Below are positions 1 to 64,000 of a DNA stretch of 64,000 nucleotides, piece by piece; the first letter of the stretch is position 1; each line of letters opens with the position of its first letter. The notes beneath the pieces are model-generated. The model saw only the letters and a list, made by a program, of their open reading frames with translations. It had not been told where the DNA came from and searched no databases. Origin of the DNA: Streptomyces sp. PCS3-D2 (lineage in GTDB: Bacteria; Actinomycetota; Actinomycetes; Streptomycetales; Streptomycetaceae). The stretch is taken from NCBI RefSeq assembly GCF_000612545.2, contig NZ_CP097800.1, positions 1,426,001 to 1,490,000 on the forward strand. The letters are read 5' to 3'. Both the position numbers and the translations under genes were made by a program.

Positions 1-30
1 GTTCTCCTGCGGGTCTGGCGGGTCAGGCTT

Positions 31-66
31 TTCCGTAATCCGGAAGTATTGTTCTGCTATACGGAA
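31..66. promoter_or_regulatory. Two tandem operator-like palindromes
   Basis: Two copies of the same imperfect dyad, TTCYG-N5-CGGAA, occupy 31-45 (TTCCG, TAATC, CGGAA) and 52-66 (TTCTG, CTATA, CGGAA). Their centres are 21 bp apart, two helical turns. The second is embedded in a longer dyad with TTGTT and AACAA outer arms. The pattern resembles operators of IclR-family regulators in Streptomyces (recalled, not checked). The nearest gene inside the window starts about 200 bp downstream, so the sites may instead serve a gene to the left of the window. Confidence 0.5.
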
Positions 67-264
67 CAAACTAAGCGGCGTCTTCTTCGGCGTCAAGGCG
101 GTGGAGGATCCTGGAAGCGGCCAAATGCCGCATCTCGCTCGACGACTTGTGCACATCACCGATCAGCCGACGGGAACGGGGCGGAAATGGCGTGCGCGCT
201 CGCCCCGGTGGTCGCCGGTGGTGGAGCATGGACCCACGCACGGCGACGGAGGGGGCCAGGGGTC

Positions 265-1095
265 ATGGCGGAAGCGGTACCGGTGCGCTGCCCGGCGTGC
301 CTGCGCGAGAACGGCTACATCGCGCCGGTCTTCCCCTGCGCCTGCGGCAGCCCGGTCGATGCGCCGCTCGACCTGTCGGTGCCACCGGAGCAGCTGACCC
401 ACCGCACCTGGTCGGACAGCTGGGTGACGGTGCGGTGCACGGCCTGCGGGCGGGACAGCGAGTGGCCGCAGCCCGAGCTGGGCTGCGGGTCGTGCGGCAC
501 GGTGGTCCGGCTTCCGGTGCACCCACCCGAAGCCGGGACGGTCCCCGGCGCCACGGCGGCCGCGGGATCCGCCACGGACCCCGCCCCCGGCCTCGCCCCT
601 CCGGGCCGCACCGCCACGGGGCGTAGCGCCACGGGGCGCCCAGCCGCCCCGCCGGGCATGGACCCGGACCCGGCGCACATACCGCCGCCTGCGACGGCCG
701 CCGTCCCGCGGCCCGCATTCCGCCCCGTGACCATCCGGACGGCCCGGGACGCGGTGGCCACCGCCGCGCTGTACCTGCGCTGGCTCGGCTTCCAGGACGT
801 ACGGCAGCCCGACGGGCGCCCGATCCCCTCGGCGGCGGTGGACCTGCGGGCGCCGGGGCTGGTGGCCCAGGTGGACCCGACCACCGCGCCGGCCGGACTG
901 CGGGCCGTGGAGTGCGTCTGGCTGAACGGGCTCACGGCCGCGGCGACCAGCGTCTACTTCTCGCTCGCCGGATACGCGGAGGACGCCCGCAGCCGCGCGG
1001 ACGAGCTCGGCATACCGCTGTTCGTCATGGACCTCACCGGGATGCCGCAGCCGGTCAACGACCCGGCGGACGCGCTGGTCCGCTCAGGGGCGTAG
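265..1095 (+). CDS. Zinc-ribbon protein with restriction-endonuclease-like C-terminal domain
   Basis: This 276-aa protein has two or three N-terminal CxxC pairs (CPACL, CACG, CTACG, CGSCG; roughly residues 9-75), read as zinc ribbons. A Pro/Gly/Ala-rich linker (about 80-150) follows, then a compact domain (about 155-270). That domain begins with a helix containing ALYLRWLGFQDV and continues with AAVDLRAPGLVAQVD and an ECVWL strand. The layout recalls Mrr-like restriction-endonuclease folds, with D in VDLRAP and Q-x-D where QxK is usual, so nuclease activity is uncertain. The start is the ATG at 265: upstream in-frame sequence is not protein-like, and a G-rich Shine-Dalgarno stretch precedes it. 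Function unknown. Confidence 0.75.
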   Translation: MAEAVPVRCPACLRENGYIAPVFPCACGSPVDAPLDLSVPPEQLTHRTWSDSWVTVRCTACGRDSEWPQPELGCGSCGTVVRLPVHPPEAGTVPGATAAAGSATDPAPGLAPPGRTATGRSATGRPAAPPGMDPDPAHIPPPATAAVPRPAFRPVTIRTARDAVATAALYLRWLGFQDVRQPDGRPIPSAAVDLRAPGLVAQVDPTTAPAGLRAVECVWLNGLTAAATSVYFSLAGYAEDARSRADELGIPLFVMDLTGMPQPVNDPADALVRSGA

Positions 1096-1149
1096 CGGCC
1101 GACCCCTTAGGCTCGGGGCGTTACCTGCCGACTGGCCGAGGAGAGTCCC

Positions 1150-1638
1150 GTGAGCCTGTACGACATCCCGCTGACCACCCTGTCCGACGAACCCACGAGC
1201 CTGGCCGCGCACAAGGGCAAGGCGATCCTCCTGGTGAACACCGCGTCGCAGTGCGGGCTCACCCCGCAGTACTCGGGCCTGGCCCGCCTGCAGTTCGCGT
1301 ACGAGCAGAAGGGCTTCACGGTCATCGGCGTGCCCTGCAACCAGTTCGGCGGGCAGGAGCCCGGCAACGCCGAGGACATCCAGACCTTCTGCGCGGCCGG
1401 CTTCGGTGTCACCTTCCCGATGCTGGAGAAGTCCGAGGTCAACGGCGAGAACCGGCACCCCCTCTACCAGGAGCTGGTGAAGACCCCCGACGCGGACGGC
1501 GAGGCGGGGGACATCCAGTGGAACTTCGAGAAGTTCCTCATCTCCCCCGCCGGCGAGGTCGTGGCACGCTTCCGTCCGCGCACCGAACCGGAGTCCCCCG
1601 AGGTCATCGCCGCGATCGAGGCGCACCTGCCCGCGTAG
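1150..1638 (+). CDS. Glutathione peroxidase family thiol peroxidase
   Basis: This 162-aa cytoplasmic peroxidase reduces hydroperoxides; actinobacterial members usually take electrons from thioredoxin or mycothiol-linked systems rather than glutathione. The family signatures are clear: NTASQCGLTPQY with peroxidatic Cys35 (cysteine, not selenocysteine), PCNQFGGQEP supplying the catalytic Gln, and WNFEKFL supplying Trp and Asn, so the catalytic tetrad is complete. The length is normal for the family. The GTG start at 1150 follows GAGGAGA with 6-bp spacing. It stands alone, convergent with the acyl-CoA synthetase gene. The 189-bp space between them has several copies of CGTACGG but no convincing terminator. 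Confidence 0.95.
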   Translation: MSLYDIPLTTLSDEPTSLAAHKGKAILLVNTASQCGLTPQYSGLARLQFAYEQKGFTVIGVPCNQFGGQEPGNAEDIQTFCAAGFGVTFPMLEKSEVNGENRHPLYQELVKTPDADGEAGDIQWNFEKFLISPAGEVVARFRPRTEPESPEVIAAIEAHLPA

Positions 1639-1827
1639 CCCGCATGGCCCGCGCCTCCCGCACAGCCGGCCGGCCCGCCGGGGTACCCGCGTACGGGACC
1701 CCGCCCTCCGGGCCCTCGCGTACCGTCGCGTACGGGCTCGCGCACAGGGCCGCGTACGGGCGCTCGCGCAGGGCCCGGGGGCGCCGCACCGCCCGGCCGG
1801 GCCCGGCCACCCCCGCCGCCCGGCGGC

Positions 1828-3543
1828 TCAGCCCAGGTCGGCCTCGCGGTACTCCGCCACCGAGCCCGCCGCCGTGAGTTCCCGCAGCTCGACCCGCCGG
1901 ATCTTGCCGGACACGGTCTTCGGGAGCTCGCCGAACTCGATGCACCGGATCCTCTTGTACGGGGACAGCACGGCGCGGGAGTGCTCGAACAGCACCCAGG
2001 CGGTCTCCGGCCCCGGCTCCCAGCCGCCCGCGAGGGTGACGTACGCCTTCGGGACGGCCAGCCGCAGCTCGTCCGGGGCCGGGACGACGGCGGCCTCGGC
2101 GACCGCCGCGTGCTCCAGCAGCGCGCTCTCCAGCTCGAACGGGCTGATCTTGTAGTCGGAGGCCTTGAAGACGTCGTCGGAGCGCCCGACGTAGGTGAGG
2201 TATCCGTCGACGTCCCGGGCGGCGATGTCGCCGGTCCGGTACAGCCCGTCCGCCATGGCCTCCGCGGTGCGCTCGGGGTCGTCGCGGTAGCCGGTCATCA
2301 CCCCGGCGGGGCGGGCCCGCAGGTCCACGCACAGCTCGCCCTCGTCGGGGGATTCCTTGCCGGTGACCGGGTCCAGCAGGACGATCCCGTAACCGGGCGC
2401 CGGGCGGCCCATGGAACCGGGCTTGACCGGAGCGCCGGGGAAGTTGCCCACCTGGAGCGTGGTCTCGGTCTGGCCGAAACCGTCGCGGATGGTGACGCCC
2501 CAGGCCTCCCGGACCTTCTCGATGACCTCGGGATTGAGCGGCTCGCCGGCGGCGACGGCCTCCCGCGGAGGCCGGGCCAGCCGGGTGAGGTCGGACTGGA
2601 TCAGCATCCGCCACACGGTGGGCGGGGCGCAGAAGGTGGTCACCCCGTGCCGGTCCATCTCGGCCATCAGGCGTTCGGCGTCGAAGCGGGCGTAGTTGTG
2701 CACGAAGACGGTGGCGCCGGCGTTCCAGGGGGCGAAGAGGTTGGACCAGGCGTGCTTGGCCCAGCCGGGCGAGGCGATGTTGAGGTGCACGTCGCCGGGG
2801 CGCAGTCCGAGCCAGTACATGGTGGACAGGTGCCCGATGGGGTACGAGGCGTGGGTGTGCTCCACGAGTTTGGGGCGGTCGGTGGTGCCGGAGGTGAAGT
2901 AGAGCATCAGGGGGTCGGTGGCGAGGGTCTCCCCGTCGGGGACGAAACCGCCCTCGGCTCCCGGGGCGTCGGCGGCGGCCGTGGCGTCGGCCAGCGACAG
3001 CCAGCCGGCGGGGATCCGCTCCCGGCCACCGGCGGCGATCCGGGTGTAGCCGCCGGGCACGTCGTCGAACTTGGCCGTGTCCTCGGCGCGCGCGACGACG
3101 TGGCGCACGTGGCCGCGCTCGACCCGGTCGCGCAGGTCGGCCGCGCCGAGGAGGGGGGTGGCGGGGATGACGACGGCGCGCAGCTTCATCGCGCCGAGCA
3201 TCACCTCCCACAGCTCGCGCTGGTTGCCGAGCATGACGAGGATCCGGTCGCCCGGTACGACACCGCGGGCGCGCAGCCAGTTGGCGGTCGCGTCGGAGAG
3301 CGCGGAGAGCTGCGCGAAGGAGAGGGCCTCGCTGCTGCCGTCCTCCTCGACGATGCGCAGGGCGTCGGCGTCGTTGCCGGCGGCGATGTGGTCGAACCAG
3401 TCGAGGGCCCAGTTGAAGCGGTGGGGGCGGGGCCAGGTGAATCCGGTGTGGGCGGCTTCGTAGTCGCCGCGTCGCTCCAGCAGGAAGTCCCGCGCGGCGA
3501 GGAACTGGGCGGTGGCGCTGCTGCGGGCACTTTCGATCGTCAT
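1828..3543 (-). CDS. AMP-forming acyl-CoA synthetase (ACSM/acetyl-CoA synthetase-like)
   Basis: This 571-aa member of the ANL adenylating family activates a carboxylic acid to acyl-AMP and transfers it to CoA. The core motifs are YFTSGTTDRPK (phosphate loop, with D where G is usual), DGFGQTET, YRTGDIA and the C-terminal KTVSGKIRR, whose Lys catalyses adenylation. The order and length fit medium-chain or aromatic acyl-CoA synthetases; the substrate cannot be read from sequence. The ATG at 3543 gives a normal N-terminus. It lies 107 bp downstream of the winged-helix gene on the same strand, so co-transcription is possible. No regulator is adjacent. Confidence 0.9.
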   Translation of the reverse strand: MTIESARSSATAQFLAARDFLLERRGDYEAAHTGFTWPRPHRFNWALDWFDHIAAGNDADALRIVEEDGSSEALSFAQLSALSDATANWLRARGVVPGDRILVMLGNQRELWEVMLGAMKLRAVVIPATPLLGAADLRDRVERGHVRHVVARAEDTAKFDDVPGGYTRIAAGGRERIPAGWLSLADATAAADAPGAEGGFVPDGETLATDPLMLYFTSGTTDRPKLVEHTHASYPIGHLSTMYWLGLRPGDVHLNIASPGWAKHAWSNLFAPWNAGATVFVHNYARFDAERLMAEMDRHGVTTFCAPPTVWRMLIQSDLTRLARPPREAVAAGEPLNPEVIEKVREAWGVTIRDGFGQTETTLQVGNFPGAPVKPGSMGRPAPGYGIVLLDPVTGKESPDEGELCVDLRARPAGVMTGYRDDPERTAEAMADGLYRTGDIAARDVDGYLTYVGRSDDVFKASDYKISPFELESALLEHAAVAEAAVVPAPDELRLAVPKAYVTLAGGWEPGPETAWVLFEHSRAVLSPYKRIRCIEFGELPKTVSGKIRRVELRELTAAGSVAEYREADLG

Positions 3544-3650
3544 GGCAGGTATCGTGCCGCGTTCGCCGTACCGACCACCAGGGCCGCGTCAGCCGCGAGT
3601 TGACCGCCTGCCGTACGTCGGCCACGCCTCGGGCACGCGTCGGCGGCGGC

Positions 3651-4769
3651 TCAGTGGCGGATCGGCGCGAACCGTACGGCCGGGGCGGGCCGGCCGGTCC
3701 CCCCGGGCGGCGCGCCCATGTCGGCGATCAGCTTCTCCCCCTCGGCGACGATCTCCTGCTCGGCCGCCTTCGGTACGCTGCCGAACAGTTCGACGGTGAG
3801 CGCCGCGCCCTCCAGCCTCCACAGGCCGGCGAGGAACCCGTCCACGAGCAGGGTGCAGTGGGCCTGGTTCCCGGTCCAGCTGCGCCCCTTGACCTCGGGG
3901 GCGACCAGGCGGGTGCGGTCGGCGTGCGAGAGCAGGAGGTTGTCGAACTCCGGGAGGAAGCGTGGCGGCGCCGGGGTGTCGGCGCCGGGCCGGGGCGCGT
4001 CGGGCAGGTCGAAGAGCTCCACACGCCTCTCGTCGCGGAAGACCGCCAGTCCCGGCCGCAGCCGCTCGAAGGCCTCGCGCAACCGGGTCAGCCCGGCCCA
4101 GGTCTGCATGTCCTTGACGGAGGCGGGCCCGAAGGCGGCGAGGTAGCGCAGCACGAGGTCGTCCACGGGCTGAGCGGCCCCGGCGGGCCGGCCGAGCCAG
4201 TTCTCGACGGTGGTGAGCCGTACCTGGCCGCTGCGTCCCCACACCCCGCGGGGCGTGACCTGGACCAGAGGCAGCCGGCAGCGCGCCGCGACGGACAGGG
4301 ACTGCGGGTCGGCGCCGGGCCATTCCTCCAGCAGGTCCGCGCGGATCTCGGCCATGGTGCGCGGCGCGCTGTCGACGAAGGCCCGTGCCCGGTCGGCCAG
4401 CCGGTCCAGGTCCACCCCGGCGAGGCCCTTGCGGAAGTGGTCGATCTCGCGGTCACGGGCGGGCTGGACGAGCGGGCGCAGGGTGAGGGCGTCGTACGCG
4501 GTGTGGGTGTGGATGGTGGAGCGCATGGTGACCATCCGGACCACCTCACGGGACTCCATCAGCCCGGCCAGTTCGGCGGGCTCGAAGCGGGCGAGCCGGG
4601 CGTGCAGCTGGAAGTAGGGCGGTCTGACGTTCTGTGCCTGCAGCCCGAGCAGGTGGGTGACGGCGTCCCGCGCGGACAGCTCGGCACGGCTCAGCAGCAG
4701 CTGGCGGGCGAGCGTGGCACGGTTCAGTGCGCGGGTGTCGAGTACGGGAGGTGTCGTCCTGGAGGCCAT
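3651..4769 (-). CDS. AlkZ/YcaQ-like winged-helix DNA glycosylase family protein
   Basis: This 372-aa protein belongs to the HTH_42 winged-helix superfamily, whose studied members AlkZ and YcaQ unhook alkylated bases and DNA crosslinks. The N-terminal region contains LLGLQAQNVRPPY. Gln44-Ala45-Gln46 matches the catalytic QxQ motif of AlkZ-type enzymes, which supports a glycosylase rather than a transcription factor. Conserved tryptophan/arginine segments such as VRMVTMRSTIH follow. It does not adjoin an obvious alkylating natural-product cluster, so a housekeeping repair role is more likely than self-resistance. The ATG at 4769 is preceded by about 960 bp without a sure gene. Confidence 0.85.
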   Translation of the reverse strand: MASRTTPPVLDTRALNRATLARQLLLSRAELSARDAVTHLLGLQAQNVRPPYFQLHARLARFEPAELAGLMESREVVRMVTMRSTIHTHTAYDALTLRPLVQPARDREIDHFRKGLAGVDLDRLADRARAFVDSAPRTMAEIRADLLEEWPGADPQSLSVAARCRLPLVQVTPRGVWGRSGQVRLTTVENWLGRPAGAAQPVDDLVLRYLAAFGPASVKDMQTWAGLTRLREAFERLRPGLAVFRDERRVELFDLPDAPRPGADTPAPPRFLPEFDNLLLSHADRTRLVAPEVKGRSWTGNQAHCTLLVDGFLAGLWRLEGAALTVELFGSVPKAAEQEIVAEGEKLIADMGAPPGGTGRPAPAVRFAPIRH

Positions 4770-5732
4770 GGCAGCAAGCTATCCGCCCTTGCGGACAGGA
4801 AGTGTCCGCAACTCGGCACCGGAATCTCGGCCTGAATCCCGACCACGCCGGAACCCGGCCCCCATTCCCCACCAGCGAAGGCATCGGAACGTCCTGCCTC
4901 CACCATGAGCACCCCGGAGGGCGAGGCCGGTGCCCCCCTCGTCCCCACCGGCCTCGACCGGCACCGCCGGAGCCCCGGCGGGAGCGTCGAGCTGTTCCTC
5001 GACGTCCGCGTCGGCGAGCGGCCCGGAGTACCGGACCGCACGATGACCGACCGCCGCGCCCCGACCGGCGACGATTCGACTTCGGAGGCCGGATTGGCTG
5101 GAAAGAATCCGGGGAGAATGCACATCCCGACCCCACAGGGATTCGAATGACCCCGCGCGCGGATTTCGCCCGGTTATGCGAATATCCGGGAACCAGGCGA
5201 CCGGATTCAGGCCACCTGAGCTGATTGAGCCTTGTTCGAGCCCCGCCTGGGCCGATGCGGCCGAGCCACACCTCCCCATTCGACGCAAAAGCCCAACACG
5301 CTCCCGCCACCAATGAACTGGACGCCGTGGCCACGTCGCCGCCACCTCCCGATGGCGCCCGCCCGAGCTTCGATTGACGGCCTCTCGGATTGATGTGAGG
5401 GATTGCCGCTCCTCTCGTGAAGAAGTGCTTGACGGATCAACGGAGAGAGGGGCGGCCGATGGGAGATGCGGGCTCGAAAGGCCCATGTCAACCTGCTCCC
5501 GTCACAGCCGGGTTGGGCGGATGCGGCACCATGGCAGGCGTCCGATGGGGCGGAGATCCGGTGATAGCATCCCCACATCTGTGATCTTGATCCGTTTTTA
5601 CGCAGATACTGATTGTGATCGGCGTCACGTTCTCTGCATAACAGCAGGTGAACTGTGCTGATCAGCTGTGTTGCGGGGCCTCGCGAGGTGTATCTGCAGC
5701 CGTCCGCATGTCATGCGCCGGGAAAGGTTTCC
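4770..5732. other. 963-bp intergenic region upstream of the conservon
   Basis: No gene is convincing here on either strand apart from one weak short ORF (4905-5150). The right two thirds, about 5100-5730, are visibly richer in A+T than the flanks and lack the codon-position GC pattern of coding DNA. This fits a long regulatory leader for the conservon. A TAGCAT hexamer at 5565-5570 and TTGACG at 5374-5379 are possible promoter pieces, but neither has a well-spaced partner. Confidence 0.5.
4905..5150 (+). CDS. Doubtful 81-aa ORF
   Basis: The ORF runs from ATG 4905 to TGA 5150. The first two thirds have GC-rich third codon positions, but the bias collapses after residue 55 and no Shine-Dalgarno sequence precedes the ATG. 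The product is polar, with no motif, signal peptide or membrane segment. It could be the decayed 5' part of a gene or a chance frame. Listed for completeness only. Confidence 0.2.
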   Translation: MSTPEGEAGAPLVPTGLDRHRRSPGGSVELFLDVRVGERPGVPDRTMTDRRAPTGDDSTSEAGLAGKNPGRMHIPTPQGFE

Positions 5733-6956
5733 ATGAATCGAGACGCACTTGTGTGGTGCCTGGTTGCGGTGGCGGCGATATCCGTCGCCGCGGTCGTGGC
5801 ACTCGTCGCCCGCAACAGAGCGCTGGAGGCGAAGAAGGAGCACACCGAGACCGACCTGAGGCAGCAGCTGCTCGCGGTGGACAACCACCTGCACTCCTCA
5901 CGCGCCGAGCTGCAGGCCTTCCGGCACGAGCAGGACGCCGCGATCCGCGAGGCCAAGGAAGCGGCGGAGGAGAACACCAAGTCCGTCCTCAAGGGCGCCG
6001 CGAGTCTCCTGCAGAGCCTCGCCGCCGAGCAGACGACGCTGCTGGACGCGATCCAGCGTAAGTACGGTGGACACGCCGTCCTCAGCGACCTGTTGGACGT
6101 CAACCACGCCAACGCCCAGATGGCGCGCAAGGCCCAGGGCATCGCCGTCATGTGCGGTGCGCCGCTCGGCCGGCGCAACCGGCCCGCCAGCGTCTACGAC
6201 GTGGTGCGCAGCGCTCAGGGCCAGATCCGCAACTTCCACCGGGTCGCGATCATGCAGCAGACCGGTCTCGCCCTCAAGGCGTCCGCGGTCGCGCCCGTCG
6301 CGCTCGCCGTGGCGGAACTGCTCGACAACGCCGCCAGCTTCTCGCAGCACGACGCGCCGATCGAAGTGACGTTCCAGCGCGTCCAGAACAACCTGTGCAT
6401 CGTCATCGACGACGCCGGCGTCAGCATGAACGACGAGGACCGGCAGCGGGCGACCGCGCTGCTCTCCGGAGAAGTGACACCCCGACTGTCGCAGCTCGGC
6501 ACCCAGCCCAAGTTCGGCTTCCCCGTCATCGGACTGATCGCACGTCAGCACGGCTTCAAGGTGGACGTCACCGGAGTCTCCCGGTACGGCGGCGTCAGGG
6601 CCGTCGTCCTCTTGCCCGAGGAGCTGTGGACCATGGAGGAGATACCGGCCGTCCAGGAGGCTCCGGTCAGCAACATCCGGCGCACCTCCGAGAATCGGCC
6701 CCAGGGTGCGCCTCAGAGCATGCCGCAGAGCGCCCCGACGCGCACGATGCACGGTCTGCCCAAGCGCGGCGCGCGCCAGGCGCCCATCGCCAGTGTCCCC
6801 GATCCCGACCCCCGCCCCGACACCAGCTGGGCGGCGCCACGGAGCCCGGAAGAGACGGGCCGCGCTTCCGGGCGCAGCTTGGGGGCCTTCCAGCGCGGCA
6901 CGCTCTCCGGCCGCAAACTTGACCCCACCTCGTTCGAAGGGCCCGAAAACGCATGA
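5733..6956 (+). CDS. cvnA: Conservon sensor-kinase-like ATPase CvnA
   Basis: This 407-aa protein is the first member of a conservon, the cvnABCD system that in Streptomyces forms a membrane-associated complex likened to eukaryotic G-protein coupled signalling. It has one N-terminal membrane segment (about residues 7-26), a predicted coiled coil (about 28-100) and a HATPase domain (about 165-300) with the N-box ELLDNAASFS and IDDAG. No periplasmic sensor domain is visible, so input is probably intracellular or at the membrane. A disordered Pro/Arg-rich tail (about 310-407) follows. The ATG at 5733 is preceded by GGAAAGG; the next gene overlaps its stop by 4 bp. Confidence 0.92.
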   Translation: MNRDALVWCLVAVAAISVAAVVALVARNRALEAKKEHTETDLRQQLLAVDNHLHSSRAELQAFRHEQDAAIREAKEAAEENTKSVLKGAASLLQSLAAEQTTLLDAIQRKYGGHAVLSDLLDVNHANAQMARKAQGIAVMCGAPLGRRNRPASVYDVVRSAQGQIRNFHRVAIMQQTGLALKASAVAPVALAVAELLDNAASFSQHDAPIEVTFQRVQNNLCIVIDDAGVSMNDEDRQRATALLSGEVTPRLSQLGTQPKFGFPVIGLIARQHGFKVDVTGVSRYGGVRAVVLLPEELWTMEEIPAVQEAPVSNIRRTSENRPQGAPQSMPQSAPTRTMHGLPKRGARQAPIASVPDPDPRPDTSWAAPRSPEETGRASGRSLGAFQRGTLSGRKLDPTSFEGPENA

Positions 6957-7795
6957 CCGCAGACCTGTCGTGGATGCTAGAGGACATCGTGGACAACGTG
7001 CCCCGGGCACGTCACGCCGTCCTGCTGTCCGCGGACGGCCTCCCTCGCGGTGCGACGGAAGGCCTGGCCGAGAACGATGTACGCACCATCTCCGCCGCCA
7101 TGGCCGGAATGCAGTCGCTCAGCCGGGCGACGGCCCACTTCGCCGGACCGGGAAACGACCGGCAGTGGAACCAGACCATCATCGAGTTCTCGCACGGCTG
7201 GAACTTCCTGATCGGGGCGGGGCAGGGCTCGTACCTCGCCGCCGCGGCAGCGCCTGATGTGGACATGCAGCAGATCTCCTTCCGCATGCACCGCCTCGTG
7301 GCCCGGCTGGGCAACAACCTCACCTCGCCGCCGCGGGTGGGCCACGAGGACGCCGGAGGGGCGCGGGGAAACGAGCCCCGGCAGCAGAGCCCCGGTGACG
7401 CGAAGTTCGTCCTCGGCGAGCTCGACCGGGTGGTGTCCGAGGTCAAGGGCGCCCGACACGCGGTGCTGCTGGGGTCGGACGGTCTTCCCCGCGGGGCCAC
7501 CACCGGGATGAGCCGCGATCTGGCGGACACCATCTCCGCGGCCATGACGGGCATCCACGCCTACAGCCGGGTCACCGCCCAGTTCGCGGGGGCCGCCGAG
7601 GACGCGCAATGGCGTCAGACGGTCATCGAGTTCCAGCACGGCTGGATCTTCCTGCTGGCCGCCGGCCCCGACGCCTTCCTGGCGGCCGCCGCCGAACAGG
7701 TCTGTGACATTGAGGAGTTCACCACCCGGCTGCACTCGGTGGTTCCCCGACTGACCGCGACGGCGACACCGGCGAAGGGGACAGGACATGCCTGA
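6953..7795 (+). CDS. cvnB: CvnB with two tandem Roadblock/LC7 domains
   Basis: This 280-aa protein corresponds to CvnB, the Roadblock/LC7 partner that bridges the kinase-like CvnA and the GTPase CvnD. Ordinary CvnB proteins are about 130-150 aa. Here two full copies are fused: residues about 5-120 and 150-265. Paired motifs are ARHAVLLSADGLPRGAT and ARHAVLLGSDGLPRGAT, then TIIEFSHGWNFL and TVIEFQHGWIFL. A polar linker joins them. The copies have diverged, so the duplication is not recent. The fusion may act as a built-in Roadblock dimer. It overlaps cvnA by 4 bp and cvnC by 8 bp. Confidence 0.92.
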   Translation: MTADLSWMLEDIVDNVPRARHAVLLSADGLPRGATEGLAENDVRTISAAMAGMQSLSRATAHFAGPGNDRQWNQTIIEFSHGWNFLIGAGQGSYLAAAAAPDVDMQQISFRMHRLVARLGNNLTSPPRVGHEDAGGARGNEPRQQSPGDAKFVLGELDRVVSEVKGARHAVLLGSDGLPRGATTGMSRDLADTISAAMTGIHAYSRVTAQFAGAAEDAQWRQTVIEFQHGWIFLLAAGPDAFLAAAAEQVCDIEEFTTRLHSVVPRLTATATPAKGTGHA

Positions 7796-8183
7796 GTGGT
7801 CCGGACACGACGAAGAACTGGAACTGACGTCTCCGTTAGTGCCCCTCTTCGTGATCACGAACGGACGAGCGCTGCCCCCGGACCACGAGTACGAGCACAC
7901 GACGCTCGTGACAGCGACGGGGGCGGAGAACGGACAGGTCGCGGCACGCATGCTGTCGCCGGAAGCGGGGCGGGTCATGGACCTGGTCGCGGATGGATTC
8001 CTGTCCGTGGCCGAGGTGGCGGGGCACACGCACCTGCCCCTGGGCGTCGTCCGCATCCTGCTGGCGCAGTTGGAGGAAGACGGCCTCATCCTCGCGAGGT
8101 CACCGATACCGCGCGCCGAACGTGTCGACAGAGAACTGGTCAGCGCCGTGCTCGAAGGCCTGAAGAATCGATTCGGAGCGTAA
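7788..8183 (+). CDS. cvnC: Conservon DUF742 protein CvnC, with a TTA codon
   Basis: This 131-aa DUF742 protein is the third conservon component and has a winged-helix-like core (about residues 55-115: LSPEAGRVMDLVADG, then SVAEVAGHTHLPLGVVRILL). Such proteins are thought to link CvnB and CvnD; their biochemistry is little known. Leu17 is encoded by TTA (7836-7838), the codon read by the bldA tRNA, so the protein should be made efficiently only when bldA is active. It overlaps cvnB by 8 bp and ends 4 bp before cvnD, so it is part of a coupled operon. Confidence 0.92.
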   Translation: MPEWSGHDEELELTSPLVPLFVITNGRALPPDHEYEHTTLVTATGAENGQVAARMLSPEAGRVMDLVADGFLSVAEVAGHTHLPLGVVRILLAQLEEDGLILARSPIPRAERVDRELVSAVLEGLKNRFGA

Positions 8184-8187
8184 ACGC

Positions 8188-8748
8188 GTGTACCTGGATC
8201 CAGATGTCTCCCACGCGGTGAAGATCCTCATTGTGGGGCACTTCGGGGTCGGCAAGACCACCTGCATCGGCAGTCTCTCCGAGATCGAGCCCCTGCGGAC
8301 CGAGGAAGAGATCACCGAGGCCAGCGTGGGCTTCGATGACCTGTCGGGCACGCCCGACAAGACGACCACCACCGTCGCCATGGACTTCGGCCGGCTGACC
8401 CTCAGCGACACCCTGGTGCTCTACCTCTTCGGTACGCCCGGCCAGGAGCGTTTCAAGGAGATGTGGGAGGAGCTCTCCCGGGGCGCCCTGGGCGCACTCG
8501 TCCTGGTCGATCCGGAGCGGCTGCACGAGTCCTTCCCCGTCCTGGATCTCGTCGAGCGCTTCGGCCTGACGTACGCCATCGCCGTGAACCACTTCGAGGG
8601 CACCACGCACTACCCGCTCGACGAGGTGCGCGAAGCGCTGAACCTCACCGACGAGACCCCTGTCGTGGAGTGCGACGTACGGGATGAGAACTCCTCGGCG
8701 CAGGCCCTCATCACCCTCGTGAAACACCTCATGTCCCAACTCGGCTAG
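8188..8748 (+). CDS. cvnD: Conservon small GTPase CvnD
   Basis: This 186-aa Ras-like/MglA-like GTPase is the fourth conservon component. It has the P-loop GHFGVGKT, the switch II region LFGTPGQERF (G in place of D in the usual DTxGQE) and NHFEG at the position of the base-specificity NKxD motif, a common divergence in this family. It is expected to switch between GDP and GTP states at the membrane with CvnA-CvnC. The GTG start at 8188 is 4 bp after the cvnC stop. A P450 gene starts 10 bp after its stop, the arrangement of conservons with a fifth member. Confidence 0.93.
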   Translation: MYLDPDVSHAVKILIVGHFGVGKTTCIGSLSEIEPLRTEEEITEASVGFDDLSGTPDKTTTTVAMDFGRLTLSDTLVLYLFGTPGQERFKEMWEELSRGALGALVLVDPERLHESFPVLDLVERFGLTYAIAVNHFEGTTHYPLDEVREALNLTDETPVVECDVRDENSSAQALITLVKHLMSQLG

Positions 8749-8758
8749 GAGCGCAGGA

Positions 8759-10135
8759 ATGCAACAGCCACGTGAACCGATGGAGATACCCCCCGGCTGC
8801 CCCGCGCACGGGAACGTCCAGATGTACGGTCCCTCGTTCGGAGCCGACCCCGACAGCCACTACGCGCAGCTGCGCCACTACGGACCCAGCGCGCCCGTGG
8901 ACATCGCCCCCGACGTCCAGGCCGAGCTCGTCACCAGCTATGACGCCGCCCTGTACGTCCTGCAGAACCCCGCCTCCTTCGTGCGCGACTCCCGCCGCTG
9001 GAACGCCCTCAACGAAGGGCGCGTCCCGGCCGGCAGCCCGGCCCTGCCCATGATGGGCTACCGCCCCAACGCCCTCTTCAGCGACGGCGCGGCGCACGCC
9101 CGGCTGCGCGGGGCGGTGACCGACAGTCTCGCGACCGTCAACGAGCACCAGCTCATCCGGCAGACGCAGCAGTCCGCCAACTACCTGATCAACCAGTTCA
9201 GTACCGACATCCGCGGCCAGGCGGAGCTGATGGCCGAATACGCCCAGCCGCTGCCCCTGCTGGTCTTCAGCGAACTGTTCGGCTGCCCGCCCGAGATCGG
9301 CGACCGCGTGATCGCCGGGATCAGCGGCATCTTCGAGGGGACCCCCGGGGCCGACGAGGTGCTCGGCGGGGCGCTCACGGAGCTGATCGCCCTCAAGCGG
9401 CGCCGTCCGAAGGACGACCTGACGACGCGTCTGATGGAGCACCCGGCCCAGCTGAGCGACGAGGAGGTCCTGCACCAGCTGGTCACCCTGCTCTCCGGCG
9501 GCACCGCGCCGCTGGCCGCGGCCATCGGAACCAGCAGCGCCCTGTACCTCGGGGAGGACTGGCAGGTCGGCCTCCCGGTCGAGGACGCGGTCTCCCAGAC
9601 CCTCTGGAACTACGCGCCGATCGCCAACTACGCGGCCCACTACCCGACGCACGACGTCGAACTCGGCGACAGGGTGGTCCGGGCCAACGACCCGGTCCTC
9701 ATCTCGTTCGCCGCGGCCAACACGGACCCGAAGCTGACCGAACACCGCGAACAGCTCAGCGCCAAGGCGCACCTGGCGTTCGGGGCGGGCCCGCACGCCT
9801 GCCCCGCCAAGGACCCGGCTTTCATGATCACCGTGACGGCCGTGGAGACGCTGCTCAACCAGCTCCTCGACGTGGAGATGCGGGTCCCGTTCAAGGCGCT
9901 CACCTGGGCTCCGAGCCCGTGGAGCCGCACCCTGGTCACCCTCCCGATCCGCTTCACCCCGAAGGCCGCCCCCCAGGCGTCCCAGCAGGCCGGATCGAAC
10001 GCGGGCCAGGCCTCGCAGCAGCAGGCGGCGGCCTCCTCGCCCGCCGCCGGGCCCGCGCGCACGAGCACCGGTGCCGCGTCACAGCCCAAGGGTGGTTTGT
10101 TCAGTCGCTTCCTGGCCTGGACCAGGGGCGAGTGA
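8759..10135 (+). CDS. cvnE: CYP157-like cytochrome P450 without an ExxR motif
   Basis: This 458-aa P450-fold protein directly follows cvnD. The haem-binding segment is intact (FGAGPHACPAKD, Cys348). The K-helix ExxR is replaced by Gln280-Thr-Leu-Trp283, and the I-helix reads LLSGGTAPL without the usual acid-threonine pair. Loss of ExxR in conservon P450s is a known trait of the CYP157 family. It may be a haem-binding signalling partner rather than an ordinary monooxygenase. After residue 405 the sequence becomes an Ala/Gln/Ser linker of about 40 residues ending in an aromatic-basic peptide (GGLFSRFLAWTRGE), a possible docking or membrane tail. Confidence 0.9.
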   Translation: MQQPREPMEIPPGCPAHGNVQMYGPSFGADPDSHYAQLRHYGPSAPVDIAPDVQAELVTSYDAALYVLQNPASFVRDSRRWNALNEGRVPAGSPALPMMGYRPNALFSDGAAHARLRGAVTDSLATVNEHQLIRQTQQSANYLINQFSTDIRGQAELMAEYAQPLPLLVFSELFGCPPEIGDRVIAGISGIFEGTPGADEVLGGALTELIALKRRRPKDDLTTRLMEHPAQLSDEEVLHQLVTLLSGGTAPLAAAIGTSSALYLGEDWQVGLPVEDAVSQTLWNYAPIANYAAHYPTHDVELGDRVVRANDPVLISFAAANTDPKLTEHREQLSAKAHLAFGAGPHACPAKDPAFMITVTAVETLLNQLLDVEMRVPFKALTWAPSPWSRTLVTLPIRFTPKAAPQASQQAGSNAGQASQQQAAASSPAAGPARTSTGAASQPKGGLFSRFLAWTRGE

Positions 10136-10238
10136 GCAGAGTGTGATGCTAGTAACCTCCTGCGTGCTCAGTGGAGTGGATGCTCTAACGATCATGTGGG
10201 TAGGCATGGCGGCTGGTTCTCAGAAAGGAGCCGCCGTC

Positions 10239-11486
10239 ATGGGGGTTGCCACAACTCCGTCGTACGACCGCCGGGCGTCCGCCTCCCTCTTCTCCCGTCT
10301 GCGGACGGCAAGAGGGCAGGCTGATCCCTTCCCGCTATACGCCGAGCTCCTCGCGCGGGGTGAGGTGGTCCCCGCCCCCTGGGGCGGCTTCGCCGTGACC
10401 GGCTTCGCCGCCTGCGACCAGGTCCTGCGCAGTCGTCAATGGCTGGAGCCCGACCGGGAATGGCGTGCGCGCCAGGGGCCCGGGACGCGCTGGAACGCGC
10501 CCTCCTCGCGCGAGATGAGCAATACCCTCGCCGCGCTCAACGCCCCGGACCACACCAAGGTGCGCCGGGCGGCGGGCACGTTCGACCGGTCCACCGTCGA
10601 GCGCATCGGCCACAATGTGGAACGGACCGCGGATCGGCTCCTCGACGCCTTCACCGAGCGAATACGCACCGGCGAGGCGGACTTCTCGGAGCTCGTCTGC
10701 GAGGAGCTGCCGGTCGCCACCATAGGTGACTGGCTCGGGCTGCCGCAGGCCGACTGGCCCACGCTACGCCAGTTGACCCACGATCAGGTCTTCACCCAGG
10801 AGCTGCTGCCGTCGGCCAGCCAGCTGGCCCTGTCCGACGCGGCCACCGCCGAACTCCGGGCCTATTTCATGGAGCTGGTGCGCGACCGGCGCTCCCACCC
10901 CGGGAACGACCCGGTCACCGGATGGATCCGGGCGTGGGACGCGATCGAACCCGACCGGGACAAGGCCGACGAGGCGGTCTACTTCCTGGTCCTGTTCGTC
11001 CTGCTGGCCGCCCTGGAAACCACCGCGACGCTCCTCTCGACGATGACGCTGCGGCTCGTCGAGAGCCCCGAGCGCTGGGACATGGTCGCCGACAACCCGG
11101 ACCTGGTGACCGGGTTCGTCGAAGAAACGCTTCGTCACGACCCGCCCACCCACGTGATCAGCCGGGTCGCCCCGGAGGACACCGTGCTGGGGGGCTTCGA
11201 GATCCGCCGCGACGAGATGGTCCACCTCATGGTCGCCGCGGCGCACCGGGACCCGGCCAGGCACCGCGACCCGGACCGGTTCGACCCCGCACGCGTGCCC
11301 GGCCACCTCGCCTTCAGCGGCGGCATCCACTACTGCCTCGGCGCGCCCCTGGCCCGCCTCGAAGCCCAGACCCTGCTCCGCCGGCTGATCCGGCGCCTTC
11401 CCCGTCTCACTCTCGTACGCCCCCCGTCGATGGCGCCGCGTGTGGCGTTCCGGCGCCTCCTGAACCTGGACGTGGCCCTCGCATGA
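10239..11486 (+). CDS. Canonical cytochrome P450
   Basis: This 415-aa class I bacterial P450 has all catalytic signatures: I-helix LAALETTATLL, K-helix Glu296-Thr-Leu-Arg299 and haem loop FSGGIHYCLGAPLARLEA with Cys366. It is expected to hydroxylate a small substrate using ferredoxin, but no ferredoxin gene is adjacent. Start ATG 10239 is favoured by AAAGGAG 8 bp upstream; an in-frame ATG at 10206 lacks one. It follows the CYP157-like gene after 103 bp and overlaps the crotonase gene by 4 bp. Conservons often pair an ExxR-less P450 with a normal one, so this is probably the catalytic member. Confidence 0.92.
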   Translation: MGVATTPSYDRRASASLFSRLRTARGQADPFPLYAELLARGEVVPAPWGGFAVTGFAACDQVLRSRQWLEPDREWRARQGPGTRWNAPSSREMSNTLAALNAPDHTKVRRAAGTFDRSTVERIGHNVERTADRLLDAFTERIRTGEADFSELVCEELPVATIGDWLGLPQADWPTLRQLTHDQVFTQELLPSASQLALSDAATAELRAYFMELVRDRRSHPGNDPVTGWIRAWDAIEPDRDKADEAVYFLVLFVLLAALETTATLLSTMTLRLVESPERWDMVADNPDLVTGFVEETLRHDPPTHVISRVAPEDTVLGGFEIRRDEMVHLMVAAAHRDPARHRDPDRFDPARVPGHLAFSGGIHYCLGAPLARLEAQTLLRRLIRRLPRLTLVRPPSMAPRVAFRRLLNLDVALA

Positions 11487-12268
11487 CCGAATGGACCCCC
11501 TCCCCCGTGCGCACCCGGACCGCGCCCAAGGCGCTCCGCGCCGAGCAGGACGGCCCCGTCCTGCACGTCCGCCTCAACCCCTGGGGGCAGGACGACACGC
11601 TGGACACCGCGGTTCTGGACGACCTCATCGCCCTGCTCGACGACCTCCACGACAGACCCGACGTCCGGATCCTGACGCTGTCGTCGCTGGGTCCGGACTT
11701 CTGCCTGGGTGCCGACCGCGGCGAGTACCAGGAGGCGCTGGGCGACGATCCGTCGGGGGCTGAACTGCGTCGCATCGCCGACAAGGCGCACCGCCTGTGC
11801 CAGGCCCTGGAGAACACCCACGCGGTCACCATCGCCCGGCTACACGGGCGGGTCATCGGCGCGGGCCTGGCCCTCGCCGCCTTCTGCGATCTGCGCGCCG
11901 GTGCCGACACCAGCCGCTTTCGCATGCCGGAGGTCGGCATCGGGCTACCGCCGGCGTGGGGCGGGGCGATGGGACGCCTGGTCTCCGAGGCCGGCGCCTC
12001 CAGGATGCGCGAGCTCATGCTCACCTGCGACGTCTTCGACGCCGACACGGCCCACCGTATCGGTCTGCTGCACCGGACCGCCCCGCTCGACCAACTGGAC
12101 GCGGTGGTCGACTCCTGGACCAGGCCCCTCGTCCGACGCTCGCCCGAAGCCCTCGTCCTGACCAAACGGATGCTGGCCGGCTACGCACGGGCGGACAGGA
12201 CGGCAGACGTCTCCCTGCTCGACTCCCATCTCCTGGCAGCTGCTCTCCACCAGCGCGCAAGGGGCTGA
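11483..12268 (+). CDS. Enoyl-CoA hydratase/isomerase (crotonase) family protein
   Basis: This 261-aa crotonase-fold protein shows the oxyanion-hole segments PDFCLGADRGEY and ARLHGRVIGAGLALAAFCD, then FRMPEVGIGLPPAWGGAM. The Gly-Leu-Pro segment sits where hydratases carry a catalytic Glu, so it may be an isomerase or hydrolase-type member. The ATG overlaps the P450 stop (ATGA), implying coupled translation and a shared substrate or step. A crotonase is not a standard conservon component. The proposed link to the conservon rests on position only. Confidence 0.88.
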   Translation: MTEWTPSPVRTRTAPKALRAEQDGPVLHVRLNPWGQDDTLDTAVLDDLIALLDDLHDRPDVRILTLSSLGPDFCLGADRGEYQEALGDDPSGAELRRIADKAHRLCQALENTHAVTIARLHGRVIGAGLALAAFCDLRAGADTSRFRMPEVGIGLPPAWGGAMGRLVSEAGASRMRELMLTCDVFDADTAHRIGLLHRTAPLDQLDAVVDSWTRPLVRRSPEALVLTKRMLAGYARADRTADVSLLDSHLLAAALHQRARG

Positions 12269-12598
12269 CCCCTCGCAGGCCGATCCGGGCGCCCGGTCCG
12301 AGGACGCCACGCCCACCGGCTCGCCTTCGCGGCGGCCCACGTCCACCTGGCGGGGCGCCCTCGTCGGCTCCGGCGTCTTCCTCTGCGGCACGCCCAGGCC
12401 CTTCGCCGCCCCGGCCGGTGCGGACGGCGTGCTCGCCGCGCGTGACCGCTCCCTGACCGAGGCCGCGGCATCGCTGGGGGACGACGCCCCCCGGGGCGCG
12501 CGTCGTGGTCGTCCCGGCCGAGGGCTGCGACGGCACTGCCTGCGTGGCACGCGCGACCTGCTCCCTCCCGCTCCCGCCGGTGGAGGGCTGAGGCCCTT
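12269..12598. other. 330-bp gap with a possible frameshifted gene remnant
   Basis: No intact gene is present. Plus-strand translation gives protein-like pieces in two frames: WRGALVGSGVFLCG to RSLTEAAASLGDDA (about 12340-12490), then after a frame change at a run of C (about 12486-12492) ARVVVVPAEGCDGTACVAR, ending at a TGA near 12590. This could be a decayed small gene or a chance product of high GC. Confidence 0.25.
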
Positions 12599-12982
12599 TC
12601 ACGGCGAGCGGGGAAAGAGCGCGCGGACGAGGGCGAGAGTGCTGAGGGCGAACATCAGCACGCCCAGGGGAACGTGCAACGAGGCCGCATGCGCGACGCC
12701 GAGTGCGACCTGGGCCGAGGCGAGGAGGAGGAAGCCGGTGGAGTACAGGATCGGGCGCGGGGACCCGCCGCCCGGGCGCCAGGCGAGGACCGTGGCGAGG
12801 ACGTACAGCATGGCGGCCGCGTACATCACCTTCGATCCGTAGTCGTGCAGCGTGTAGGCGCGGGACGAGGTCAGCAGCAGGCCCGCGGTGGAGGCCTGGA
12901 AGAAGAGCACGAGGGTCTGCAGGACGGTCGCGGTTCTGAGGAAGGTGCTGCCGCGCGGCGCCGCGGTGGTCGTGGCGGTCAT
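12599..12982 (-). CDS. Small four-helix membrane protein
   Basis: This 127-aa integral membrane protein has four hydrophobic segments: about residues 15-38 (FLRTATVLQTLVLFFQAST), 48-67 (GSKVMYAAAMLYVLATVLA), 78-97 and 101-120. The N-terminus is short and cytoplasmic-like. No enzymatic motif is visible and the family was not recognised with certainty. Upstream at 13093-13119 is a sequence matching the ECF41 (SigJ) promoter pattern in the right orientation, leaving a leader of roughly 100 nt. This suggests membership of the regulon of the SigJ encoded at 59184. Confidence 0.75.
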   Translation of the reverse strand: MTATTTAAPRGSTFLRTATVLQTLVLFFQASTAGLLLTSSRAYTLHDYGSKVMYAAAMLYVLATVLAWRPGGGSPRPILYSTGFLLLASAQVALGVAHAASLHVPLGVLMFALSTLALVRALFPRSP

Positions 12983-13092
12983 GGTGGGGTCGTCCTCTCC
13001 GGTCGTGTGCGGTGGCGGGGATGCCCGCGTTCGTCGGCGTCGAGCCGCGGATCAGGGGTCGCGGGGTGGTGTCCTGGTGCGTCCGGCCTCAA

Positions 13093-13119
13093 GACACCGC
13101 GTCGACCGGCCCTGTGACA
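13093..13119 (-). promoter_or_regulatory. Candidate ECF41/SigJ-type promoter of the membrane-protein gene
   Basis: Read on the minus strand, TGTCACA (13119-13113) is followed by exactly 16 bp and then TGTC (13096-13093). The recalled ECF41 consensus is TGTCACA-N16-CGTC. The same arrangement, including TGTC, occurs in front of sigJ at 59123-59149. The -10 element lies about 110 bp before the start codon at 12982. Confidence 0.55.
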
Positions 13120-13172
13120 ACCTGTGGCGCAGATCACCCGGGAACAGGGCGGGGGGCAGGGGCGGTACGCCG

Positions 13173-14216
13173 CTACGGCAGCGGGCCGAGGGTGACGTGC
13201 GGGGAGAGCGCCCGCAGGAAGTCCGGGGCGTCGAACATCTCCCCCGCTGCGGCGACGCCGACGGTGCGGGTACGGCCCGTGAGGACGCGTTCGAGGGCTT
13301 CGGCGACGAGAGGGGCCGTGACGGCGTAGATGTCCTGGCCATGGGCCACCGCGCGGCGTTCGGCGCCGCCACGCCGGACGACGGCGTCGACGACGAAGGT
13401 CTGGTCGGACCGGCCGCTCGCATCGGCGGCGGCAGGCGCGGGAGTTGCGGGGGCCGCGATGTCCCGGACGGCGTTGGTGGTCATGTAGGTCGTGACCTCC
13501 GGGACGGAGAGGTGGGTGGGCACGGTCACCACGTCGGCCATCGTGAACTCCCCGATCACGGGCCGGGTACCGGTCGGCTGCGGGAAGTGCCATTCGAGGG
13601 TGGGCGGGGCGTCGGTGCGGTGCTCCCACCGGCCCCCGGTGTAGCGCAGGCGCCCTTCACCGCGCCGCTCCCGGGAGACCGCGCCCGAGAGCCGTGTTCC
13701 CGCGGTGGGGTGCCAGCTGCTCAGGCCGTAGGCGATGTGCACCTCGTCGGCCTCGTCCCAGTCGCCCATGGCGGCGGTGGCCAGCAGGTCGCCGAGGCCG
13801 CCGAAGAAGGCCATCGCGGGGACGACGATCGCATCGGCGGCCCGCGCCCGGTCGGCGAAGTGGGCGAAGGTGTCGATGTTGGCCTCCAGTTCGGCCGCCA
13901 CGTCCACGTACGGGATCCCGGCCCGCAGGGCGGCTTCGATCAGCGCGGCGGTCGTCGAGGCGAACGGCCCGGCGCAGTTGACGACGGCGGCCGTACCGGC
14001 CAGCGCGCGGTCGAGCGAGGCGGGGTCGTCCACCGTCGCCCGGCGGGCGGCCAGGCCGGTCTCGTCCGCGAGCGCCGCCAGCCCGGCGCTGTCGCGGCCG
14101 GAGAGTACGGGGACGAAGCCCCGCTCCACCAGCTCCCGCACGACGAACCGGCCGGTGTGCCCGTACGCACCGAACACCGCCACGGCCTGGCCCGCCGTCT
14201 GCTGACCCGATCCCAT
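13173..14216 (-). CDS. Saccharopine dehydrogenase-like NAD(P)-binding oxidoreductase
   Basis: This 347-aa protein begins with a Rossmann motif (VAVFGAYGHTGRFV, about residues 11-24). It continues with VLSGRD and AAVVNCAGPF, typical of the saccharopine dehydrogenase NADP-binding family, which includes trans-acting enoyl reductases and many enzymes of unknown substrate. A conserved YVDVAAE segment supports the family. The C-terminal half is unassigned. It is divergent from the GlxA-type regulator gene 113 bp away, which suggests that regulator controls it. The substrate is unknown. Confidence 0.85.
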   Translation of the reverse strand: MGSGQQTAGQAVAVFGAYGHTGRFVVRELVERGFVPVLSGRDSAGLAALADETGLAARRATVDDPASLDRALAGTAAVVNCAGPFASTTAALIEAALRAGIPYVDVAAELEANIDTFAHFADRARAADAIVVPAMAFFGGLGDLLATAAMGDWDEADEVHIAYGLSSWHPTAGTRLSGAVSRERRGEGRLRYTGGRWEHRTDAPPTLEWHFPQPTGTRPVIGEFTMADVVTVPTHLSVPEVTTYMTTNAVRDIAAPATPAPAAADASGRSDQTFVVDAVVRRGGAERRAVAHGQDIYAVTAPLVAEALERVLTGRTRTVGVAAAGEMFDAPDFLRALSPHVTLGPLP

Positions 14217-14317
14217 GAACCCGCTCCTTCACCCGTCGAGTTGTGCGACGACGGCCCCGTACGGTCCGCCGCGCTCCGTCAGGAAGATCCTCGCGTGGAG
14301 CCACCCGGCCCACGAGT

Positions 14318-14350
14318 GTCCGGAACGACATGACCCGTACACTTCCGGAC
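14318..14350 (+). promoter_or_regulatory. Inverted repeat straddling the regulator's start codon
   Basis: The arms GTCCGGAA (14318-14325) and TTCCGGAC (14343-14350) are perfect complements separated by 17 bp that contain the ATG at 14330. In mRNA the stem would bury the weak Shine-Dalgarno CGGAA. In DNA it could be a regulator operator. Confidence 0.4.
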
Positions 14351-15373
14351 GTGACCACTGTTGCGCTGGCCATCACCGACGGCATGCTGCATTTCGAACT
14401 GTCCCTGGCGATCGAGGTCTTCGGCTCCGATCTGACCCATATCGTCAACCCCTGGTACGACTTCGCGCTCTGCGGTCCGAGCGCCGTCCAGGTCGACCGC
14501 TTCCGCCTCCTCCCCGATCACGGGCTCGACCGGCTCCGGACGGCCGACACCGTGATCGTCCCCGGCTGGGCCGACGTGGACCGGGAGCCGCCCGCCGAGC
14601 TCGTGGACGCCGTACGGGCGGCGCACGAGGCGGGGGCCCGGGTGGCCTCGCTGTGCACGGGCGCCTTCGTGCTCGCCGCCGCAGGCCTCCTCGACGGCCG
14701 GCTCGCGACGACGCACTGGGCGCACACCGACGAGCTGACCCGGCGCCACCCCCGGGTCACGGTGGATCCCGACGTGCTCTACGTCGACAACGGGAGCGTG
14801 CTCACCTCCGCGGGCAAGGCCGCCGCCATGGACCTCTGCCTGCACCTGGTGCGCCTCGACCACGGCTCGGCCGTCGCCAACACGATCGCCCGACGCCTGG
14901 TCGTCCCCCCGCACCGTGACGGGGGCCAGGCGCAGTTCGTGACCACTCCCGTGCCCGCTCCCGGCAGCCATCCCCTGGCCCGCCTGTTCCCCTGGGTGTT
15001 GCAGCGGCTGGACCAGGCGCTCACGGTGGAGGACCTGGCCCGTCAGGCCGGGATGAGCTCACGCCACCTGGGGCGCCATTTCAGGTCGGTGACCGGCACC
15101 ACTCCGCTCCAGTGGCTGCTCACCCAGCGCATCCGGCATGCGCAGGAGCTGCTGGAGACCACCGACGACACCGTCGACACCATCGCGGCGGCCACCGGCA
15201 TGGGCACGGCCACCACCCTGCGCCGCCACTTCGCCCGGACGGTGGGCGTCCCACCGGACACCTACCGCCGTACCTTCCGCACCCGGGCCCGGCCCGCCCC
15301 CGCCTCCGTCCCCGTCCCCCTCCCCGCCCTGCCGGACGGCACCGCTGCCGAGGCCTTCGTCCGGCCCGGGTAG
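14330..15373 (+). CDS. GlxA-type AraC-family transcriptional regulator
   Basis: This 347-aa regulator has an N-terminal DJ-1/PfpI-like domain (about residues 1-190; the nucleophile-elbow-like VASLCTGAFVLAAAG retains Cys) and a C-terminal AraC double helix-turn-helix (about 215-315; LTVEDLARQAGMSSRHLGRH and VDTIAAATGM). The DJ-1 domain in this group usually senses a metabolite rather than acting as an amidotransferase. The ATG at 14330 lies within an inverted repeat. It is divergent from the saccharopine-dehydrogenase-like gene, its likely target. A Pro-rich tail of about 30 residues follows the DNA-binding domain. Confidence 0.9.
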   Translation: MTRTLPDVTTVALAITDGMLHFELSLAIEVFGSDLTHIVNPWYDFALCGPSAVQVDRFRLLPDHGLDRLRTADTVIVPGWADVDREPPAELVDAVRAAHEAGARVASLCTGAFVLAAAGLLDGRLATTHWAHTDELTRRHPRVTVDPDVLYVDNGSVLTSAGKAAAMDLCLHLVRLDHGSAVANTIARRLVVPPHRDGGQAQFVTTPVPAPGSHPLARLFPWVLQRLDQALTVEDLARQAGMSSRHLGRHFRSVTGTTPLQWLLTQRIRHAQELLETTDDTVDTIAAATGMGTATTLRRHFARTVGVPPDTYRRTFRTRARPAPASVPVPLPALPDGTAAEAFVRPG

Positions 15374-15572
15374 GTGCTCGGCGACCCCGGCTTCCGCGCA
15401 GCGGCGTACCGCGTCGGTGACGGCCTCCGCGTCGTCACCGCGCCCGCGATGGTGCCGGCGGCGGGCTCGGCGTACGCACCGGGCCGCGCAGCTACCGCCC
15501 TCGGGTTTGGGCGGCGCCGGAGGGGTAGCCGCAGGGTGGGGACCAGCGCGCACGGAAGGGGTGTGAGCGGTC

Positions 15573-15794
15573 ATGGGTGGTGACACGGGTGACAGGAAGA
15601 GCCGTACGCCGGACAGCGGGCACAAGGCGCGGATCCGGGGGCGGTCGCCGGATCCGGGCCGGATGAGGACGGGCGGCCGGCCGCGCTCCCCGGACGAGAT
15701 CGCGCACGAGCGGGGACGCGAGGACGCGACGATGCGGGACGTGATGCGGGACCTGGACGAGCGGGACCTCGACGACATGCGGGACGACCGCTGA
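15573..15794 (+). CDS. Small, highly charged hypothetical protein
   Basis: This 73-aa product is very rich in Arg and Asp, with repeated MRD/RDL/RDM units at the C-terminus, and is predicted disordered or helical. No domain was recognised. The ATG at 15573 follows GGGTGTGAG at a suitable distance. Third-position GC is only partly coding-like. It ends 26 bp before a strong hairpin (15821-15860), which supports an expressed gene. Confidence 0.4.
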   Translation: MGGDTGDRKSRTPDSGHKARIRGRSPDPGRMRTGGRPRSPDEIAHERGREDATMRDVMRDLDERDLDDMRDDR

Positions 15795-15820
15795 CCCGGC
15801 CCGCCCGGCAGCCGGCCCAC

Positions 15821-15860
15821 CGCCGTACCGGACTCGCCCGCCGGCGGGTCCGGTACGGCG
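15821..15860. terminator. Bidirectional hairpin terminator
   Basis: Perfect 13-bp arms, CGCCGTACCGGAC (15821-15833) and GTCCGGTACGGCG (15848-15860), enclose a GC-rich 14-base loop that can itself pair. There is no U-tract, as is usual in Streptomyces. It lies between the convergent 15573-15794 ORF and hypE, so it can stop transcription from both sides, including the end of the hydrogenase operon. Confidence 0.85.
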
Positions 15861-15885
15861 GGTCCGGAACGGCCCGGGTGCGTCG

Positions 15886-16953
15886 TCAGCAGATGCGCGG
15901 CAGCTGCTCGCCGATCGGGAGGTCGACGACGCGGGTGCCGCCGAGCGCGGTACGGGCCACCACCAGGCCCGGGTGGGCCTCCACGGCCTCGCCGACGACG
16001 GCCGCGTCGCGGCCCAGCGGGTGGGCGCGCATGGCGTCCAGTACGGCCTCGGCGTGCTCGCGCGGAACGAAGGCCACCAGCTTGCCCTCGTTCGCCACGT
16101 ACAGCGGGTCGAGGCCGAGGATCGCGCACGCGTTGGCGACGGCTTCGGGCACCGGGACGCTGCGCTCGTGGATCACGACACCGGTGCCGGAGGCGGCCGC
16201 GATCTCGTTCAGCGAGGCGGCGAGGCCGCCCCGGGTGGGGTCGCGCAGGACGTGCAGGTCGGGGGTGACGGCGAGCATGCTCTGGACCAGACCGCCCAGG
16301 GCGGCGCAGTCGCTCTCGACGTCCACGCCGAATTCCAGGCCCTCCCGGACGCTCATGATCGCCACTCCGTGGAGGCCGATCCCGCCGCTGACGATCACGA
16401 CGTCGCCCGGTACGACCCGCTGCGGACGCAGGTCCACCCCGTCGGGGATGATGCCGATGCCCGCGGTGTTGATGTAGACGCCGTCGCCGTGGCCCGCCTC
16501 GACGACCTTGGTGTCGCCGGTGGCGATCTCCGCGCCCGCCGCCCGGGCGGCGGCGCCCATGGCCTCGGCCACCCGCGCGACCACGGGCATCCCGACGCCC
16601 TCCTCCAGGATGAATCCGCAGGACAGGTAGGCCGCGCGCGCCCCGCTCATGGCCAGGTCGTTCACGGTGCCGTTGACCGCGAGGTCCCCGATGCAGCCTC
16701 CGGGGAAGAACAGCGGGCGCACCACGTAGGAGTCGGTGGAGAAGGCCAGCCGGACGCCCCCGAGGCGGACGGCGGCCGAGTCCCCCATCTGGGCGAGCAC
16801 GTCTCCGCCGAAGGCGGGGGCGAAGAGGTGCTGGACCAGCTCGGCGGAGAGTGCGCCGCCGCCGCCGTGGCCCATCACGACGCGCGGGCGGTCGCGCAGC
16901 GGGGCCGGGCAGGTCCAGCCCGTGATGTCCAGGGTGGTACCGGTGTCAGACAA
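15886..16953 (-). CDS. hypE: [NiFe]-hydrogenase maturation protein HypE
   Basis: This 355-aa protein dehydrates the carboxamide on its own C-terminal cysteine to a thiocyanate, the cyanide donor for the active-site iron. The PurM/AIR-synthase fold is seen in [32 protein letters not shown] and [15 protein letters not shown]. The protein ends in PRIC, the invariant C-terminal cysteine that HypF carbamoylates. Its start overlaps hypD by 8 bp. It is the last gene of the operon and is followed by a strong hairpin. Confidence 0.97.
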
Positions 16954-18088
16954 CGGGGCTCGCCTCCAGCGGGGTGGTCGCGGCCGCGGGAGCGGTCCCG
17001 AGCTCCAGCCGCCGGTAGAGGTAGTACGCGGCGCAGGCCCCCTCGCTGGAGACCATGGTGGCGCCGAGCGGGCTGCGCGGGGTGCACAGGGTGCCGAAGG
17101 CCTCGCACTCGTGCGGCTTCAGCAGCCCCTGGAGCACCTCGCCGCTGCGGCACTCGGCGGGCTCGCGGGTGTCGATGCCACTGACCGAGAAGCGGTGTTC
17201 GGCGTCGAAGTCGCGGTAGCGCGCGGACAGCCGCCATCCGCTGTCCGGGATCACGCCGATACCGCGCCAGGCCCGGTCGGTGACCTCGAAGACGTCCTCC
17301 AGCATGGCGAGGGCCGCCGGGTTGCCCTCGGGGCGGACGGCGCGCGCGTAGGCGTTCTCGACGGTGTGCTCACCGCGCTCCAGCTGCCGCACGGCCCGGC
17401 GCACGCCTTCCAGGATGTCCAGCGGCTCGAATCCGGTGACCACGACGGGTACGCGGTGGCGCTCGGCCAGCTCCGGGTACTCGCCGACGCCCATCACGCT
17501 GCACACGTGCCCGGCGGCCAGGAAGCCCTGGACGCGACAGCTCGGCGACTTCATGATCGCCTCGATCGCCGGGGGCACCCGGACATGGGAGACCAGCAGG
17601 CTGAAGTTGCGGATGCCGAGCTTCTTCGCCTGGTGGACCGTCATGGCGTTCGGCGGGGCGGTGGTCTCGAAGCCGATGCCGAAGAACACCACCTGGCGCT
17701 GCGGGTTGTCCTGTGCGACGCGCAGGGCATCGAGCGGGGAGTAGACGACGCGTACGTCCCCGCCCTCGCTGCGCACCTGGAACAGGTCGCGGCCGGTGCC
17801 GGGGACCCGGAGCATGTCCCCGAAGGAGCAGAAGATCACGTCGGGGCGGGAGGCGATCTCCAGCGCCTTGTCGATGACCTCCAGCGGGGTGACGCACACC
17901 GGGCAGCCCGGGCCGTGGATCAACTCCACCTGTTCTGGCAGGAGTTGGTCGATGCCGTGCCGGATGATGGTGTGCGTCTGGCCGCCGCAGACCTCCATGA
18001 GGGCCCAGGGCCGGGTCACGGTGGCGTGGATGTCGTCGAGCAGTCGGCGCGCGAGGGCGGGGTCCTGGAACTCGTCGATGTACTTCAC
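16946..18088 (-). CDS. hypD: [NiFe]-hydrogenase maturation protein HypD
   Basis: This 380-aa iron-sulfur scaffold works with HypC to assemble the Fe(CN)2CO unit. The expected motifs are [23 protein letters not shown] and [10 protein letters not shown]. The C-terminal cysteines ([25 protein letters not shown]) hold the [4Fe-4S] cluster. The length is normal. It overlaps hypC by 4 bp and hypE by 8 bp, so translation is coupled through the end of the operon. Confidence 0.97.
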
Positions 18089-18459
18089 GGCCGGCCTTCC
18101 TCCTGGGCGTGCTGGGGTGCGGTGGCCTCTCCGGCGAGGGGGCCGTCGGCGAACGGCCCGTCGGCGAACGGCCAGGTGGAGTCAGCCCCGGCCTGGGCGG
18201 CCGCTTGCTCCCACGGGTCGCCGAACTCCTCCTGGAGCATGCCGAGTTCCTCGAAGAGGGCCAGGGTCTGCCGGGCCGACTCCTCGTCGAGGCGCTGGAG
18301 GGCGAAGCCCACGTGGACGATGGCGTACTCGCCGACCCGCAGGTCCGGCAGGTACTCCAGGCACACCTCCTTCTGGACGCCGCCGAAATCGACGGTAGCC
18401 ATGCGGGTGCCGTCCTTCTCCCCGATGTCAAGCACTCTGCCGGGTACCGCCAGGCACAT
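18085..18459 (-). CDS. hypC: HypC chaperone with a C-terminal extension
   Basis: This 124-aa member of the HypC/HupF family carries iron on its N-terminal cysteine (MCLAVPGRV, Cys2) with HypD and escorts the large subunit. The core ends near residue 80; usual HypC is 75-95 aa. The extra tail includes [13 protein letters not shown], produced by a 15-bp tandem duplication at 18144-18173. The start lies inside the 3' end of hypF (32-bp overlap). Confidence 0.95.
18144..18173 (-). repeat. 15-bp tandem repeat inside hypC
   Basis: Two exact adjacent copies of a 15-bp unit (18144-18158 and 18159-18173; plus strand CGTCGGCGAACGGCC) duplicate five residues (FADGP) in the HypC tail. The repeat keeps the frame and may vary in copy number between strains. 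Confidence 0.85.
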
Positions 18460-20833
18460 GGGCTTCTCCTCGCTGTGGGTGGTGCGATTGCTGCTCCGGG
18501 GTGGCGGCCGCCGCCACCATGAGCTGGCCGAGGGACAACCCGCCGTCGTTCGGGGGGACCCGGCCGTGGCGCAGGACGGTGAACCCGCGGGCCCGCAAGG
18601 CGTGGGCGCACGCGGAGGACAGCAGGGTGTTGGCGAAGACGCCGCCGGTCAGCGCGACGGTGTCCAGGCCGTGCCGCTCGCGGGCGAGTGCGCAGAGCTC
18701 GGTGACGAGGGCGGTGACGGCCGCGTGGAAGCCGCCGGCGACCAGCCTCGGGTCCGTGCCCGCGCGTACGTCGGCGACGACGGCGGTCAACAGCGGCGCC
18801 GGGTCGGCGACGACCGGGCCGGCGCCGGGGTGGTCCGGGACGCGCAGCCCGAAGGCGTAGCCGGGGCCGACCGCGGGGGCCCCGAGGGCCGCGGCCTCCA
18901 GCTCGATCGCGGCCTGTGCCTCGTATCCGGCGTGGTGGCAGACGCCCGCCAGCGAGGAGACGGCGTCGAAGAGCCGCCCCATGCTGGAGGTGGGAACGCA
19001 GTTCAGGCCCCGCTCCAGCTGGCGTTCCAGTACCCGCAGTTCGTCGGGCGGGCAGGCGGCGACGCACGGCAGGTCCGGGGTGCGGGCCAGGCCGGCGGCC
19101 CGCAGGTGGGCCAGGGCCATCCGGTACGGGCGCTGCACGGCCGCGTCGCCGCCGGGCAGCGGCACGTAGCCGAGGTGGGCGAAGCGGCTGTAGCCGGCGT
19201 AGTCGGCGAGGAGGACCTCGCCGCCCCACACGGCGCCGTCGTCGCCGTAGCCGGTGCCGTCGAAGGCGACGCCGATCACGGGGTGCTCGCCGTCCAGGCC
19301 GTGTTCCGCGAGGGTGGAGGCGATGTGCGCGTGGTGGTGCTGCACCCGCACCAGCGGCCGGGCTCCGGCCGTGCGCCGCGCCCACCGGGCGGAGCGGTAG
19401 CCCGGGTGCCGGTCCGCCGCGAGGAGGGCGGGGCTGACGCCGGTGATGGACTCCAGCTGGCGTTCGGCGCGTTCGAGGGCGTACTGGGTGGCCAGGTCGT
19501 CCATGTCGCCGATGTGCGCGGACAGCCAGGCCCGGTGTCCCTCGCCGAGGCAGAAGGTGTTCTTCAGGTCGCCGCCCGCCGCCAGGGTCGCGGGAACCGG
19601 CAGGGGCAGGTGCACCGGCAGTGGGGCGTAGCCGCGGGCGCGCCGTACGGTCAGCGTCTCGCCGTCGCAGACCCGCACCACGGAGTCGTCGCACGGAACG
19701 TGGACGGGCCGGTCGTGGGTGAGCCAGGCATCGGCGATCCCGGCGAGTCGCTCCAGCGCCTCCTCGTCGTCGGTGACGATGGGCTCACCGGCGAGGTTCC
19801 CGCTGGTCATGACCAGCGTGCGGGGGCCCGGCGGGTCTCCCGGCAGGCCGAGCAGCAGGTGGTGGACCGGGGTGTACGGGAGCATCACGCCGAGGTCGGG
19901 GCAGCGCGGGGCGACTCCTTCGGCGAGCACGCCGGGCGCGCCTTCGCAGACCGCGGCGGCGGCACGGCGGCGCAGCAGCACGATGGGCCGTACCCCGCCT
20001 TCGAGCAGGGCGCGCTCCTCGGGGCCGACGTGCGCGTACCGTTCGGCGTCGCGGATGTCCCGCACCATCAGGGCGAAGGGCTTGTCGCCGCGGGCCTTGC
20101 GGCGGCGCAGCTCGGCCACGACACCCGCGTGGGTCGCGTCGCAGGCGAGGTGGTAGCCGCCCAGGCCCTTGACGGCGACGATCGCCCCGGCCGCCAGGAG
20201 CCGGCGGGCCCCGGCGATCGGGTCCTCGTCCGGGGCGGGGCGGGGCGGCCGCCCGGTGAGCAGGGCCAGCCGGGGCCCGCACGCCGGGCAGGCGACGGGC
20301 TGGGCGTGGAAGCGGCGGTCGGCGGGGTCGCCGTACTCGCGGGCGCAGTCGGGGCACATGGGGAAGCGGGCCATGGTGGTGTGCGCGCGGTCGTAGGGCA
20401 GCCCGGTGACGATGGTGAAACGCGGTCCGCAGTGGGTGCAGGTGATGAAGGGGTGCCGGTGGCGCCGGTCGGCCGGGTCCGCGAGCTCGGCGAGACAGTC
20501 GGCGCAGGTGGCCACGTCCGGGGAGACGAGCGTCCGGGCGGGGCCGCCGGTGCGGGAGGCGACGATGGTGAATCCGGCGCCGCCCGCGACGGGGACCTCG
20601 TGGTGGTCGACCGCGTCCACGACGGCCAGCGGGGGCGCGTCCGCCGCGAGGTGCTCGCAGAACCGCGCGACGGCGGCCGGGGCGCCCTCGACCTCGGCGA
20701 CGACGCCTTCAGGGGTGTTGGTGACGTGTCCGGTGAGGCCGAGGCCGGTCGCGCGCGTGTAGACGTAGGGGCGGAAGCCGACCCCCTGGACCACGCCGCG
20801 GACGATGACGCGGCGGCGCTGGACCGACTCCAT
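18428..20833 (-). CDS. hypF: Carbamoyltransferase HypF
   Basis: This 801-aa enzyme makes carbamoyl adenylate from carbamoyl phosphate and transfers the group to the C-terminal Cys of HypE. Domains in order: acylphosphatase (GVVQGVGFRPYVYTRA, about residues 11-26); two zinc fingers (CADCLAE with CTHCGPRF, and CPDCAREYG with CPACGPRL); a YrdC-like domain (about 210-390, KGLGGYHLACDA); and a Kae1-like domain (VQHHHAHIAS, FDGTGYGDDG). The length is typical. The start ATG overlaps the hypB stop by one base (TGATG). Confidence 0.97.
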   Translation of the reverse strand: MESVQRRRVIVRGVVQGVGFRPYVYTRATGLGLTGHVTNTPEGVVAEVEGAPAAVARFCEHLAADAPPLAVVDAVDHHEVPVAGGAGFTIVASRTGGPARTLVSPDVATCADCLAELADPADRRHRHPFITCTHCGPRFTIVTGLPYDRAHTTMARFPMCPDCAREYGDPADRRFHAQPVACPACGPRLALLTGRPPRPAPDEDPIAGARRLLAAGAIVAVKGLGGYHLACDATHAGVVAELRRRKARGDKPFALMVRDIRDAERYAHVGPEERALLEGGVRPIVLLRRRAAAAVCEGAPGVLAEGVAPRCPDLGVMLPYTPVHHLLLGLPGDPPGPRTLVMTSGNLAGEPIVTDDEEALERLAGIADAWLTHDRPVHVPCDDSVVRVCDGETLTVRRARGYAPLPVHLPLPVPATLAAGGDLKNTFCLGEGHRAWLSAHIGDMDDLATQYALERAERQLESITGVSPALLAADRHPGYRSARWARRTAGARPLVRVQHHHAHIASTLAEHGLDGEHPVIGVAFDGTGYGDDGAVWGGEVLLADYAGYSRFAHLGYVPLPGGDAAVQRPYRMALAHLRAAGLARTPDLPCVAACPPDELRVLERQLERGLNCVPTSSMGRLFDAVSSLAGVCHHAGYEAQAAIELEAAALGAPAVGPGYAFGLRVPDHPGAGPVVADPAPLLTAVVADVRAGTDPRLVAGGFHAAVTALVTELCALARERHGLDTVALTGGVFANTLLSSACAHALRARGFTVLRHGRVPPNDGGLSLGQLMVAAAATPEQQSHHPQRGEAHVPGGTRQSA

Positions 20834-21702
20834 CAGCGGGGCTGGGCGGCGGGTTGGGCGTGCGGGTGTTCGTGGTCGGGGCCGTGGGTGTGGCCGGGCC
20901 CGTGGTGGTGATGGTGGTCGGCCCCGTGGTCGTGGCCGTGGTCGTGGCCGTGGCCGTGCAGGTGTCCGCGGTCCTGGTTCTGGTCCTGGGTTTGTGCCTG
21001 TGCTTGTGCCTGCTGCCGGCGGGCCATCACCGGAGTGTGCGTCCTGGTCCCGTCGCCGGCCGCGAGCGCCCGGTCCAGCAGGAGCCCCAGGCCCTCGCCC
21101 TTGCGCGCCGAGGTCATGACGATCTCCACACCGGGGTTGACGCGTTCGACGTTGGCGCGGAAGGCGGCCTCGTCGAACTCGACGGCCTGCGCGATGTCGG
21201 TCTTGGTGACGACCACCAGCTGGGCCAGTCCGAAGGCGGTCGGGTACTTCAGCGGCTTGTCCTCGCCCTCGGTCACCGAGGCGAGCACCACGCGCAGCGA
21301 CTCCCCCAGGTCGTAACCGGCGGGGCAGACCAGGTTCCCCACGTTCTCCACGAAGAGGATCCGGGTGTCCTCGGGCAGCCAGCCGTCCAGGTGCCGGCCG
21401 AGCATCCCGGCCTCCAGGTGGCACAGCCCGTCGGTGAGCACCTGCCTGACCGGAACGCCCGAACGGGCCAGCCGACGGGCGTCGTTCTCGGTGGCCAGGT
21501 CCGCGGTCAGCGCCGCGACCGGCACCGCTCGTTCACGCGCCAGGAGCAGCTCGCGCTCAAGGAGCGCGGTCTTGCCGCTGCCGGGGCTGGAGAGCAGGTT
21601 GACCACCGTCGTGCCGCGGGCGGCGAGCCCGGTGCGCAGGGCCCGGGCGGCGTCGTCGTTCTTGGCGAGTACCGCCTGCCGCAGATCGACCACTCGGCAC
21701 AT
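20833..21702 (-). CDS. hypB: HypB nickel-insertion GTPase with a C-terminal His-rich tail
   Basis: This 289-aa GTPase inserts nickel into the hydrogenase precursor. The GTPase core (about residues 25-220) has LLSSPGSGKT, the metal-site region DGLCHLEAGM, ENVGNLVCP and VVVTKTD (NKxD variant). The last ~65 residues are unusual: a Gln-rich stretch (QAQAQAQTQ) is followed by about 17 histidines alternating with Gly/Asp (HGHGHDHGHDHG, then five consecutive His). Metal-storing His stretches in HypB are classically N-terminal, before the GTPase domain; here the stretch is at the other end. Confidence 0.96.
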   Translation of the reverse strand: MCRVVDLRQAVLAKNDDAARALRTGLAARGTTVVNLLSSPGSGKTALLERELLLARERAVPVAALTADLATENDARRLARSGVPVRQVLTDGLCHLEAGMLGRHLDGWLPEDTRILFVENVGNLVCPAGYDLGESLRVVLASVTEGEDKPLKYPTAFGLAQLVVVTKTDIAQAVEFDEAAFRANVERVNPGVEIVMTSARKGEGLGLLLDRALAAGDGTRTHTPVMARRQQAQAQAQTQDQNQDRGHLHGHGHDHGHDHGADHHHHHGPGHTHGPDHEHPHAQPAAQPR

Positions 21703-21705
21703 GGT

Positions 21706-22101
21706 TCAAGCCTCCTCGGGAATCGGTTCGCGGGTACGGGCACCGGCGGGGCCGTCCTCCCAGCGGACGCTGAGGATCTCCAGCTCGCGGCCCGAGAGCA
21801 GTTCGACGTCCGCGGCCCTGCCGCATCCGGGGCAGCACAGCTCAGGAGGCATCCCCACGGCCCAGGTGCCGGGGCAGGCCGCGCAGCGGGCACGGGCCGC
21901 CACGGGTTCGGTGACGAGTTCGGCTCCCGCGAGCAGCGTTCCGGCACAGGCCAGTTCGAAGCAGAAGGCCAGTGCGTCGGGCACCACCCCCGCCAACTCG
22001 CCCACCTTGAGCCGCACGGACGTGACGGCGTGCGCGCCGGCCGCCCCGGCGGCTTCTTCCACCTGGCCCACGACGGCCATGGCGATCGACATCTCGTGCA
22101 T
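21706..22101 (-). CDS. hypA: Nickel metallochaperone HypA
   Basis: This 131-aa protein delivers nickel with HypB. It begins MHEMSIA, whose N-terminus and His2 bind nickel. The zinc domain has two Cys pairs (CAACPG and CCPGC, about residues 73-94). It is slightly longer than usual (about 115 aa), through a polar C-terminal tail. It lies 3 bp before hypB, so the two are probably translated together. Confidence 0.96.
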   Translation of the reverse strand: MHEMSIAMAVVGQVEEAAGAAGAHAVTSVRLKVGELAGVVPDALAFCFELACAGTLLAGAELVTEPVAARARCAACPGTWAVGMPPELCCPGCGRAADVELLSGRELEILSVRWEDGPAGARTREPIPEEA

Positions 22102-22217
22102 CGGACTCCGTCCTGCCGGGGCTCATTACACCGGCGGTACGGAGCTGCGGCCGTCGGGCACGCCGGTGCGCCGCGCCGCCCGTACGCCGTTCGGCGGGGG
22201 CGCGGCGCCGTCCGGCG

Positions 22218-22322
22218 TCACATCCTGCGCATGCGCAGGTAGCGCCTGAGGTCGGGAAGGACCTGGAGCACGACGGCGGCGAGGGCGGCGGCAGCGGCCC
22301 CACTGATGACGGCCTTCTTCAT
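22218..22322 (-). CDS. 34-aa membrane-active-like small protein of the hydrogenase operon
   Basis: This very short gene encodes MKKAVISGAAAAALAAVVL (one hydrophobic segment) followed by QVLPDLRRYLRMRRM, a strongly basic amphipathic end. It has a strong Shine-Dalgarno (GAGGAG, 6 bp before ATG 22322), and its start overlaps the protease stop as ATGA. These features favour a real gene. It resembles the small proteins annotated as DUF6893 beside streptomycete hydrogenases (from memory). It may anchor the otherwise soluble hydrogenase to the membrane; this is inference. Confidence 0.8.
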   Translation of the reverse strand: MKKAVISGAAAAALAAVVLQVLPDLRRYLRMRRM

Positions 22323-22885
22323 GGGGTTCTCCTCAGTTCACGGCGGGGTGCGCCGGCTTCGTCGGGAGCCGGCAGGTCGAGCAGGTCGAGAGCCATGCGG
22401 ACGGCCTCCGGTACGGCGGCGGCCACGGGCGGGCTCAGCGCGATGCCCTCCTCGACGCAGCCGGGCTCGCAGCCGAGGACCAGCGTGCGCCGCGGCGGGG
22501 TGGCGCCGGTCCCGGCGCACAGGGTGTCCAGGAGTGCGAGGACGGTGTCGGGCGACATCTGGTGGCCGTCGAGTGCGGGCCCTTCGCCGGGTCCCGAGGC
22601 CGGTGTGCCGTCTGCGGTCGCGGCCGCCGTACCGGTGCCCGGCTGCACCTCGATGAGGTACAGGGTGCCCGGTTCGCCACCGCGGGCGGTGGCGTCGACC
22701 AGGACGAGCGTGTCGTAGCCGTCGAGGAGCTGGTAGGCGAGGTGGACCCCGCGCACGCCGAAGTCCACCACCTCGACCCCGTCGGGGAGCGGGTGGGCGG
22801 ACAGGGCGCGTACGGTCTCCACTCCGAAGCCGTCGTCGCCGAGGAAGACGTTGCCGATGCCGGCGATCAGGACCCTGGGGTTCAC
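22319..22885 (-). CDS. Hydrogenase maturation protease (HyaD/HupD/HycI family)
   Basis: This 188-aa endopeptidase clips the C-terminal extension of the large subunit after nickel insertion. It begins with the family signature VLIAGIGNVFLGDDGFG, followed by VVDFGVRGVHLAYQLLDGYD and LVLVDATARGG; the nickel-sensing Glu of the family is replaced by Asp at GDDGFG, a frequent variant. A proline-rich insertion occurs at about residues 85-105. The GTG start at 22885 overlaps the upstream gene's stop (GTGA), and the 3' end overlaps the 34-aa gene. Confidence 0.93.
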   Translation of the reverse strand: MNPRVLIAGIGNVFLGDDGFGVETVRALSAHPLPDGVEVVDFGVRGVHLAYQLLDGYDTLVLVDATARGGEPGTLYLIEVQPGTGTAAATADGTPASGPGEGPALDGHQMSPDTVLALLDTLCAGTGATPPRRTLVLGCEPGCVEEGIALSPPVAAAVPEAVRMALDLLDLPAPDEAGAPRRELRRTP

Positions 22886-24303
22886 GCGTCCTCCGGCAGG
22901 GTGACCTCGTCGGGCTGGAAGTAGAGGAAGCGGCCCTGTTCCCGGCGGATGTCGGCGCCGGGGTCGTCCTCCACCGTGACGGCGAGGTGCACTCCCCCGT
23001 CGACGTCGTGCAGGACGGCTTCGACCAGGGCGGAGCGGCCGTGGAGGAAGAGGTCCTGGGCGTCGGTGCGGCGCGGTCCGGGGCGCAGCAGGACGCGGCT
23101 GCCGGGGCCGACGGGGGCTCCGTCGATCGTGATCCGGTCCGGGGCCGGGCCGGCGGGGTCGGCGCCGGCCGGATCCCACCAGGGGGTGTCCGGCTTGAAC
23201 AGCGCCTCCTCGTCGGGGATCCCGGAGGTCTCTTCCGAAAGGTGCGGGCCGGTGACCTCGCGCAGGGAGCGCACCGCTCCGTGCAGCCGTTCCAACACCT
23301 CGGGGGGCAGGGAGTCGGCGAGGTCGACGACCGCGGCCGCCCGGGCGTCGGTGCCGCGGGCCTCGCGCTTCTCCTGGTCGGTCAGGGCCGCCGTGCGCAG
23401 GGCCAGGATCTCGTCGATCTCGGTGGCGTCGTACATGGCGCCCGCGCTCTCGGGCGCGATGGCCGGGTGGTCCTCCAGGATGATCGGGGAGGACAGGACG
23501 ACGTCGGCGCGGCCCGCCTCACCGGCGAGCACCGGCCAGGTGTGGCGGTTCGCGCAGGCGGCGACGGCCTCCCGGGCCCATTCGGGCGGGTCGGTCATGG
23601 AGAGGAAGGAACCGGAGTCGAGCCCCAGCAGGAGGTGGGCGGCGACCAGTGAACGGGGCAGGGCGGCCTCGCGGTCGGCCCCGGTTCCCGCCGCGGGGGT
23701 CCACGGGCTGGTGTTCTCCACGACGGCGGTGAGCCGGAACACCCGGTAGGCGCCGTCGAGTTCCACGGCGCGCAGCCGCAGTACGCCTTCGAGGGGCTCG
23801 GTGCGCCGTACCAGGCGGCCCGCCGTCCGCCCGTCGGCGTCGAGGACGGTCTCGATGTCGTCGCGTGCGGGGCGGGTGAACGGGACGGTGACGCCGTCGC
23901 CGGTCAGCCCGCTGACGGGGACGGCCAGTTCGACGTGTTCCTCGGTTCCTTCGTCCCAGGGCACGAGGACCCGGTCGGCCAGGTGCAGCTCGTCGACGTC
24001 GTCGAAGCCGCCGTCGTCCCGGGCCTGTTGGACCGTGCGCCGCTGCGCGTGCAGGAAACGCAGCTCCAGGGCGAGCGTCGCGTCACCCTTCGGCTCCATC
24101 AGTACCTCGGTCCGCTGGAAGGCGTGCTCGCCGTGCGCGGGGCCCCACGCGGGGGGCACGAGGACGCCGAACTGCCAGCGCATCCGGTTCTTGGCGGCGG
24201 AGGCCCGGTAGGGGTAGAGCACGTACCCTTCGAGGAGGACGGCGTCGGCCACCTGACGGGCGGCGGCGAATCGGGGGTCCGCGGCGGCGGTGGTCGCGGT
24301 CAC
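22882..24303 (-). CDS. Conserved hydrogenase-cluster protein of unknown function
   Basis: This 473-aa soluble, acidic protein has no signal peptide, membrane segment or recognisable catalytic motif. Notable segments are LLEGYVLYPYRASAAKNRMR near the N-terminus and FLYFQPDEV near the C-terminus. Genes of this type are found, as I recall, only beside group 1h hydrogenases in actinobacteria. It overlaps both neighbours by 4 bp, so it is translated with the structural and maturation genes. A role in assembly or stability is inferred from position only. Confidence 0.75.
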   Translation of the reverse strand: MTATTAAADPRFAAARQVADAVLLEGYVLYPYRASAAKNRMRWQFGVLVPPAWGPAHGEHAFQRTEVLMEPKGDATLALELRFLHAQRRTVQQARDDGGFDDVDELHLADRVLVPWDEGTEEHVELAVPVSGLTGDGVTVPFTRPARDDIETVLDADGRTAGRLVRRTEPLEGVLRLRAVELDGAYRVFRLTAVVENTSPWTPAAGTGADREAALPRSLVAAHLLLGLDSGSFLSMTDPPEWAREAVAACANRHTWPVLAGEAGRADVVLSSPIILEDHPAIAPESAGAMYDATEIDEILALRTAALTDQEKREARGTDARAAAVVDLADSLPPEVLERLHGAVRSLREVTGPHLSEETSGIPDEEALFKPDTPWWDPAGADPAGPAPDRITIDGAPVGPGSRVLLRPGPRRTDAQDLFLHGRSALVEAVLHDVDGGVHLAVTVEDDPGADIRREQGRFLYFQPDEVTLPEDA

Positions 24304-25001
24304 GGGGCCGTCCTCTCGGTGAGGCGGGGCCGCAGCCCACCCGGCCGGACGGTCCCGGGCGGGGGCGGGGGTGCGGGATCGGAGGCGCCCAGCAGCGCGC
24401 GTACGGTCGCCTCCCAGGAGGCGAGCGCGTGGCGGGAGCGGTAGGCGAGCAGGTCGGCCATCAGGTCCGCGGGCAGCCGGAGCCAGCCGCAGCCGGGGAA
24501 GTGCTGCTCGATCATCTCCCGCCAGACGGCCACCGGCATCCGGTACGCGGCTTCGCGGTCCCAGGGCACCGGCTCGACCCGGAAGCCCCCGTCGCCGGTG
24601 AAGGCGGTGCCGGAGAACAGCATGAGCAGCGGGACTTCGCCGTCCCGGAGGGCTTCGAAGTACCGGGTCGCGGCGATGTCCATGTCGTAGGTGCAGGGCA
24701 CGACCAGGTCCGTCTCGGTCTCCCCGGTGAAGCCCGGCACCATGACCGGCACCTGGGCGAACTGCACGGGCTGGAGCGTGGTTCCCCAGCGGGAGCGTTC
24801 GCCGAAGAGGTCGGCGAGGCCCTCCGCCTCGGCCGGGCCGTAGCCGCGCCGGGCCGGTTCGATGCGGATCTGGCAGCGCAGGGCGAGGGCGTGCACGCGG
24901 GTGTCCGGGTCGGCGGTGACGCGCAGCCGGAAGACGAGGGTGGGGCCGGCGGCGTACGGGTCGGCCCGCACGCCGGTGCAGGTGAACGCGAAGCCCGTCA
25001 T
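24300..25001 (-). CDS. Conserved hydrogenase-cluster protein (DUF6084-like)
   Basis: This 233-aa protein is predicted soluble and beta-rich, with a central VPVMVPGFTGETETDLVVPC segment and an aromatic C-terminal half (WREMIEQHFPGCGWLRLPAD). No metal-binding motif is evident. The resemblance to DUF6084 is from memory. It overlaps genes on both sides by 4 bp. Co-occurrence with hhySL suggests a function specific to this hydrogenase type, not general maturation, which hypABCDEFX cover. Confidence 0.75.
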   Translation of the reverse strand: MTGFAFTCTGVRADPYAAGPTLVFRLRVTADPDTRVHALALRCQIRIEPARRGYGPAEAEGLADLFGERSRWGTTLQPVQFAQVPVMVPGFTGETETDLVVPCTYDMDIAATRYFEALRDGEVPLLMLFSGTAFTGDGGFRVEPVPWDREAAYRMPVAVWREMIEQHFPGCGWLRLPADLMADLLAYRSRHALASWEATVRALLGASDPAPPPPPGTVRPGGLRPRLTERTAP

Positions 25002-25660
25002 GACCGGTCCCCCGCGGGGGCCGCGGCGGCCACGGGCCGGGCGCGCCGCTCGACCTCGTCGAAGAAGGCGCCGAGCGCGGCCCGTGCCTCGGCTCCTCCG
25101 TCGAAGCCCTGCCACAGCATCCGCATCCGGCCCACCAGTTCGTAGCAGACGTCGATCGGCACGAGGTAGCAGCCGGAGCGCCCTTCCCAGCGGTGCACGA
25201 GGAGCGCTTCCGTGTCCGGTTCGAGAAGGGCGGCCAGCGGTCCGCCGTCGAGGACCTGCTGCCAGGTCTGCGGATCGAGTTCGCTCTCGGTCGCCCCCGC
25301 GGGGCTGGGGTAGAGGGCGACCAGCCGGTCCAGTGCGGCGTTGCGGAAGAAGAAGGCGACGCCGACGGGGATCTGGAGGCGTTCCCACACCCCGGCGTCG
25401 AGCCGGTGGCCGGGGTCGGTCAGGTAGCGGTCGGGGACGGCGCGGTAGCGGCCGGTCCGGGTGCCGGGCCGGTCGAACAGCAGCGCGCAGGCGGTGCAGG
25501 CGCAGACCAGTGTCCGCTTCTCGGTCTCCACCAGGTGGCGGTGCCCGTCCGGGGGCACCGCCGCCCCGCACAGCTCGCAGGTTTCGGGCTGCGGCGGGCG
25601 CGGGGCGGTGAACCGGCGCAGCCCGCGCGGGCCGCCCGCGCCGACGGTGGGCCCGGTCAC
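24998..25660 (-). CDS. Conserved zinc-ribbon-like hydrogenase-cluster protein (DUF5947-like)
   Basis: This 220-aa protein has an N-terminal CELCGAAVP pair and a CACTACALLF pair (about residues 27-62) that form a likely zinc or iron-sulfur site. An HLVETEKRTLVC strand lies between them. The rest contains VGVAFFFRNAALDRLVALYP and a conserved WEGRSGCYLVPID. It resembles DUF5947 from memory. The Cys pairs could bind rubredoxin-type iron, so an electron-transfer role is possible but unproven. The GTG start at 25660 overlaps the NifU-like gene stop (GTGA). Confidence 0.75.
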   Translation of the reverse strand: MTGPTVGAGGPRGLRRFTAPRPPQPETCELCGAAVPPDGHRHLVETEKRTLVCACTACALLFDRPGTRTGRYRAVPDRYLTDPGHRLDAGVWERLQIPVGVAFFFRNAALDRLVALYPSPAGATESELDPQTWQQVLDGGPLAALLEPDTEALLVHRWEGRSGCYLVPIDVCYELVGRMRMLWQGFDGGAEARAALGAFFDEVERRARPVAAAAPAGDRS

Positions 25661-26184
25661 GGAACCCGCGCCGGGCTGGGCGGCCGGGTGCCGATCTGCA
25701 GGAGTGCGGGCTGCGGGGCCGGAGCGGGCTCCATCTCCACCCCGGTGACCTCGGGGGCGAAGCAGGTCAGGGTGTCCTCCAGCGTCCGCCGCCCGGCCTC
25801 CTCGCCGCCGGGGCCGCAGCCACAGCCGGTGGGAGCGGCCGCGGGGCGCAGCCGCAGGACGCCGGTGGCCTCGTCGAAGCCGATCATTTCCACTGGTTGG
25901 GGTGCGCCGGCCAGGGCTCGGGCGATCCGGGTGTGGACGTCCTGGGGGTGCAGGCCGTGCAGGGAGAGCAGGCTCGCGACGAGTTCGTCGTCCGCGGCGG
26001 CGGCCAGTGGGCCGTCGCCGAGCTTCGCGGCGATCCGGGCCAGGCCCGCGCCGTAGAACTCCATGAGTACGCGCACCAGTTCCTCGGCGGCCGCGCACGC
26101 CTCGCGGTCCCCGGTGGCGGCCAGCCGGTCGAGGACCTCCTCGACGCGGCGGCCCGCCTCCCGGGCGTCGACGGCCGCGCTCAT
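25657..26184 (-). CDS. NifU-like hydrogenase-associated protein with altered Cys motif
   Basis: This 175-aa protein has a helical N-terminal half and a C-terminal half resembling the NifU C-terminal Fe-S scaffold domain: APTGCGCGPGGEEAGRRTLE, then an aligned helix ending ALTCFAPEV-like TCFAPEVTGVEME. In normal NifU domains the motif is CxxC; here it is CGCG plus a later Cys. It may donate iron-sulfur clusters to the small subunit. It overlaps the large-subunit gene by 4 bp, consistent with coupled synthesis. Confidence 0.8.
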   Translation of the reverse strand: MSAAVDAREAGRRVEEVLDRLAATGDREACAAAEELVRVLMEFYGAGLARIAAKLGDGPLAAAADDELVASLLSLHGLHPQDVHTRIARALAGAPQPVEMIGFDEATGVLRLRPAAAPTGCGCGPGGEEAGRRTLEDTLTCFAPEVTGVEMEPAPAPQPALLQIGTRPPSPARVP

Positions 26185-27965
26185 CCGCCCAGTCCGCTCA
26201 GGCCGGTGGGAACGTGCATCGTCTTGACGGTCTTGCCGCCGCCGACGTACATGTGGACGCCGCAGGGCAGGCAGGGGTCGAAGCTGCGCACGGCGCGCAT
26301 GATGTCGATGCCCTTGAAGTTCTCCGGGGTGTTCTCCTCGAAGATCGGGGTGTTCTGCACGGCGTCCTCGTACGGTCCGGGCGTGCCGAAGGTGTCGCGG
26401 GTACTGGCGTTCCACGGCGTGGGCGGGTACGGGTGATAGTTGGCGATCTTGCCGTCGCGGATCACCATGTGGTGCGAGAGGACGCCGCGGACGGCCTCGG
26501 TGAAGCCGACGCCGATGGACTCGTCCGGCACCTCGAACTTCTCCCAGGTCTGGGTGCGTCCGGCACGGACCTCGGCGAGGCCCTTCTCGGCGCAGTGCAG
26601 GGCGATGGCGGCCGCGTACGCCTGGAAGTAGGTGCGGGCGCGGTTGCGCTCCAGGGCGTTGCTCCACTTCGGGATCTTCCACTCGAAGCGGGTCTCGGGC
26701 TTGGTCATCGTGCGGGGCAGGTTGATGACGACGCTGTGCCCGGTGGCCTGGACGTAGCCGACGTCGACGAGGCCGGAGAGGGCCGTGGACCACAGGCGGG
26801 CGATGGGGCCGCCGCCGGTGTCGAGGGCGAGGTGGTCCTTGCCGTCGAACCAGCGCGGCGACATCACCCAGCTGTACTTGTCGTCGAAGTTGCGCTTCTG
26901 CGGTGCCGGGATGGTGTGCTGGTTCCACGGGTGGCGGGGGTCGACCGGGTTGCCGAGCGGGTCGTGCGTGACGAACTGCTCCTTGCCCTCCCAGTCGTCG
27001 TAGTACGAGCTGCCGAGCAGGATGCGAATGCCCAGGTTGATCTGGGTGAGGTCGTTGGTGACGAGCTTGCCGTCCACGACGACGCCGGGGGTGACGAACA
27101 TCTTGCGTCCCCAGTCGGTCATGTTGGCGTAGGTGAAGTCGCAGTGCTCGGGGTCGTTGAGCGCGCCCCAGCAGCCCAGCAGCACCCGGCGGCGGCCGAC
27201 CTCCTCGTAGCCGGGCAGGGCCTCGTAGAAGAAGTCGAACAGGTCGTCGTGGAGCGGGACGACGCGCTTCATGAACTCGACGTACCGCATGAGGCGGCTC
27301 ATGTAGTCCGTGAAGAGCTGTACCGAGGCGACGGTGCCGACGCCCCCCGGGTAGAGCGTGGAGGGGTGCACGTGGCGCCCCTCCATCAGGCAGAACATCT
27401 CGCGCGTGTAGCGGCTGACCTGGAGGGCCTCGCGGTAGAACTCGCCCTCGATGGGGTTGAGGGAGCGCATGATGTCGGCGATGGTGCGGTAGCCGTGGTC
27501 GCCCGCGTGCGGGGCCTCGGTCCGCTCGGCCAGCTCCAGGACGCCGGGGTTGGTCTCGCGGACCATCTTCTCGCAGTAGTCGACCCCGACCAGGTTCTCC
27601 TGGAAGATGTTGTGGTCGAACATGTACTCGGCGGACTCGCCCAGGTTGATGATCCATTCGCCGAGGTGCGGCGGCTTCACCCCGTAGGCCATGTTCTGCG
27701 CGTAGACGGAACAGGTGGCGTGGTTGTCGCCGCAGATCCCGCAGATGCGGCTGGTGATGAAGTGCGCGTCGCGGGGGTCCTTCCCGCGCATGAAGACGCT
27801 GTAACCGCGGAAGACCGAGGAGGTGCTGTAGCACTCCGCGACGCGCTTCTGCTTGAAGTCGATCTTCGTGTGGATGCCGAGGCTGCCGACGATCCGGGTG
27901 ATCGGATCCCAGGCCATCTCCACCAGGCCGCTGCCGTCTCCGGCCGCCTTCGTGTTCGGTGCCAT
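26181..27965 (-). CDS. hhyL: Group 1h [NiFe]-hydrogenase large subunit
   Basis: This 594-aa catalytic subunit oxidises H2. The nickel-iron ligands are in ITSRICGICGDNHATC (L1) and DPCLPCGVH near the C-terminus (L2). About 23 residues after that His should be removed by the encoded protease. Sequence features (VFRGYSVFMRGKDPRD, the position of L2) and the gene neighbourhood fit the actinobacterial high-affinity group 1h/group 5 hydrogenases that scavenge atmospheric H2, usually in spores or stationary phase. The ATG at 27965 follows a 99-bp gap after hhyS. Assignment to the group is from motif recall, not from a tree. Confidence 0.96.
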   Translation of the reverse strand: MAPNTKAAGDGSGLVEMAWDPITRIVGSLGIHTKIDFKQKRVAECYSTSSVFRGYSVFMRGKDPRDAHFITSRICGICGDNHATCSVYAQNMAYGVKPPHLGEWIINLGESAEYMFDHNIFQENLVGVDYCEKMVRETNPGVLELAERTEAPHAGDHGYRTIADIMRSLNPIEGEFYREALQVSRYTREMFCLMEGRHVHPSTLYPGGVGTVASVQLFTDYMSRLMRYVEFMKRVVPLHDDLFDFFYEALPGYEEVGRRRVLLGCWGALNDPEHCDFTYANMTDWGRKMFVTPGVVVDGKLVTNDLTQINLGIRILLGSSYYDDWEGKEQFVTHDPLGNPVDPRHPWNQHTIPAPQKRNFDDKYSWVMSPRWFDGKDHLALDTGGGPIARLWSTALSGLVDVGYVQATGHSVVINLPRTMTKPETRFEWKIPKWSNALERNRARTYFQAYAAAIALHCAEKGLAEVRAGRTQTWEKFEVPDESIGVGFTEAVRGVLSHHMVIRDGKIANYHPYPPTPWNASTRDTFGTPGPYEDAVQNTPIFEENTPENFKGIDIMRAVRSFDPCLPCGVHMYVGGGKTVKTMHVPTGLSGLGG

Positions 27966-28064
27966 CGTGTCTGCCGTGACCCTTCTTCGGTGCGTGCGGG
28001 GGGTGCGGTGCGTGCGGTGCGTTTCCGGGCGCTGTCTGCGGGAGGGTGCGGGGCGCGCGGCCCG

Positions 28065-29120
28065 TCACCAGGGCGGGCGGTAGCCCGTGGTCAGGCTGCG
28101 GCCGCTGCGCCGCCACTTCGGCTCCTCGTCCACGGTGTGGGCGGTGACGGAGCGGAGCTTGCGGATCAGGGCCCCGTAGGCCCCGCTCGCGGTGACGGAG
28201 ACCTTCGCACCGGGGGGCTCGTCCATGAAGGGCATGAACTTGTCGGGGAAGCCGGGCATGGTGCAGGCGATGCAGATGCCGCCGACGTTGGGGCAGCCGC
28301 CGATGCCGTTCATCCAGCCGCGCTTGGGAACGTTGCACTTCACGACGGGGCCCCAGCAGCCCAGCTTGACCAGGCACTTCGGGGAGTCGTAGGTGTCAGC
28401 GAACTGGCCCTGCTCGTAGTAGCCGGCGCGGTCGCAGCCCTCGTGCACGGTCGCACCGAACAGCCAGGTGGGGCGCAGTTTGTCGTCGAGGGGGATCATC
28501 GGGGCCGATCCCGCCGCCTGGTAGAGCAGGTAGGTGAGCGTCTCCGAGAAGTTGTCCGGCTGGATCGGGCAGCCCGGCACGCACACGATGGGGATGCCGG
28601 CCCGGGACTTCCAGTCCCACCCCAGGTAGTCGGGCACGCCCATGGCGCCGGTCGGGTTGCCCTCCATGGCGTGGATGCCGCCGTAGGTGGCGCAGGTGCC
28701 GATGGCGACGACGGCGAGTGCCTTGGGGGCCAGCCGGTCGATCCACTCACTGGTGGTGATGGGCTGACCGGTCGCCGGGTCGTCGCCGAACCCGCACCAG
28801 TAGCCCTCGGGCTTGATCGACTCATTGGGGATCGAGCCCTCGACGACGAGGACGAACGGATCGATCTCGCCGCGCTCGCCCTTGAAGAACCACTCGATGA
28901 ACGTGTCCGCGCCGCCGACCGGACCGCATTCGAAGTCGATCAGGGGCCAGTGAACGGCGATCTTGGGGAGTCCCGGCAGGGTGCCGGTGACGATCTCCTC
29001 GATGCTCGGCTGCATCGCCGCCGTCAGGGACACGGAGTCGCCGTCGCAGCTCAGACCCGCGTTGATCCAGAGGATGTGGACCACGGGGTCTTCGACCGGG
29101 TCCTTCGTCGCTGCGGCCAT
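28065..29120 (-). CDS. hhyS: Group 1h [NiFe]-hydrogenase small subunit
   Basis: This 351-aa electron-transfer subunit holds three iron-sulfur clusters. The N-terminus has no Tat signal and there is no C-terminal membrane anchor, typical of this group. The proximal-cluster motif is Cys25-Asp-Gly-Asp28 instead of CxxC; Asp ligation of the proximal cluster is known from the Ralstonia actinobacterial-type enzyme. Further Cys lie in VAIGTCATYGGI, CVPGCPIQPDN, HEGCDRAGYY, KCLVKLGCWGP and GGICIACTMPGF. The ATG at 29120 is preceded by GAGGAGG. It lies 80 bp after hypX. Confidence 0.96.
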   Translation of the reverse strand: MAAATKDPVEDPVVHILWINAGLSCDGDSVSLTAAMQPSIEEIVTGTLPGLPKIAVHWPLIDFECGPVGGADTFIEWFFKGERGEIDPFVLVVEGSIPNESIKPEGYWCGFGDDPATGQPITTSEWIDRLAPKALAVVAIGTCATYGGIHAMEGNPTGAMGVPDYLGWDWKSRAGIPIVCVPGCPIQPDNFSETLTYLLYQAAGSAPMIPLDDKLRPTWLFGATVHEGCDRAGYYEQGQFADTYDSPKCLVKLGCWGPVVKCNVPKRGWMNGIGGCPNVGGICIACTMPGFPDKFMPFMDEPPGAKVSVTASGAYGALIRKLRSVTAHTVDEEPKWRRSGRSLTTGYRPPW

Positions 29121-29200
29121 GCGCTGCCTCCTCGGGGAGGGGATCAGGATGTGGGAGGGACGGGGCGCGGAGGCGGTCCGCCTCGGCCCCACGTTTCTTG

Positions 29201-30952
29201 CTAACAGCTGCGGGGGCCGGGTGCCGCGTCCGGTTCGGCCAGTCCAGTGACGCCGCGCCGGTCCGCGGCGGCGCGGGCGAGGTGGTGCGGGGTCGCCGCC
29301 GGGCGCTCCTTGCGGACGAAGGCACGGCGCAGCGCGTGGTAGGGGGCGTGCGGGTCGTCGAAGGTCCGCCGCATCCGCGCCAGCTCGTCTTCCCGGTGGG
29401 CGGCCAGCGGGCGCCGCGCCTCGTCGCGCTCGCGTGCGGCCTTCTTCGCAGCGATCCGGGACGCGGTGGCGGGCACGGCGGCGAGACGGACCGCGAGGCG
29501 CTGCGTCTCGCGGGGGAAGTCTCCGGGCGCGCAGGGGACCGTACGGTCGACCAGTCCGAGCCGGTGCGCGGCGGCGGCGCTCAGGGGCAGTGCCTCGGTG
29601 GTGAGGCGGTCGGCGAGGGCTGGGCCGACCCGGCGGGGCAGGGTGTACGTCCAGTACTCGGAGCCGTACAGGCCCATCAGGCGGTAGTGCGGGTTCAGGA
29701 CGACGCCGGTGCGGCACCAGACCTCGTCGGCGGCGAGGGCCAGCATGGCGCCGCCGGCGGCGGCATTGCCGCCGAGCGCGCTCACCACGAGCCGGTCGGT
29801 GGTCGTCAGGACCGCCTCGACCAGGTCGTCCATGGCGTTGATGTTGGCCCAGGACTCCTCGGCGGGGTCCGCGGCGGCCTCGATGACGCCCAGGTGGATG
29901 CCGTTGGAGAAGAAGTCGCGGCCGCCGCCCAGGACCAGGACCGTGGTGGGGCGGGTGCAGGCGGTCCGGTACGCGTCGAGCAGCCGGCGGCAGTGCGTGG
30001 TGCTCATGGCGCCGCCGGGGAAGGAGAACGACAGGAAGCCGGTCCGCCCTTCCTCGTGGTAGCCGATGTCGGACCAGGCGGGGCGGTACGGGCCGGCGTC
30101 GGGCGGGGCCGGGAGTTCGGGGAGCGGGGGCAGCCGGTCGAGCCGGTCCGCGAGGGCGAGGGTCGCGGGCAGCCGGGGGGTGGCGGGCCGGCCCGCCACC
30201 CGGGGGGCGCGCAGCTCGGGGATCCACACGGCACCGTCGGCGGTGGCCCGGCAGACGGCCCCGGACCGGGTGGCGAGCAGCTCGCCGGGGCGGCCGCGCA
30301 GGCCGTCCTCACGGTGGCCGCCGTGCAGGTACCAGTCGGCGCCGAGCAGGTGGTCGGGTACTCCGGGCTGCGAGTCGGCGGCGCGCAGCAGGCGCAGGAC
30401 GCGCTCGGTGCCGTCCGCGGCCCAGTCGATCCGGCGGTCGTGTCCGCGCACGGCCGGCCGGGCCCGGCCGGCCGCCTGGGGGCGCGGGCGGTACGTGCCG
30501 GAGGCGAAGCGCTCGACGGCGAGCAGGACGGCCGCGAGCGCGGCGTCGGCGATCTCGCCGCGGTAGAGGTCGCTCTTGCCGACGGGGGGTACCGGGCAGT
30601 CGACGGTGGCCCAGACGTCCCCGGCGTCCATCTCGGCGTTGGCCTGGAGGACCGTGACCCCCCACCGGGTCTCGCCGTCCTGGACGGCGTGGTCGAGGGA
30701 GGAGGGGCCGCGGTCGCCCACCGGTCCCGGGTGGAGGACGAGGCAGGTGTACGCGGCCCAGACGTCCTCGGGGATGGCAGTGCGCAGCATCGGCGCGAGG
30801 ACGAGGTCGGGCCGGTGGCGGCGCACGGCGTCGCCCAGGGGGGCGTCGGGCAGGGCCAGTTCGACGGCCACCCGGTGGCCGTGGTCGCGCAGCTCGGCGT
30901 GGACTCGCTGGGTGAGGCTATTGAACGCGCTCGCGACGAGCAGGACGTACAC
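29201..30952 (-). CDS. hypX: HypX: CO-ligand-forming hydrogenase maturation protein
   Basis: This 583-aa two-domain protein makes the CO ligand of the active site from formyl-tetrahydrofolate under aerobic conditions. The N-terminal formyltransferase-like part (about residues 1-180) has HPGPVGDRGPSSLDHA. The C-terminal crotonase-like part (about 290-540) has GGGRDFFSNGIHLGVIEAA and ALGGNAAAGGAMLALAADEVW. The GTG start at 30952 is preceded by GGGAG. It is the first gene of the operon. Its presence fits a hydrogenase that works in air. Confidence 0.93.
   Translation of the reverse strand: MYVLLVASAFNSLTQRVHAELRDHGHRVAVELALPDAPLGDAVRRHRPDLVLAPMLRTAIPEDVWAAYTCLVLHPGPVGDRGPSSLDHAVQDGETRWGVTVLQANAEMDAGDVWATVDCPVPPVGKSDLYRGEIADAALAAVLLAVERFASGTYRPRPQAAGRARPAVRGHDRRIDWAADGTERVLRLLRAADSQPGVPDHLLGADWYLHGGHREDGLRGRPGELLATRSGAVCRATADGAVWIPELRAPRVAGRPATPRLPATLALADRLDRLPPLPELPAPPDAGPYRPAWSDIGYHEEGRTGFLSFSFPGGAMSTTHCRRLLDAYRTACTRPTTVLVLGGGRDFFSNGIHLGVIEAAADPAEESWANINAMDDLVEAVLTTTDRLVVSALGGNAAAGGAMLALAADEVWCRTGVVLNPHYRLMGLYGSEYWTYTLPRRVGPALADRLTTEALPLSAAAAHRLGLVDRTVPCAPGDFPRETQRLAVRLAAVPATASRIAAKKAARERDEARRPLAAHREDELARMRRTFDDPHAPYHALRRAFVRKERPAATPHHLARAAADRRGVTGLAEPDAAPGPRSC
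30077..30104. repeat. 28-bp direct repeat, copy 1 (in hypX)
   Basis: These 28 bp, starting GGCGGGGCGGTACGGGCC, are identical to 31137-31164 in the upstream intergenic region. In this copy they encode part of hypX (antisense of the segment around PDAGPYRPA). Confidence 0.8.
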
Positions 30953-31136
30953 GGGGTCTCCCGGCGGCGGCCCGGGGCCGCCCTGTCGCGGTGCCGGGTC
31001 TGATCGGCGGCTGGTCGCCGGAGCACGTCCGGCCGCCTGCGATGCTCGTCCCCGCGGGGCGGGCGGTGGCCGAAGCGGAGCGGCGATGTCACCCGAAAGC
31101 GCCGGGGGGCACGGCCGCTCGGCCCACCGCCGTCCC

Positions 31137-31164
31137 GGCGGGGCGGTACGGGCCGGCGTCGGGC
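31137..31164. repeat. 28-bp direct repeat, copy 2 (intergenic)
   Basis: Exact copy of 30077-30104, 1,060 bp away, in the same orientation and located about 185 bp before the hypX start. It is much longer than expected by chance even at this GC content. Confidence 0.8.
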
Positions 31165-31516
31165 CGCAGCCCCGGAACCCTGGCCGGGGCGGGCCGTACC
31201 GGCCGTACGGGCGGGCCGCCGGCTCACGGGGCGGTCGCTCCGCGGTCCCGGGGAAGGCTCCTCGGCTCGCGCCCGCGGCGGGTGCGTAATCCACGGTGGC
31301 GCCGAGAAGATATCGAGCCGGACTGGCAGGATGCCCCCGCCCGAAGCGATCGTTTTCGCACAGCACGTTTCGACGGCGGCCGTTCGGGGTCCGATGCCGT
31401 CGTCCCCGATCGGACGCATCAGGTGCCGCCCTTCCACCATTTCCACCCCGGCCGATGCTGGCCGAAATCGCTCGGGTAGCCCGGAGTTTCTGCCGACTTC
31501 CGGCCATTCAATGCGA

Positions 31517-31570
31517 GTTGACCGAGCAGCGAGGGTCAACCTAAGGTTTGGGCCAGTACTGCCCAGTACT
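31517..31570 (+). promoter_or_regulatory. Promoter with overlapping inverted repeat and tandem sites, lipid cluster
   Basis: TTGACC (31518-31523, -35) and TAAGGT (31542-31547, -10), spaced 18 bp, match a HrdB-type promoter. GTTGACC (31517-31523) and GGTCAAC (31534-31540) are perfect arms with 10 bp between, so a regulator bound there would cover the -35 and spacer. Just downstream, CCAGTACT occurs twice, 10 bp apart (31553-31560 and 31563-31570). The start codon is 183 bp after the -10, leaving a long leader. Confidence 0.55.
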
Positions 31571-31729
31571 CCCCATTCAGCTTTGACCCTTTCCATGCGG
31601 CGCTCCGCCGAGCCCCCACATTGCAGGAGCCACCGCGGAGGACACCGGCGCCGTGCGTCGCTTTCGCCGTCCCGCCCGTCGGCCCGCACCCGGCGGGAGC
31701 AGCCGATCCGGCACCGAATGAGGCTGAGA

Positions 31730-33484
31730 ATGCTTTCCGAACCACTCCCTTACGAGACGGTGGTCGACGCCGTCCGCGCGCACGCCCTCCGCATACCGGA
31801 CCACCCGCTGTTCACCTTCCTGCCCGACGGCGAGGAGGCCGAGCCCCCTCTCACCTTCGCGGCGCTCGACACCAGGGCCCGGGCCGTCGCCGCGAGCCTG
31901 CACGCCGCGCGGGTGGAGCCCGGCTCCCGCGCACTCCTGCTGTTCGAGCCCGGCCAGGACTTCGTCGTCGCGTTCTTCGGCTGCCTGTACGCGGGCGTCG
32001 TCGCGGTGCCCGCGTACCTGCCCCACCCCGCGCAACGCGCCCGCGGGCTGCTGCGGCTGGCCGGCATCGCCGAAGACGCGCAGCCCGCGGCCGTACTGAC
32101 CACCGCCGGGATCCGGGCGGCCGTCGAGCCGGCGGCGCGGACCATCCCGGAGGTCCAGGAGACGGCCTGGCTGGCCGTCGACACGATCGCGGACGCGACC
32201 GGAACGGGCTGGTCCGCGCCGTCCCCGGAGCCGAAGTCCGTCGCCTTCCTCCAGTACACCTCCGGCTCCACCGGGCGGCCGAAGGGCGTGATGGTCACCC
32301 ACGGCAATCTCACCCACAACACCGACCTGATCCGCACGTCCCTCGGAATGGACGGATCCACGGTCGTCGTGGGCTGGCTTCCCCCGTATCACGACATGGG
32401 GCTGATCTCCATGATCATCGTTCCGGCGATGCTGGGGATCCATTCCGTTTCCATGCCGACCGTGGCGTTCCTGCAGAGCCCGGTGCGCTGGCTGCGCGCG
32501 ATATCGACGTACCGGGGAACGCTTTCCGCGGCCCCCAATTTCGCATTCGACCTGTGCACGCGAAAAGTGACCGCCGAGGACCGCGCGCGCTTGGACCTCT
32601 CGTCCTGGAGCGTCGCGACGAATGGCGCCGAACCCGTTCGCGCCGATTCCATGAAACGTTTCTCCGAGGCATTCGCCTCCACCGGATTCCGACCGGAAAC
32701 CATCGTTCCGGTGTACGGGCTCGCCGAAAGCACCCTGCTCGTGAGCGGGGCGCCGCTCGAACGGCCCTGGGTGTTTCGCGCCTTCGACGAGGACGCGCTC
32801 GAACGCGGCACCGCGGTGAACGTGCCCGACGACAGCCCGGGGGCGCGCGTCCTGGTCAGCTGCGGCGTCAGCCGGACCCTGGACGTGGCCGTCGTCGACC
32901 CGCGCACCCGCACACGGTGCGGTCCGGGACGGGTCGGTGAGATCTGGGTCGCGGGCGACAGCATCGCGGTCGGCTACTGGCAGCGTCCCGACCTCACCCG
33001 CGAAGCCTTCGAGGCGACACCGGCCGACGGCGAGGACGAGGGCCCGTACCTGCGCACGGGGGACCTCGGGTTCCGGACGCAGGACGGTCTCTTCGTCTGC
33101 GGCCGCATCAAGGACGTCATCATCGTGGGCGGCCGCAACCACTACCCCCACGACATCGAGCGCACCGCCGAGAGCGCGCACCCCTCGATCCGCCCCGGCT
33201 GCGTCGCCGCCTTCGGCGTGGACGCGGACGGCGCGGAGCAGGTGGTGGTCGCCGCCGAGCTGCGCCGCGGGGCCGGCGAGGCCCCGGACCGGGAGGACCG
33301 GCAGGCGGTGGTGGACGCCGTCCTGCGCGCGGTGGCCCAGGAACACCGGCTGACCGTCCGCGAGGTCGTCCTCCTGCCCGCCGGCACCCTGCCCAAGACG
33401 TCGAGCGGAAAGCTCCAGCGCCGCGAGACCAGGAAGGAGTACCTGGCCGGCCGGTCTCCGTGGAACGCGCGAGCGCAGCACTGA
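31730..33484 (+). CDS. Fatty acyl-AMP ligase (FAAL/FadD32-like)
   Basis: This 584-aa enzyme of the FAAL branch of the ANL family activates a long-chain fatty acid as acyl-AMP and passes it directly to an acyl carrier protein. Evidence: FLQYTSGSTGRPKGVMVTHG, the FAAL-typical WLPPYHDMGLIS, VYGLAESTL, YLRTGDLGF and the C-terminal LPKTSSGKLQRR. The PKS 31 bp downstream starts with an ACP, the expected acceptor. The start at 31730 is preceded by GAGG; ATG 31718 is the alternative. Codons at about 32390-32760 are less GC-biased at the third position than the rest, perhaps reflecting transfer or recombination. Confidence 0.92.
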   Translation: MLSEPLPYETVVDAVRAHALRIPDHPLFTFLPDGEEAEPPLTFAALDTRARAVAASLHAARVEPGSRALLLFEPGQDFVVAFFGCLYAGVVAVPAYLPHPAQRARGLLRLAGIAEDAQPAAVLTTAGIRAAVEPAARTIPEVQETAWLAVDTIADATGTGWSAPSPEPKSVAFLQYTSGSTGRPKGVMVTHGNLTHNTDLIRTSLGMDGSTVVVGWLPPYHDMGLISMIIVPAMLGIHSVSMPTVAFLQSPVRWLRAISTYRGTLSAAPNFAFDLCTRKVTAEDRARLDLSSWSVATNGAEPVRADSMKRFSEAFASTGFRPETIVPVYGLAESTLLVSGAPLERPWVFRAFDEDALERGTAVNVPDDSPGARVLVSCGVSRTLDVAVVDPRTRTRCGPGRVGEIWVAGDSIAVGYWQRPDLTREAFEATPADGEDEGPYLRTGDLGFRTQDGLFVCGRIKDVIIVGGRNHYPHDIERTAESAHPSIRPGCVAAFGVDADGAEQVVVAAELRRGAGEAPDREDRQAVVDAVLRAVAQEHRLTVREVVLLPAGTLPKTSSGKLQRRETRKEYLAGRSPWNARAQH

Positions 33485-33515
33485 CCCGCACGACAGCACG
33501 ACACAGGGGGAGCAT

Positions 33516-39860
<6,345 letters not shown>

Positions 39861-39861
39861 G

Positions 39862-41025
39862 ATGGCCGTGGAAGAATCTCGCAGTCGATCAGAGTGGAAA
39901 CAGACGTTCCGTACGTTCGCCGACGAGGTGATGGCCCCGCACGTGCGACGGTGCGACGAGGAACGGGAGTTCCCCGCGGCGGTCCACGAACGGGCCGCCG
40001 CCGAGGGCATCCTCAACGCCGCCTTTCCGGAGGAGCTGGGCGGCGCCGGGCTCTCGTACACGGAGTTCGGCCACGTCATCGGGGAACTGTCCGCGGTCTG
40101 CCCGGGGATGACCTGGACCCTGGTGTTCAACCGCGGCGCGCTGCACCCGGTGGTCGCCGCCGGCACGCCGGAGCAGAAGGAGCTCTTCGTCACCCGGCTC
40201 CTGAAGGACAACGGCTACGCGGCGCTCGGGCTCACCGAGCCCGAGAACGGCTCCAACCTGCTGGCGGCCACCACCCGTGCCGTCCGGACGGATTCGGGGT
40301 GGCTGCTCAACGGCGGCAAGTGCATGTCCGGCAACGGGACCGTCGCCGACGTGTTCATCGTCCTGGCCAACACGGTGATCGACAACCGCAAACGTGGCCT
40401 GTCCTTCTTCGCCGTACCGCGGGACGCTCCCGGCGTGACCGTGGGCGAGGACATCGAGAAGGCCGCGTTCCGCTGCCTGCCCACGCCCTCGGTCACCTTC
40501 CGGGACGTGGCGCTGGAGCCGATCAGCCTGATCGGAGGGGCCGGTGACGGGGAGATGCTGCTGAACGAACTCCTCGCGACCATCCGCATCGGCGGCGCCG
40601 CCTGCGGAGCCGGCATCGTGGCCGCCATGCTCAAGGACGCGCTCACGTGGGTCGGCGAGCGCCGGGTCTACCCCGACGACCGCATGGACACCCTCAGCCA
40701 CGTCCAATTGGCGCTGGGACGGCTGTACGTCGAGCTGTGCGCCGCCCGGGGGCTGCTGGACGAGGCGACGGCGCTGGCCGACCGGGGGCTGCCCTTCGGC
40801 CGGGAGAGCTCCATGGCGAAGTACTACGCCACCGAGCTCGCCGTGCGCGCCTCGAACGAGATCCTGCAGTTGTACGGATGGCGCGGCATTGCGGCCGACC
40901 ACGGCGTCGAGAAGCGCTGGCGGGACGCGCGCGCCCTGACCATCTTCGAGGGATCGAGCGAGATCCAGCTGTTGAACGTGTTTCGCGACATGCGGAGGGC
41001 GGCCGCCGGCGAGGGGGGTCTGTAG
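39862..41025 (+). CDS. Acyl-CoA dehydrogenase family protein
   Basis: This 387-aa flavoprotein introduces an alpha,beta double bond in an acyl thioester. Motifs: GLTEPENGSN (FAD/substrate-binding region), RASNEILQLYGWRG and IFEGSSEIQLL, which holds the catalytic-base position. The length is normal. The ATG at 39862 is one base after the PKS stop and it is followed directly by the hydrolase, so it belongs to the lipid operon. It may act on the PKS product on carrier protein or CoA; either is inference. Confidence 0.92.
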   Translation: MAVEESRSRSEWKQTFRTFADEVMAPHVRRCDEEREFPAAVHERAAAEGILNAAFPEELGGAGLSYTEFGHVIGELSAVCPGMTWTLVFNRGALHPVVAAGTPEQKELFVTRLLKDNGYAALGLTEPENGSNLLAATTRAVRTDSGWLLNGGKCMSGNGTVADVFIVLANTVIDNRKRGLSFFAVPRDAPGVTVGEDIEKAAFRCLPTPSVTFRDVALEPISLIGGAGDGEMLLNELLATIRIGGAACGAGIVAAMLKDALTWVGERRVYPDDRMDTLSHVQLALGRLYVELCAARGLLDEATALADRGLPFGRESSMAKYYATELAVRASNEILQLYGWRGIAADHGVEKRWRDARALTIFEGSSEIQLLNVFRDMRRAAAGEGGL

Positions 41026-41886
41026 GTGTCGTCCGTCGAAGTGAGCTCCGAGACGGTGCGTGCCGAGGACGGCGCCACGTCGGAGGTCAGGCTGCACCGC
41101 AGGCCTGGCGATCCGTCCGCGCCGGTCCTGGTGTGCATGCCCGCCATGGGCACCCGGGCCGCCTCGTACGCCCCGCTGGCGGACGCCCTCGCCGAAGCCG
41201 GGTTCCAGGTGGCCGTCGGCGAGCTGCGCGGGCAGGGAACGAGTTCCGTGCGCGTGGGGCGCGGGGTGCGCTACGGCTATCACGAGATGGTCTGCTACGA
41301 CTACCCCGCGCTCTTCCGGGCGGTCGAGGCCGCCTTCCCGACGGCACCGCGCCACCTCCTGGGGCACAGCCTCGGTGGGCAGCTCGGCGCCCTCTACCTC
41401 AGCCAGGAGCCGCACATGGCCTCGGGCGCCGTCCTGGTGGGAGCCCCCTCCTGCCACTACCGCGGCTGGCCCTTCCCACAGAGCCTGGGGATGCTCGCCG
41501 CCTTCCAGGCCGCGGCCGCGTTCTCCGCGCTGTACGGGTATTTCCCGGGCCGCCGCATCGGAGTACTGGGCAACGACTCCGCGCAGGTCCTCAGGGACAT
41601 GGCGACCCAGGTCAGGACGGGCCGCTACCACGTGCCGTCCAGCGAGGTGGACTTCGAGCCCGCCCTGGCGAAGCTCGAACTGCCGGTTCTGGCGGTCGCG
41701 GTCAAGGGCGACGCCATGGCACCGCCCGGCGGCGTGCGCGGGCTCGCCGGCAAGCTCACGAACGCCCGCGTGACGTACTGGGAGCTCGCTCTCGGCGAGG
41801 GCGCCCAGGGCCGCCGGCACTACGCGTGGATCCGGGACAGCGCCGCGCTCGTCGAGCGGGTACGGACTTTCGTGGACGGGGTCTGA
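41026..41886 (+). CDS. Alpha/beta hydrolase of the lipid cluster
   Basis: This 286-aa alpha/beta-fold hydrolase has the nucleophile elbow GHSLGGQLG, an oxyanion segment VCMPAMGTRA and a C-terminal RRHYAW providing the likely catalytic His. No signal peptide. The PKS has no thioesterase, so this protein may release the product (a trans-acting thioesterase). The GTG start immediately follows the dehydrogenase stop, without a gap. A strong hairpin starts 4 bp after its stop. Confidence 0.9.
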   Translation: MSSVEVSSETVRAEDGATSEVRLHRRPGDPSAPVLVCMPAMGTRAASYAPLADALAEAGFQVAVGELRGQGTSSVRVGRGVRYGYHEMVCYDYPALFRAVEAAFPTAPRHLLGHSLGGQLGALYLSQEPHMASGAVLVGAPSCHYRGWPFPQSLGMLAAFQAAAAFSALYGYFPGRRIGVLGNDSAQVLRDMATQVRTGRYHVPSSEVDFEPALAKLELPVLAVAVKGDAMAPPGGVRGLAGKLTNARVTYWELALGEGAQGRRHYAWIRDSAALVERVRTFVDGV

Positions 41887-41890
41887 CGCC

Positions 41891-41927
41891 CCTCCCCGGC
41901 CCGGTCAGCCCAGACGGGCCGGGGAGG
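41891..41927. terminator. Bidirectional hairpin terminator
   Basis: Perfect 13-bp arms, CCTCCCCGGCCCG (41891-41903) and CGGGCCGGGGAGG (41915-41927), with an 11-base loop. The stop codon of the minus-strand propeller gene (41905-41907) lies in the loop. It separates the lipid operon from the convergent MFS/propeller operon. Confidence 0.88.
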
Positions 41928-42921
41928 AGGCCCCGGAGATCAGCGGCCGGGGGCTCCCGGTGCCGTCGGCGGGCACGGTCCACAGGTCCGAACGGTCGGC
42001 GGCGCCGTCGGCGGGCAGGGCGTAGGCGAGCGTGCCGTCGTCCAACCAGGCGGCCTGGTCGTCCACGCTGCGCTTCTCGGCGAGCGGGTGGTCCCGCAGC
42101 GTCCGCAGATCCATGACGTGTTCGCGCCACAGCGAAGCGCCGGGCCGGACCCGCTTCTTGTACGCGATACGCGTCTCGTCCGGGGAGAGCGAGGGACATT
42201 CGACGTTCTTGGCAAGGGTGGTGACGGACCGTCCGGACACCGAACCCTTGACCAGGTACGTCTCACCGGCCGTGGCGAGCGTGGCATAGAAGGTGTCGTC
42301 GTCCGCGGAGAAGGTGACGCCCCAGAAGTTGACGTCCTGGGCGCGGTGCTCCCGCCCGTCCATGGTGATCGCGAACTGCTCCAGGTCGGCGTCGAGCTTC
42401 CAGGTGCTGGTGTCCAGGATGGCGGTGCGCGTGGAGAAGAACGCCGCGCCGTAGGACTCTCCGGAGATGAACACGGTCCAGGCGACGAAGCGGCCGCTGG
42501 GCGAGACGCGGGCCCGGCTGGGCGTGCCCGCCAGTGGGAAGCTGCGCACCTGGCGCAGCTCGGCGTCGACGATGACGGCCTTGTTGTCCTGGGCGAGGGC
42601 ACCTGGGCTGGAGCGCAGGCAGACGCCCGTACCCGCAGCCGCATGGAAGCGCTGGCAGGTGAGGTCGGACACCGTGCGGGTGCCTTCGGGCGCATCGGCC
42701 GGGACGGAGGCGAGGGCGCCGCGGTGCGGGCCCTGCCCGCTGCCCAGGAAGGCCAGCGCGTCCCGTCCGGCCGTCAGTGACACGGCCCCCGCGGTCGCGG
42801 CCGGGCCACCGGCCCGCGGCTGGTCGGCACGGGAGGCGGCGCGCAGCACCAGGGTGGCGCCGACGCCCCCGAGCAGCAGCACCGCCACCGCGAGGACGAG
42901 CAGGCGGCGGGAGCGTGTCAT
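41905..42921 (-). CDS. Membrane-anchored beta-propeller-like (TolB-type) protein
   Basis: This 338-aa protein has an N-terminal signal anchor (LLVLAVAVLLLGGVGATLVL) after basic residues, then an extracytoplasmic domain with repeated blades: RARVSPSGRFVAWTV, DVNFWGVTFSADDDTFYATL, ECPSLSPDETRIAYKK and DQAAWLDDGTLAYAL. Such TolB-like propellers often bind partner proteins or sugars. Start ATG 42921 is favoured by GAGGAA 4 bp upstream; a GTG at 42933 overlapping the MFS stop is the alternative. Cotranscribed with the MFS gene. Confidence 0.85.
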   Translation of the reverse strand: MTRSRRLLVLAVAVLLLGGVGATLVLRAASRADQPRAGGPAATAGAVSLTAGRDALAFLGSGQGPHRGALASVPADAPEGTRTVSDLTCQRFHAAAGTGVCLRSSPGALAQDNKAVIVDAELRQVRSFPLAGTPSRARVSPSGRFVAWTVFISGESYGAAFFSTRTAILDTSTWKLDADLEQFAITMDGREHRAQDVNFWGVTFSADDDTFYATLATAGETYLVKGSVSGRSVTTLAKNVECPSLSPDETRIAYKKRVRPGASLWREHVMDLRTLRDHPLAEKRSVDDQAAWLDDGTLAYALPADGAADRSDLWTVPADGTGSPRPLISGASSPARLG

Positions 42922-42929
42922 CGGCTTCC

Positions 42930-44294
42930 TCACGGGCGTCGGGCCGGGTCGGGCGGTGTGGGTGCGGGAGGCGTGCCGGGCGCAGCCGACGACGGCCGCA
43001 GCACGCGGCCGGCGACGGCCGCGCAGCACAGCAGGCCGGCCGCGGCGGCCGCGAGCGCCGGACCGGGGCCCCAGAGGGTCCATGCCCCGCCGAAGGCCAG
43101 CGAGCAGCCGAAGCGGGCCAGCGCCTGGCCGGTGCCGACCAGGGCCAGGCCGGTGCCGCGCAGCGGCTCGGGGACGGTGGCGGCCACGGCGGCCGGCAGC
43201 ACCCCGTCGGTGGCGGCGTAGAACAGGCCGTGCAGGGCGAGGACGAGGTAGGGCAGGGCGGGCCAGTCGGGGGCCCACAGCAGCAACCCGTAGGCGGTGA
43301 GCAGGAGGGCGTGCCCGGCAAGGAAGACGGTACGGCGTCCGATCCGGTCGGCGAGGGCCCCGGCCGGGACGGCCAGCAGCAGGAACACGGCGGCGGTGCC
43401 CAGCGGCAGGAGCGGGAACCACTGGTCGTCGATGCCGGTCCGGCGCTGGAGCAGCAGGTAGACGAAGGCGTCGCTGACGGTGGTGAGGCCGAGCAGGACC
43501 GCGCAGAGCGCCAGGGCGCGCAGCCGCGGCAGGCGCAGCAGCGCCACCGCGTCGCGCAGCTTCACGGGCTGCGGGCCGGCGGGCTCGACGGAGGGTGCCG
43601 GCGGGGCGGGTGCGGGGCGCCGGGCGGGCGGGGCCGCCGCCGGCCGGGGCGGGAAGTCGGCCGCGCCGGAGGGGACGAAGAGCACGAGCACCACGACGCC
43701 GAGTGCGGCGACGCAGGCGCTGACGCCGAAGACGGCGTCGTAGCCGTCGGCGGCCACGCCGAGGATGAGGAAGGCGGCGAGGGGCCCGAGCAGCGCTCCC
43801 GTGGTGTCCATGGCCCGGTGCAGGCCGAAGGCCCGGCCCTGTGACGCCTGCGGTGTGGACAGGGAGATCAATGCGTCGCGCGGGGCGGTGCGCAGGCCCT
43901 TGCCGGTGCGCTCCAGCGCCAGGATCACGCTGATCGGGCCGAGGCTGTGGGCGAGCAGCAGCAGGGGCTTGCACAGGGCGGACAGGCCGTAGCCGATACC
44001 GGCGACCAGCTTGTGGTTGCGGACCCGGTCGGCGAGGTGCCCGCCGGTGAGCTGCACCAGGGCGCTGACGCCGTTGTAGACGCCGTCGAGGGCGCCGAAC
44101 CCGAGCGGGCTGAGGCCGAGCCCCGCGATCAGGTACAGCGGCAGGACGGCGGTGACCATCTCGGAGGAGACGTCGGTGATCAGGCTGACCGTGCCCAGTG
44201 CGAGGACGGTCGGGGCGACCGCCCGCGCCCTGCCGGTTCCCCGGCCCGGTGCGGTCTTCGCGCCCGCGGGTGCGGAGCGGTCCGCGAGGTACAT
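42930..44294 (-). CDS. Major facilitator superfamily transporter
   Basis: This 454-aa protein has about 12 membrane helices and a long cytoplasmic central loop (about residues 205-255, Pro/Ala-rich). The first-half signature LTGGHLADRVRNHKLVAG and the second-half AGALADRIGRRTVFLAG are typical MFS A-motifs. The pairing with a secreted propeller suggests export or uptake of a compound whose identity cannot be read. The ATG at 44294 follows a GGGGGAG site; there is no adjacent regulator. Confidence 0.92.
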   Translation of the reverse strand: MYLADRSAPAGAKTAPGRGTGRARAVAPTVLALGTVSLITDVSSEMVTAVLPLYLIAGLGLSPLGFGALDGVYNGVSALVQLTGGHLADRVRNHKLVAGIGYGLSALCKPLLLLAHSLGPISVILALERTGKGLRTAPRDALISLSTPQASQGRAFGLHRAMDTTGALLGPLAAFLILGVAADGYDAVFGVSACVAALGVVVLVLFVPSGAADFPPRPAAAPPARRPAPAPPAPSVEPAGPQPVKLRDAVALLRLPRLRALALCAVLLGLTTVSDAFVYLLLQRRTGIDDQWFPLLPLGTAAVFLLLAVPAGALADRIGRRTVFLAGHALLLTAYGLLLWAPDWPALPYLVLALHGLFYAATDGVLPAAVAATVPEPLRGTGLALVGTGQALARFGCSLAFGGAWTLWGPGPALAAAAAGLLCCAAVAGRVLRPSSAAPGTPPAPTPPDPARRP

Positions 44295-44419
44295 GCTCTG
44301 GTGCTCCCCCGTACAGACGGTCTGACGTCATTCGAACGTGCGAGTCGAACCCGAACCCTAGTCCTTGTACGGGCCAACTGTGCTGCGTACGGCGCGATTC
44401 GGCCGTACGTGCCACCGCG

Positions 44420-45280
44420 TCACCCGCGGCTGCTCTCGTCCCGCAGCCACGTGGAGAAGTCCTGGTTGCGGATGGCCCGGCGGGATCCCCGGCGGGCCGC
44501 GAGCGCAGCCGCCGCGAAGACCACGACCGCGGGCAGGAGTTCCGGATCGGCGCGCAGCAGGGACCGGAGGTCGGACGTCGCGGTGCGCGCCGAAGGACCG
44601 GACCCCGCCGCGGCGTCCCGCCCGGCCTGGAACCGCTCGAACTCGGCGGAGGAGGTCGCCGCACGCACCTTGCGCCGGATCAGGTCCGACCAGGTGCGCG
44701 GCGGCCGCACGACGACCCTGGCGCTCTCGACCACGCGCCGCTCCCCGGTCCCGAAGGCGAGGGACGCGGCCAGGTCGTCGGCCATCAGCGGGGGCAGCGC
44801 CGCGATCCGCCGGTACCCCTCCTCGGTGACGGCGATGACACCCCGGCCGAAGAGGCCCTCGCGGACCGCCGGCAGCCGCTGCCACACCCGGTAGTAGGCC
44901 CGGACCGGCCAGGCGCAGCCGGTCAGCGGGATGTCCCGGCCCGGGGCGGCGGCGAGCAGGCCGGGGGCGGCGGCGAGGGCGTCCGTCAGCGCCCTTACGT
45001 CGGCGGCGCCGACCACGACGTCGGCGTCCACGTACAGCCGCGGAAAGCCCCGCGCGTGCTCGTCGCCGACCCGAAGTGCCGTGTGTTTGGAAGGGGTCGG
45101 GATCTCCACGACGCGTACCCGGTCGCCGCGCGCGCCCGCCACCCGGGCGGTGTCGTCGGTACAGCCGTTGCACACCACGACGATGTCGGGCCCGGACGAC
45201 GGGGAGTCGGCCAGGAGCGCGTCGAGGAGTCGGCCGATGACCCGGCCTTCGTTGTGGGCCGGTATCACGATGCTGGTCAC
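44420..45280 (-). CDS. Family 2 glycosyltransferase
   Basis: This 286-aa GT-A glycosyltransferase has the N-terminal SIVIPAHNEGRVIGRLL and a metal-binding DADVVVGA. A short hydrophobic segment near the C-terminus (LPAVVVFAAAALAA) may tether it to the membrane. It is divergent from the Gfo/Idh gene across a 371-bp region, so it is the left flank of the glycan cluster. The GTG at 45280 is used; a further GTG at 45295 is possible. Acceptor and donor unknown. Confidence 0.85.
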   Translation of the reverse strand: MTSIVIPAHNEGRVIGRLLDALLADSPSSGPDIVVVCNGCTDDTARVAGARGDRVRVVEIPTPSKHTALRVGDEHARGFPRLYVDADVVVGAADVRALTDALAAAPGLLAAAPGRDIPLTGCAWPVRAYYRVWQRLPAVREGLFGRGVIAVTEEGYRRIAALPPLMADDLAASLAFGTGERRVVESARVVVRPPRTWSDLIRRKVRAATSSAEFERFQAGRDAAAGSGPSARTATSDLRSLLRADPELLPAVVVFAAAALAARRGSRRAIRNQDFSTWLRDESSRG

Positions 45281-45651
45281 CCGGGCAGTATGCACGGTCG
45301 AACACCAGCTCCCGGCGATTCCGCCAACTCTGCCCGGGGGTACGCCCGGTGGACTAGATTGAGTGGCGCCGAGCGGATTCGGCGCGCTTCGGCGCGGCCG
45401 GCAACGATCCGGCCCGGCACGGGTGGTACGGGTTCGATCGCGTGTGGGGAACAGGCGGTCGGGCCGGGGGGCGGCATACGCGATTCGCGCAGAACATCGG
45501 TTGTGGGGGGCCATCACCGTTGAGCAGGTCACGCAGGGGACGCTCAGGCATCCGGCGTGCCCTCGGCAACGGCGTTCCCCCCTCCACCGCACGCGTCCCG
45601 GCCACGGGTAGTCGACACGCCGGTCGGCGTGCGCGGAAGGAAGGGAACGCT
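45281..45651. other. 371-bp divergent intergenic region of the glycan cluster
   Basis: This separates the minus-strand glycosyltransferase from the plus-strand Gfo/Idh operon. TAGATT at about 45354-45359 is a possible -10 for the right-hand operon, but no convincing -35 is seen. No gene is supported. Confidence 0.4.
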
Positions 45652-46776
45652 GTGAAGGACACCTCGAAGGACGGCGCGCAGAGCGCCGAACGGACCGCTG
45701 GGCAGAGCGCGGGCATCCCCGGCCGGGGGTCCGCGGCCCCGTTAGGCGTCGCGGTGGTCGGTGCGGGCTACTGGGGCCCCAATCTCGTCCGCAATTTCCA
45801 GTCCAGCCCGCAGTTCCGGCTGCGCTGGCTCTGCGACCTGGACATCGACCGTGCCCGGCAGGCACTCGGCCGCTACTCCACGGTGCAGCCGACCGCGGAC
45901 TACGCCGCGGTCCTCGCCGATCCCTCCGTCCAAGCGGTCGCCGTGGCCACGCCGGCCGGGACGCACCTGGACGTCGCGCTGGCCGCGCTGCGGGCCGGGA
46001 AGCACGTCCTGGTGGAGAAGCCGCTCGCCGCCACGTACGAGGACGGAATGCGGCTGGTGGCGGAGGCCGAGAAGCGCGGCCTCACCCTGATGTGCGACCA
46101 CACCTACTGCTACACGCCGGCAGTGCGCCGGATCCGGGAGATGGTCCGCTCCGGTGAACTCGGCGAGATCCACTTCGTCGACTCGGTCCGGATCAACCTC
46201 GGGCTCGTCCAGAAGGACATCGACGTCCTGTGGGACCTCGCTCCCCACGACCTGTCGGTCCTCGACTTCATCCTCCCCGACCACGTGCAGCCGGTGGCCG
46301 TCGCCACGACCGGCGCCGACCCGATCGGGGCCGGCCAGTCCTGCGTGGCCTACCTGACCCTCCAGCTGAGCACCGGCGCCATCGCGCACGTGCACGTCAA
46401 CTGGCTCTCCCCGACGAAGGTGCGCACCACCATGGTCGGCGGCTCCAAGCGCACCCTGGTCTGGGACGACCTCAACCCCACGCAGCGCGTCGCGGTGTTC
46501 GACCGAGGCGTGGAACTGAGCACCCCGCAGGAGATCGGCGCCGACGAACGCCGCGACATGCTCGTCTCCTACCGGTCCGGCGACATGGTGGCGCCCGCGA
46601 TCGGCGAGAAGGAGGCGCTGCGCAGCATGGTCGAGGAGTTCGCCGACGCCATCAGGACGGGACGGCCGCCGCTGACCGACGGCCGGGCGGGCCTGAAGGT
46701 GCTGGACATCCTCGAAGCGGCGTCTCGGAGCCTGGAGTTCCGGGGCGCGGTCGTCGGACTGCGCACCGGGCGCTGA
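45652..46776 (+). CDS. Gfo/Idh/MocA sugar-nucleotide oxidoreductase, with a TTA codon
   Basis: This 374-aa NAD-dependent enzyme resembles WlbA-type UDP-sugar 3-dehydrogenases: Rossmann motif VAVVGAGYWGPNLVRNF (about residues 33-49), catalytic-Lys motif VEKPLA, and DHTYCYTPAV and APHDLSVL. It would create a 3-keto sugar nucleotide for amination by a neighbouring DegT enzyme. Leu31 is TTA (45742-45744). The GTG start at 45652 has AGGAAGG upstream. The first 30 residues are a disordered extension. Confidence 0.92.
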   Translation: MKDTSKDGAQSAERTAGQSAGIPGRGSAAPLGVAVVGAGYWGPNLVRNFQSSPQFRLRWLCDLDIDRARQALGRYSTVQPTADYAAVLADPSVQAVAVATPAGTHLDVALAALRAGKHVLVEKPLAATYEDGMRLVAEAEKRGLTLMCDHTYCYTPAVRRIREMVRSGELGEIHFVDSVRINLGLVQKDIDVLWDLAPHDLSVLDFILPDHVQPVAVATTGADPIGAGQSCVAYLTLQLSTGAIAHVHVNWLSPTKVRTTMVGGSKRTLVWDDLNPTQRVAVFDRGVELSTPQEIGADERRDMLVSYRSGDMVAPAIGEKEALRSMVEEFADAIRTGRPPLTDGRAGLKVLDILEAASRSLEFRGAVVGLRTGR

Positions 46777-46885
46777 CCGCTCCCGGTCGGACGCCGGCCC
46801 GAGGCCGGCCCGACCCCGGTCCCCATCGGGACCCTTCGCATGGCGTGACACGCAGGACCACGACCGATCCAGTGGGAGCAGGGCG

Positions 46886-47881
46886 TTGAGCAGCAGCGTA
46901 CGAGGCAAGAAGATTCTGGTCACCGGCGGAGCGGGCACCATCGGCTCGCACGTGGTGGACCAGCTGGTGGACAACGGGGCACGCGAAATCGTGGTGCTCG
47001 ACAACTTCGTGCGGGGGCGGACCGCCAACCTGGCGCGCGCCCTGCCGAGCGGCGTGGTGGAGGTCGTCGAGGGCGACATCCGCGACGTGGCGGCGGTGCG
47101 CAAGGTGACGGAGGGCGCCGACCTGGTCTTCCACCTGGCGGCCATCCGGATCACGCAGTGCGCGGAGGAACCACGGCTGGCGAACGAGGTGATGGTGGAC
47201 GGCACGTTCAACGTGCTGGAGGCGGCGGCCGCCGCCGGGGTGGGGAAGGTGATCGCCTCGTCGTCGGCCTCGGTCTACGGCCTGGCCGAACAGTTCCCGA
47301 CGACCGAGCGCCACCATCCGTACAACAACGACACCTTCTACGGTGCGGCGAAGGCCTTCAACGAGGGGATGCTGCGCAGCTTCCACTCGATGTACGGGCT
47401 GGACTACGTCGCACTGCGCTACTTCAACGTGTACGGCCCGCGGATGGACATCCACGGGCTGTACACCGAGGTGCTCATCCGCTGGATGGAGCGCATCGCC
47501 TCGGGCGAACCGCCGCTGATCCTCGGCGACGGCCTGCAGACCATGGACTTCGTCGACGTGCGCGACATCGCGCGCGCGAACCTGCTGGCTGCCGAATCGG
47601 ACCTGACCGACGAGGTGTTCAACGTCGCGAGCGGGACCGAGACGAGCCTGCTGGAGCTGGCGAACGGCCTGCTGGAGGCGATGGGCGCGGACGGCCTGGT
47701 GCCCGAGCACGGCCCGGCCCGTGCCGTGAACGGCGTGACCCGCCGCCTCGCGGACACCGCGCAGGCCCGTGAGCGCCTCGGCTTCACGGCCGCGATCGAC
47801 CTGCGCACCGGCCTGCGGGACCTGGTGGACTGGTGGCGGGCGGAGCGCGCCGCCGACACGGCGGCGGAGGCGGGTCGATGA
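46886..47881 (+). CDS. NAD-dependent epimerase/dehydratase (SDR)
   Basis: This 331-aa extended SDR acts on a nucleotide sugar: ILVTGGAGTIGSHVV at the N-terminus, the SSSASVYG segment and the YGAAKAF motif carrying the catalytic Tyr and Lys. The YNNDTFYG and RYFNVYGPRM segments are typical of UDP-glucose-4-epimerase relatives. It probably makes or epimerises the precursor. The start is TTG at 46886, with GGGAG upstream. The next gene overlaps its stop (ATGA). Confidence 0.92.
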   Translation: MSSSVRGKKILVTGGAGTIGSHVVDQLVDNGAREIVVLDNFVRGRTANLARALPSGVVEVVEGDIRDVAAVRKVTEGADLVFHLAAIRITQCAEEPRLANEVMVDGTFNVLEAAAAAGVGKVIASSSASVYGLAEQFPTTERHHPYNNDTFYGAAKAFNEGMLRSFHSMYGLDYVALRYFNVYGPRMDIHGLYTEVLIRWMERIASGEPPLILGDGLQTMDFVDVRDIARANLLAAESDLTDEVFNVASGTETSLLELANGLLEAMGADGLVPEHGPARAVNGVTRRLADTAQARERLGFTAAIDLRTGLRDLVDWWRAERAADTAAEAGR

Positions 47882-49029
47882 ACGCCCCGGACCCGACCGC
47901 CCGGATCCCCGTGATGGTGCCCTGGCTGGGCGAGGAGGAGGCGAAGGCCGCCGCCGATGCGGTGCTCTCGGGCTGGGTCGCGCAGGGGCCCCGGGTCGCC
48001 GAGTTCGAACGGGCCTTCGCGGAACGGGTGGGCGCCGAACACGGCATCGCCGTCAGCTCGTGCACCACCGCCCTGCACCTGGCCCTCGTCGCCCTGGACC
48101 TGGGGCCGGACGACGAGGTGATCGTCCCCTCCCTGTCGTTCATCGCCACCGCCAACGCCGTGCGCTACACCGGTGCGCGCCCGGTGTTCGCCGACGTCGA
48201 GGAGGCCACCGGCAACCTGACCCCGGCCACCGTGGACGCGGTCCGCACCCCCCGCACGAGAGCGGTGCTCGCCGTCCACCAGGGCGGGGTGCCCGCCGAC
48301 GTGCACGCCCTGCGGGCGGCGTGTGCCGCCTGGGACGTCGCGCTCGTGGAGGACGCGGCCTGCGGCATCGGCGCGACGGTCGGCGGGAAGTCCGTCGGCC
48401 ACGGGGCGCTGCTCGCCGCCTGGTCCTTCCACCCCCGCAAGGTGATCACCACCGGCGAGGGCGGCATGGTGACCACGGACGACGCGCGGTGGGCGGAGCG
48501 GCTGCGCCGTCTGCGCGAGCACGGCATGAACGTGTCCGCCGCGCAGCGGCACGCGAGCAGCAAGCCGATCGTCGAGAGCTACCTGGAGGTCGGCTACAAC
48601 TACCGGATGACCGACATCCAGGCCGCGGTCGGCCTGGTGCAGCTCGGCAGGCTGGACGAGATCGTGGCCCGGCGGCGCCGGCTCGCCGCCCGGTACGCGG
48701 AGCTGCTGCGCGAGGTCCCGGGCCTGCGCCCGGTCCGCGACCCCGCACACGGGCAGGGCAACTTCCAGTCCTACTGGGTGCTGCTGGCCGAGGACTTCCC
48801 CGTCGGGCGGGACACCCTGCTCGCGGTGCTCTCCGAGGCCGGGATCTCGGCCCGGCGCGGGATCATGGCCTCGCACCTGGAGCCCGCGTACGAGGGCCAC
48901 GACGCGGCCCCGCTGCCGGTGACCGAGCGGATCAGCCGCGACTCCCTGATCCTCCCGCTGTTCCACACCATGACCGAAGCCCAGCAGGACCGGGTGGTGG
49001 CGGTGCTGCGGGAGCAGGCGGGCGGATGA
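47878..49029 (+). CDS. DegT/DnrJ/EryC1 aminotransferase (C4-type likely)
   Basis: This 383-aa PLP-dependent sugar aminotransferase has VPSLSFIATANAV, VEDAACGIGA and FHPRKVITTGEGGM containing the PLP lysine. The last segment resembles the C4-aminotransferase branch (PglE, PseC and perosamine synthase type). It overlaps the SDR upstream and the acyltransferase downstream by 4 bp each, so aminated product may pass straight to N-acylation. The assignment to C4 is from motif resemblance only. Confidence 0.9.
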   Translation: MNAPDPTARIPVMVPWLGEEEAKAAADAVLSGWVAQGPRVAEFERAFAERVGAEHGIAVSSCTTALHLALVALDLGPDDEVIVPSLSFIATANAVRYTGARPVFADVEEATGNLTPATVDAVRTPRTRAVLAVHQGGVPADVHALRAACAAWDVALVEDAACGIGATVGGKSVGHGALLAAWSFHPRKVITTGEGGMVTTDDARWAERLRRLREHGMNVSAAQRHASSKPIVESYLEVGYNYRMTDIQAAVGLVQLGRLDEIVARRRRLAARYAELLREVPGLRPVRDPAHGQGNFQSYWVLLAEDFPVGRDTLLAVLSEAGISARRGIMASHLEPAYEGHDAAPLPVTERISRDSLILPLFHTMTEAQQDRVVAVLREQAGG

Positions 49030-49880
49030 GCGCTGCGGTGACCGAGGACCTGCTGGTCGTCGGCGCGGGCGGGTTCGCGCGGGAGACCGCGCAGGCTGTA
49101 CGGGACGTGGCCGCGGCCGACGCGGCGAGCGGGCGTGCGCCCCGGTGGCGGCTGGCCGGGCACCTCGACGACGATCCGGCCCTGCACGGCCGGGAGGTCG
49201 ACGGGGTGCCGGTGCCGGGCGGCTGCGAGCTGGTCCACGCGCTGCCGGCCGCCCGGGTCGTGGTCTGCGTGGGCAGCCCCCGGGACTACGCGGTACGGGC
49301 CCGCCTGGTGCGGCGGCTGGGCCTGCCCGTGGAGCGGTACGCGACGGTGGTGCACCCCACTGCGGCGGTTTCGGGCTCCTCGTCCGTGGGGCCGGGCTCG
49401 GTGCTGCTCGCGCACAGCGTGCTGACGGCCGGTGTCCGGGTCGGTTCGCACGTGGCGGTGATGCCTCAGGTGGTACTCACCCACGAGGACGAGGTCGGGG
49501 ACTTCGCCACCCTCGCCTCGGGCGTCCGCCTGGGCGGCGGGGTGCGGGTGGGACGCGGGGCGTACGTGGGGGCGGGGGCTCTGGTCCGGGAGTACGCGGC
49601 GATCGGTGCCTGGTCGCTGACCGGTATGGGCAGCACCGTCCTCGCGGACGTCCCGGCCGGGGAGGTGTGGGCCGGCAGCCCGGCCCGCCTCCTGCGGCCG
49701 GCGGGGGCCACCGCCCTCGCCGAACTGGCCCGCGAGGCGGGCGAACCGGGCGGGGCCGGGTGCGGACCCGACGGGGACGCGCCGGCGCCCGACGGGGACG
49801 CGCCGGCGCACGGCACGAAAGACGGCACCGGCCCGAACGGCCGGCGGCCGGAGACACGGATGGAGAGTCCAGTCGTATGA
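49026..49880 (+). CDS. NeuD/PglD-like sugar N-acyltransferase
   Basis: This 284-aa protein has an N-terminal Rossmann-like part (LLVVGAGGFARETAQAV) and a left-handed beta-helix made of hexapeptide repeats (about residues 110-220; VGPGSVLLAHSVLTAGVRVG and VRVGRGAYVGAGALV), the form of acetyltransferases such as NeuD and PglD. The catalytic-His position may lie in VVLTHEDEVG. A Gly/Asp-rich tail of about 50 residues is unusual. Partner of the DegT enzyme upstream. Confidence 0.9.
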   Translation: MSAAVTEDLLVVGAGGFARETAQAVRDVAAADAASGRAPRWRLAGHLDDDPALHGREVDGVPVPGGCELVHALPAARVVVCVGSPRDYAVRARLVRRLGLPVERYATVVHPTAAVSGSSSVGPGSVLLAHSVLTAGVRVGSHVAVMPQVVLTHEDEVGDFATLASGVRLGGGVRVGRGAYVGAGALVREYAAIGAWSLTGMGSTVLADVPAGEVWAGSPARLLRPAGATALAELAREAGEPGGAGCGPDGDAPAPDGDAPAHGTKDGTGPNGRRPETRMESPVV

Positions 49881-50992
49881 ACCAGATACCGCTCGTGGAC
49901 CTGAAGGCGGCGCACGCCGAGGTCGCCGAGGAGTTACAGGCCGGATTCGACCGTGTGCTGGCCGGCACGGCCTTCATCGGCGGCGCCGAGGTCCAGGCCT
50001 TCGAGCGCGAGTACGCCGCTTTCGCCGACGTCCGGCACTGCGTAGGAGTCGCCAACGGCACCGACGCCCTCGAACTGGCCTTGCGGGCGAGCGGGGTCGG
50101 CGTCGGCGACGAGGTGGTGCTGCCCGCCAACACCTTCATCGCCACCGCGGGCGCCGTCGCCCGGATCGGTGCCCGGCCGGTGCTGGTCGACTGCCTGCCC
50201 GACACCCTCCTGATGGATCCGCAGGCCGCACTGGACGCGGTCGGCAAGGCCACCCGCGCGGTGGTGCCCGTCCACCTCTACGGGCAATGCGCGGCCGCCG
50301 CGGAGCTGGCGGACCGGCTTCCGGACCACGTGAAGGTGGTCGAGGACGCGGCGCAGAGCCAGGGCGCCACCCGTGGCGGCCGCTCCCCCGGCAGCGGGAC
50401 GATCGCCGCCACCAGCTTCTATCCGGGCAAGAACCTGGGCGCCTACGGGGACGCCGGCGCGGTGGTGACCGACGACCAGGAGCGCGCCGACCTGGTACGC
50501 GCCCTCGCCAACCACGGCGGCGTGGCCAAGTACCGCCACGAGGTGCCGGGATTCAACAGCCGGCTCGACGGCCTACAGGCCGTGGTCCTGCGGGCGAAGC
50601 TGGCCCGCCTGGCGGAGGGGAACGCGGCCCGCCGGGCCGCCGCCGCCCGCTACGACGAGCTGCTCGGCGATCTGGCCGCCGCGGGCCGCGTGACCCTGCC
50701 GGTCACGGCGGAGGACAACGTCCACGTCTGGCACCTGTACGTCGTTCGGATCTCCGGAGCGGACCGCGACGCCGTCGTCGGCAAGCTGAACGCGGAGGGG
50801 ATCGGAGCGGGCGTGCACTACCCGGCCCCGGTCCACCTCACTCCGGCCTTCGGCCACCTCGGTCACGGTCGCGGGGACTTCCCGCACGCGGAGCAGGCAG
50901 CGGACGGCATGCTCTCCCTCCCCCTCTTCCCGCAGATCACCGCCGCCCAGCAGCAGCGGGTCGTGGAAGCGTTCTCCGACGCCCTGCGCTGA
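49877..50992 (+). CDS. DegT/DnrJ/EryC1 aminotransferase (C3-type likely), with a TTA codon
   Basis: This 371-aa PLP enzyme has IPLVDLKAAHAEV, GTAFIGGAEVQAFE, GVANGTDALELAL and TSFYPGKNLGAYGDAGA with the PLP lysine. The pattern is close to 3-keto-sugar aminotransferases such as WlbE, QdtB and FdtB, matching the product of the Gfo/Idh enzyme. Leu20 is TTA (49934-49936). It overlaps the acyltransferase gene by 4 bp. Two different aminotransferases suggest a diamino sugar or two sugars. Confidence 0.92.
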   Translation: MNQIPLVDLKAAHAEVAEELQAGFDRVLAGTAFIGGAEVQAFEREYAAFADVRHCVGVANGTDALELALRASGVGVGDEVVLPANTFIATAGAVARIGARPVLVDCLPDTLLMDPQAALDAVGKATRAVVPVHLYGQCAAAAELADRLPDHVKVVEDAAQSQGATRGGRSPGSGTIAATSFYPGKNLGAYGDAGAVVTDDQERADLVRALANHGGVAKYRHEVPGFNSRLDGLQAVVLRAKLARLAEGNAARRAAAARYDELLGDLAAAGRVTLPVTAEDNVHVWHLYVVRISGADRDAVVGKLNAEGIGAGVHYPAPVHLTPAFGHLGHGRGDFPHAEQAADGMLSLPLFPQITAAQQQRVVEAFSDALR

Positions 50993-51023
50993 TGCGCGTC
51001 GGCGTGACAACAATGAGGTCCAC

Positions 51024-54000
51024 ATGAACAGACGGACAAAGCTGCTCCGTTACGGTCTCTTCACCTCGGTGGCGGCCCTGATGGCCACGGTCCTACCCCC
51101 GGCCGCGGTGGCCGGGGCGGCCGATCCCTGCGGTCCCGCCACGAACGCGATCGTCTGCGAGAACTCCAAACCGGGCACCCCGAAGGAGGAGTGGTTCGCG
51201 CCGAGCGCGTACGGCGACATCAAGGGCTTCCCCACCCGGGAGAGCGTCCAGCCCGGCGACACCGTGCAATTCAAGGTCCAGTCCCCGACGCCGTACAAGG
51301 TGTCCATCTACCGCCTCGGCCACTACGGGGGCAACGGGGCCCGGCTGATGTCCACGGCCGCCCAGGCCGCCCAGACGTACCCGGCGAACTTCGCGCCGGG
51401 CGGGAACCCGGCCGCCTGCACCACCAAGGCATCCACCGGGCTGGTCGACTGCGGCAACTGGCCCACCACGGCGACGTGGAGCGTGCCGGCCGACGCCGTC
51501 TCCGGCCTCTACATCGCCAACTTCGACCAGGCGGACGGCAACGGCGTGATGCCGTACCCGTTCGTGGTCCGCAAGGACTCCAGCCACTCCGACATCGTCG
51601 TGCAGACCAGCGACCAGACCTGGCAGGCGTACAACAACTACGGCGGCCAGGACCTCTACGACGGCGGCGGTCCCGCGCCCGACGGGCGTGCCTACGAGGT
51701 CAGCTACAACCGGCCGATGGACATCGGCGGGGACAACGGGATCTACGGCTCCGAGTTCCAGATGATCGCCTGGCTGGAGCGCAACGGCTACGACGTGAGC
51801 TACATGTCCGGGATCGACACGTCGGTCCGCGGCGCGGCCCTGCTGGCGAACCACAAGGTGTTCATGTCCTCCGGCCACGACGAGTACTGGACCCAGGAGC
51901 AGTTCACCAACGTCCTGAACGCGCGCCGCGCCGGGCAGCACCAGACGTACTTCAGCGGCAACGAGATCTTCTGGAAGACCCGGCTCGCCCCGAGCATCGA
52001 CGGGACGAACACCGCCGACCGGACGCTGGTCTCGTACAAGGAGACCAAGCTGTCCTTCCCCCAGCCCAACGGCGTCCCCGACCCGAGCGGGATCTGGACG
52101 GGCACCTTCATGGACCCGGCCAGTGCCACCGGCGGGCGCCCCTTCCAGCCGCAGAACCAGCTGACCGGCTCGATGTTCAGCGTCAACGGCTACCGCAGCG
52201 ACGCGATCACCGTGCCCGGAACCTTCGCCAAGCAGCGGCTGTGGCGCAACACCTCCGTCGCGAACCTCACCCCCTCGCAGACCGCCGTGTTCCCGCAGGG
52301 GACGCTCGGTTACGAGTGGGACAGTGACGTGGAGAACGCCAGTCGGCCCGCCGGGCAGATCCAGATGTCGTCCACGACGGTCGACATCGAGGACGGCAAG
52401 CTCCTGAAGGACTACGGCAACACCTACGGCAACGGCACCGCGACCCACAGTCTGGTGGCCTTCCGCGACCAGACCTCGCACGCGCTGGTATTCGGCGCGG
52501 GCACCGTGCAGTGGTCCTGGGGCCTGACCGACACGCCCACCTCCAACCCCGACGACACCGTGGTCACCGCCGACAAGCGGATGCAGCAGGCCACCGTGAA
52601 CGTCTTCGCCGACATGGGTGTGCAGCCCAAGTCCCTGCAGAGCGACCTGATCGCCTCGACCGCGTCCACGGACACCGTGGGCCCCGGCATCACCGTGACC
52701 AGCCCGGCGGCGAACGCCACCGTCCCGGCCCTGCGGCCGGTGACCGTCACCGGTACGGCGACGGACACCGGCGGCGGCGTGGTGGCCCGGGTCGAGGTCT
52801 CCACCGACGGCGGAACCACCTGGAAGGCGACCACGGGCCTGGGAACCTGGAGCTACACGTGGACCCCGACCACCCCGGGCCCCGTGCAGATCCAGGTGCG
52901 TGCGGTCGACGACAGCGTCAACATCGGCGCGACCACCACGGTCCCGCTGACGGTCGGCCCCCAGCAGTGCCCGTGCACCGTGTGGCCCGCCGCGGCCGTG
53001 CCCGGCACCGTCAACGCCGGTGACGGCAGCGCCGTCGAGCTCGGCGTGAAGATCCGCTCCTCGGAGGCCGGTTCCATCACCGGCGTCCGGTTCTACAAGT
53101 CCCCGGCCAACACCGGGACGCACACCGGCAGCCTGTGGAGCAGCACCGGCCAGCGCCTTGCGACCGGCACCTTCACCAACGAGACCGCCTCCGGCTGGCA
53201 GCAGCTGAACTTCTCCAGCCCGGTGCCGATCAAGCCCAACACCACCTACATCGCCTCCTACTTCGCGCCGAACGGCGGCTACTCCTTCGACAACACCTTC
53301 GCCGACGGCGACGCGGGCCTGGCCCCGCTCACGGCGCTGCGGAGCGGGACCGACGGCGGCAACGGCGTCTACCGCTACAGCGGCACCGGTGGCTTCCCGA
53401 ACAAGGCCGCGTCCGGCAGCAACTACTGGGTGGACGCGGTCCTGGACACCTCGGCCGCCAGCACGACCCCGCCCACCGTCACCGGGACCTCGCCGCAGTC
53501 CGCCGCGACGGGCACCCAGATCACGGCGACGATGACGGCCACCTTCAGCACGGCCGTCGACGCGGATGAGCTCACCTTCACCGTGAAGGACTCGGGCGGC
53601 GCCACCGTCCCGGGCACCAAGGCCCTCGGAGCGTCGAACAGCGCGACCTTCACCCCGTCCACCGAGCTCGCGCTGAACACCACGTACACGGCGTCGGTCC
53701 AGGCGACCGACCTGTGGGGCAACGCCATGACCGCGCCCGTCACGTGGAACTTCACGACCAGCGCGAGCCCGCCGGCGGTGAACTGCCCGTGCACCCTGTG
53801 GAGCGGCAGCGCGACGCCGAGCACCGCCAACGTGGGCGACGACGCCAACTCGGTGGAGCTCGGAACCCGCTTCCAGTCGGCGGTGAACGGCTACATCACC
53901 GGTGTCACCTTCTACAAGGGCCCCGGTAACACCGGCACCCACACGGGCAGCCTGTGGTCCGCCTCCGGCACGCTGCTGGCCACCGGCACCTTCGGCAGCG

Positions 54001-54326
54001 AGACCCTGACCGGCTGGCAGGAGCTGCAGTTCGCAACACCCGTACCGATCACGGCGGGCACCACGTACGTGGCCTCCTACCACGCACCGAACGGCAACTA
54101 CTCCGTGGACGGCGGCTACTTCACCGCCGCCCACCGCTCCTACCCGCTGGTGGCCCCGGCGGACGCGCCCGGCAGCGGCAACGGGCTCTACAAGTACGGC
54201 TCCGCCACGGCGTTCCCGTCGAACACCTTCGGATCCGTGAACTACTGGGTGGGTCCCGTCTTCACCACGACCCTGTCGAACTCGGCCCAGTCCGCGGACG
54301 GTTCCACGGAGGTGTCCGGCCAGTGA
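51024..54326 (+). CDS. Large secreted protein: N,N-dimethylformamidase-like, Ig-like and two DUF4082 domains
   Basis: This 1100-aa exported protein has a Sec signal peptide (MNRRTKLLRYGLFTSVAALM, cleavage likely after AVAGA). Residues about 35-545 form a domain resembling the N,N-dimethylformamidase large subunit (SYNRPMDIGGDNGIYGSEF, SSGHDEYWT, YFSGNEIFWK). It is followed by a Bacterial-Ig-like domain (about 550-640), DUF4082 (648-810), another Ig-like/Big_5 segment (815-905) and a second DUF4082 (922-1084). Such proteins often sit in streptomycete glycan loci. A polymer-degrading or binding role is inferred. The ATG has GAGG upstream; the next gene overlaps its stop. Confidence 0.9.
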   Translation: MNRRTKLLRYGLFTSVAALMATVLPPAAVAGAADPCGPATNAIVCENSKPGTPKEEWFAPSAYGDIKGFPTRESVQPGDTVQFKVQSPTPYKVSIYRLGHYGGNGARLMSTAAQAAQTYPANFAPGGNPAACTTKASTGLVDCGNWPTTATWSVPADAVSGLYIANFDQADGNGVMPYPFVVRKDSSHSDIVVQTSDQTWQAYNNYGGQDLYDGGGPAPDGRAYEVSYNRPMDIGGDNGIYGSEFQMIAWLERNGYDVSYMSGIDTSVRGAALLANHKVFMSSGHDEYWTQEQFTNVLNARRAGQHQTYFSGNEIFWKTRLAPSIDGTNTADRTLVSYKETKLSFPQPNGVPDPSGIWTGTFMDPASATGGRPFQPQNQLTGSMFSVNGYRSDAITVPGTFAKQRLWRNTSVANLTPSQTAVFPQGTLGYEWDSDVENASRPAGQIQMSSTTVDIEDGKLLKDYGNTYGNGTATHSLVAFRDQTSHALVFGAGTVQWSWGLTDTPTSNPDDTVVTADKRMQQATVNVFADMGVQPKSLQSDLIASTASTDTVGPGITVTSPAANATVPALRPVTVTGTATDTGGGVVARVEVSTDGGTTWKATTGLGTWSYTWTPTTPGPVQIQVRAVDDSVNIGATTTVPLTVGPQQCPCTVWPAAAVPGTVNAGDGSAVELGVKIRSSEAGSITGVRFYKSPANTGTHTGSLWSSTGQRLATGTFTNETASGWQQLNFSSPVPIKPNTTYIASYFAPNGGYSFDNTFADGDAGLAPLTALRSGTDGGNGVYRYSGTGGFPNKAASGSNYWVDAVLDTSAASTTPPTVTGTSPQSAATGTQITATMTATFSTAVDADELTFTVKDSGGATVPGTKALGASNSATFTPSTELALNTTYTASVQATDLWGNAMTAPVTWNFTTSASPPAVNCPCTLWSGSATPSTANVGDDANSVELGTRFQSAVNGYITGVTFYKGPGNTGTHTGSLWSASGTLLATGTFGSETLTGWQELQFATPVPITAGTTYVASYHAPNGNYSVDGGYFTAAHRSYPLVAPADAPGSGNGLYKYGSATAFPSNTFGSVNYWVGPVFTTTLSNSAQSADGSTEVSGQ

Positions 54327-55372
54327 GCACGGTCAGCGTGGTGATCCCCTGCTACAAGTACGGCCACTTCCTGGCCGACTGCGTCAAGAGCGCCCTCGAC
54401 GAGCAAGAGGGCGTGGACGTCCGGGTACTGATCATCGACGACGCCTCACCCGACGACTCCGCGGACGTGGCACGCGCGCTGGCGGCGGCCGACCCCCGGA
54501 TCGAGGTCCGGGTCCACGAGCGCAACCAGGGGCACATCGCCACGTACAACGAAGGTCTGTTGGAGTGGGCCGACGGGGACTACGTCGCCCTGCTCTCGGC
54601 GGACGACCGGCTGGTCCCGGGCGCCCTGGTGCGCGCGGCGGCCCTGCTCGACGCGCACCCGGAAGCGGGATTCGCCTACGGCAGGCCGCTGCGCTTCCGG
54701 CACGGCGGTCCCCTGCCGGCGGCCCGTACCCGCTCCACGGGGTCGGTGGTCTATCCGGGCCGCTGGTGGCTGGACCGGCGGTTCCGGGAGGGCACCGGCT
54801 GCATCACCTCGCCCGAGGTGGTCGTCCGTACCAGCCTCCAGCGCAAGGTCGGCGGCTACGATCCGCAGCTGCCTCACGCCGGTGACATCGAGATGTGGAT
54901 GCGGCTCGCGGCCCACGCCGACGTGGGCTACGTCCGCGGCGCCGACCAGGCCTTCTACCGCGTCCACGGCGACAACATGTCCACGACGGACTTCGGCGGG
55001 CAGCTCGACGACCTCCGCCAGCGCCTCGTCGCCTTCGACTCGGTGCTGGCCAAGTGCGGGGATCTGCTTCCGGAGCCGGACCGGCTGGCACGTGCGGCGC
55101 GCACCCGGCTCGCCCGGTACGCGCTGCGGCGCGCCTACCGGGCGTACGACCGGGGGCGCACCTCGGTGGTTCCGGTCGAGGAGCTGGTGGGGTTCGCGGC
55201 CGAGTGCCTGCCCGACGGCTACACGGCGCTGGCCGAGTACCGGGCGCTGCAACGGCGCCGGCGGATCGGCCCGCGCGCGATGCCCTACCTTCAGCCGCTG
55301 GTGCTGTCGGCGGTCGCCGACCGGGGGCGCGAGTGGCTGTGGTGGCGTTCCTGGAAGCGCCGAGGGATCTGA
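54323..55372 (+). CDS. Family 2 glycosyltransferase
   Basis: This 349-aa GT-A enzyme has VSVVIPCYKYGHFLADCV, LIIDDASPDDS and the metal-binding LLSADDRLV, then HAGDIEMWMRLA with the probable catalytic acid. A basic/aromatic C-terminus may bind the membrane. The GTG start overlaps the secreted protein's stop (GTGA). Its last 82 bp overlap the antisense 3' end of the Wzz gene. Confidence 0.92.
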   Translation: MSTVSVVIPCYKYGHFLADCVKSALDEQEGVDVRVLIIDDASPDDSADVARALAAADPRIEVRVHERNQGHIATYNEGLLEWADGDYVALLSADDRLVPGALVRAAALLDAHPEAGFAYGRPLRFRHGGPLPAARTRSTGSVVYPGRWWLDRRFREGTGCITSPEVVVRTSLQRKVGGYDPQLPHAGDIEMWMRLAAHADVGYVRGADQAFYRVHGDNMSTTDFGGQLDDLRQRLVAFDSVLAKCGDLLPEPDRLARAARTRLARYALRRAYRAYDRGRTSVVPVEELVGFAAECLPDGYTALAEYRALQRRRRIGPRAMPYLQPLVLSAVADRGREWLWWRSWKRRGI

Positions 55373-56076
55373 TGGCCCGTCTCCACCGGTTCCACCGGCG
55401 GGACCTGCGGATCGGCGTCGGCGCTCTCGCGCCGGCGCCGGTTCCGGCGTGTCAGGAGCCGGTCGGTCCACAGGGTGGCGGCCGCACCGCAGACCGTCGC
55501 CAGCAGGGCCACTCCGGCCAGGGACCGTACCCGGTCACCGTTCCGTGCGGCCGCGTGCGGCGGCACCAGGAGGTCCACGCTCATCCGTGCGGCGTCCGGG
55601 ATGCCCTGCTGCGTCTGGAGCTCGGTCAGGTGCCGGGTGTAGATCTCGATGATCTTCCGTACGGACGCGTCGGCCACGTCCGGGTCGGAATGCTCCACCT
55701 GGATCTGGAGCGAGGGGATCAGATGGCGCGGGGTGACACTGGTGCCGCTGTTGCGCGGTGTCATCTGGTAGGCGCCGGCGACCCCCGCCGCCTTGAGCTC
55801 GGCCCCTCCCTCGGCCGATTCCAGCTGCTGGACGACGCCGTACGAGACGGCGGCGAGCGGTGGCTGGAGGTTCGCGAGCTGGTTCGGCTGTCTGCTGGTG
55901 ACCGGCGGTTTGAGCACCACGATCGCGGAGCTGAGGTGCACCGGTCCGGGCCGCAGCACCGCCACCCCTCCGGTGGCCGCCAGCAGCACCGCCACGACCA
56001 GGACGTACCAGCGCCGACGCAGCGCACGGACCAACTCACCAGGCGACACGGGGATCCTTTCCACCCTTTCCTTCAT
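55291..56076 (-). CDS. Wzz-like chain-length determinant
   Basis: This 261-aa protein has two membrane segments (WYVLVVAVLLAATGGVAVL and SLAGVALLATVCGAAATLW) flanking an extracytoplasmic domain (about residues 45-180), as in Wzz/polysaccharide co-polymerases that set polymer length. A cytoplasmic tail rich in Arg/His follows. It is the only minus-strand gene within the right half of the cluster: its 3' end overlaps the glycosyltransferase by 82 bp, and its start is 62 bp from the divergent Wzz-polymerase gene. No kinase domain. Confidence 0.85.
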   Translation of the reverse strand: MKERVERIPVSPGELVRALRRRWYVLVVAVLLAATGGVAVLRPGPVHLSSAIVVLKPPVTSRQPNQLANLQPPLAAVSYGVVQQLESAEGGAELKAAGVAGAYQMTPRNSGTSVTPRHLIPSLQIQVEHSDPDVADASVRKIIEIYTRHLTELQTQQGIPDAARMSVDLLVPPHAAARNGDRVRSLAGVALLATVCGAAATLWTDRLLTRRNRRRRESADADPQVPPVEPVETGHQIPRRFQERHHSHSRPRSATADSTSG

Positions 56077-56138
56077 GTCCGATCTTTGCAGGACCCGGGT
56101 AGGTACGCCATCAATTCCGTTACCCGGCAGGGGTGTTC

Positions 56139-58163
56139 GTGAGCATTCGGGAAATGGGCGCGGTGCTGCGCCGGCGCTGGTACGTGATCGTGCCGGCGAT
56201 GCTGCTCAGCCTGCTGGCGGCGCTGCACTTGTACCGGTCGGTGCCCGTGGCGTACCAGTCGCAGAGTTCGGTGGCGCTGCTGGACTCCTCTGCCGCCGCC
56301 AAGCTGCCGCCCGCCTTCGGCAACCCGATCTCCAACGCGGGCGGTGCCCTGGTGGTGACCGCGGACGTGCTGATCAGGGCGATGTCGGGAGCCGACGCCG
56401 CCCGTGAGCTGCACAGCCTGGGCGTGACCGATCCCTATACCGTCGGGTTCGCCGCGAACACCTCGGGTCCGCTGTTGACGATGACGGTCACGGGGACCGA
56501 CCGGGAGAAGGTGCTCAAGGAGACGAACATCCTGACCGGCTTCGCCGGGGAGCAGCTCAACGCACTCCAGGCCGCGGCCAAGGTACAGCCCGCGTACATG
56601 GTGCAGACGGCGCCGGTGGTGCTGCCGCAGACGCCGGTGCCCCAGCTCAAGAGCCGTTACCAGCAGGTGCTCGGGGTCCTCATCCTCGGCGTCAGCGTCG
56701 GGTTCACCCTCTCCTTCGTGGCGGACGCGCTGTCGGCGGCCCGGCGGCGCCGGCGCGAGAGCTCGGCCGAGGGCTCGGCGGGGCCGGGCCGGGCCGGCCG
56801 GCGTAGGTCCCGGGGCCGCCATGTGGACGCCACCGCCCTGCTCACCGGCTACCTGGCGCTGGCGTTCTTCATCCCGTCCAACCTGACGCTGCCGGGTCTG
56901 GGCGGGGTGGGGACCCCGGCCAATGTGTTCGCCCTGCTGGCCCTGTTCTGGTATCTGGCGACCTGGCTCGCGGGCCGGATCCGTCCCGCGCCCGGGACCC
57001 GACTGCCCCGGGTGGCGATGTGGCTGCTGGCCGTCTCGGTCCTGGCCTCCTACATCGCGAACGCGGGCCGCGGCAGCGTGCGCAAGGAGTTGCTCGGTGC
57101 GGACCGCGGCCTGATCGCGCTGCTGGTGTGGGTGTCGCTGGTGGTGCTGGTCACCGCCGGGATCCAGGACCGTGCCCGCCTGGACGTGCTGCTGCGCCGG
57201 GCCGTGGTGATGGGGACGATCGTGGCGGCCATCGGCTTCTACGACTTCTTCACCGCGACCAACATCGCCGACAGCATCAGCATCCCGGGGCTGTCGTCCA
57301 GCGTCCCCCAGATCACGACCCTGGACCGCGGGGCGTTCACCCGGCCCCGGTCCACCACGGCGCAGCCGCTGGAGTTCGGCGGGATGCTGGCGCTGCTGCT
57401 GCCCTTCGCCGTCCAGCAGGCCTTCGATCCGGTACGGCGCCATCTGAGGGCCTGGCGCCGCTGGGGTCCGGTGGCACTGATGGGCGGGGCGCTGCCGCTG
57501 ACGGTGTCGCGCACCTCGATCATCGGGGCGCTGATCGTGATCCTGGTGATGGTGCCGCGCTGGAAGCCGCAACGGCGGTGGACCGCGATCGGGGTGCTGG
57601 TGGGTGCGGTGGCCTGCTTCAAGGTGATCATCCCCGGGCTGATCGGCACCATCACGGGGCTGTTCGCGTCCTTCCTGTCGAACTCCGACAGCAGCACCCA
57701 GGCCCGTACGGTCAAGTACAGCGCGATCGTGCCCTACCTGGACGAGCGGCCGCTGTTCGGGCGCGGCATGGGCACCTTCATTCCCGAGCTCTACTTCTTC
57801 ACCGACAACCAGTACATGCTGACCCTCGCCGAGACGGGGTTCCTGGGGCTGATCGCGCTCCTGTTCCTCTTCCTCGCCGGTATCCACCAGGGCGGCGCGA
57901 TCCGCCGGCTGGCCGTCGGCGAGTCCGACCGGGAACTGGGGCAGGCGTTCTTCGCCTCCGCCCTGGTCGCCCTGGTCGTCAGCGCCACCTTCGACGCCCT
58001 CAGCTTCCCGATGTTCGCCGGGATGTTCTTCCTGACGATCGCCGCCGGAGGCAGTTACCTCGGCTTCATCCGGCGCGCGGCGCCGAAGCCCCGATTCGTG
58101 GAGTACCCATGTCTTCCCGCCGATCAACAGCTCCCCACTCCCCCGCCGGCACCGGCCCGGTAG
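56139..58163 (+). CDS. Wzz-like domain fused to an O-antigen ligase/polymerase (Wzy/WaaL)
   Basis: This 674-aa protein joins two functions. Residues about 1-210 form a Wzz-like region with two membrane segments (YVIVPAMLLSLLAALHLY; VLGVLILGVSVGFTLSFVA). Residues about 230-650 form a 10-12-helix O-antigen ligase/polymerase with FTRPRSTTAQPLEFGGMLAL, LTVSRTSIIGAL, GRGMGTFIPE and NQYMLTLAETGFLG. Fusing length control to the polymerase is unusual. Start GTG 56139 has AGGGG 5 bp upstream; GTG 56133 is an alternative. The next gene overlaps its end by 55 bp. Confidence 0.88.
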   Translation: MSIREMGAVLRRRWYVIVPAMLLSLLAALHLYRSVPVAYQSQSSVALLDSSAAAKLPPAFGNPISNAGGALVVTADVLIRAMSGADAARELHSLGVTDPYTVGFAANTSGPLLTMTVTGTDREKVLKETNILTGFAGEQLNALQAAAKVQPAYMVQTAPVVLPQTPVPQLKSRYQQVLGVLILGVSVGFTLSFVADALSAARRRRRESSAEGSAGPGRAGRRRSRGRHVDATALLTGYLALAFFIPSNLTLPGLGGVGTPANVFALLALFWYLATWLAGRIRPAPGTRLPRVAMWLLAVSVLASYIANAGRGSVRKELLGADRGLIALLVWVSLVVLVTAGIQDRARLDVLLRRAVVMGTIVAAIGFYDFFTATNIADSISIPGLSSSVPQITTLDRGAFTRPRSTTAQPLEFGGMLALLLPFAVQQAFDPVRRHLRAWRRWGPVALMGGALPLTVSRTSIIGALIVILVMVPRWKPQRRWTAIGVLVGAVACFKVIIPGLIGTITGLFASFLSNSDSSTQARTVKYSAIVPYLDERPLFGRGMGTFIPELYFFTDNQYMLTLAETGFLGLIALLFLFLAGIHQGGAIRRLAVGESDRELGQAFFASALVALVVSATFDALSFPMFAGMFFLTIAAGGSYLGFIRRAAPKPRFVEYPCLPADQQLPTPPPAPAR

Positions 58164-59074
58164 CGGTCCTCGTCGTCACCTGGAACAGCGCGGAGGTCCT
58201 GCCGGATTTCCTCGCCTCGCTGCCGGAGGGCATGGCCGGGCTCGACTGGCGTCTGGTCGTCGCTGACAACGACTCCGCCGACGACACGGTGGAGGTCGTC
58301 CGCTCCCTGGCCCCGGACGCGACGGTCGTCCAGACCGGCCGCAACGCCGGGTACGCAGCCGGGGTGAACGCCGCGCTGGCGGCGGCCGCCGCCTGGGAGG
58401 GCGGCTTCCGGGCCGCCCTGGTGTGCAATCCGGACATCCGGATGCGGCGGGGCTGCGCCGGGGTGCTCGTGGACGCGCTGGGCAGGGCGGAGCCCGGCGG
58501 CGGCCGGGTCGGGATCAGCGTCCCGCTGCTGTACGAGGAGGACGGCCGGACGCTGCTGCACTCGCTGCGCCGCGAGTCCAGCGTGACCCGGGCGCTGGGC
58601 GAGGCGGTGATCGGCAACCGCCGGGCGGGGCGCTTCCCGCACTGGAGCGAGCTGGTCACCGACCCGGCGGCGTACGAACGGGAGACGGTGGCGGACTGGG
58701 CGACGGGGGCGCTGATGGCACTGTCCGGGGAGTGCCTGGCCGCGTGCGGGCCGTGGGACGAGTCCTTCTTCCTGTACTCGGAGGAGACCGAATACTGCCT
58801 GCGGGCCAGGGACCTCGGCTTCGTGACCCGGCTGGAGCCCTCGGCCTCGGCCACCCACCTCGGCGGGGATTCCCAGGTGTCGCCCCGGCTGTGGACGCTG
58901 CTGACGGTCAACCGGGTCCGCCTCTACCGCCGGCGTCACGGCCTCGCGGCCACCGCCGCCTTCCGGGCGGCCGTGCTGCTGCGGGAGTCCTCCCGGGCGG
59001 CCCTGGGTCGCCCCGCGAGCCTGGCGGCGGCCCGGGCCCTGGCCGGTCGGTCGGCGCCGCACGGCGCCCCGTAG
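58109..59074 (+). CDS. Family 2 glycosyltransferase (rhamnosyltransferase-like)
   Basis: This 321-aa enzyme has VAVLVVTWNSAEVLPDFL, VVADNDSADDT, GRNAGYAAGVNAAL and LYSEETEYCLRARDLGF, the pattern of WbbL-type rhamnosyl- and galactofuranosyl-transferases. Start ATG 58109 lies within the upstream gene (55-bp overlap), so translation is probably coupled. It is the last gene of the glycan cluster. GC-rich hairpin sequences follow the stop. Confidence 0.92.
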   Translation: MSSRRSTAPHSPAGTGPVAVLVVTWNSAEVLPDFLASLPEGMAGLDWRLVVADNDSADDTVEVVRSLAPDATVVQTGRNAGYAAGVNAALAAAAAWEGGFRAALVCNPDIRMRRGCAGVLVDALGRAEPGGGRVGISVPLLYEEDGRTLLHSLRRESSVTRALGEAVIGNRRAGRFPHWSELVTDPAAYERETVADWATGALMALSGECLAACGPWDESFFLYSEETEYCLRARDLGFVTRLEPSASATHLGGDSQVSPRLWTLLTVNRVRLYRRRHGLAATAAFRAAVLLRESSRAALGRPASLAAARALAGRSAPHGAP

Positions 59075-59118
59075 GCCGCGGGAACCCCGCGGGAGGCGGG
59101 AGCCGGCCGGGCCGGCGC
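59075..59118 (+). terminator. Probable terminator of the glycan operon
   Basis: CCGCGG repeats separated by GAACC, followed by GCCGGCC and GGCCGGC close together, give overlapping GC hairpins just after the glycosyltransferase stop and before the sigJ promoter. Stem choice is ambiguous. Confidence 0.4.
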
Positions 59119-59122
59119 GTGT

Positions 59123-59149
59123 TGTCACAGGGACGGGCCGGCCGGTGTC
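59123..59149 (+). promoter_or_regulatory. ECF41-type promoter in front of sigJ
   Basis: TGTCACA (59123-59129), 16 bp, then TGTC (59146-59149). This matches the recalled ECF41 consensus TGTCACA-N16-CGTC with one change and lies 35 bp before the start codon. It implies that SigJ transcribes its own gene. The same motif is at 13093-13119. Confidence 0.65.
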
Positions 59150-59183
59150 CTGTGGGCGTACCCCTGGAACCGGAGGAGACATC

Positions 59184-60089
59184 ATGAGCGAGGACGGCGC
59201 CGGCGCGGCGACCGAGACCTTCGTCGCGCACCGCAACTTGCTGTTCACCGTGGCCTACGAGATGCTCGGATCGGCGGCCGATGCGGAGGACGTCCTGCAG
59301 GAGACCTGGCTGCGCTGGGTCGAGGTCGACCTGGAGCAGGTGCGCGACCGGCGCGCCTACCTGGTCCGGATCACGACCCGGCAGGCGCTGAACCGGCTGC
59401 GGGCGATGAGCCGGCGCAAGGAGGCGTACGTCGGTTCCTGGCTGCCCGAACCGCTGCTCACGGCGCCGGACGTGGCCGAGGACGCGATGCTCGCGGAGAG
59501 CGTGTCGACGGCACTGATGCTCGTCCTGGAGACGCTGTCGCCCACCGAGCGCGCCGTTTTCGTCCTGCGGGAGGTCTTCGACGTCGGCTACGAGGAGATC
59601 GCGGCCGCGGTCGGCAAGAGCTCGGCGGCGACACGCCAGATCGCCCACCGCGCCCGCCGGCACGTCGACGCGCGGCGCCCGCGGCAGGCGGTCTCGGCCG
59701 CCCAGACGCGGGCGGCGCTGGAGTCCTTCCGGGAGGCGCTGGAGTCCGGTGACCCGCAGGACCTCCTCGCCGTGCTCGCTCCCGATGTCGTCCTGGTGGC
59801 CGACGGCGGCGGCATCAAGCAGGCGGCGCTGCGGCCGATCACCGGTGCCGCGAAGGTGGCCCGCTTCGTGGCGGGCGGTATCGGCAAGAACGACCGGCGC
59901 AACCTCGCGATGTCCCTGACACCGACCGTGGTCAACGGCAGCCCGGCCCTGGCCGTCCATCTGGGCGGGGAGTTCGACGGGGTCATGACGTTCCGGATCG
60001 AGGACTCCCGCATCGCGGGCCTCTACTACGTCCGCAACCCGGAGAAGCTGGCCCGCCTCGCCTCGGAGATCCCGCTGGCCCTGCGGTGA
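59184..60089 (+). CDS. sigJ: ECF41-family sigma factor SigJ
   Basis: This 301-aa extracytoplasmic-function sigma factor has sigma-2 (about residues 10-75; YEMLGSAADAEDVLQETWLR), sigma-4 (about 105-160; LSPTERAVFVLREVFDVGYE) and a C-terminal SnoaL-like extension (about 170-301). The extension has the ECF41 marks DGGGIKQAALRP and VRNPEKL; in this family it replaces an anti-sigma factor and tunes activity. Strong GGAGGAG precedes ATG 59184. The usual ECF41 partner gene (a COE oxidoreductase/decarboxylase/epimerase) is not adjacent. Confidence 0.95.
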   Translation: MSEDGAGAATETFVAHRNLLFTVAYEMLGSAADAEDVLQETWLRWVEVDLEQVRDRRAYLVRITTRQALNRLRAMSRRKEAYVGSWLPEPLLTAPDVAEDAMLAESVSTALMLVLETLSPTERAVFVLREVFDVGYEEIAAAVGKSSAATRQIAHRARRHVDARRPRQAVSAAQTRAALESFREALESGDPQDLLAVLAPDVVLVADGGGIKQAALRPITGAAKVARFVAGGIGKNDRRNLAMSLTPTVVNGSPALAVHLGGEFDGVMTFRIEDSRIAGLYYVRNPEKLARLASEIPLALR

Positions 60090-60090
60090 G

Positions 60091-60112
60091 CTCTGCCGGA
60101 CGGGCCGCAGAG
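60091..60112 (+). terminator. Weak hairpin after sigJ
   Basis: CTCTGC (60091-60096) and GCAGAG (60107-60112) pair around a 10-base GC-rich loop, starting 2 bp after the sigJ stop. It is short, but GC-rich. Confidence 0.4.
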
Positions 60113-60120
60113 GCAGGTTC

Positions 60121-60540
60121 GTGAGGACGCTGGGACCCCGGCGCCCCCCAGATCGAAGAAGTCCGGACTCGGCTGCGGGAGGCAGAGACCCACCTCGAAC
60201 ACCTCGCGATCACCCGGAAGGCCATCACCGCTCTCGCCGACCGGCTCTTGGCCGCTCCGCCGCAGCTGCCCGAGCACCCGGACCATCCCTGCATCCTCGC
60301 CGTCCTCAACGAGGCCGCTGCCCCCACTGGGCCCTCTGGGCCCTCGACGTCTGCGAAGCCCTCGACTGCGAACTACCGCCGAAGAACATCGAGGGCACCC
60401 GCGCCACGCTGAAGCGCTTGCTCAAGCTCGATTGCCTCGCCGAAGCCGGCACCGGCAGCTTCGCCAGGAGGCAGGAGCCGACCAAGCACCGCGGTCCGCG
60501 GCCTTGCCTGAACCCCGCCGGGAATCGCACAACACTTCAC
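60121..60540 (+). pseudogene. Frameshifted remnant of a small helical/winged-helix protein
   Basis: Frame 1 from about 60148 gives IEEVRTRLREAETHLEHLAI and DRLLAAPPQLPEHPDHPCIL; after about 60320 the protein-like reading continues in another frame as DVCEALDCELPPKNIEGT and ATLKRLLKLDCLAEAGTGSF. The two pieces together look like a Streptomyces protein found near mobile DNA (recalled), broken by a frameshift. No intact start is evident. The 3' limit is uncertain. It adjoins a Tn3-carrying region. Confidence 0.55.
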
Positions 60541-61712
60541 GAACTGCTGGTCTCTGCGGCCTTGGGCTGCTGTTGGGTAGCGCAGTGGATGCCACCGCCG
60601 CCTTCGGCGACGGTGTGGATCTCCAGCTGAACGACCTCGCGATCGGGGTAGAGGTCGCCGATGACGGCGGCGGCCTGCTGGTCGGCCTTGCGGTCGCCGA
60701 AGCGGGGGATGAGGACGGCGTCGTTGGCGATGTAGTAGTTGGCGTAGGAGCCGAGGAAATCCTCCCCGCGGCGGCCGAGCCGGGTGGGGTCGGGTTCGGG
60801 GAGGTCGATGATCTCGAACCTTCTTCCATGGGCGTCGGTCGCGCCCTCCAGGACGCCGCGTGCCTGATCGTGGGCGCGGGTCCACACGTCGGGGCCGTCG
60901 CCGGCCCAGGCGCGGCTGAGCAGGACGACACCGTTCTCTGCGAAGCGGGCCAGCGAGTCGACGTGGTAGTCGGTGATGTCCTGGCCCTTGACGCCGTTGA
61001 ACCAGATCACCTTGTCGGCGCCGACCAGGTTCTTGAGGGAGTTCTCGATCTCGTCGCGGCTCAGGTCCGGGTTGCGGTTGGGGTTGACCAGGGAGCTCTC
61101 GGTGACCAGGAGGGTGCCGCGGCCGTCCACTTCCAGTGAGCCGCCCTCTCCCACCAGCGGCGCGTCGACGCGGGGGACGCCTGCGTACTCCAGGACGGCG
61201 CGGGCGACCTTCGCGTCGTGCTCGTGTTCCTGCTTGCCGCCCCAGCCGTTGAAGTGCAGGTCGATGCCCTGAAGGCCATTCGGGCCCTGGACGAAGGTCG
61301 GGCCGCTGTCGCGCATCCACAGGTCGTCGGTGGGTACCGCGATCACCTCGACCCCCGAGCCGCAGGCTCGACGGGCGGCCTTGACTTCCTCCGGGGCAGC
61401 CAGCATGACGACAGGCTCGAACTCGGCCAGCGCCCGGGCAATACCCGCGATGTCGCGCTGGACGTCGTCGGCCATGTCCTCCCAGACCGAGTCCAGCGGC
61501 GGCCAGGACATGAACGTGCGGACATGCTCACGGCTCTCCGCCGGCATGAACAGCTCGGCCTGGTTCCGAATGGGCACCGCGCTCTCCTGTACCCCGGCCG
61601 ACGGCCGGCCCGACTTCTTCTCCTGGTTCTGGGCACAGGCTGTCAACCCCGCGGCGGCCAGCGCAGCAGCCACACCGTCCCTCAGCACGGTTCGGCGGTT
61701 CGGTCTCCTCAT
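60537..61712 (-). CDS. Exported agmatine deiminase/peptidylarginine deiminase family lipoprotein
   Basis: This 391-aa guanidino-group deiminase has PTDDLWMRDSGPTFV, FNGWGGKQ, GEGGSLEVDG and the catalytic-cysteine motif GGGGIHCATQQQP (Cys377), all as in agmatine deiminase. The N-terminus, MRRPNRRTVLRDGVAAALAA then LTAC, combines a twin-arginine signal with a lipobox, so the enzyme should act outside the cell, unlike the usual cytosolic enzyme. GGGAG precedes ATG 61712. It is divergent from a TetR gene over a palindrome. Confidence 0.9.
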   Translation of the reverse strand: MRRPNRRTVLRDGVAAALAAAGLTACAQNQEKKSGRPSAGVQESAVPIRNQAELFMPAESREHVRTFMSWPPLDSVWEDMADDVQRDIAGIARALAEFEPVVMLAAPEEVKAARRACGSGVEVIAVPTDDLWMRDSGPTFVQGPNGLQGIDLHFNGWGGKQEHEHDAKVARAVLEYAGVPRVDAPLVGEGGSLEVDGRGTLLVTESSLVNPNRNPDLSRDEIENSLKNLVGADKVIWFNGVKGQDITDYHVDSLARFAENGVVLLSRAWAGDGPDVWTRAHDQARGVLEGATDAHGRRFEIIDLPEPDPTRLGRRGEDFLGSYANYYIANDAVLIPRFGDRKADQQAAAVIGDLYPDREVVQLEIHTVAEGGGGIHCATQQQPKAAETSSS

Positions 61713-61744
61713 GACACGGCTCCCATCCCGGACGGAAGAATTCC

Positions 61745-61762
61745 TGACTGAAATTTCAGTCA
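61745..61762. promoter_or_regulatory. 18-bp perfect palindrome, TetR operator
   Basis: TGACTGAAATTTCAGTCA is a perfect palindrome between the divergent deiminase (start 61712) and TetR (start 61821) genes. Its length and AT-rich centre fit a TetR-family operator controlling both genes. Confidence 0.8.
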
Positions 61763-61820
61763 ATGCGAGACGGTAGCATTGCCTGTGTCGCCGCCTGGAA
61801 CCTTCCTAGGGAGCCGAACC

Positions 61821-62393
61821 GTGTCCGCCCGCCGCACCGCCATCTTGGAAGCCGCCGCCCGCGTCATCGCGCAGCGCGGCATCAGGGGCCTGCGAGTCGA
61901 AGAGCTGGCCGAGGAGGCCGGCGTGTCGACCTCGCTGATCTACTACCACTTCCGCGACCGGGCCGGTCTCCTCGCCCGCACACTCGACTTCATCAACACC
62001 CGAGCCGAGCACTACACCCAGCCCACCAGCGACCCCGACACCGACCCTCGCGGCCACCTGGAAGAGATGCTGCTCCTCGAACTCCAGGACACCCCCGCCG
62101 TCGTCGAGAACAGCACCGCCTGGGGCGAACTTCGCTCCACCGCCGTCTTCCAGCCTGAACTGCGCGACCAGCTCCGCACCACCACCGACAGCTGGAACGA
62201 CTACACCAGCGACCTGATCCACCGCGCCCAGCAGACCGGCCGCGCCACCCCCGACATCTCACCGGACGACGCCGCCCACCGGCTCACCGCCCTCGTCGAA
62301 GGACTCAGCAAACGCTGGCTCAGCGGCACCCTCACCCTCGAACGCTCCCGGCAGCTCCTGCGCGGCGCCATCATCGCGGAACTCGGCCCCTGA
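61821..62393 (+). CDS. TetR/AcrR-family transcriptional regulator
   Basis: This 190-aa repressor has an N-terminal helix-turn-helix (about residues 8-50; ILEAAARVIAQRGIRGLRVE and GVSTSLIYYHFRDRAGLLA) and a ligand-binding domain. Start GTG 61821 has GGGAG 7 bp upstream and yields a normal N-terminus. It is divergent from the exported deiminase, and the palindrome between them is the likely operator. The inducer could be agmatine or a related guanidine compound; that is inference from context. Confidence 0.9.
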   Translation: MSARRTAILEAAARVIAQRGIRGLRVEELAEEAGVSTSLIYYHFRDRAGLLARTLDFINTRAEHYTQPTSDPDTDPRGHLEEMLLLELQDTPAVVENSTAWGELRSTAVFQPELRDQLRTTTDSWNDYTSDLIHRAQQTGRATPDISPDDAAHRLTALVEGLSKRWLSGTLTLERSRQLLRGAIIAELGP

Positions 62394-62689
62394 CCCGACC
62401 AACACGGCCTCGCCCTCATCCGAAACAGGGCATCAACCTGCGTACCGCCCTCTCAGAGGTCGTAGCCTGCGGGCGCAGGCATCGACTCGTGCGGGGCGCA
62501 CGGCCGAGATCCGTCCAGATCGTCAGCCTGGTCGGCCGCCTGCTCGTGCTGGGAACCGTCACCATGCTCGACCCGGCCAACGGGCCCCGAACAGCATCAC
62601 TGCACCCACACATCAGGGCCACACCCCGCACCAGCCGGCAGGTATGGCGTCCGGTACGGGCCCGACCCCGGCGGTCTCACCTTCGACAC
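62394..62689. other. 296-bp flank left of the Tn3 element
   Basis: Short frames occur on both strands (for example plus 62489-62698 and minus 62416-62631), but none has a Shine-Dalgarno or a recognisable product, and the plus frame runs into the transposon end. It may be the interrupted target gene or non-coding DNA. Confidence 0.35.
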
Positions 62690-62727
62690 GGGGTCTGAGG
62701 AACATCGATGTCAGATCGTGCGCTAAG
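62690..62727 (+). repeat. Tn3-family 38-bp terminal inverted repeat (left end)
   Basis: These 38 bp start GGGGTCTGA and end CGCTAAG, agreeing in length and at both ends with the Tn3 terminal repeat (GGGGTCTGA...TTAAG). It lies 89 bp before the transposase gene. The five bases before it, GACAC (62685-62689), would be one copy of the target duplication. The other end is outside the window. Confidence 0.8.
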
Positions 62728-62816
62728 GGTTCTCCGGACCGGTTGGGGCTTTGACCTGGGGTGATTGAGCGTCGGAGCCTTCGAGGGTCGTTGTTGTCGA
62801 TCTTCGGAGAGCTGTT

Positions 62817-64000
62817 GTGGCGGTCGAGTTCCTGACGGACGAGCAGGCGGCCCGGTACGGGTCGTTTCACGAGGTGCCTTCGCGGGCGGAGCTGGAGCGG
62901 TACTTCTTCCTGGACGACGCGGACCGGGAGGCGGTACAGGCCAAGCGCCGGGCTCACAACCGGCTCGGGTTCGCGGTCCAGCTCACGAGCGTGCGGTTCC
63001 TGGGCCGGTTCATGCCGGATCCGCGGCAGGTGCCGGCGGAGGTGGCCGAGTACCTGGCCGAGCAGCTGGAGATCGCGGACGTCTCGTGCCTGAAGCTGTA
63101 CGGCGAGCGGGACGGTACGGCCCGTACGCACGCCGGGGAGATCCAGGAGTCCGGAGGCTGGCGGGACTTCGCCGAGGTCCGAGACGATCTGGTGGTCTGG
63201 CTGGACGCGCGGGCTTGGACGACCGGGGACGGGCCGAAGGCGTTGTTCGACGCGGCGGCGGGCTGGCTGCGCGAGGGGCGGGTGCTGCTGCCGGGAGCGA
63301 GCCGTCTGGCCCGGCTGGTGGGCACAGTGCGGGAAGCGGCGAACCAGCGGCTGTGGGACACGCTGTACGGGCTGCTGAGCGTCGGTCAGCGGGCGGTGCT
63401 GGACTCACTGCTGACCGTGCCGCCCGGCGAGCGGGTCTCGGAGCTGGACCGGCTGCGACGCGGTCCGGTACGGGTGTCGGGTCCGCAAATGAAGTGGTCG
63501 CTCCAGCGGGCGGAAGAGATCGCCGCCCTCGGCATGGGGACCCTGGACACATCGGCGATCCCGCCTCGGCGGCTGGCGGAGCTGTCCCGGTACGGCGTGG
63601 ACGGCAAGGCATCGCTGCTGCGCCGCCACGGCGATTCCCGCCGACTGGCGACGCTGCTGGCCACAACGGTCTACCTGACGACTCGGGCCGTCGACGACGC
63701 GCTCGACCTCCTGGAGGTGCTGATCGCGACGAAGCTGCTGGCCAAGGCCGAGCGCGAGACCGTCAAAGAGAAGATGAAGACGCTGCCGCGCGTCGAACGG
63801 GCCTCAGCGAAGCTGGCGACCGCGTTCCAGGTCGTGTTCGACACCACGAGCGAGCTGGTCGACGCCGACACCGGGGAGGTCACCGGCCCGGCGGTGGAGT
63901 CGTTCGAGGCGATGTGGGAGCGGATAGAGGCGGTGGTGCCCCGGCACGAGCTGGCCGCCGCGATCGCCGCGCTGTTCGAGCTGACGCCGCCGCTGGACTC
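62817..64000 (+). CDS. tnpA: Tn3-family transposase TnpA (N-terminal part, runs off the window)
   Basis: The open frame from GTG 62817 to the window end covers 394 codons of a protein that is usually about 1000 aa. The N-terminus (VEFLTDEQAARYGSFHEVPS, then RAHNRLGFAVQLTSVRFLG) is the DUF4158 domain typical of Tn3 transposases. The catalytic DDE part lies beyond the window. GGAGAG precedes the start. No frameshift is seen in the portion present. Confidence 0.92.
   Translation, partial: MAVEFLTDEQAARYGSFHEVPSRAELERYFFLDDADREAVQAKRRAHNRLGFAVQLTSVRFLGRFMPDPRQVPAEVAEYLAEQLEIADVSCLKLYGERDGTARTHAGEIQESGGWRDFAEVRDDLVVWLDARAWTTGDGPKALFDAAAGWLREGRVLLPGASRLARLVGTVREAANQRLWDTLYGLLSVGQRAVLDSLLTVPPGERVSELDRLRRGPVRVSGPQMKWSLQRAEEIAALGMGTLDTSAIPPRRLAELSRYGVDGKASLLRRHGDSRRLATLLATTVYLTTRAVDDALDLLEVLIATKLLAKAERETVKEKMKTLPRVERASAKLATAFQVVFDTTSELVDADTGEVTGPAVESFEAMWERIEAVVPRHELAAAIAALFELTPPLD

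Follow-up and report, generated by a model that had tools for sequence, protein, structure and literature searches.

In polyketide synthases (PKSs), the enoyl reductase (ER) usually occupies a slot between the structural half of the KR and the catalytic KR. In mycocerosic acid synthase (MAS), the ER stands before the KR and an N-terminal ACP is absent; Pks13 is ordered ACP-KS-AT-ACP-TE, and cyanobacterial olefin synthase (OLS) carries a sulfotransferase and a thioesterase behind its last ACP. An ER placed after the ACP has experimental support in module 1 of the trans-AT gladiolin PKS (PMC10921412), and a fatty acyl-AMP ligase (FAAL) together with an acyl-CoA dehydrogenase is reportedly linked to unsaturated lipid starters in friulimicin-type pathways (PMC9113097). 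Here we describe a Streptomyces operon encoding a FAAL, a type I PKS with a reductase behind its last ACP, an acyl-CoA dehydrogenase-like protein (ACAD) and a hydrolase, which we read, with a probability of roughly 0.6, as a dedicated fatty-acyl extension pathway, FAAL-primed and releasing a 2-alkyl-branched, possibly unsaturated fatty acid.

The locus lies in a 64,000-nucleotide stretch of Streptomyces sp. PCS3-D2 DNA, hereafter the window. The four genes that the original prediction had placed here, a ligase, a PKS, a dehydrogenase and a hydrolase, are all present and co-directional (Table 1). Their places were given correctly except for the start of the ACAD gene, predicted at GTG 39823; ATG 39862, directly behind the PKS stop, is most likely the true start and yields 387 aa, the length seen in the four orthologs. 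The FAAL would start at either 31730 or the in-frame position 31718. The predicted operon is compact (four genes, ~10 kb), and a consensus scan across it found no sigma-70-like promoter and terminators at chance level only.

Table 1 Genes of the operon and domains of its PKS, in window coordinates.
Feature	Coordinates	Strand	Remarks
FAAL (fatty acyl-AMP ligase)	31730..33484	+	584 aa; alternative in-frame start 31718
Type I PKS	33516..39860	+	2114 aa; ACP-KS-AT-DH-KR-ACP-MDR; orthologs in 4 named species
ACP1, N-terminal (loading), residues 1-80	33516..33755	+	PP-binding; GLSSID at residue 36 in 5/5 orthologs
KS, residues 99-525	33810..35090	+	Cys-His-His retained
AT, residues 618-920	35367..36275	+	GHSMGE ... 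DVASH
DH, residues 965-1245	36408..37250	+	catalytic His and Asp retained; flanking motifs degenerate
Linker/structural KR stretch, residues 1246-1415	37251..37760	+	no MDR match inside
KR, residues 1420-1605	37773..38330	+	TGGQGGLG, LDD, Ser, Tyr
ACP2, residues 1683-1752	38562..38771	+	PP-binding; G(V/I)DSL at 1713, 5/5 orthologs
C-terminal MDR, enoyl reductase-like, residues 1794-2114	38895..39857	+	ADH_N and ADH_zinc_N
Acyl-CoA dehydrogenase-like protein (ACAD)	39862..41025	+	387 aa; PF02771/PF02770/PF00441; Glu in FEGSSEIQ
Alpha/beta hydrolase, candidate release enzyme	41026..41886	+	286 aa; PF00561/PF12146

The predicted PKS order of ACP-KS-AT-DH-KR-ACP-reductase is borne out by Pfam matches together with the ACP motifs GLSSID and G(V/I)DSL. 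Along the chain, Pfam recognizes ketoacyl-synt (99-341), Acyl_transf_1 (620-919, 309.7 bits), PKS_DH_N (968-1045), PS-DH (1081-1235), KR (1425-1601), two PP-binding stretches, the best at 1687-1747, and ADH_N/ADH_zinc_N from 1817 to 2071, with ADH_zinc_N_2 reaching 2111. The strong Acyl_transf_1 match, with GHSMGE and ASH present, sets the protein apart from trans-AT PKSs, whose modules lack an AT. The DH is without the usual HPALLD and HxxxGxxxxP residues; its His and Asp are present. In the usual ER slot, residues 1246-1415, neither Pfam nor the ortholog domain scan detected an MDR match, and the MDR sits behind ACP2 rather than at the in-module ER position.

This order and the checked motifs are kept in Streptomyces avidinii, Streptomyces virginiae and Streptomyces spp. 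NRRL F-2580 and NRRL F-2664, whose PKSs are 80-87% identical to this one; the motifs of the KS, AT, DH, KR, both ACPs, the ACAD and the hydrolase are found in 5/5 orthologs. A frameshift or assembly artefact behind the domain order is ruled out by its identity in five genomes. The architecture is rare, occurring in 3 of 296 Streptomyces genomes (the window's own included) and in 1 of 396 Actinomycetota genomes, again the window's own. All four genes are under purifying selection, with mean pairwise dN/dS of 0.09-0.27 (0.09 for the ACAD); because the four named species keep the order under such constraint, we regard the arrangement as beyond chance. Within the PKS, mean pairwise dN/dS rises from ACP2 (0.12), KR (0.14) and MDR (0.17) through KS and AT (0.23 each) to DH (0.34) and ACP1 (0.35), the least constrained catalytic parts, and to the five linkers (0.42-0.92).

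The reductase had been described as an out-of-order ER. It does follow the last ACP, and its ADH_N and ADH_zinc_N matches and NADP-binding fold place it in the MDR superfamily as an enoyl reductase-like member. In the ER tree (unrooted, with a deep sister position possible), the fused MDR falls outside a 100/100-supported clade of 31 PKS-frame ERs, the rows of which are 31 long frames (31/31 with a KR match, 26/31 with a KS match) and one short frame, L070. The tree took in three of the five fused orthologs, the other two (L001 and L003) having been removed by a duplicate filter; four long-branch rows and one second L129 match were left out by hand, and a further 24 rows (17 PKS-frame, 7 free-standing) were thinned by hand. 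A quick tree of 87 rows agrees that the MDR is not among the PKS ERs. The exact place of the MDR is unsure because its branch is long. A displaced ordinary ER was rejected as its origin on this placement. Given this position beyond the PKS ERs sampled, the description of a distinct MDR joined to the C-terminus fits the tail better, and separate recruitment is a likelier origin than displacement of an ER.

What this enzyme reduces is addressed by its relatives. Its predicted structure is confident (pLDDT 81.5, pTM 0.85), and a fold search matched it to the MAS ER, the CurK ER, VAT-1 and quinone reductases. As these groups tie, PKS ERs with VAT-1 and with the quinone reductases, the fold does not decide which class of substrate the MDR takes. 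By sequence, VAT-1 and 2-haloacrylate reductase head its PDB matches and the CurK ER follows closely; the NCBIfam PIG3 quinone reductase model gives 198 bits, under its cut-off of 296.8. Together with the tree, these matches would suit a tail MDR that is not the module's ER at all, acting instead on another carbonyl or enone in the manner of a quinone reductase, or riding along as a fused passenger; the module would then make a 2-alkyl-2-enoyl acid (with the ACAD, a dienoyl acid) and no saturation would occur. We consider this unlikely: the MDR is strongly constrained, the fusion is retained in five species, and the fold and many invariant residues are common to the MDR and PKS ERs.

The ligase matches PF00501 (5.7e-64) and, above its cut-off, PF23024, a DIP2-like AMP C-terminal domain of the FAAL type. 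Among the 25 NCBIfam models listed for it, none reaches its own cut-off (for example, 466 versus 775 bits), and FAAL-named models (466, 444 and 432 bits) outscore CoA-ligase models (375 for PRK07768 and 176 for PRK06187). Its best PDB matches are 7r7g and 3kxw, and three motifs are present in 5/5 orthologs. FAALs are frequent, occurring in 108 of 296 Streptomyces genomes at E <= 1e-120, and the presence of one therefore proves no special role. The five KSs nearest the query beyond its orthologs (56-59% identity) all lie directly behind a FAAL, a position held by only 13 of the 174 KSs in the set, five of the 13 being the query and its orthologs; one of the five nearest, L097, entered the set via its FAAL, and the tree was made with FastTree only (SH-like support 92 for the relevant group). 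We infer that this linkage counts for loading of ACP1 by the FAAL.

For the extender unit, the original prediction had relied on the VASH motif. This motif is reported for several extender units and alone does not, therefore, predict methylmalonyl. Taken as a whole, the AT has DEBS module 3 and Lsd14 as its closest PDB entries, then MAS at 232 bits, with PpsA, CurL and Pks13 lower, ranks that reflect kinship too; it would select an alkylmalonyl unit, probably methylmalonyl. A synthase of this kind might also work iteratively, as MAS does, adding several methylmalonyl units to yield a multiply methyl-branched lipid. The single complete reductive module, the lack of a KS in all 30 other scanned frames of the window and 945 bits to the NCBIfam Pks2 model fit such a synthase. 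We find it rather improbable, as the Pks2 score is far under the cut-off of 2400 bits and does not place the protein among mycocerosic acid synthases or Pks2, the order is unlike that of MAS (no ER before the KR, and an extra N-terminal ACP), and the sequence holds no sign of iteration.

The ACAD combines acyl-CoA dehydrogenase domains and a catalytic Glu with a nearby FAAL, as expected of a lipid-starter enzyme. Ser, Asp and His motifs of the hydrolase are present in 5/5 orthologs, and a comparison with PDB sequences gave no match at E <= 0.001. Its model, from a shallow alignment (5 rows), reached pLDDT 42 and was set aside; because of this failure its role is assigned by family only.

In the extension pathway that we favour, the FAAL would activate a free carboxylic acid as acyl-AMP and load it on ACP1, from which the KS would take the acyl group and condense it, probably in a single reductive extension, with the AT-chosen alkylmalonyl unit, most likely methylmalonyl to judge by the ranking of the AT. 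The KR and DH would generate a 2-alkyl-2-enoyl thioester on ACP2, and the MDR behind ACP2, which has the residues present, may reduce the enoyl in cis. The ACAD might introduce a double bond while the starter sits on ACP1, a step already proposed for lipopeptides, or it might act on the product. The hydrolase would free the acyl group, giving a fatty acid with a 2-alkyl branch and possibly a double bond. The reductase and the dehydrogenase would work against each other in such a pathway unless each targets a different carbon. The branched, possibly unsaturated product foreseen by the original prediction is the most economical reading, because a FAAL-primed single-module reductive PKS is accompanied by an ACAD and a hydrolase.

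The operon could instead feed its acyl group to another pathway, such as polysaccharide, lipopeptide or macrolide acylation, with the hydrolase as an editing enzyme. Downstream genes for an MFS transporter, a GFO/IDH/MocA oxidoreductase, an epimerase and a DegT aminotransferase, kept in 4/4 orthologous loci, point this way, but their conservation may be plain chromosomal synteny and the hydrogenase genes upstream show no obvious connection; we regard such a supply role as quite unlikely. Returning to the self-contained pathway, we tentatively propose that a cis-AT PKS lineage captured by fusion a free-standing MDR of the quinone/enone-reductase type behind its ACP as the ER of a FAAL-primed, lipid-extending module, which would be fully reducing without the usual ER slot, while the dehydrogenase would restore unsaturation elsewhere in the chain. 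Should the tail MDR serve as the reductase of this module, it would show that full reduction is attainable in cis-AT PKS modules simply by attaching a foreign reductase at the end, a graft that might be easier to engineer than a rebuilt internal loop. As the operon comprises only four genes in about 10 kb, the idea is open to test in Streptomyces or E. coli.

The expectation of an undescribed pathway has held so far: no characterised cluster with the same architecture was recognised in open-licence literature, mostly titles and abstract openings, such that a described one may exist, and the strings 'KR-ACP-ER' and 'DH-KR-ACP-ER' are absent from the open-licence papers checked for them. The predicted resemblance to MAS is partial. 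Like MAS and Pks2, the PKS is a single module with KS, AT, DH, ER-like, KR and ACP parts, and its AT ranks near MAS; it differs in ER placement and in the extra N-terminal ACP. It is not a Pks13 (839 bits versus a cut-off of 2100, and no TE match by Pfam on the chain), nor an olefin synthase, as Pfam finds no sulfotransferase or thioesterase after the last ACP, an end that the MDR occupies. In the available parts of their descriptions, foxicin has an N-terminal ACP before KS-AT-DH-KR-ACP in an otherwise different architecture, and lobophorin differs in architecture from this PKS.

Closer in gene content are mycobacterial FAAL-ACP-KS-AT-KR-ACP proteins (L006 and L031), in which a FAAL, an ACP and a related KS (59% identity) adjoin, and whose loci hold ACAD-like frames (25-32% identical), some 3-7 kb upstream on the opposite strand. 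There, however, the FAAL is fused into a single chain, which in L006 lacks a DH (by Pfam) and an MDR, and in L031 likewise by domain scan only. Streptomyces FAAL-ACAD-ACP-KS-AT-ACP operons (L092 and L095) share the FAAL, ACAD-like gene(s), an ACP and a KS of the query's group (support 92), whereas their KS-AT-ACP protein is without KR, DH or reductase and their ACADs are 22-27% identical. Friulimicin (LipA/LipB) and taromycin likewise pair a FAAL with an ACAD-like enzyme whose presumed substrates are acyl groups bound to the FAAL or to an ACP, but there the acyl group passes to an NRPS condensation domain, rather than to a KS on the ACP's own chain (PMC9113097). An ER after the final ACP, predicted to be unusual, is rare in the genomes surveyed here but has a trans-AT precedent in gladiolin, where the ER of an ACP-ER didomain reduces the enoyl on that ACP in cis, dependent on NADPH (PMC10921412). 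Gladiolin belongs to a trans-AT assembly line, whereas the present PKS is a stand-alone module behind a FAAL, has a built-in AT, and bears an MDR that falls outside the sampled PKS ERs. Judged from sequence, the parts look familiar and their arrangement looks new.

The original prediction of a four-gene operon is borne out at the family level: Pfam and NCBIfam both recognize a fatty acyl-AMP ligase (FAAL), a polyketide synthase (PKS), an acyl-CoA dehydrogenase-like protein (ACAD) and a hydrolase, encoded in that order, closely spaced and on the same strand. Among NCBIfam models named CoA ligase, the best scores 375 bits on the FAAL, below the 466, 444 and 432 bits of the FAAL-named models. The longest-ORF start of the ACAD gene overlaps the PKS gene; read from the ATG directly 3′ of the PKS stop, the protein has 387 aa, the same length as four orthologs read likewise. 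The source genome comprises 7.63 Mb in 3 contigs, with the window at 1.426–1.490 Mb of contig 1.

Features of the four-gene set and its surroundings
Feature	Position	Strand	Remarks
NiFe hydrogenase region	15886-31507	-	Large subunit of a NiFe hydrogenase; maturation genes (HypF, HypD, AIR-synthase-like); HypX-type fusion of a formyl-transferase with an enoyl-hydratase
FAAL	31730-33484	+	Reading frame; family by Pfam and NCBIfam
PKS	33516-39860	+	Reading frame; family by Pfam and NCBIfam
ACAD	39862 (ATG; longest ORF, GTG 39823) to 41025	+	Family by Pfam and NCBIfam
Hydrolase	41026-41886	+	Family by Pfam and NCBIfam
Frame between hydrolase and MFS genes	41908-42852	-	At least 315 aa; no Pfam match
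MFS transporter	42930-44294	-	
1100-aa protein	51024-54326	+	DMFA2_C domain, bacterial Ig domains, two DUF4082 stretches; among sugar and glycosyltransferase genes
Peptidyl-arginine deiminase family protein	60537-61763	-	Porphyromonas type
DUF4158 protein	62817-63998	+	Continues past window end; presumably a transposase N-terminus

The domain scan likewise reproduced the predicted PKS order, ACP1-KS-AT-DH-KR-ACP2 followed by a C-terminal, enoyl reductase (ER)-like medium-chain dehydrogenase/reductase (MDR), and no MDR match was found in the stretch where an in-module ER usually lies. All five orthologs carry the KS Cys, His and His, the AT GHSMGE and ASH motifs, the DH His and Asp, the KR glycine-rich loop, Ser, Tyr and LDD, the serines of both ACPs, and the MDR AAAGATG loop with a Lys and an Asp spaced 22 residues apart. 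We take these residues to be catalytic or diagnostic, and LDD to mark a B-type KR. The DH retains its His and Asp, but the usual residues around them are missing when it is aligned with the first 25 of the other DH domains that score above 50 bits.

Among 82 loci scanned, 74 of them from a search limited to the 80 best of 352 relatives and 8 from the genome that contains the window, 5 show this order in a single chain: the window's own locus and four orthologous loci, all Streptomyces, from S. avidinii (L001), S. sp. NRRL F-2580 (L002), S. virginiae (L003) and S. sp. NRRL F-2664 (L004). The arrangement is rare: at E ≤ 1e-55, an ACP2-MDR query matched 3 of the 296 Streptomyces genomes, one of them the window's own, a single one (again the window's own) of the 396 from Actinomycetota, and 3 of the 120 relatives, identical to the three Streptomyces finds. 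Diverged copies could escape these counts because few candidates were scored per genome. FAAL relatives in general are widespread: a threshold of E ≤ 1e-120 gives 108 of the 296 genomes, with only two besides the window's own exceeding 80% identity.

In all four orthologous loci the four-gene set is complete and is followed downstream by genes for the MFS transporter, an oxidoreductase, an epimerase and a DegT protein. On the upstream side, the HypX-like and hydrogenase genes are present in two of the loci, the L003 and L004 contigs stopping short of them. Mean pairwise dN/dS is 0.24 for the FAAL, 0.27 for the PKS, 0.09 for the ACAD and 0.25 for the hydrolase. Within the PKS it is 0.35 (ACP1), 0.23 (KS), 0.23 (AT), 0.34 (DH), 0.14 (KR), 0.12 (ACP2) and 0.17 (MDR), with 0.42–0.92 across five linkers (ACP2-MDR linker, 0.49). 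Every catalytic part is maintained.

The MFS transporter adjoining the operon in all four loci may or may not export its product. The neighbouring frame and its L003 and L004 counterparts are 80–83% identical to a 339-aa protein of L001, and in L002 the matching position is occupied by a frame of 339 aa. Elsewhere in the genome, contig C1 carries a separate large modular PKS cluster (L076-L082; 75–133 kb, minus strand), whose open frames reach 5257 aa.

After its own orthologs, the five KSs nearest the query KS (56–59% identity) each lie directly behind a FAAL, that is, on the same strand and no more than 1.5 kb downstream of it, a position held by 13 of the 174 KSs in the set, query and four orthologs counted. 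In a FastTree phylogeny drawn with a midpoint root, the query KS falls in a group of 11 with support of 92, under the 95 mark. The group comprises the five orthologs, two mycobacterial FAAL-ACP-KS proteins (L006 and L031), L069_66 and L040_9, whose loci carry a FAAL-ACP protein farther upstream, and two KSs from Streptomyces operons (L092 and L095); other FAAL-following KSs, such as L017, L027 and L097, lie outside. The FAAL-following label requires 5 changes on the tree versus a shuffled mean of 12.7, in a KS set biased towards this result because L092, L095 and L097 were fetched by their FAALs. The L092 and L095 operons, with a FAAL, ACAD-like gene(s), an ACP and a KS-AT-ACP, possibly represent a related pathway without the reductase.

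Against solved structures, the AT scored highest with DEBS module 3 (289 bits), Lsd14 (288) and tylactone (279), followed by MAS (232), PpsA (192), 6iyo (158), CurL (153) and Pks13 (139), a ranking that also follows kinship. The VASH motif had been read as predicting methylmalonyl use. VASH is reported for several extender units: EPO AT7 carries it, and the motif served in an attempted switch towards methylmalonyl (PMC8058987); another study describes it as an ethylmalonyl motif (PMC6090053), and a third has it in an AT for isobutyrylmalonyl (PMC6490886). Because the unit reported for VASH varies and AT ranks track kinship, we broaden the predicted extender to alkylmalonyl, probably methylmalonyl.

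The Glu within FEGSSEIQ is conserved in the ACAD. Its nearest paralog in the genome is 33% identical, so the ACAD does not derive from a recent duplication of another enzyme of that genome. FAAL-adjoining ACADs of friulimicin-type lipopeptide pathways put double bonds into the starter and are thought to use FAAL- or ACP-bound acyl groups, mechanistic proof being lacking (PMC9113097). The hydrolase Ser, Asp and His motifs occur in all five orthologs; no match was found among PDB sequences.

Within partial literature coverage, we found no record of a published cis-AT, FAAL-primed stand-alone module that combines this order with an MDR lying outside the clade of ordinary ERs. An ER domain joined to an ACP has a precedent in gladiolin module 1, in which it proved active in cis (PMC10921412).
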